The notes under the pieces are model-generated. The model searched no databases and was not told the DNA's origin. It saw nothing but the letters and a program-made list of their open reading frames with translations. A program made the translations under genes and the position numbers. From the NCBI RefSeq assembly GCF_030770395.1, contig NZ_CP132480.1:5774749-5796305 (forward strand): a stretch of 21,557 nt of DNA. Reading direction: 5' to 3'. Below are positions 1 to 21,557 of the stretch, piece after piece. How positions within the stretch are numbered: position 1 is the stretch's first letter; each line of letters begins with the position of its first letter. The stretch is from Telluria beijingensis (lineage in GTDB: Bacteria > Pseudomonadota > Gammaproteobacteria > Burkholderiales > Burkholderiaceae_D).

Positions 1-20
1 GTGTTTCTGCTAACGCAGCG

Positions 21-36
21 AACCGCGTTAACGGTT
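21..36. terminator. Small hairpin after sbcC
   Basis: A 5-bp inverted repeat, AACCG-cgttaa-CGGTT, overlaps the stop codon region of the minus-strand sbcC remnant. The stem is short, and the downstream minus-strand bases show no clear T-run. It could be a weak terminator or chance. Confidence 0.2.
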
Positions 37-2056
37 ACTCCACCACCACCGCGCTGCTCCCTCCGCCGGCGGGCCGCACCAGCACCTTGGTCGCGATCCG
101 CTCGGTCATCTCCTGCACGTGCGAGATCACCCCGACCTTGCGGCCCTGCGACTGCAGCGCGTCCAGGGCATCCATCGCCACCCCCAGCGTCTCGCTATCG
201 AGGCTGCCGAAGCCCTCGTCGATGAACAGCGACTCGACCCGCACCCGGTTCGACGACAGCGAGGCCAGGCCCAGCGCCAGCGCCAGCGACACCAGGAACG
301 ATTCGCCCCCCGACAGCGAGTTCACCGAACGTATTTCGCCGCCCATGTCCTGGTCGCGCACTATCAGCGCCAGCGACGGCATGCCCTGGTAGCCGAGCCG
401 GTCCAGGCGGTAGCGCCGCGCCAGCTGCTTCAGGTGTGCGTTGGCATAGCCGAGCAGCACGTCCAGCGTGAACTGCTGGGCGTAGTTGCGGAAGCGCTTG
501 CCGTCGCTGGAACCGATCAGCTCCGACAGCTTGCCCCAGCGCTGCTCCTCGGCCTGCTGGCGCTCGATCCCGGCCAGGCTGGATTCGGCCTGCTTGCGCC
601 GCTCGTCGTCCTGCAGCGCGCGCAGGCGTAGCGCGGTGGCCGTCTCGATTGCCGCCTGGCGTTCGCCGACCAGGGCGTCGAAGGCGGTCTTGAGCGCCTC
701 GAACGGCTGGCCGTCGGGCGGACTTGACGCCTGGTGCGCCGCGCGCTGCGCGCGTCGTTCGTTGAGGATGGCGCTGGCGTTGCCGACCTGGGTCTCGATG
801 GCGGCCAGGGCGCTGCGCTCCTGCGCCAGCCAGGCGACGCCGACCTGCAGCAGGCGCGCCAGCTCGCCAGTGTCCACGATCTCGTCGAGGCCGTCGGCGT
901 GGCGCCGGTAGTCGTCGAGCCAGTCGGCCAGGGCCGTGCTGGCCGCGGCGCCGGCCTGGTCGAGCTCGGTGATGCGGTCGAGCAGCTGGGCCAGCGCGGT
1001 ACGCGCGCGGGTCTCGGCCTGGGCCGCCTCATTGGCGGCCTGCTGGCGCGCCGCCACCTGCGCGCGCGCGCCTGCCACGGCGGCCGTCAGTTCGCGTTCG
1101 ACGTCGGCCGCCGCGCGCCCCTGCCACAGGCCGGCGCGCAGCGTGCGCCTGGCAGCCAGTTCGCCGTCGAGGCGCTCGAATTCGGCCGCGAGCTTCGCGC
1201 CGGTGTCGTCGATCCCGGCGACGCGCGCCTGCATGGCGTTCGCCTCGACCTCGAGCGTCGCGATCGATGCGGCGGCGCGCGCCTGGATCTCGGTCTGCTC
1301 GCGCCACTGGGCGGCTTCCAGCGCGCGCGCCTGGCTCCAGCCGCCAGGGTCGCGGCGCCAGGCCGCCTGCCAGCCGTCGCCGTGGGCCGCGGCCATGGCA
1401 GGATCGAGATCGGCCAAAAGTAGGTCCAGTTGCGCGCCAGCCGCGTCCTGCCGGGCGCTCGCGGTCTTCAGTTCGTTCCGCAGGCCGATGGCGGCTTCGC
1501 GCTCGGCGTCGGCGCTCTTGCGCAGGCCGGCCAGCACCGATTGCGCGCCATCGACGTCGCGCTGGGCGGCATCGCGCGCCGCCGCCGCGCTGCGCCAGGC
1601 CTGTTCGCGCTGGGCCAGCGCATCGAAGGCGGCGCGCAGGCTGTCGCCCTGGGCGCCGAACCACGCGTCGCGTTCGGTCTCTGCCGGCGCTTCGCTGGCC
1701 AGCGGATCGGCATCCCAGGCCCTGGCCAGGTCGGCGCCGCGGGCCTCGGCCGCGCCGCGCTCGCGCGCCAGCGCCGCCAGGCGCTCTCCAGCCGCGGCCA
1801 GGGCGGCGTGGTGGGTCGCCTGCAATGCGCCGTTGTCGCGCACCTGTGCGCGGCAGGCGGCAACCTCGGCGCGCAGGCCGGCCAGCATGGCCTTGAGCGT
1901 CGCGTCCTGGTGGGCGTACGGGTGGTCGAGGGCGCCGCACACCGGGCAGGGATCGTCGTCGGCGAGGTTGGCGCGCAGTTGCTCGACGCCGGCGGCGCAG
2001 GCCAGTTCGGCGGCGCTGAGCGACCGTTCGGCCTGCGCCATCGCCGCGTCGTGACG
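35..2056 (-). pseudogene. sbcC: SbcC exonuclease subunit, 5'-truncated remnant
   Basis: This is the C-terminal part of the SbcC/Rad50 ATPase, which with SbcD cleaves DNA hairpins and double-strand ends. Counting from the in-frame ATG at 2041 (668 aa), the zinc-hook CPVC lies at residues 32-35. A long Ala/Gln/Glu/Arg-rich coiled coil follows, then the ABC signature LSGGE (576-580), Walker B with FIDEGFGSLD (606-615) and the switch His 641 (VISHV). SbcC is normally about 1000 aa or more. Here the N-terminal lobe with Walker A and the first coiled-coil arm is absent. Upstream of about 2045-2056 the frame becomes an unrelated gene start. Because the Rad50-type ATPase needs both lobes, the product should be inactive. 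The identification is firm. Whether the loss is biological or an assembly join cannot be decided from sequence alone. No sbcD is present in the window. Confidence 0.85.
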
Positions 2057-2202
2057 TAGTCGTGGCTGATCTTGCGCAGCCATTTGTCGAAAGTGGCGGC
2101 ACCGGCGCCGACGTCCTGCTGGTCGATGGTGTTGAGCGGGGCAACTGCGACTTCCGGCGCGCGTTCGGCCGGTTTGGACGGAGGTTGTACGGGCTCGCTC
2201 AC
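2045..2202 (-). pseudogene. 5' fragment of a gene, possibly Rhs/PAAR-type effector
   Basis: A GTG start at 2202 is preceded by GGAAG with suitable spacing. About 50 codons follow with normal-looking composition: a Pro/Lys/Glu-rich head, then APLNTIDQQDVGAGAATFDK and a WLRKISHDYVT segment. After that the frame becomes an Arg/Pro-rich shadow of sbcC. From memory, such a head followed by WLR-x-IS-x-x-YVT opens the N-terminal region of Rhs/PAAR T6SS effectors in Burkholderiales, where a hydrophobic segment then follows. That segment is missing here. I see a real gene start cut off after about 50 codons; the Rhs link is inference and needs a protein search. No other T6SS gene lies in the window. 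Confidence 0.4.
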
Positions 2203-2546
2203 GGTGGCTTCCTATACGATGAATTCTTTCGGGGCCGAGGTTGGTATATCGGCATCGATGCACGGCAGCGATCCGCGCTTGCAACTGCGACGAATTTCTT
2301 GACTGTAGTCACTAAACCGAGATTGATCAGTGAGAAAACGCAAATCCGTGTGTAGTCGCGCCACGGCGACAGGCTGGGGAGATGAGGGGGAACGATGTTG
2401 CAGAAGCGCCGTAGGCGCGGGCAGTGTTCAGCTGCGGAAGGGATTAGTCTTCAAGCGCCGTTGACCACGCTCGGAGGAGTAATGATGTGGCAGGGAGATG
2501 TCGCGTCGCATTCAGACAGTCCGGCACTACGCCGGACATGCATTGT
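2203..2546. other. Intergenic region, 344 bp, no gene recognised
   Basis: This stretch lies between the GTG start at 2202 (minus) and the stop of the OmpA-like gene at 2547 (minus). Short open frames here lack coding character. It presumably holds the promoter of the truncated 2202 gene, but I see no convincing -35/-10 pair. The only clear structure is the hairpin at 2519-2537. Confidence 0.5.
2519..2537 (-). terminator. Hairpin downstream of the OmpA-like gene
   Basis: A perfect 7-bp stem, GTCCGGC-actac-GCCGGAC, starts 10 bp past the stop codon of the minus-strand OmpA-like gene. The following minus-strand bases (TGTCTG) are not a proper U-tract. It may be a Rho-independent terminator of modest strength or an mRNA 3'-end stabilising hairpin. 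Confidence 0.45.
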
Positions 2547-3326
2547 TCAAGGCTGCACCAGCACCGTGACCCGCCGTTTCGACGCATTCGCCAGTGCCGG
2601 CGATGCGTCGATCGGCTGCGGGTCGGTGCGCCACTCGGTCTCGATCGAAGCGGCCGGCACGCCCATCCGCACCAGCGCCAGCGTGACCATCTCGGCGCGC
2701 GCGCGCGCGAGCGCCTCGGGTTCCGCCAGGCGCAGTCCCGACACCTCGAAGCCGCCCACGTCGGCATAACCAGTCACCCGCACGCTGCGCGCCTTGCTGG
2801 TCACCGCATACAGCATGGCGCGTTCGATGGTGACTTCCACGCTCTGGTAGATCAGGCGGTCGTCGTTGTAGCTGAAACCGATCTGGTAGGTCTGCGCCGT
2901 GAACGGGCCGGTCGGGATCTTGCGCGGCACGTTCAGGGGCTTGAGGAATTCGGGCGGCAGCACCGACGGCTTGCTGGGGAAACCCTCGGCCGGCATGATG
3001 ACTTCGGGGCAGGTTTGCTCGAGCACGGCGACGCGCACCGGATTCAGCGCCACGCCGCCGCAGATGTCGGGCGTGCCGGCCGGCTCGCCCTCGACCAGCA
3101 CCATGCGCCCGACCAGGGGCTTGTTGGCGGCGTCGGTGACGTCGTAGCGCACGCCGCTGGCGCCGTCGGTGGCCAACCAGCAGCCCGACTTGCGGCCGTT
3201 CTCGGTGTCGCGGTAGACCGGGCAGGCGAGGAAGCCGACCGCCTGGACCTGGGCCATCACGGCCAGCTCGGCGGCCAGCAGCGCGGCCGCCAGGGCGCCG
3301 CGCCGCAGGGAAGGGGATGTCGTCAT
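2547..3326 (-). CDS. Exported OmpA-like protein
   Basis: 259 aa. Residues 1-29 form a signal peptide (Arg-rich n-region, Ala/Leu core, AQVQA end). The middle part carries four cysteines (35, 49, 89, 106) that could pair in the periplasm. Residues ~146-257 look like an OmpA-type peptidoglycan-binding domain: beta strand with VRVTGYADVGG (182-192), helix LARARAEMVTLALVRMG and final strand SKRRVTVLV. In OmpA_C domains the Asp and Arg at equivalent places bind diaminopimelate. The ATG overlaps the stop of the cytochrome gene upstream by one base (TAATG), so the two are translationally coupled and probably work together, for example by tethering the cytochrome to the wall. That role is inference. 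No beta-barrel or lipobox is seen. Confidence 0.7.
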   Translation of the reverse strand: MTTSPSLRRGALAAALLAAELAVMAQVQAVGFLACPVYRDTENGRKSGCWLATDGASGVRYDVTDAANKPLVGRMVLVEGEPAGTPDICGGVALNPVRVAVLEQTCPEVIMPAEGFPSKPSVLPPEFLKPLNVPRKIPTGPFTAQTYQIGFSYNDDRLIYQSVEVTIERAMLYAVTSKARSVRVTGYADVGGFEVSGLRLAEPEALARARAEMVTLALVRMGVPAASIETEWRTDPQPIDASPALANASKRRVTVLVQP

Positions 3327-4837
3327 TACAGCACTTTCATCAGGTTGACCAGGTCCTGCTTTTCCTGTTCGGTGAACTGGATGTGGTAGCGGCGATCGTA
3401 GATGTCGACGATCTCGCGCAGGCTGGCGGCCGAGCCGTTAGAGAAATATGGCGCGCGCGCGGCCAGGCCGCGCATCGATTGCGTGGTGATCTTGCCGATG
3501 TCTTCGCAGCGGCCGGTGGTGAGCGCATAGCCCGGGTCTTGCGTGTAGACCACCTTGCCCAGGAAGGGATGGGGTTTGTAGCCGTCGCCGCAGGTGAGCT
3601 TGAACAGCGGCAGCTCGGGCGAGGGCTTGGCGTGCGGCTCGTTGGTCGTGCCCAGGTCGATGCGGCCGGGCGCGATGTCGATCCCGCTGCCGTGCATATT
3701 GTGGCACATGGCGCAGGAGTTCAGCACCGGGTCGCCGAAGCCCATCGAGTTGATGCCGGCCGAGCCCTTGATCAGGAAGTTTCGCTTGCTGAACAGTTCG
3801 GCGCCGCGCGCCACCGATTCGCGAAACGCCTGTTGTTCGAGGTTCGCCGACGGCGCCGCCTTGCCCGCCTTCCAGGCCAGGAATTCGCGCCAGATCGGAT
3901 TGGCGCCCGACTGCAGTTCGCCGCCCTGGCCCTCCTCGATGTGCTGCGGGCCGCCGCGCGCGCCGGCGTCGGCCAGGCTGCCGCCCCAGGCATCGTGGCT
4001 CTGGGCCGACGAGATCTGCGATTCGAAGGCCAGGATCTGCGCCACCTGTTCCGGCGTCGGGTCGCCCTGCATCTGCAGGTGGGTGCGCATCGCGTCGATC
4101 GCCTGGTCGGTCAGTGTCAATACGCGGGTGTCGGCCATCAGCGCTTCGCTGACGTATTGGCCGGTGCGCGGGTCGCGTTGCAGCGGCAGCCCGCTCTTGG
4201 GATCGAACGAGAAGCCCACCGCGGTGATGTATTTCAGGTTGGCCACCGGACGGGGACGGCGATACACCGAGATGGTCGGCGCGGCGCTCGCGAGGCCATA
4301 TTCGGGGCTGGTGTTGCAGCCGGTCGGGTCGCGCACGACTTCGATGGTGAACTCGGGCTTGACCTCGTTGCCGGCGGCGTCGCGCGGCGGCCAAACGCGC
4401 GGGATGCGGAACAGCCCGCGCTCGAGCACCAGCGAGTGCGAGGCCCGTTCCTTCATCGGCAGATTGGGGCAGTTGGCGCCGTCCGACGGCGCGAAGATCG
4501 GGTCGCGCTCGCCCAGCAGCGCCCAGCGCTCGTTGATGGTCTTGAGCGACAGGCTCATGCCGTCCGAAGGCTGGTGGCAGCTGATGCAGGCGCGCCCGTT
4601 GCCGCCGAGGGCCGTGAAGAACGGATGGCCAACGGTGGCGGTGCTGCCGGCGGCATTGAGCGTGGTGAGCTTGCCGTATTCGTTGGCGAAGGTCTGTTCG
4701 CGCGGGAAGTCGCGCTTGTCGCCCGGCTCCCACCAGCGCGGGATGGCATTGTCGTAGGTGGCGAGGCCGTTGGCGGCCAGGGTCACGCCCAGGACCGCAA
4801 GGGCGCCGCCGGTAAGGCGGATCAGTGTCTTTTTCAT
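3326..4837 (-). CDS. Di-heme c-type cytochrome, cytochrome c peroxidase/MauG-like
   Basis: 503 aa, exported by a signal peptide (KK at 2-3, hydrophobic core 9-22). Two CxxCH heme c sites are visible: C84-ISC-H88 and C375-AMC-H379. The C-terminus has the family's usual ending, MRGLAARAPYFSNGSAASLREIVDIY, here MRGLAARAPYF then NGSA then LREIVDIY, and finally EKQDLVNLM. The spacing between hemes is larger than in classical CcpA (~300 aa total), so it belongs to the long di-heme oxidoreductases, a group with peroxidases, MauG and other oxidases. Substrate cannot be told from the sequence. It is followed by the OmpA-like gene with a TAATG overlap, and lies 143 bp behind the CoA-transferase on the same strand, so read-through from that promoter is possible. 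No strong Shine-Dalgarno precedes the ATG. Confidence 0.75.
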   Translation of the reverse strand: MKKTLIRLTGGALAVLGVTLAANGLATYDNAIPRWWEPGDKRDFPREQTFANEYGKLTTLNAAGSTATVGHPFFTALGGNGRACISCHQPSDGMSLSLKTINERWALLGERDPIFAPSDGANCPNLPMKERASHSLVLERGLFRIPRVWPPRDAAGNEVKPEFTIEVVRDPTGCNTSPEYGLASAAPTISVYRRPRPVANLKYITAVGFSFDPKSGLPLQRDPRTGQYVSEALMADTRVLTLTDQAIDAMRTHLQMQGDPTPEQVAQILAFESQISSAQSHDAWGGSLADAGARGGPQHIEEGQGGELQSGANPIWREFLAWKAGKAAPSANLEQQAFRESVARGAELFSKRNFLIKGSAGINSMGFGDPVLNSCAMCHNMHGSGIDIAPGRIDLGTTNEPHAKPSPELPLFKLTCGDGYKPHPFLGKVVYTQDPGYALTTGRCEDIGKITTQSMRGLAARAPYFSNGSAASLREIVDIYDRRYHIQFTEQEKQDLVNLMKVL

Positions 4838-4915
4838 GGCGTCAGGCAGGTGGGGCGGCGCGCGCGATTGCGCGGCGGCCGCCGTTCAACATCATAGCGT
4901 GGCATAGCGCGTGCG

Positions 4916-4933
4916 GGGCAGGCAAGCCTGCCC
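4916..4933. other. GC-rich hairpin between CoA-transferase and cytochrome genes
   Basis: A GGGCAGG-caag-CCTGCCC stem-loop (7-8 bp) sits in the 143-bp gap 4838-4980. It has no T-run on either strand, so it is not a standard intrinsic terminator. It could attenuate transcription leaving the CoA-transferase gene on the minus strand. Nothing else is seen in the gap. Confidence 0.35.
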
Positions 4934-4980
4934 GGGCGTCCAGGCCGTCGTGTGGATGCGACGCAAACATGGCAATGTGC

Positions 4981-6549
4981 CTACTGCTGGCGATTACGTT
5001 CGATGCCGACGGCCAGGCCGCCCCAATGGTCCTCGAACAGCGACGCGTCCATACGCCGCACGTCGCGCATGATGGGCTTGAAGCCCATGTGCGCCAGCAC
5101 GTCGCGTTCCAGGTCGATGCCGGGCGCGATCTCGGTCAGTTCCAGACCCTCGACCGTCAGGCGCAGTACCGCGCGTTCGGTCACGAACAGTACTTCCTGG
5201 CCGCGTTCGGCGGCGTCCAGGCCATTGAAGGTAATCTGCTCGACCGCCTCGATGAACTTCTGCACCTTGCCCTCTTGCTTGATGTGCAGGCGGCCGCCAC
5301 CGACGTCGACCTCGAGGCCGCCGGCGGTAAAGGTGCCGCAGTACACCAGTTTCCTGGTCGAGCGGGTGATGTTGACGAAACCGCCACAGCCGACCGGGCG
5401 CCCGTTGAACTTGCTGACGTTGACGTTGCCGTGGTTGTCGGTCTGGGCCAGGCCCAGGAAGCTGGCGTCCAGCCCGCCGCCGTCGTAGAAGTCGAATTGC
5501 GCGCCCTGCTCGATAATCGATTCGGCATTATAGGCCAGCGCGAAGTCGCCGCCCTGGGCCGGGATGCCGCCGTTCACGCCGCTCTCGATCGACAGGGTGA
5601 GCAGGTCGGCCACGCCTTCCTCGGCGGCGATCGAGGGGATGCCGGCCGGGATGCCGATGCCGAGATTGGTCACGGCGCCCTGGCGCAGCTCGAGCGCGGC
5701 GCGGCGTGCGATCACCTTGCGCTCGTCAAGTGGCATCGGCGCCAGCGAGTTGACCGGCACCTTCGCATGGCCGCACAGGGCCGGGTTGTACTGGGTGGTG
5801 ATCGACTGCATGTGGTTTTCGGGCTGGCCGAGCACGACGTAGTCGACCACCAGGCCCGGGATCTTGACCGCTTTCGGATGCAGGCTGCCGGCCTGCACCA
5901 CGCGCTCGACCTGGGCGATGACGATGCCTCCGCAGGCCTTCGCCGCCTGGGCCAGGGCCAGCTGCTCGAGTAGCACGCCTTCCTTGTCGAGCGTGATATT
6001 GCCGTTTTCATCAGCCTCGGTGCCGCGGATGATGGCCACGTCGATGTGCGGACGCGGATAGAACAGCCATTCCTCGCCTGCGAATTCGACCAGCTTGACC
6101 AGGTCTTCGCGCGCGCTGGCATTGAGCTTGCCGCCTTCCAGGCGCGGGTCGACGAAGGTGCCCAGGCCGACCTTGGTCAGCAGGCCCGGGGTGCGCGCCG
6201 CGATGTGGCGGGTCAGGTGCGACAGCGAACCTTGCGGGAAGTTATAGGCCTCGACCTGGTCGTCGAAGATCATCTTCATCAATTCCTTGCCGGTCTGGCC
6301 GAAGTGGCCGGCCACGGTGCGCCGGATCATGCCGGGATGGGCGAAATGGACCATGCCGCCGTCGCGGCTGTTGCCGATGGCGCCGCAGGCCCAGGTGGTG
6401 AGGTCGCGCGGGTGGCCTTCGGCCAGGAAGCGGCGCTCGATGCCTTTCAGGACTTCCTCCGGCAGGCTGATCATGGCCAGCCCACCGAGGAAGATCGTCG
6501 CTTCGTCCTTGATCAGGCTGCCCGCCTGGTCGGCACTGATGATCTGCAT
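4981..6549 (-). CDS. Acyl-CoA:acetate/3-ketoacid-type CoA-transferase (fused subunits)
   Basis: 522 aa. This is a family I CoA-transferase with alpha and beta halves in one chain, as in YdiF and propionate CoA-transferase. It moves CoA between acyl-CoA and a free acid through a glutamyl-CoA intermediate. Residues 1-~260 form the alpha part (early LGGLAMISLP loop). The beta part begins about 275 with GAVTNLGIGIPAGIP (291-305) and carries the catalytic Glu322 in SIESGVNGGIP. I chose the ATG at 6549 because GGAG lies 6 bp upstream; another ATG at 6561 and a TTG at 6564 are in frame but less well placed. It is transcribed from a TTGAAC-17-TATACT promoter divergent from the crotonase operon. It could return CoA from the aroyl-CoA product to acetate or to incoming hydroxycinnamate, or handle an acyl side product. 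Substrate is unproven. Confidence 0.85.
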   Translation of the reverse strand: MQIISADQAGSLIKDEATIFLGGLAMISLPEEVLKGIERRFLAEGHPRDLTTWACGAIGNSRDGGMVHFAHPGMIRRTVAGHFGQTGKELMKMIFDDQVEAYNFPQGSLSHLTRHIAARTPGLLTKVGLGTFVDPRLEGGKLNASAREDLVKLVEFAGEEWLFYPRPHIDVAIIRGTEADENGNITLDKEGVLLEQLALAQAAKACGGIVIAQVERVVQAGSLHPKAVKIPGLVVDYVVLGQPENHMQSITTQYNPALCGHAKVPVNSLAPMPLDERKVIARRAALELRQGAVTNLGIGIPAGIPSIAAEEGVADLLTLSIESGVNGGIPAQGGDFALAYNAESIIEQGAQFDFYDGGGLDASFLGLAQTDNHGNVNVSKFNGRPVGCGGFVNITRSTRKLVYCGTFTAGGLEVDVGGGRLHIKQEGKVQKFIEAVEQITFNGLDAAERGQEVLFVTERAVLRLTVEGLELTEIAPGIDLERDVLAHMGFKPIMRDVRRMDASLFEDHWGGLAVGIERNRQQ

Positions 6550-6570
6550 GCTCGTCTCCATCAAAAAATA

Positions 6571-6585
6571 GTTATAGATAATAAT
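6571..6585. promoter_or_regulatory. Candidate secondary operator for the CoA-transferase promoter
   Basis: GTTATA-gat-AATAAT matches 10 of 12 positions of the GTTATA-n3-TATAAC dyad and lies just downstream of the minus-strand -10. In the duplicated region at 20842-20856 a 9/12 match sits at the same distance from its promoter. An ATAGTTATA...TATAACTAT pair with 19 bp between the arms also spans 6568-6604. Confidence 0.4.
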
Positions 6586-6593
6586 CGTACTTT

Positions 6594-6622
6594 AGTATAA
6601 CTATGTTGTCCGGCCCGTTCAA
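6594..6622 (-). promoter_or_regulatory. sigma70 promoter for the CoA-transferase gene
   Basis: Read on the minus strand, -35 TTGAAC (6622-6617), a 17-bp spacer and -10 TATACT (6599-6594). Exactly the same hexamers and spacer occur upstream of the P450 gene at 20865-20893. Predicted transcription start is near 6587. Confidence 0.7.
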
Positions 6623-6660
6623 GCGCCGTCGCAGCCAGTGGAGAAAGCCGGGAATCGCGC

Positions 6661-6689
6661 TTGCACGTAGGGACATTTCGTTATAAGAT
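6661..6689 (+). promoter_or_regulatory. sigma70 promoter for the crotonase-FCS-thiolase-SDR operon
   Basis: -35 TTGCAC (6661-6666), 17-bp spacer, -10 TAAGAT (6684-6689). The -10 is buried in the 6680-6694 dyad, so a bound regulator would block RNA polymerase. Predicted start is near 6696. Confidence 0.65.
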
Positions 6690-6694
6690 ATAAC
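6680..6694. promoter_or_regulatory. Operator dyad, perfect copy 1
   Basis: GTTATA-AGA-TATAAC is a perfect 6+6 inverted repeat, followed by CATTAT. The same perfect dyad with a different centre (TCG) is found at 20927-20941, and a one-mismatch copy at 14951-14965, each at nearly the same distance from a TTGC-type -35. This is a typical size for a homodimeric repressor of the MarR, TetR or GntR type. The family cannot be told, and no regulator gene is in the window. Confidence 0.7.
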
Positions 6695-6749
6695 CATTAT
6701 GATAAATTACGAAATCGACAGCGCGGCTTCCCGCCAGCGCGCAGACACC

Positions 6750-7538
6750 ATGACCGAACTCCGGAATCCCCCATTGCTGAAGATCGAGATGGTCGGCGCA
6801 GTCGCGCGCATCACGATCTGCCGCGCGGCCAAGCGCAACGCCTTGAGCGACCTGCTGGTGGCCGAGCTGCGTGACTGTTTCGACAACCTTCCTCCCGAGG
6901 CGCGCGCCGCCGTGCTGTGCGGCGAGGGCAGCGCCTTCTGCGCCGGCCTCGACCTGTCCGAAGTACGCGAAAACAACACCACCGAAGCCGTGCTGCACTC
7001 GCGCATGTGGCATGCCGCCTTCGAGCGCATCGCCTTCGGCCGGGTGCCGGTGGTGGTGGTGCTGCACGGGGCGGTCGTCGGCGGCGGCCTGGAACTGGCC
7101 AGCGCCTGCCACATCCGGGTGGCCGAGGAATCTGCCTTTTACGCGCTGCCCGAAGGCTCGCGCGGCCTGTTCGTCGGCGGCGGCGGTTCGGCGCGCATCT
7201 CGCGCCTGATCGGTGTCGCTGCGATGACCGACATGATGCTGACCGGGCGCGTGCTGTCGGCGCAGGAAGGCCATGCGGCCGGCGTCAGCCAGTACCTGGT
7301 GGGCGAGGGCGAGGGCATGGAAAAGGCCATGGGCCTGGCGGCGCGCATTGCCGGCAACGCCCCGATGACCAATTATGGCGTGATGCACGTGCTGCCGCGG
7401 ATCGCCGACCAGTCGGTCCAGGATGGCATGATGACGGAAGCACTGATGGCGGCGGTCGCGGCGAGCGATCCCGATACGCGCGGACGGCTGTCGGCCTTCC
7501 TGGACGCCAAGGCCAACAAGGTCCGCGCGGCAGGCTGA
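6750..7538 (+). CDS. Crotonase-family enoyl-CoA hydratase (paralogue 1)
   Basis: 262 aa from the ATG at 6750. An in-frame ATG at 6699 would add 17 residues, but it lies inside the operator next to the predicted transcription start, and the paralogue at 20986 aligns with the shorter form. No good Shine-Dalgarno precedes 6750, so the start is not certain. The crotonase fold is clear: FCAGLDL (63-69) and GAVVGGGLE (107-115) form the oxyanion hole. Glu135 in ALPEG matches the catalytic Glu144 of rat hydratase. The second catalytic glutamate (Glu164) is replaced by Asp161 in MTDMMLTG. It lacks the general look of feruloyl-CoA hydratase-lyase. In this operon it most likely hydrates hydroxycinnamoyl-CoA to the 3-hydroxy-acyl-CoA, though a hydratase-lyase or isomerase role is possible. 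Confidence 0.85.
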   Translation: MTELRNPPLLKIEMVGAVARITICRAAKRNALSDLLVAELRDCFDNLPPEARAAVLCGEGSAFCAGLDLSEVRENNTTEAVLHSRMWHAAFERIAFGRVPVVVVLHGAVVGGGLELASACHIRVAEESAFYALPEGSRGLFVGGGGSARISRLIGVAAMTDMMLTGRVLSAQEGHAAGVSQYLVGEGEGMEKAMGLAARIAGNAPMTNYGVMHVLPRIADQSVQDGMMTEALMAAVAASDPDTRGRLSAFLDAKANKVRAAG

Positions 7539-7614
7539 TACGCCGACCGCGGCCCGGACTCAAATGCGAACAACAGCATGTGGCAGCGGAATGAATGAAC
7601 CAATGGAGACAAGA

Positions 7615-9462
7615 ATGGAAGCAAACGTGCGTTACCGTCCGGTGGCATTCGGCGACGACAAGGTAGCGGTGCGCCAGCGGGACGGGGCGACCTATGTGAC
7701 GGCGCTGGCGCCGTTGGGCGACTATGCGGTGCGCTCGGTCGACCGCCTGCGCCATTGGGCGGCCATCGCCCCCGACCGCACCTTCATCGCACGCCGCGAG
7801 GAAGGCGGAGCATGGCGCCGCATCAGCTATGCCCAGGCGCTGCACGCCGCGCGCGCCATCGGCCAGGCGCTGCTGGCGCGTGGCCTCGGTCCCGACCGGC
7901 CGGTGATGATCCTGTCCGGGAACGATCTGGAACACGCGCTGCTGGGCCTGGCCTGCCAGTACGTCGGCGTGCCGTATGCCCCGATCTCGCCCGCCTATTC
8001 GCTGGTCTCGAAGGACTACGACAAGCTGCGCCACATCGTCCGGCTGCTCGGGCCGGGCCTGGTGTTCGTGGCCGACGGCAAGGCCTTCGGGCCGGCAATG
8101 GCGGCCGTCTGTGGCCCCGAGGTCGAATTCGTCGTCACCCGCGGCATCCCGGCCGAGCGCGAGGCGACCTTATTCGCGACGCTTGAACAGACCGTGCCGA
8201 CCGATGCAGTCGATGCTGCAATGGAGGCAACCGGCCCTGACACGATCGCCAAGTTCCTGTTCACGTCCGGCTCGACCAAGCTGCCCAAGGCGGTGATCAA
8301 TACCCAGCGCATGTTGTGCGCCAATATGCAGATGCTGCAGCAGGTCTGGCCCTTCCTGCTGGAGGAGCCGCCGGTGCTGCTCGACTGGCTTCCATGGAAC
8401 CATACTTTTGGGGGCAACAAGGATTTCAATATGGTGCTGTTCAACGGCGGCACCCTGTACATCGACGACGGCAAGCCGACCCCGCAGGGCATCGCGACCA
8501 CGATCGCCAACCTGCGCGAGATCGCGCCGACCGTCTACTTCAACGTGCCCAAGGGGTGGGACGACCTGGCCCAGGCGCTGGAGCAGGACATCGCATTGCG
8601 CGACAACTTCTACAGCCGCCTCAAGCTGCAGTTCTACGCCGGCGCCGCGCTGGCCCAGCCGGTCTGGGACAAGCTGCACGCCAGCGCCGAAGCGGCCTGC
8701 GGCGAGCGGATCCGCATGACCACCGGCCTGGGCATGACCGAGACCGCGCCGTGCGCGCTGTTCGCGATGCGCGAAGACGTGCATGCGGGCGAACTGGGCG
8801 TGCCCAGCCCGGGAATGGAAGTCAAGCTGGTGGCCTGCGGCGACAAGATCGAGGTGCGCTACCGCGGCCCGAGCGTCACGCCCGGCTACTGGAAGTCTCC
8901 CGAAGAAACCGCGTCGATGTTCGACGAGGAAGGGTTCTTCTGCTCGGGCGACGCCGTCAAGTGGCTCGATGAAACCCAACCGCACCTGGGCTTCGTGTTC
9001 GACGGCCGGGTGGCCGAGGACTTCAAGCTGTACACCGGCACCTGGGTCAGCGTCGGCCCGCTGCGTGGCCGCGTGATGCACGAAGGCGCGCCGTACGTTC
9101 AGGACGTGGTGATCACTGGGCACGACCGCGCCGACATCGGCCTGTTGATCATCCCGAACCTGGCCCAGTGCCGCGTGCTGGCCGGCCTGCCGCCTGCGAG
9201 TCCGGCGGCCGAGGTGCTGCAGGCAGCCGCGGTGCGCGGCTATTTCCAGGACCTGGTCGACCGCCTGTGGCGCCAGGGCAGCGGCAGCGCGACCCGGGTC
9301 GTGCGCGCCCTGCTGCTGGCCGAGCCACCGTCGATCGACCGCGGCGAGATCACCGACAAGGGCTCGATCAACCAGCGCGCCGTGCTGAGCCACCGCGCCC
9401 ACCTGGTCGAGCTGCTGTACGCGGGGCACGACTCCGCCATTTTCCACGCCAAGACAGACTGA
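7615..9462 (+). CDS. fcs: Feruloyl-CoA synthase (acyl-CoA ligase)
   Basis: 615 aa. It belongs to the ANL superfamily and converts ferulate or a related hydroxycinnamate, ATP and CoA into the CoA thioester. The start at ATG 7615 is chosen for GGAG at 7605-7608; two or three upstream ATGs are less likely. The sequence follows the Fcs pattern: YRPVAFGD near the N-terminus, ILSGNDLEHALL (99-110), YAPISPAYSLVS (121-132), the P-loop TSGSTKLPK (217-225, with Lys where many ligases have Gly), LDWLPWNHTFGGN, the TGLGMTET adenine-binding motif, and GFFCSGDAVKW. The C-terminal domain has DRGEITDKGSINQRAVL, whose Lys is the likely adenylation lysine. It lies 76 bp behind the crotonase and 7 bp before the thiolase. 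Cytoplasmic. The family assignment is firm; the exact preferred cinnamate is inferred. Confidence 0.9.
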   Translation: MEANVRYRPVAFGDDKVAVRQRDGATYVTALAPLGDYAVRSVDRLRHWAAIAPDRTFIARREEGGAWRRISYAQALHAARAIGQALLARGLGPDRPVMILSGNDLEHALLGLACQYVGVPYAPISPAYSLVSKDYDKLRHIVRLLGPGLVFVADGKAFGPAMAAVCGPEVEFVVTRGIPAEREATLFATLEQTVPTDAVDAAMEATGPDTIAKFLFTSGSTKLPKAVINTQRMLCANMQMLQQVWPFLLEEPPVLLDWLPWNHTFGGNKDFNMVLFNGGTLYIDDGKPTPQGIATTIANLREIAPTVYFNVPKGWDDLAQALEQDIALRDNFYSRLKLQFYAGAALAQPVWDKLHASAEAACGERIRMTTGLGMTETAPCALFAMREDVHAGELGVPSPGMEVKLVACGDKIEVRYRGPSVTPGYWKSPEETASMFDEEGFFCSGDAVKWLDETQPHLGFVFDGRVAEDFKLYTGTWVSVGPLRGRVMHEGAPYVQDVVITGHDRADIGLLIIPNLAQCRVLAGLPPASPAAEVLQAAAVRGYFQDLVDRLWRQGSGSATRVVRALLLAEPPSIDRGEITDKGSINQRAVLSHRAHLVELLYAGHDSAIFHAKTD

Positions 9463-9469
9463 GGACACC

Positions 9470-10726
9470 ATGGCAAACGGTTTTTATGCGGATTTCGACG
9501 ATGTCTGGATCCTGGACGGCGTGCGCACGCCGATGGCCGACTACTGCGGCATCTTCGCTGACATCTCGCCCACCGACATGGGCATCAAGGTGGCGCGCGA
9601 AGTGCTGGCCAGGAGCGGAGTCGCGCCGGCCGACATCGGCTCGGTCATCACCGGCAATATGGCGCCGGGCGACTACTTCCAGTATTTCGTGGCGCGCCAT
9701 ATCGGCATGTATGCCGGCGTGCCGCAGCAGGTCGCCTCGATCAATGTGCAGCGCATCTGCGGCACCGGCTTCGAGCTGTTCCGCCAGGCCGGCGACCAGA
9801 TCGCGCGCGGCTATACCGACACCGCGCTGGTGGTCGGCACCGAATCGATGACCCGCAACCCGATCGCCGCCTTCGGCCACCGCAGCGGCTTCCGGCTCGG
9901 CGCGCCGGTCGAGTTCAAGGACTATATGTGGGAAGCGCTGTACGATCCGGCGGCCGGCGTCACCATGCCGCAGACGGCCGAGAACCTGGCGAAGAAGTAC
10001 GGCATCAGCCGCGTCGAGGTCGACGAATACGCCTCGCTCTCGTTCGAGCGCGCGGTGGCGGCGCGCGAAGACGGCTTCCACGCCGGCGAGATCGTCCCGA
10101 TCCGCAACGAGAGCTTCGAGCTCGAGGGCTATGCGACGCGCAGGCTGCGCCTGGCCGGCAAGGTCGAGATGCTGGACCACGACACCCACGCGCGCCGGTC
10201 GCCGGTGGAGGTGCTGGCCCGCCTGCGGCCCCTGTATCCGGATGGAGTGCAAACCGGCGGCAACAGCTCGGCCCTGGTCGACGCGGCCGCGGGTGCGGTC
10301 GTGGTCTCGGGCGAGGTTGCGCGCCAGCGCCAGGGCGATTGCCGCCCGCTGGCGCGCCTGGTGGCCACCGCCACCGTCGGCGTGCCGCCCGAGATCATGG
10401 GCATCGGCCCGGCGCCGGCGATCCGCCTGCTGCTCGAGCGCACCGGTCTTACCCTCGACGATATCGCGCTGTTCGAGATCAACGAGGCGCAGGGCGCCCA
10501 GATCGTCGCCGTCGAGCGCGAACTGGGCCTGGACCGCGCGCGCCTGAACGTGCATGGCGGCGCCATCGCCCTCGGCCATCCGCTGGCGGCCACCGGGGTG
10601 CGCCTGACGATCACGCTGGCGCGCGCGCTGCGCAAGACCAAGGGCCGCTACGGCATCGCCTCGGCCTGCATCGGCGGTGGCCAGGGTATCGCGGTGCTGC
10701 TCGAGAATCCGGACTTCGCCGCCTGA
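9470..10726 (+). CDS. Thiolase (acetyl-CoA acyltransferase type)
   Basis: 418 aa, with GAGGA five bp before the ATG and only 7 bp after the fcs stop. It is a full-length thiolase: nucleophilic Cys97 in RICGTGFELF, Asn338 in the NEAQ motif (usually NEAF), His370 in GGAIALGHPLAATG and Cys400 in SACIGGGQG. All four catalytic positions are kept, so it should be active. Thiolases cleave 3-ketoacyl-CoA with CoA, or run the reverse condensation. Between an arylpropenoyl-CoA ligase and a 3-hydroxyacyl-CoA dehydrogenase, the likely substrate is a 3-aryl-3-oxopropanoyl-CoA, giving aroyl-CoA plus acetyl-CoA. GTGFELF and NEAQGAQ differ from the commonest thiolase sequences (CGSGLQA, NEAFA), which may reflect a bulky aryl substrate; that is a guess. 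Confidence 0.85.
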   Translation: MANGFYADFDDVWILDGVRTPMADYCGIFADISPTDMGIKVAREVLARSGVAPADIGSVITGNMAPGDYFQYFVARHIGMYAGVPQQVASINVQRICGTGFELFRQAGDQIARGYTDTALVVGTESMTRNPIAAFGHRSGFRLGAPVEFKDYMWEALYDPAAGVTMPQTAENLAKKYGISRVEVDEYASLSFERAVAAREDGFHAGEIVPIRNESFELEGYATRRLRLAGKVEMLDHDTHARRSPVEVLARLRPLYPDGVQTGGNSSALVDAAAGAVVVSGEVARQRQGDCRPLARLVATATVGVPPEIMGIGPAPAIRLLLERTGLTLDDIALFEINEAQGAQIVAVERELGLDRARLNVHGGAIALGHPLAATGVRLTITLARALRKTKGRYGIASACIGGGQGIAVLLENPDFAA

Positions 10727-10754
10727 ATACGATACCAAGACAACAGGAGAACAC

Positions 10755-11519
10755 ATGGACATGCAGGGAAAATCGGCGCTGGTGACGGGCGGCGCCTCGG
10801 GCCTGGGCGCCGAGACGGCGCGCCGGCTGGCGCAGGCCGGCGCGAAGGTGGCGGTACTCGACGTCAACCTGGAAGCAGCCGAACAACTGGCGGCCGAAAT
10901 CGGCGGCATCGCCTGCGGTTGCAACATCACCGACACATCCAGCGTGCAGCAGGCGCTGCACGCGGCGCGCGAGGCCCACGGCCCGGCGCGCATCCTGCTC
11001 AACTGCGCCGGCGTCGGAGGCGCCAAGCGCCTGGTGGGCCGCGACGGCGCGCCAATGCCGCTGGAAGACTTCAGCCGCATCGTCGGCATCAACCTGATCG
11101 GCACCTTCAATGCGATCCGCCTCGTGGCGGCCGAGATGGTGGCGTCGGAGCCGCTCGAAGACGGCGAGCGCGGCGTGATCGTCATGACCTCGTCGGCCGC
11201 GGCCTTCGACGGCCAGGTGGGGCAGGAAGCGTATGCGGCCTCGAAGGGCGGCCTGAATGCGCTGACCCTGCCGCTGGCGCGCGACCTGGCCCAGTTCGGG
11301 GTGCGGGTGATGACCATCGCCCCCGGCCTGTTCCTCACGCCGCTGCTGTACAAGCTGCCCGAGGAAGTGCAGCAATCGCTGGCTTCCTCGATTCCCTTCC
11401 CCAAGCGGCTGGGCAAGGCCGACGAGTTCGCGCGGCTGGCGCAGCACGTCGTCGAGAACCTGTCGCTCAATGGCGAGGTGATACGACTCGACGGCGCGCT
11501 GCGCCTGCCGCCGCGCTGA
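10755..11519 (+). CDS. SDR-family 3-hydroxyacyl-CoA dehydrogenase, HSD10-like
   Basis: 254 aa. Start ATG 10755 has AGGAG 5 bp upstream; it lies 28 bp after the thiolase stop. Classical short-chain dehydrogenase: NAD-binding TGGASGLG (11-18), Asp36 after strand beta2 (VLDVN, favouring NAD over NADP), NCAGV (83-87), Asn113, Ser147, and Tyr160-x3-Lys164. The ending GEVIRLDGALRLPP is the signature look of the type II 3-hydroxyacyl-CoA dehydrogenases (HSD17B10 group). It would oxidise the hydroxylated thioester made by the crotonase to the 3-keto form for the thiolase. Its stop codon abuts the stop of the carboxylesterase on the other strand with no base between them. Confidence 0.85.
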   Translation: MDMQGKSALVTGGASGLGAETARRLAQAGAKVAVLDVNLEAAEQLAAEIGGIACGCNITDTSSVQQALHAAREAHGPARILLNCAGVGGAKRLVGRDGAPMPLEDFSRIVGINLIGTFNAIRLVAAEMVASEPLEDGERGVIVMTSSAAAFDGQVGQEAYAASKGGLNALTLPLARDLAQFGVRVMTIAPGLFLTPLLYKLPEEVQQSLASSIPFPKRLGKADEFARLAQHVVENLSLNGEVIRLDGALRLPPR

Positions 11520-13160
11520 TCACCAGCGCAAGGTCGGCTTGCCCGCCAGGATGCGGCGGTCGACCGCGCGGTAGTCCTGTTCGACGCGGCTCTCGACGTC
11601 GAACACCATGGCTGGCCTGGTGCGCGCATCGTAGCGCGGCCAGGCCAGGCGGCCGGAGCCGTTCGGATTGCCGGTCTTCGCGAACGCCAGCCAGGCCCCG
11701 CTCATCTGCCGCGATACCGCGCGGCTGGCCGCATCGTCGGGCACCATCGACGCTGCGGCTTTCATGTTCCCGAACACCAGCGGCACGTCCAGCCCATGCG
11801 GGCTGCCCCAGCGGCCGCCGTCGACCGGCGTCTCGTAACCCAGTTCGTACAGCCAGACCGGCGCCTTGCCGCCGCTGGACTGCGCATCGGCGATATTGAC
11901 GGCATCGAAAATGGTCCACAGGTTCGAGGCGGCGCGCAGGTAGATCCGGCTTGCGTTTTCGTTCGGATAGGCGGCGCGGAAGGCACCGATCGTGCGCGCG
12001 GCTTCCTCAAGAGAGATCGTCCCGCGGTCGCTGCGGTCGTTGCGCATGAAGCCCTCTACCCATTTCGCGGGCAGCTTGTCCCAGGTCAGGGTAAACACGT
12101 CGGCGTCGCGCGCCAGCCGGCTGGCTTCGAGCCGAGTGCTGCCGATCATCAGCGGCACGCCGCTCGACAGGGCCACGGCCTCGGGCGAGAACGGGTGGAA
12201 GGGCAGGCTCACGCCATCGAGCGTCGGGTCGAAGCCGCGGAACTGCGCGCCGCGCGCGACCCGGTGCTGGGCCGAGATCAGCTGGGCGTGCGTTACCTGG
12301 CGCAGGCCCGCCAGGGCGCTCACACCCAGGTCCTGCATCACGGCGCGCATGGCGCGCGTCGCCAGCTCGGGAGACGTCGCCTCGATATACGAGCCGCTCT
12401 GGCAGATCGCCTTGTGGAACAGGCCGCGCGCGGCCGGCATCGCCATCAGCGTGCAGATCTTGGCGCCGCCGCCGGACTGGCCGAACAGCGTGACGTCGTT
12501 CGGATCGCCGCCGAAGGCCGCGATATTGTCGCGCACCCATTCCAGCGCCGCGACCTGGTCCAGCTGGCCGACATTCGCCTTGTCGCGCATGCCGGCGTCG
12601 ATGTCGCCCAGGTAGGCGTAGCCGAGGACGCCGAGCCGGTGATTCAGGCTCACCACCACCACGTCGCCCAGGCGCGCCAGCGCGGCGCCGTCGGTATGCG
12701 GGGCGCCGCCGCTGCCGACGCCGAAGCCGCCGGCATGGATCCACACCATCACCGGACGACGGCGGCCGTCGCTCACCGAGGGCGACCACACATTGAGCAC
12801 CAGGCAGTCTTCCGATTCCGGCTCGCTCACGCGCATCGCGGAAGCCAGGTTGTAAGTGGGTTGGGGGCGCTCGGGCGGCGGCGGGTTCACCGGCGTCTGC
12901 GGCGCGCGGTTGCCATAGCGGTCAGCGCTGCGCACGCCGGTCCAGGGCGCGGGCGGGGCGGGCGGCATGAAGCGGTTGGCGCCGCCGGTCGGGGCGCCGT
13001 AGGGCATGCCGCGGAACACGTCGATGCCGTCGGCGCGTACGCCCTCCACGATGCCATGGCGGGTCTCGACCCGCGGCCTGGCCTGCGGCGCTGCATGAAG
13101 CAGCTTGGGGAGGGTGGAAAGGCCGGCCAGGCCGGCCACCATCTGTCGTCTCGTAATCAT
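11520..13160 (-). CDS. Type-B carboxylesterase, exported
   Basis: 546 aa from ATG 13160, with AGGAG 8 bp upstream; a longer frame from 13202 has no start support. The N-terminus MITRRQMVAGLAGLSTL is Tat-like (twin Arg, weak hydrophobic core, AA cleavage region). Alpha/beta hydrolase of the cholinesterase family: SEDCLVLNVW (116-125), oxyanion HAGGF (142-146, Ala instead of the usual Gly), nucleophile Ser229 in FGQSGGG, Glu345 in STRLEAS, His455 in GSPHGLDVP. The triad is complete. It follows the tannase-family gene by 17 bp, so both are one operon driven from the 14811-15058 region. The likely role is cleaving aromatic or feruloyl esters in the periplasm; it could equally serve other esters. 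Confidence 0.85.
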   Translation of the reverse strand: MITRRQMVAGLAGLSTLPKLLHAAPQARPRVETRHGIVEGVRADGIDVFRGMPYGAPTGGANRFMPPAPPAPWTGVRSADRYGNRAPQTPVNPPPPERPQPTYNLASAMRVSEPESEDCLVLNVWSPSVSDGRRRPVMVWIHAGGFGVGSGGAPHTDGAALARLGDVVVVSLNHRLGVLGYAYLGDIDAGMRDKANVGQLDQVAALEWVRDNIAAFGGDPNDVTLFGQSGGGAKICTLMAMPAARGLFHKAICQSGSYIEATSPELATRAMRAVMQDLGVSALAGLRQVTHAQLISAQHRVARGAQFRGFDPTLDGVSLPFHPFSPEAVALSSGVPLMIGSTRLEASRLARDADVFTLTWDKLPAKWVEGFMRNDRSDRGTISLEEAARTIGAFRAAYPNENASRIYLRAASNLWTIFDAVNIADAQSSGGKAPVWLYELGYETPVDGGRWGSPHGLDVPLVFGNMKAAASMVPDDAASRAVSRQMSGAWLAFAKTGNPNGSGRLAWPRYDARTRPAMVFDVESRVEQDYRAVDRRILAGKPTLRW

Positions 13161-13177
13161 CGTCTGGTCTCCTGGGA

Positions 13178-14810
13178 TTACTTCGTATTGGCGCCGATCC
13201 ACGGATAGCGGTCGTCGGGATCGTTCGCCGGGGCGACGCCGCGGAAGTTAGCGGCGTCGTCGATGCTGCCCTTGCCGGTGTACTGCGCGCGTACCGGATA
13301 GGCGTAGATGGGACGCGTACGGACGCCGCCGTCGGGCTTGACGGCCGCCGCGGTCACGCTGTCCGGGGCCACGCCAGCCTCGACCCAGTTGACGATCGCG
13401 CCCAGGAAGTTCGCCTCGTAGGGCATGCTGCCGCCGCGGCAGTGGTAGACGCCGGGCAGCATGAACACCCGCATCGTGTCGCGCGTTTTTGCGGTGCCGC
13501 CCAGCAGGTCGCGCACCGCCTGGTAATAGTGGAGCGTCGCGTACGGGCCAGAGGACGGGTCGGCCGCGCCCTCCCAGACGATCATCTTGCCGCCGCGGTC
13601 GCGGAAGGCGCGCAGGTCGGGATCGTAAGCGTCGTAGTGGGCGCCGAGCTGGCGTATTTCTTGCGCTTCCTCGGCCGTGAACTTGAAGTCGCCCAGCCTG
13701 ACGCCGTCCGGTCGTTTGGCGCCGTAGATCATGTTGCCAAAATAGCCCTCTACCGTGGCCGGCGTCGTGGGGCGGGCCCAGGTCAGTTCCGAGCCATGGG
13801 CCAGGCCCCCCGGGAACAGGTGGCGGCCGTCAGGCGCAACCGGGCCGCTGTACAGCGCGCGCGGTGCGCACTTGCGCGCCTCCCAGGCATTGGCCGGGAC
13901 GTTCGGCGCCGTCGCCGGGGCAGGCGAGGGTGGCGGGATCGAAGGTGCAGGCGCGGGGATCGTCGATCTGGCCGTCGACCAGGCCGTCCAGGCCATCGCA
14001 GGCGCGCATGACGGCCGCGTGCAGGGTCTTGACCGCGCTCGCGCTCATGATCGGGGCGCCGGCGGCATCGCGGTCGTGGGCCAACTGCCAGGCGAATTTG
14101 AGGAAGGCGGTGCTGATGTAGTTGGCCGGCGCGCCGGCCACCAGGCCGTCGAAGTCGCCGGGGTAGCGCTGCGCTTCCTTCATCGCTTCGCGTCCGCCGT
14201 CCGAGCAGCCCTGGAAGTAGGAGTGATCCGGTTGCTTGCCGTAGAAAGCGCCGATGATGGCCTTGGCGGCGATCGACACCACGTGTACGCCGCGTTCGGC
14301 GAAGTCGTCCTGCAGCGCGCGGTTGTCGCGGGCCCACAGGCTGCCGGTGGACGCCGCGCTGTGGCCGGCGTCGGTGGCGGCGACGGCGAAGGCTCCGCTC
14401 GCGGCCATCGCGTCGTCGCAGCGGGGCGAGGGTTCGGGGCGGATGAAACCGCAGTTGCCGCCGCAGCCGATTTGAAGGTAACGGCCGGTGTAACCGATGG
14501 TCGGCAGGCGCAGCTCGAACTTGACCTGGGGCCAGACATAGCCCGAGACCAGGCAGTGTTCGGCGCGCGCGCCGTCCTGCGCCACCAGTCGCGCACTGGC
14601 GATCTCGGTGGGGGCATTGGGCAGCCGGTCGAAGCGGTTCAGCTGCGCCGCGTCGCAGGCCAGCACCGGCTTGACGATGGCCTTGGCCGGCAGGGTCAGC
14701 ATGGGCACCGGGGTGGCGCCGGCATTGGCTGCGGCGTGCGGTGGCGCCAGCAGCGCCAGCATTGACAACAGCATGGCGCGCCCGAGGCGCGCGATCGGAT
14801 CGTGAACCAT
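13178..14810 (-). pseudogene. Tannase/feruloyl esterase family protein, frameshifted
   Basis: Start ATG 14810 with AGGAG 5 bp upstream. Residues 1-~30 form a signal peptide ending AAANA. The first part (14810-~13864) holds IGCGGNCGFI (114-123) and the nucleophile motif GCSDGG with Ser203. The second part (~13855-13178, another frame) continues with LYSGPVAPDGRHLFPGG, the catalytic Asp in GAADPSSGP and the His in LPGVYHCRGG. Together these make the CS-D-HC arrangement of tannases and feruloyl esterases, in which Cys next to Ser and Cys next to His pair. The frame changes between ...QVRTARA and LYSGP, in a GCGCGCGCG tract at 13855-13863. Two missing bases would restore both frame and normal spacing. 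As read, translation stops at 13830, before Asp and His, so it would be inactive unless the tract is misread. The enzyme would release ferulate from esters. Confidence 0.8.
13855..13863. repeat. GC dinucleotide tract at the frameshift
   Basis: GCGCGCGCG. Adding one GC unit would join the two tannase reading frames with the residue count expected for the family. The tract is a plausible slippage or sequencing-error site. Confidence 0.6.
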
Positions 14811-14873
14811 CTCGTCTCCTGTTCTGGTTTTGGTTGTGAATTTATTCTACGTCAGAACTTTTAAAATATAAGC

Positions 14874-14888
14874 ATTTTATCGAATAAC
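14874..14888. promoter_or_regulatory. Weak operator-like dyad on the tannase side
   Basis: ATTTTA-tcg-AATAAC matches 9 of 12 positions of the GTTATA-n3-TATAAC dyad and contains TTAT-tcg-ATAA-like symmetry on the other strand. It lies in the AT-rich part of the tannase/TonB divergent region. I could not identify a good -35/-10 pair for the tannase direction. Confidence 0.3.
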
Positions 14889-14930
14889 TATCTATTGGTT
14901 GCGCATCCGCCCAGGCCGTGACAAAAGCGC

Positions 14931-14958
14931 TTGCACCCGCCGTGGATATGGTTATAAA
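14931..14958 (+). promoter_or_regulatory. sigma70 promoter for the TonB receptor gene
   Basis: -35 TTGCAC (14931-14936), 16-bp spacer, -10 TATAAA (14953-14958). The AAGCGCTTGCAC context around the -35 matches that at 6661. The leader would be about 95 nt, ending in AAGGAG 7 bp before the ATG. Confidence 0.6.
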
Positions 14959-14965
14959 CTAAAAC
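14951..14965. promoter_or_regulatory. Operator dyad, copy 2 (one mismatch)
   Basis: GTTATA-AAC-TAAAAC, one base from perfect. Including flanks, TGG...CCA extends the symmetry (TGGTTATA / TAAAACCA). It overlaps the -10 as do the copies at 6680 and 20927. Confidence 0.6.
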
Positions 14966-15058
14966 CATTAAAAGAAATAACAAAAACTCTGCGCACCTCG
15001 ACAAGGCGCAGCGCGAACACGCCGCCAGGCGTATCGACGATCAACAAGGAGACTAGCC

Positions 15059-18034
15059 ATGCCAATGCGTCATAGCAGTACATCGAGCGGCACTTCGTTC
15101 GACCCGACCCCGTTCGCCATCACAACCCCAGGGATTCCCTTCCGGCGCAGCACGGTCGCCATCGCGGTGCTGTGCGCGCTGGTGGCCGGCAGCGCGCACG
15201 CGCAGGAGGCATCCGCGCCTGCCACCGCCACCGCCCCCGGCCAGGCCAGCGCCGCGCCACCGCCGCCACCGCCACCGCCGGTCGTGGCCGAGGCGGTGCA
15301 GGAAGTGGTCATCACGGGCAGCCAGATCCGGGGCGTCAGCGCGGCCGGTTCCAAGTCGGTGGTGCTGGACCGCGAAACCCTGGTCACGACCGGCTACAAC
15401 AATCCGATCGATGTGCTCAAGACGGTGCCGCTGGTGCAGGGTCTCGGCTATGGCGACGTGCCGAGCACGGCGCAAAACGGTTCGGCCAACGTCCAGCGCG
15501 GCTCTACCATCAGCCTGCGCGGCTTGAGCAGCAGCGCGACGCTGGTGCTGATCGACGGCCGCCGCATCGCGCCGACCGGTAACGTGACCACCTTCACCGA
15601 AGCCAACCAGCTGCCGGTATCGTTCATCGAACGAATCGATGTGGTGGCCGACGGTGCGTCGGCGATCTATGGCTCGGACGCGATCGCGGGCGTGGTCAAC
15701 TACATCACCCGCAAGTCCTACCAAGGCGTGGAGATCACGCCGCGCTACACCCACACGAACGGCTACGACCAGCGTGGCGCCTCGATCGTCGCCGGCCATA
15801 CCGTCAAGCAGCTGGGCGGCCTGGGCCGGCTGAGCATCGTCGCTGCCTACGACTACGACAAGCGCGACTCGATGCTGCAGGGTTCGACGCCCTTCGCGCG
15901 TCAGGACCTGACCCGCTTCGGCGGCCTGGACAACCGGATCCGCACCAACCTGGCCACCAGCGCGGCGCCGGGCAACATCATCGTCGCCGGCACCGGCATC
16001 AACCCGGTGTTCCCGAGCGCGGGCAGCTTTACCTATTACGGCATCCCGGCCGGCTACGGCGGCACCGGCCTGGATGGCTCGCAGTTGCTGCGCAACCAGC
16101 CGAACCTGCTCGATGCCAGCGACTACAACGACCTGATCCCCGAGACCGAGCGCAACCAGGGCTCGCTGAACCTCAACCTGCAAATCGATCCGAAGACCAA
16201 GCTCTATTACCAGGGCTACTACAACCGCAGCGAGAATACCTCGCTCAGCCTGGCGCAGCCGAATGCAACGCTCACCCTGCCGGCCAGCAGCCCGTACTAC
16301 ATCCCCAATGTGCCGGGCCTGGCGCCGGGCGCGCCGCAGGCGGTGTCGTTCTCGTTCCTGAACCACGTCGGGCGCGTGATCCCCGACCGCGGCCATTCAC
16401 TGGCCGAGGGCTACGGCAATACCATCGGCCTGCAGCGCGACTTCGAGAACAAATGGCGCGCCGAGGCGGTCTTCAGCGCCACCGGCACCAAGACCTGCGC
16501 CAACTGCATCCCGGCGCTGAACGGGAATATCCACACCCAGGCGCTGCAGGCGGCGCTGAACGACGGCAGCTTCAATCCTTTCAGCTCGACGCCGGCATCG
16601 AGCGATGTGCTGGGTCGCTTCCTGGTCGAGGGCAACGACCGCAACCGGGTCAAGATGCAGCAGGCTTCGCTGCGCTTCGACGGCCCGCTGTTCGCGCTGC
16701 CGGGCGGGATGGTGCGCGCCGCGGTGGGCGTCGAGAGCCTGGGGCTGGAACAGTGGCGCGATTCGATCGGCATCCGGGCCACCTCGGACACCGTCGGCGC
16801 CTATGGCAAGCGCCGCATCAACGCGGTCTACGGCGAGCTGTCGGTGCCGCTGGTCGGTCCCGAGAACAGCCTGCCGCTGATGCAGCGCTTCTCGCTCAAC
16901 CTGGCGGCGCGCTCGCAGAAGTACTCGGACGTGGGCAAGACCTCGAACCCCAAGATCGGCTTCGTCTGGGGCGTGAACGGCGACCTGGCGATCCGCGGCG
17001 CGGCCGGCACCTCGTTCCGCGCGCCGGACCTGACCGACGCCAACACCACCTTCTTCTCGTCGGTCAGCACCCAGCTGATCGCCAATGCCGCGGGCGATCC
17101 GGCGATTCCGCTGTCGAACGCCGCGACCCGGCAGAGCTATGTGCTGCGCCTGGGCGGCTCGAACCCCGAGCTGACGCCCGAGAAAGCCAAGAACTTCTCG
17201 CTCGGCGCCGACTACAAGCCGTGGTTCGTCGACGGCCTGCGCCTGGGCGCCAGCGTGTACCGGATCAAGTACGAAAACCAGATCATCGGCCTGCAGACGG
17301 TGGCCAACAGCTTCCTGGCCAGCCCGACCAACCGCGCCGTGTACGCTCCCTACATCACCCCGGCGGCGCAGCCGGCCGGCTGCGTCGCGGGCGACCGCAG
17401 CACCTACAACCCGATCTATGCCCAGGCCTACGGTGCGCCGTCGCTCAGCATGCCGGACGAATCGAACGCCTGCCGCCTGACCGCGCTGTTCATCGCGCGC
17501 AATACCAATGCCGCCAGCACGGTGCAGGACGGGGTCGACTTCGACTTCGGCTACGAGATGGACACCTCGTATGGCCGCTTCAACGCCGACGTCAACGCGA
17601 CCAAAATCCTGAATAACAAGGTGCGGGTGTCGCCGCTGGCGTCGGAACGCGAGGACCTGGACCGGATCAACGTGCCGGTGTCGATGCGCGGCCGTGCCGC
17701 GCTCGCCTGGACCCAGGGCCAGTGGAATGCCGGCCTGGCAATGAACTACGTCGGCTCCTACCTGAACGACCTGCCGCTGACCATCGGCGGCGTGACCCAG
17801 CCGCGGGTCGAGATCGACGCGTGGAAGACCTTCGACCTGAACCTGGCCTGGCGCTCGCCGGCCAAGACCGGCGCCTGGGGCGGCGTGCGCTTCTCGCTGA
17901 ACGTGCAGAACCTGTTCGACCGCGATCCGCCAGTGGTGCTGTCGACCAATAACAATGCGGCGTATGCCTTCGATCCGCAGAATGCGAATGTGCTGGGCAG
18001 GGTGGTGACGGTGCAGATGACCAAGGCGTTCTGA
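15059..18034 (+). CDS. TonB-dependent outer-membrane receptor
   Basis: 991 aa. Start ATG 15059 with AAGGAG 7 bp upstream (ATG 15065 also possible). The N-terminus is unusual: about 30 polar residues precede the signal core (AIAVLCALVAG) that ends AHA at 48. The mature start is Ala/Pro-rich with eight prolines (67-74), then a TonB-box-like EVVITGSQI (82-90). The plug follows (NPIDVLKTVP, ISLRGLSSSATLVLIDGRR, ERIDVVADGASAIYGSDAIA, GVVNYITRK) and then a long 22-strand-type barrel ending in VVTVQMTKAF with a terminal Phe. It resembles the receptors common in Xanthomonas, Caulobacter and sphingomonads for plant-derived compounds. It carries a strong terminator 20 bp after its stop. In this cluster it probably takes up aromatic esters or conjugates; the ligand is not provable. 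Confidence 0.9.
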   Translation: MPMRHSSTSSGTSFDPTPFAITTPGIPFRRSTVAIAVLCALVAGSAHAQEASAPATATAPGQASAAPPPPPPPPVVAEAVQEVVITGSQIRGVSAAGSKSVVLDRETLVTTGYNNPIDVLKTVPLVQGLGYGDVPSTAQNGSANVQRGSTISLRGLSSSATLVLIDGRRIAPTGNVTTFTEANQLPVSFIERIDVVADGASAIYGSDAIAGVVNYITRKSYQGVEITPRYTHTNGYDQRGASIVAGHTVKQLGGLGRLSIVAAYDYDKRDSMLQGSTPFARQDLTRFGGLDNRIRTNLATSAAPGNIIVAGTGINPVFPSAGSFTYYGIPAGYGGTGLDGSQLLRNQPNLLDASDYNDLIPETERNQGSLNLNLQIDPKTKLYYQGYYNRSENTSLSLAQPNATLTLPASSPYYIPNVPGLAPGAPQAVSFSFLNHVGRVIPDRGHSLAEGYGNTIGLQRDFENKWRAEAVFSATGTKTCANCIPALNGNIHTQALQAALNDGSFNPFSSTPASSDVLGRFLVEGNDRNRVKMQQASLRFDGPLFALPGGMVRAAVGVESLGLEQWRDSIGIRATSDTVGAYGKRRINAVYGELSVPLVGPENSLPLMQRFSLNLAARSQKYSDVGKTSNPKIGFVWGVNGDLAIRGAAGTSFRAPDLTDANTTFFSSVSTQLIANAAGDPAIPLSNAATRQSYVLRLGGSNPELTPEKAKNFSLGADYKPWFVDGLRLGASVYRIKYENQIIGLQTVANSFLASPTNRAVYAPYITPAAQPAGCVAGDRSTYNPIYAQAYGAPSLSMPDESNACRLTALFIARNTNAASTVQDGVDFDFGYEMDTSYGRFNADVNATKILNNKVRVSPLASEREDLDRINVPVSMRGRAALAWTQGQWNAGLAMNYVGSYLNDLPLTIGGVTQPRVEIDAWKTFDLNLAWRSPAKTGAWGGVRFSLNVQNLFDRDPPVVLSTNNNAAYAFDPQNANVLGRVVTVQMTKAF

Positions 18035-18055
18035 TCGAACGGCGATAAACGAGGA

Positions 18056-18082
18056 AGCCCGGGAGATCCCGGGCTTTTTTTT
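18056..18082 (+). terminator. Rho-independent terminator of the TonB receptor gene
   Basis: AGCCCGGG-agat-CCCGGGCT, an 8-bp GC-rich stem followed by a run of eight T (18075-18082), 21 bp past the stop codon. Confidence 0.9.
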
Positions 18083-18105
18083 GCCCGTATATCCTGGAGG
18101 ACCCT

Positions 18106-18210
18106 CGTCGTTCCCGCGGAGGCGGGAACCCAAGTCTTCCGCGCCGCCGATAACGTCAATCGTAGCGTCGATGCTAGCGAACTTGGGTTCCCGCCTTCGC
18201 GGGAACGACG
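18106..18210. repeat. REP-like inverted pair (BIME-type) between convergent genes
   Basis: Two 30-bp arms (18106-18135 and 18181-18210) are inverted copies with a single mismatch, separated by 45 bp. Each arm is itself a hairpin with GTTCCCGC paired to GCGGGAAC around a 4-base loop. This is the form of bacterial REP/BIME elements, which are often mobilised by RAYT transposases; none is in the window. It lies between two facing terminators. Confidence 0.75.
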
Positions 18211-18244
18211 TGGAGGGGGGCGTGCGTTGCCGGGTGTGCGGGCG

Positions 18245-18272
18245 AAAAAAAGGCCTGGTCGCCCAGGCCTTT
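18245..18272 (-). terminator. Rho-independent terminator of the P450-MFS operon
   Basis: A perfect 10-bp stem, AAAGGCCTGG-tcgc-CCAGGCCTTT (18249-18272), with seven A on the plus strand at 18245-18251 giving a T-run on the minus strand. It lies 25 bp past the MFS stop. Confidence 0.85.
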
Positions 18273-18297
18273 CGCTCCAGCGCAGCGCCTCAGCGCT

Positions 18298-19599
18298 TCA
18301 GCGTGTCGACACCGGCGCCGCATTCCCCCCGCGCGGCCCGCGCGCCTGGGTCCACACCAGCAGCAGGGCCCCCACCAGCAGCATCCCCGCCATCGCATAG
18401 ATCGGCACCGAGAACGACCCGGTCGACTGCCGCACCACGCCGATCGCATACGGTCCGAACAGGCCGCCGAGGTTGCCGAAGAAGTTGATCATCGTGATGC
18501 CGTGGCGCGCCGAATCCTTGTCCAGGAAGCCGGTCGGGATGGTCCAGAACACGCTCTGCGCGCCGCCCAGGCCCAGGCCTGCGACGAACAGCAGCACCAG
18601 CGCCACCGCGCCATTGGCAGGCACCGTGGCCAGCGCCATGCAGGCGCTGCACAGCAGCAGGGGCAGCAGGACGTGCAGGAAGCGTTCGTTGCTGCGGTCG
18701 GAATGCTTCGAATTCCAGTACATGCCGATGCCGATGCCCAGCCACGGCACCGCGCTGATCACGCCGATCTCGAACGGCGAACTGGCGGCGAACTGGCGCG
18801 CTACCTGGGGCAGCCAGTACAGGATGGCGTAGGCGCCCGCGATCAGCGAGAACCAGACGCCGGCCGCGGCCCACAGGCGGGTGCTGCGCAGGATGCCGGC
18901 GCCGCTGCCGATGCTGGCGGCGGAGGTCTCGGCGTCGTCGCGCGCGATCTGCTGGCGCAACCACTCCTTGTCGGCGTCGTCCAGCCAGCGCGCCTGCTCC
19001 GGGCTGTCGACGAAGACGCGCCAGGCGAATACCGCGAACGCGATCGTCATCAGGCCCTCGGCCATGAACATCCAGCGCCAGCCGGCCAGCCCGATCGGAT
19101 TATCGACCGACATCAGCCAGCCCGAGAACGGCCCGCCGAGCACCACCGACAGCGGCACCGCCAGCATGGTCATGCCGATCGCGGCGGCGCGGAAGCGCTT
19201 GGGCATCCAGCGGCTGCACAGGTAGACCACGCCCGGCGCGAAGCCCGCTTCGGCCAGGCCAAGCAGGAAGCGCAGTGCATATAGCGTCATGGCGTCCTCG
19301 ACGAAGGTCATGCTGAAGGCGAACAGGCCCCACAACAGCACCGACACCGCGATCCAGCGCCGCGCGCCGTAGCGGTGCAGCAGGTACATGCTGGGGAACT
19401 GGAACACCAGGTAGCCGGCGAAGAAGGCGCTCACCGCCAGGCCGTACTGCGAGGGCGTGAGCCCCAGTTCGGCATTCATCTGCAGGGCCGCGAAGCTCAG
19501 GTTGGCGCGGTCCAGCGAGCTCACGATCAGCAGCAGCACGAAGGGCAGGATGATGCGGCGGCGGATCTTGTTCACCACCAGGTCGGCGGGGGCGCTCAT
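18298..19599 (-). CDS. MFS transporter, anion:cation symporter type
   Basis: 433 aa from ATG 19599, which overlaps the P450 stop as ATGA; a longer frame to 19755 only runs into the P450 gene. Inner-membrane protein with about 12 hydrophobic segments. Features include SSLDRANLSFA in the first helix region, RYGARRWIAVSVLLWGLFA after helix 2, LRFLLGLAEAGFAPG (helix 4), GWRWMFMAEG, and a cytoplasmic loop rich in charge between the halves (about residues 195-225: DSPEQARWLDDADKEW). These are typical of the anion:cation symporter group (phthalate, hexuronate and 4-hydroxyphenylacetate permeases). Translational coupling to the P450 and its place in the aromatic island suggest proton-driven uptake of an aromatic acid such as ferulate or vanillate. 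Confidence 0.85.
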   Translation of the reverse strand: MSAPADLVVNKIRRRIILPFVLLLIVSSLDRANLSFAALQMNAELGLTPSQYGLAVSAFFAGYLVFQFPSMYLLHRYGARRWIAVSVLLWGLFAFSMTFVEDAMTLYALRFLLGLAEAGFAPGVVYLCSRWMPKRFRAAAIGMTMLAVPLSVVLGGPFSGWLMSVDNPIGLAGWRWMFMAEGLMTIAFAVFAWRVFVDSPEQARWLDDADKEWLRQQIARDDAETSAASIGSGAGILRSTRLWAAAGVWFSLIAGAYAILYWLPQVARQFAASSPFEIGVISAVPWLGIGIGMYWNSKHSDRSNERFLHVLLPLLLCSACMALATVPANGAVALVLLFVAGLGLGGAQSVFWTIPTGFLDKDSARHGITMINFFGNLGGLFGPYAIGVVRQSTGSFSVPIYAMAGMLLVGALLLVWTQARGPRGGNAAPVSTR

Positions 19600-20789
19600 G
19601 CCGCCACCTCGAAGCGCGCCGGCACGTACCAGGGCCCCAGCTCGGGGAAGGGACTCATCAGCACTTCGCCGTCGATCTCCAGGTCCACCGTTCCCTTCAG
19701 CAGTTCGTCGAGTGCGATCTGCAGCTCCTTGCGCGCCAGCGCGGTGCCGGCGCAATAGTGCGGCCCGCGGCCGAAGGCCAGGTGTTCGCGGATGTTAGGG
19801 CGGTCGAGGATGAAGCGGTCGGGCTCGGGGAAGACGTCCTCGTCGCGGTTGGCCGAGGCCATGATCAGGGCGATCGCCTCGTCCTTCCTGATCAGGCGGC
19901 CTCCGATCTCGACGTCGGCGCGGGCGGTGCGGGCGAAGCCGCGGTAGGGCGTGTACAGGCGCAGGAATTCCTCGACCGCGGCCGGGATCAGGGACGGATC
20001 GGCGCGCAGCTGCGCCTGCAGGTCCTTGTGGCGCGCCAGGTGCACGACCATATTGCCGATCATGACCATCGGCGCGACGATGCCGACCACCAGCACCTGC
20101 CGGATCGCGCCGACCACCATGTCCTCGGGCAGCGGCGCGCCCTCGTGGCGCACCGCCAGGAAGGCGCTGACCGGGTCCTCGGCCGGGTCCATCGGCGTGG
20201 CCTTGCGCATGGCGACCAGGGTGCGCGCCATATCGTACAGCACGAAGCTGGTCTCCTTCATTTTCTCGGGATCGGCCGACTCGACCGCCTTGACGAAGGC
20301 CGGGCCGGCCTCGGCCAGTTGCGCTTCTAGTTCTGGCGGCAGGTGCATCCAGATGCTGAACACCTTGACCTGGAAGATGCTGGCGAAATCGCCGCACACG
20401 TCGCCATGGCCGCGCGCCAGCAGCGGCGCCAGTTCGGCGCGGATGCAGGCGCGGATGGTGGGCTCGAGGGCCGCGATCTTCTGTTCCGACAGCAGCGGGT
20501 TGAGCGCCGCGCGGTAGGGCGTGTGTTCGGGCGGGTCGAAGTGCAGCGGCGGGCGGCGCCCCGAGAACGCCACCTTCGGCACCACGTTCTGCACCGAGGT
20601 GATGAACATGGCCGGGTCGGAAAACACCCGCTGCACGTCCTCGTACTTCGTCAGCGCCCAGAAGCCGCCGAGCGCCTCGCTGCGCGCCACCGGGCACTGC
20701 GCGCGCAGGCGCGCGTACTCCCGGTGGGCGGTATCGAATTCTTCCTTGACCAGTGGATCGTAGTCCTGCCCTGGATGGTGTACTTGCAT
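19596..20789 (-). CDS. Cytochrome P450, atypical I-helix
   Basis: 397 aa, the normal size of a soluble bacterial class I P450. Start ATG 20789 with GGAG 5 bp upstream. Heme ligand Cys346 in FGRGPHYCAG; ExxR as Glu274-FL-Arg277; HFDPPEHTPYR (83-93) is the usual C-helix stretch. The I-helix normally reads AGxE/DTT. Here the aligned residues are VGIVAP (235-240), so the acid and the threonine that deliver protons to bound oxygen are Val238 and Ala239. This is seen in the sequence; what it means for catalysis is open. No ferredoxin or reductase gene is next to it inside the window. It leads an operon with the MFS gene under a copy of the CoA-transferase promoter. A likely job is O-demethylation or hydroxylation of an aromatic acid, by context only. 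Confidence 0.85.
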   Translation of the reverse strand: MQVHHPGQDYDPLVKEEFDTAHREYARLRAQCPVARSEALGGFWALTKYEDVQRVFSDPAMFITSVQNVVPKVAFSGRRPPLHFDPPEHTPYRAALNPLLSEQKIAALEPTIRACIRAELAPLLARGHGDVCGDFASIFQVKVFSIWMHLPPELEAQLAEAGPAFVKAVESADPEKMKETSFVLYDMARTLVAMRKATPMDPAEDPVSAFLAVRHEGAPLPEDMVVGAIRQVLVVGIVAPMVMIGNMVVHLARHKDLQAQLRADPSLIPAAVEEFLRLYTPYRGFARTARADVEIGGRLIRKDEAIALIMASANRDEDVFPEPDRFILDRPNIREHLAFGRGPHYCAGTALARKELQIALDELLKGTVDLEIDGEVLMSPFPELGPWYVPARFEVAA

Positions 20790-20841
20790 GGCGTCTCCTC
20801 GTGTGCGAAAGGTGGGGCGTGGCGCCCCGTTCTGGAATTTA

Positions 20842-20856
20842 GTTATTATTAATAAG
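20842..20856. promoter_or_regulatory. Candidate secondary operator for the P450 promoter
   Basis: GTTATT-att-AATAAG, 9 of 12 match to the dyad, at the same offset from the minus-strand promoter as the 10/12 site at 6571-6585. Confidence 0.35.
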
Positions 20857-20864
20857 TATGTTTG

Positions 20865-20893
20865 AGTATAACTATAGTCGGCGGGTGGTTCAA
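20865..20893 (-). promoter_or_regulatory. sigma70 promoter for the P450-MFS operon
   Basis: Minus strand: -35 TTGAAC (20893-20888), 17-bp spacer, -10 TATACT (20870-20865), identical hexamers and spacing to 6594-6622. Confidence 0.7.
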
Positions 20894-20907
20894 GCGCTGC
20901 AAGAAGC

Positions 20908-20936
20908 TTGCGCGTCCGGATGTATTGTTATATCGT
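20908..20936 (+). promoter_or_regulatory. Promoter of the second crotonase gene
   Basis: -35 TTGCGC (20908-20913), 17-bp spacer, -10 TATCGT (20931-20936) inside the operator dyad. Only 14 bp separate this -35 from the divergent one, against 38 bp in the 6622-6661 copy. Confidence 0.55.
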
Positions 20937-20941
20937 ATAAC
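20927..20941. promoter_or_regulatory. Operator dyad, perfect copy 3
   Basis: GTTATA-TCG-TATAAC, followed by CATTAT as in the copy at 6680. The arms are identical between the two while the centre differs (TCG versus AGA), which is what selection for a dimeric protein site would give. Confidence 0.7.
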
Positions 20942-20985
20942 CATTATTAAAGATCACAAAAATATCCTTGGAGACTGCGATAACC

Positions 20986-21557
20986 ATGAGCGACGGCCAG
21001 AATTCCCCTTTGGTGAAGCTTGAGATGACGGGCGCCGTGGCGCGCGTCACGATCTGCCGCCCGGCCAAGCGCAATGCCCTCAGCGACGAGCTGGTCGGCG
21101 CCCTGCGCGACTGTTTCGAGAACCTGCCGCCGGAGGCGCGCGCCGCCGTCCTGTGCGCCGACGGCAGCGCCTTCTGCGCCGGCCTCGACCTGTCGGAAGT
21201 GCGCGAGAACACCACCCCCGAAGCCGTGTTCCACTCGCGCATGTGGCATGGCGCCTTCGAACGCATCGCCTACGGCCGGGTGCCGGTGGTGGCGGTGCTG
21301 CACGGCGCGGTGGTGGGCGGCGGCCTGGAACTGGCCAGCGCCTGCCATATCCGCGTCGCCGAACCCTCGGCCTTCTACGCGCTGCCCGAGGGTTCGCGCG
21401 GCCTGTTCGTCGGCGGCGGCGGTTCGGCGCGCATCTCGCGCCTGATCGGGGTGGCGGCGATGACCGACATGATGCTGACCGGACGCGTGCTGTCGGCCGC
21501 CGAAGGCCACCAGCTCGGCGTCACCCAGTATCTGGTGGGCGAGGAAGAAGGGCTGGC
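20986..21557 (+). CDS. Crotonase-family enoyl-CoA hydratase (paralogue 2, cut by window end)
   Basis: 190 codons present; the 3' end lies outside the window. Start ATG 20986 with GGAG 12 bp upstream (a little far). Ungapped comparison with the protein at 6750 gives about 160 identical residues of 190, including an unbroken 44-residue block around the active site. It has the same FCAGLDL, GAVVGGGLE, ALPEG glutamate and the same Asp in place of the second catalytic Glu (MTDMMLTG). It has its own copy of the operator-promoter region. It probably performs the same reaction on a related substrate, or heads a second operon beyond the window. Confidence 0.85.
   Translation, partial: MSDGQNSPLVKLEMTGAVARVTICRPAKRNALSDELVGALRDCFENLPPEARAAVLCADGSAFCAGLDLSEVRENTTPEAVFHSRMWHGAFERIAYGRVPVVAVLHGAVVGGGLELASACHIRVAEPSAFYALPEGSRGLFVGGGGSARISRLIGVAAMTDMMLTGRVLSAAEGHQLGVTQYLVGEEEGL

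What the first reader, a model, noticed from the sequence alone, without database searches (positions are those of the whole stretch)
6680..20941. One operator dyad repeated at all three divergent promoters of the island
GTTATA-n3-TATAAC is perfect at 6680-6694 and 20927-20941 and has one mismatch at 14951-14965. Each copy covers the -10 of the rightward promoter and lies 19-20 bp after the start of a TTGC-type -35. Weaker copies (9-10 of 12) sit at 6571, 14874 and 20842. Arms are kept while centres vary (AGA, TCG, AAC), as expected of a protein site. This defines a small regulon: CoA-transferase, crotonase-fcs-thiolase-SDR, tannase-esterase, TonB receptor, P450-MFS and the second crotonase. 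The regulator is not in the window and its family is unknown.
Basis: partly seen in the sequence, partly recalled or inferred. Interest (0 to 1): 0.75.

Follow-up and report, generated by a model that had tools for sequence, protein, structure and literature searches.

The report
Ferulate regulon operator and its repressor
A short DNA tag repeated in front of the gene groups of this island is very probably the landing site of one repressor protein, encoded elsewhere in the same genome, that would keep genes for using plant phenolic acids switched off until they are needed.

Summary
The dyads are real and far above chance. In the whole 6.0 Mb genome only these three places match at one mismatch or fewer. 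A dyad at up to 2 mismatches also stands just before crotonase-fcs in 21 of 80 related loci. In Paraburkholderia, Caballeronia and Trinickia relatives its homologue is divergent from crotonase-fcs with the dyad between them. Of 62 same-genus genomes, the 7 with this marR are the 7 that have the extended site at one mismatch or fewer. Its closest solved relative is CouR, the p-coumaroyl-CoA-released repressor of R. palustris. The regulon probably also includes a TonB/MFS locus at 5.30 Mb and marR itself. New here: the operator is usually double, with a second RTTAT-n5-ATAAY core exactly 16 bp away at 8 of 9 own promoters. Binding, ligand and expression are untested. Verdict: new member of a known kind, with a double operator worth testing.

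The parts
6680..6694 (+). strong operator core over the -10 of the crotonase 1 - fcs promoter (GTTATA-AGA-TATAAC)
   Evidence: exact dyad; top score with a matrix from relatives only; second (29.5) with the 14-site matrix
6696..6710 (+). second core, 16 bp downstream (9 of 10 core letters)
6661..6666 (+). TTGCAC, proposed -35 of the rightward promoter
   Evidence: read; consensus only
6571..6601 (-). pair of cores (6571-6585 and 6587-6601) over -10 and start of the leftward CoA-transferase promoter TTGAAC-17-TATACT
14951..14965 (+). operator core with one mismatch over the -10 of the TonB receptor promoter
14967..14981 (+). second core, 16 bp downstream (9 of 10)
14858..14888 (-). pair of cores (14858-14872, 7 of 10; 14874-14888, 9 of 10) in the leftward tannase promoter; no good -35 seen
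20927..20941 (+). strong operator core over the -10 of the crotonase 2 promoter (GTTATA-TCG-TATAAC)
20943..20957 (+). second core, 16 bp downstream (9 of 10)
20842..20872 (-). pair of cores (20842-20856, 9 of 10; 20858-20872, 8 of 10) in the leftward P450 promoter TTGAAC-17-TATACT
4981..6564 (-). CoA-transferase (PF01144)
6699..7538 (+). crotonase 1 (PF00378); first ATG of the ORF, the true start is probably further in
7564..9462 (+). fcs-like acyl-CoA synthetase (PF00501)
   Evidence: just under the NF009232 acyl-CoA synthetase cut-off, 756.3 against 777
9470..10726 (+). thiolase (PF00108/PF02803)
10677..11519 (+). short-chain dehydrogenase (PF00106)
11520..13202 (-). carboxylesterase (PF00135)
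13830..14810 (-). tannase/feruloyl esterase family (PF07519)
15059..18034 (+). TonB-dependent receptor
18298..19755 (-). MFS transporter
19596..20789 (-). cytochrome P450
20986..21555 (+). crotonase 2, first 190 residues; cut by the window end, which is an assembly join

Best explanation
The dyads are operators of a CouR-like MarR-family repressor encoded at G000:C1:5707755-5708261. A dimer binds an RTTAT-n5-ATAAY core over the -10 of each promoter, and a second core exactly 16 bp downstream can take a second dimer, so RNA polymerase is kept off the six promoters of the island, the TonB/MFS pair at 5.30 Mb and probably marR itself. When a hydroxycinnamate such as ferulate or p-coumarate enters and the fcs-like ligase makes its CoA thioester, the thioester releases the repressor, and genes for uptake, ester cleavage and side-chain breakdown come on together. 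Shown by computation: the sites, their rarity, their conservation, the 16-bp pairing and the co-occurrence with this marR. Inferred: binding by this protein, repression rather than activation, and the thioester ligand.
For: Chance and rarity. A dyad at up to 2 mismatches within 1.2 kb before fcs in 21 of 80 related loci. Matrices without window sequence rank the window sites and the 5.30 Mb site on top. marR is divergent from crotonase-fcs with a perfect TAGTTAT-n5-ATAACTA between them in L037-L041. Of 62 same-genus genomes 7 have marR, and the same 7 have the extended site at up to 1 mismatch. Of 195 family genomes 15 have marR at E up to 1e-25 and all 15 have fcs; 11 of the 15 have the exact core about 1 kb before fcs against 2 of 26 fcs genomes without marR having it within 10 kb; in the other 4 the matrix finds its best site just before crotonase. 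CouR is the best PDB match by sequence (E 5.4e-20, next 9.2e-11), by profile and by fold. The marR promoter has its own core pair. In Trinickia (L040) further sites precede an MFS-porin pair and a vanillate-demethylase-like gene.
Against: No binding, ligand or expression data. In this genome marR is not next to the island (about 66 kb as assembled, across an assembly join). Five of 21 hand-picked named genomes with a marR homologue show no dyad at up to 2 mismatches before fcs (L026, L031, L045, L054, L058). Two family genomes have an exact core near fcs but no marR at E up to 1e-25 (G025, G039). 59 of 80 fcs-like loci lack the dyad before fcs (3 of them hold under 1.2 kb of upstream DNA). Island, marR and sites travel together, so co-occurrence alone cannot prove that this protein binds; genomes are also related by descent. 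No NCBIfam equivalog cut-off is met by the MarR protein.
Confidence: 0.8

Rival explanations
1. Right regulator, other signal or sign: the MarR protein binds these sites but answers another metabolite (a free acid, an aroyl-CoA such as vanilloyl-CoA, 4-hydroxybenzoate, protocatechuate), or acts as an activator or in both ways.
For: marR sits beside a pcaH-type and a PcaR-family gene. MarR-fold neighbours in the fold search bind protocatechuate (PcaV) or 4-hydroxybenzoate (HosA). FerR of P. fluorescens is listed as both repressor and activator (passages of PMC10458429). In G218 marR lies between a pobA-like gene and an MFS gene with a site, and no fcs was found in the 17 kb fetched.
Against: CouR, with a CoA-thioester ligand, is the best match by sequence and fold. 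All 15 of 15 marR genomes of the family set have fcs. Cores lying over -10 and start fit repression.
Confidence: 0.13
2. The sites belong to another DNA-binding protein of the same pathway (for instance the LysR or IclR proteins seen near some sites), and marR merely travels with the island.
For: A LysR gene adjoins a site in L029; an IclR gene adjoins marR; marR is far from the island here.
Against: The gene divergent across the site in L037-L041 is marR. The exact core near fcs follows marR among fcs-bearing genomes: 11 of 15 against 2 of 26. A 15-bp palindrome with a 5-bp spacer is the geometry of the RHA1 CouR box (passage of PMC4737184).
Confidence: 0.05
3. The dyad is not a regulator site but promoter architecture or a recently copied promoter segment that happens to look palindromic.
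For: Two of the three strong copies precede paralogous crotonases, and the left arm overlaps the -10.
Against: Both arms are kept in unrelated promoters and genera while spacers change. A -10 element need not be palindromic nor have a second copy exactly 16 bp away. 55 of 62 same-genus genomes, those without marR, have no extended site at up to 1 mismatch.
Confidence: 0.02

Closest known systems
CouR of Rhodopseudomonas palustris (PDB 6c28, 6c2s, 6c9t)
   Same: MarR repressor of p-coumarate CoA-ligase and hydratase genes, released by p-coumaroyl-CoA (passage of PMC10458429); best sequence and fold match of the own MarR protein.
   Different: 36% identity over the aligned fold. Its operator letters could not be read here (papers not held), so operator likeness is untested.
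CouR of Rhodococcus jostii RHA1 (PDB 5cyv)
   Same: Several promoters of one hydroxycinnamate regulon each carry an inverted repeat with a 5-bp spacer (cATTGA-n5-TCAATg); [quoted passage not shown]
   Different: Other arm sequence; box over the -35 rather than the -10; one box shared by the divergent couN/couR promoters where here each promoter has its own. Distant protein (E 5e-7).
FerC of Sphingobium sp. SYK-6
   Different: Operator sequences and spacing of IR1/IR2 were not seen; protein not compared here.
FerR (P. fluorescens) and HcaR (Acinetobacter, Agrobacterium)
   Same: MarR-type control of hydroxycinnamate genes by CoA thioesters (passages and table of PMC10458429).
   Different: HcaR protein 3k0l is a distant match (E 5.1e-5); the others were not compared.

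Membership tests
MarR family of transcriptional regulators | MarR winged-helix domain | tested here: met
   PF01047 in all eight orthologues scanned; the own protein matches MarR chains in PDB and its model (pLDDT 84, pTM 0.70) matches MarR folds
CouR/FerC/FerR/HcaR-type hydroxycinnamoyl-CoA repressor | closest to a proven member by sequence and fold | tested here: met
   6c28 CouR E 5.4e-20, next 9.2e-11; 6c2s CouR first by Foldseek
CouR/FerC/FerR/HcaR-type hydroxycinnamoyl-CoA repressor | gene linked to a hydroxycinnamate CoA-ligase cluster | tested here: met
   linked in relatives; in the own genome about 66 kb away; all 15 marR genomes of 195 have fcs. That the ligase acts on hydroxycinnamates is inferred
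CouR/FerC/FerR/HcaR-type hydroxycinnamoyl-CoA repressor | palindromic operator at the promoters of the target genes | tested here: met
   geometry as the RHA1 CouR box, other letters
CouR/FerC/FerR/HcaR-type hydroxycinnamoyl-CoA repressor | binds the operator and is released by the CoA thioester | not testable with these tools
   needs purified protein
RHA1-type CouR | Arg36 and Arg38 that bind DNA and the CoA phosphates | not tested
   PMC4737184 says neither is conserved in the R. palustris and SYK-6 homologues (passage), so their absence would not exclude membership of the wider group
NCBIfam named MarR equivalogs (Saro_0803, BilQ, HpaR) | score above the curated cut-off | tested here: not met
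   77.2 of 200, 55.0 of 125, 47.7 of 121.2 bits

The most novel reading that the evidence does not exclude
Each operator is a built-in pair of palindromes with a strict 16-bp pitch (about one and a half helical turns), so that two MarR dimers sit on nearly opposite faces of the DNA over the -10 and the start of transcription and bind cooperatively. Which of the two cores is the better one differs between promoters of the same regulon, which would grade how tightly each operon is held.
Probability: 0.45. Interest if true: 0.6.

Novelty: new member of a known kind. Interest (0 to 1): 0.5.

Why it matters
It gives a candidate repressor, its operator and a list of target promoters for plant-phenolic use in Massilia and other Burkholderiales. 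None of the titles and abstract starts listed by my ten paper searches (open-access library only, several lists capped far below the number of hits) describes this regulon, which is weak evidence that it is undescribed. Outer-membrane receptors, esterases and a P450 appear to share a switch with the core pathway, which makes their substrates guessable. The fixed 16-bp double operator makes a specific cooperative-binding model testable with one gel shift.

Tried and rejected
I used pattern searches with reversed-pattern controls and matrices on the window plus five own-genome stretches (89,804 bases, one overlapping the window). Looser patterns are noise: GTTAT-n5-ATAAC at up to 1 mismatch gives 37 places against 30 for the control.

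Regulator in the flanks: of 20 flanking and 5.30 Mb proteins scanned (not every ORF) the only regulator of a classical type was a LysR gene about 15 kb to the right. It was not followed further. The 2-mismatch place at 5822805 (L024:12912) is a palindrome before what reads like a mazE-type antitoxin gene (by eye), not this operator. The first structure prediction, without alignment, was too poor to use (pLDDT 59). Rfam gave 0 matches in the window and L024. The primary papers on R. palustris CouR are not held. Two paper searches for paired MarR operators listed nothing that I could use. The offset test also shows a weaker excess at 19 bp (z 6.1; z 3.5, 0 of 1000 shuffles) that I cannot explain.
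Full report
Observation. Nine matches at up to 3 mismatches occur in the window against a mean of 0.44 in shuffles. The first base of the TTGC-type -35 lies 19, 20 and 19 bp before GTTATA. In the whole genome (6,017,275 bases) the 12-base dyad occurs at up to 1 mismatch only at these three places. At up to 2 mismatches the count, 24, is below the reversed-pattern control, 35, so weak matches elsewhere mean nothing by themselves. The longer block GTTATA-n3-TATAAC-CATTA at up to 3 mismatches adds one further place, 5303794 on the minus strand with 2 mismatches; the control had none. That place lies in the divergent region between a TonB receptor and an MFS gene, which again has an element on either side.

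Conservation. With the fcs-like protein as query I obtained 80 loci of named genomes, the best 80 of 185. In 21 of the 80 a dyad at up to 2 mismatches lies within 1.2 kb before the fcs match, i.e. before its crotonase. In 2 it occurs elsewhere only and in 57 not at all; 3 loci hold less than 1.2 kb upstream. The 21 include Massilia, other Oxalobacteraceae, Paraburkholderia, Caballeronia, Trinickia, Ramlibacter, Acidovorax and Curvibacter. The common core is RTTAT-n5-ATAAY, in several genera TAGTTAT-n5-ATAACTA. A matrix from 27 such sites, with no window sequence, ranks centres 6687, 14958, 20934 and the 5.30 Mb site first in the window plus five own-genome stretches, then the weak copies. A second matrix from 14 sites in eight loci not labelled Oxalobacteraceae (one is an unassigned proteobacterial MAG) gives 29.6, 29.5, 28.2, 22.4 and 18.6 to 20934, 6687, 20849, 14958 and 6578. 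Outside the window its best distinct scores are 26.3 and 20.8 (the 5.30 Mb pair), 21.8 (start of the iclR gene beside marR), 17.9 (the marR promoter) and 15.9 (the mazE-like promoter). So the matrix is specific but not perfectly clean.

Regulator. A motif filter on small ORFs of the 80 loci showed a recurring MarR-like gene. Pfam confirmed it in the eight orthologues scanned; the ninth protein of that call was an unrelated MarR from L034. In L037-L041 it is divergent from crotonase-fcs and a perfect TAGTTAT-n5-ATAACTA lies between the two. The own genome has one clear orthologue, 70% identical to that of M. terrae (E 2.5e-69; next hit 1.7e-5), at 5707755-5708261 on the minus strand, about 66 kb left of the window as assembled. 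Its neighbours are an iclR gene above the PcaR/PcaU/PobR cut-off and a protocatechuate 3,4-dioxygenase beta-type gene, the latter cut by the locus end and at 255.5 bits against a cut-off of 296.4.

Co-occurrence. In 195 family genomes marR (E up to 1e-25) is in 15, the exact pattern GTTAT-n5-ATAACYA in 48 and fcs (E up to 1e-150) in 41. All 15 marR genomes have fcs. Comparing positions across, the exact core lies 0.86-0.97 kb upstream of fcs in 11 of the 15. In the other 4 (G037, G051, G060, G174) the matrix finds its best site just before crotonase. Of the 26 genomes with fcs but no marR, 7 have the exact core somewhere and 2 (G025, G039) within 10 kb of fcs, next to FAD-monooxygenase genes. 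In the 62 held same-genus genomes marR is in 7 and the extended site at up to 2 mismatches in 9: the same 7, each with a site at 1 mismatch or fewer, plus 2 single 2-mismatch hits that look like chance. Fisher tests ignore kinship. In 27 named genomes chosen by hand, 21 have a marR homologue at E up to 1e-15; 16 of these 21 show the dyad before fcs and 5 do not (L026, L031, L045, L054, L058). Telluria aromaticivorans (L036) has no marR homologue and no site before fcs.

Family. The own MarR protein matches CouR of R. palustris best among solved chains (E 5.4e-20, next 9.2e-11), as does the 12-sequence profile. The model from a 39-row alignment (pLDDT 84, pTM 0.70) matches 6c2s, CouR on a DNA duplex, first (E 3.6e-10, 36% identity). 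No NCBIfam equivalog cut-off is reached. RHA1 CouR uses cATTGA-n5-TCAATg boxes at four promoters (passage of PMC4737184): the same 15-bp geometry with other arms.

Double operator. The core recurs at exactly +16 (z 13.1) and -16 (z 8.2) of 42 sites while 15 and 17 bp are near background. Many of the 42 are orthologues, so z overstates independence, and a weaker excess at +19 (z 6.1) is unexplained. At nine own promoters (three rightward and three leftward in the window, the 5.30 Mb pair, marR) 8 of 9 have a partner with 7-9 of 10 core letters at 16 bp, and 0 of 1000 shuffles reached the mean; the exception is the MFS promoter at 5.30 Mb with 4 of 10. The marR promoter has ATTAT-n5-ATAAT within 9-bp arms and a 9-of-10 partner. 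In the leftward CoA-transferase and P450 promoters (TTGAAC-17-TATACT) the upstream core overlaps the -10 as in the rightward ones and the downstream core is the better one; in the tannase promoter the upstream core is better and no good -35 is seen. Sixteen bp is about 1.5 turns, so two dimers would lie on nearly opposite faces (inference). Centre distances between rightward and leftward elements vary (109, 93, 85 and 105 bp), so each promoter seems to have its own operator.

Function. The gene families fit uptake and breakdown of hydroxycinnamate esters: TonB receptors, tannase-type and carboxyl esterases, acyl-CoA synthetase, crotonase, SDR and thiolase (a beta-oxidation set), CoA-transferase, P450 and MFS. 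Downstream of the second crotonase lies a 4-hydroxybenzoate 3-monooxygenase above its curated cut-off. Sites in Trinickia (L040) precede an MFS-porin pair and a vanillate-demethylase-like gene, and a site in L039 precedes a XylR-type activator gene. That ferulate or p-coumarate is the substrate and its CoA ester the signal is inferred from these and from CouR; the name fcs rests on family and context, not on a curated model.

Caveats. The genome record is a chain of contigs joined by single N bases: an N stands immediately before and after the window, and 108 bp are repeated on both sides of the right-hand join. Distances to marR and to the 5.30 Mb locus rest on the assembly's order. All promoter elements are consensus readings.

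Noticed in passing
window start and end; L022:19749 and L023:6307: Single N bases stand directly before and after the window, and 108 bp are repeated on both sides of the right-hand one: the window is one contig of a joined assembly, and the apparent frame break of crotonase 2 is an assembly join.
   Followed up: yes
G000:C1:5303794-5303918 (L025:8795-8919): Second TonB receptor/MFS divergent pair with operator cores on both sides; orthologous TonB receptor lies next to marR in M. yuzhufengensis (L027).
   Followed up: partly
L110:6967 (G000:C1:5706959-5706973): A fairly good core (21.8 with the 14-site matrix) overlaps the start of the PcaR-type iclR gene beside marR; target or chance is open.
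   Followed up: no
L022:4421-11031: About 9-15 kb left of the window lie GH43 and GH67 glycosidase, MFS and mandelate-racemase-like genes, a hemicellulose-use cluster.
   Followed up: no
L024:12860-12925: Palindrome repeated before a gene that reads like a mazE-type antitoxin (by eye).
   Followed up: no
L143:6548 and L144:6160: Strong sites (39.5, 39.7) before FAD-monooxygenase genes near fcs in two genomes with no marR at E up to 1e-25; their regulator is unknown.
   Followed up: partly
L029:14967, L032:14902, L035:14902: A variant dyad with outer letters C and G (CTTATA-n3-TATAAG-CATTA) about 5 kb downstream of the fcs start; in L029 it lies between a LysR gene and a TonB receptor.
   Followed up: no
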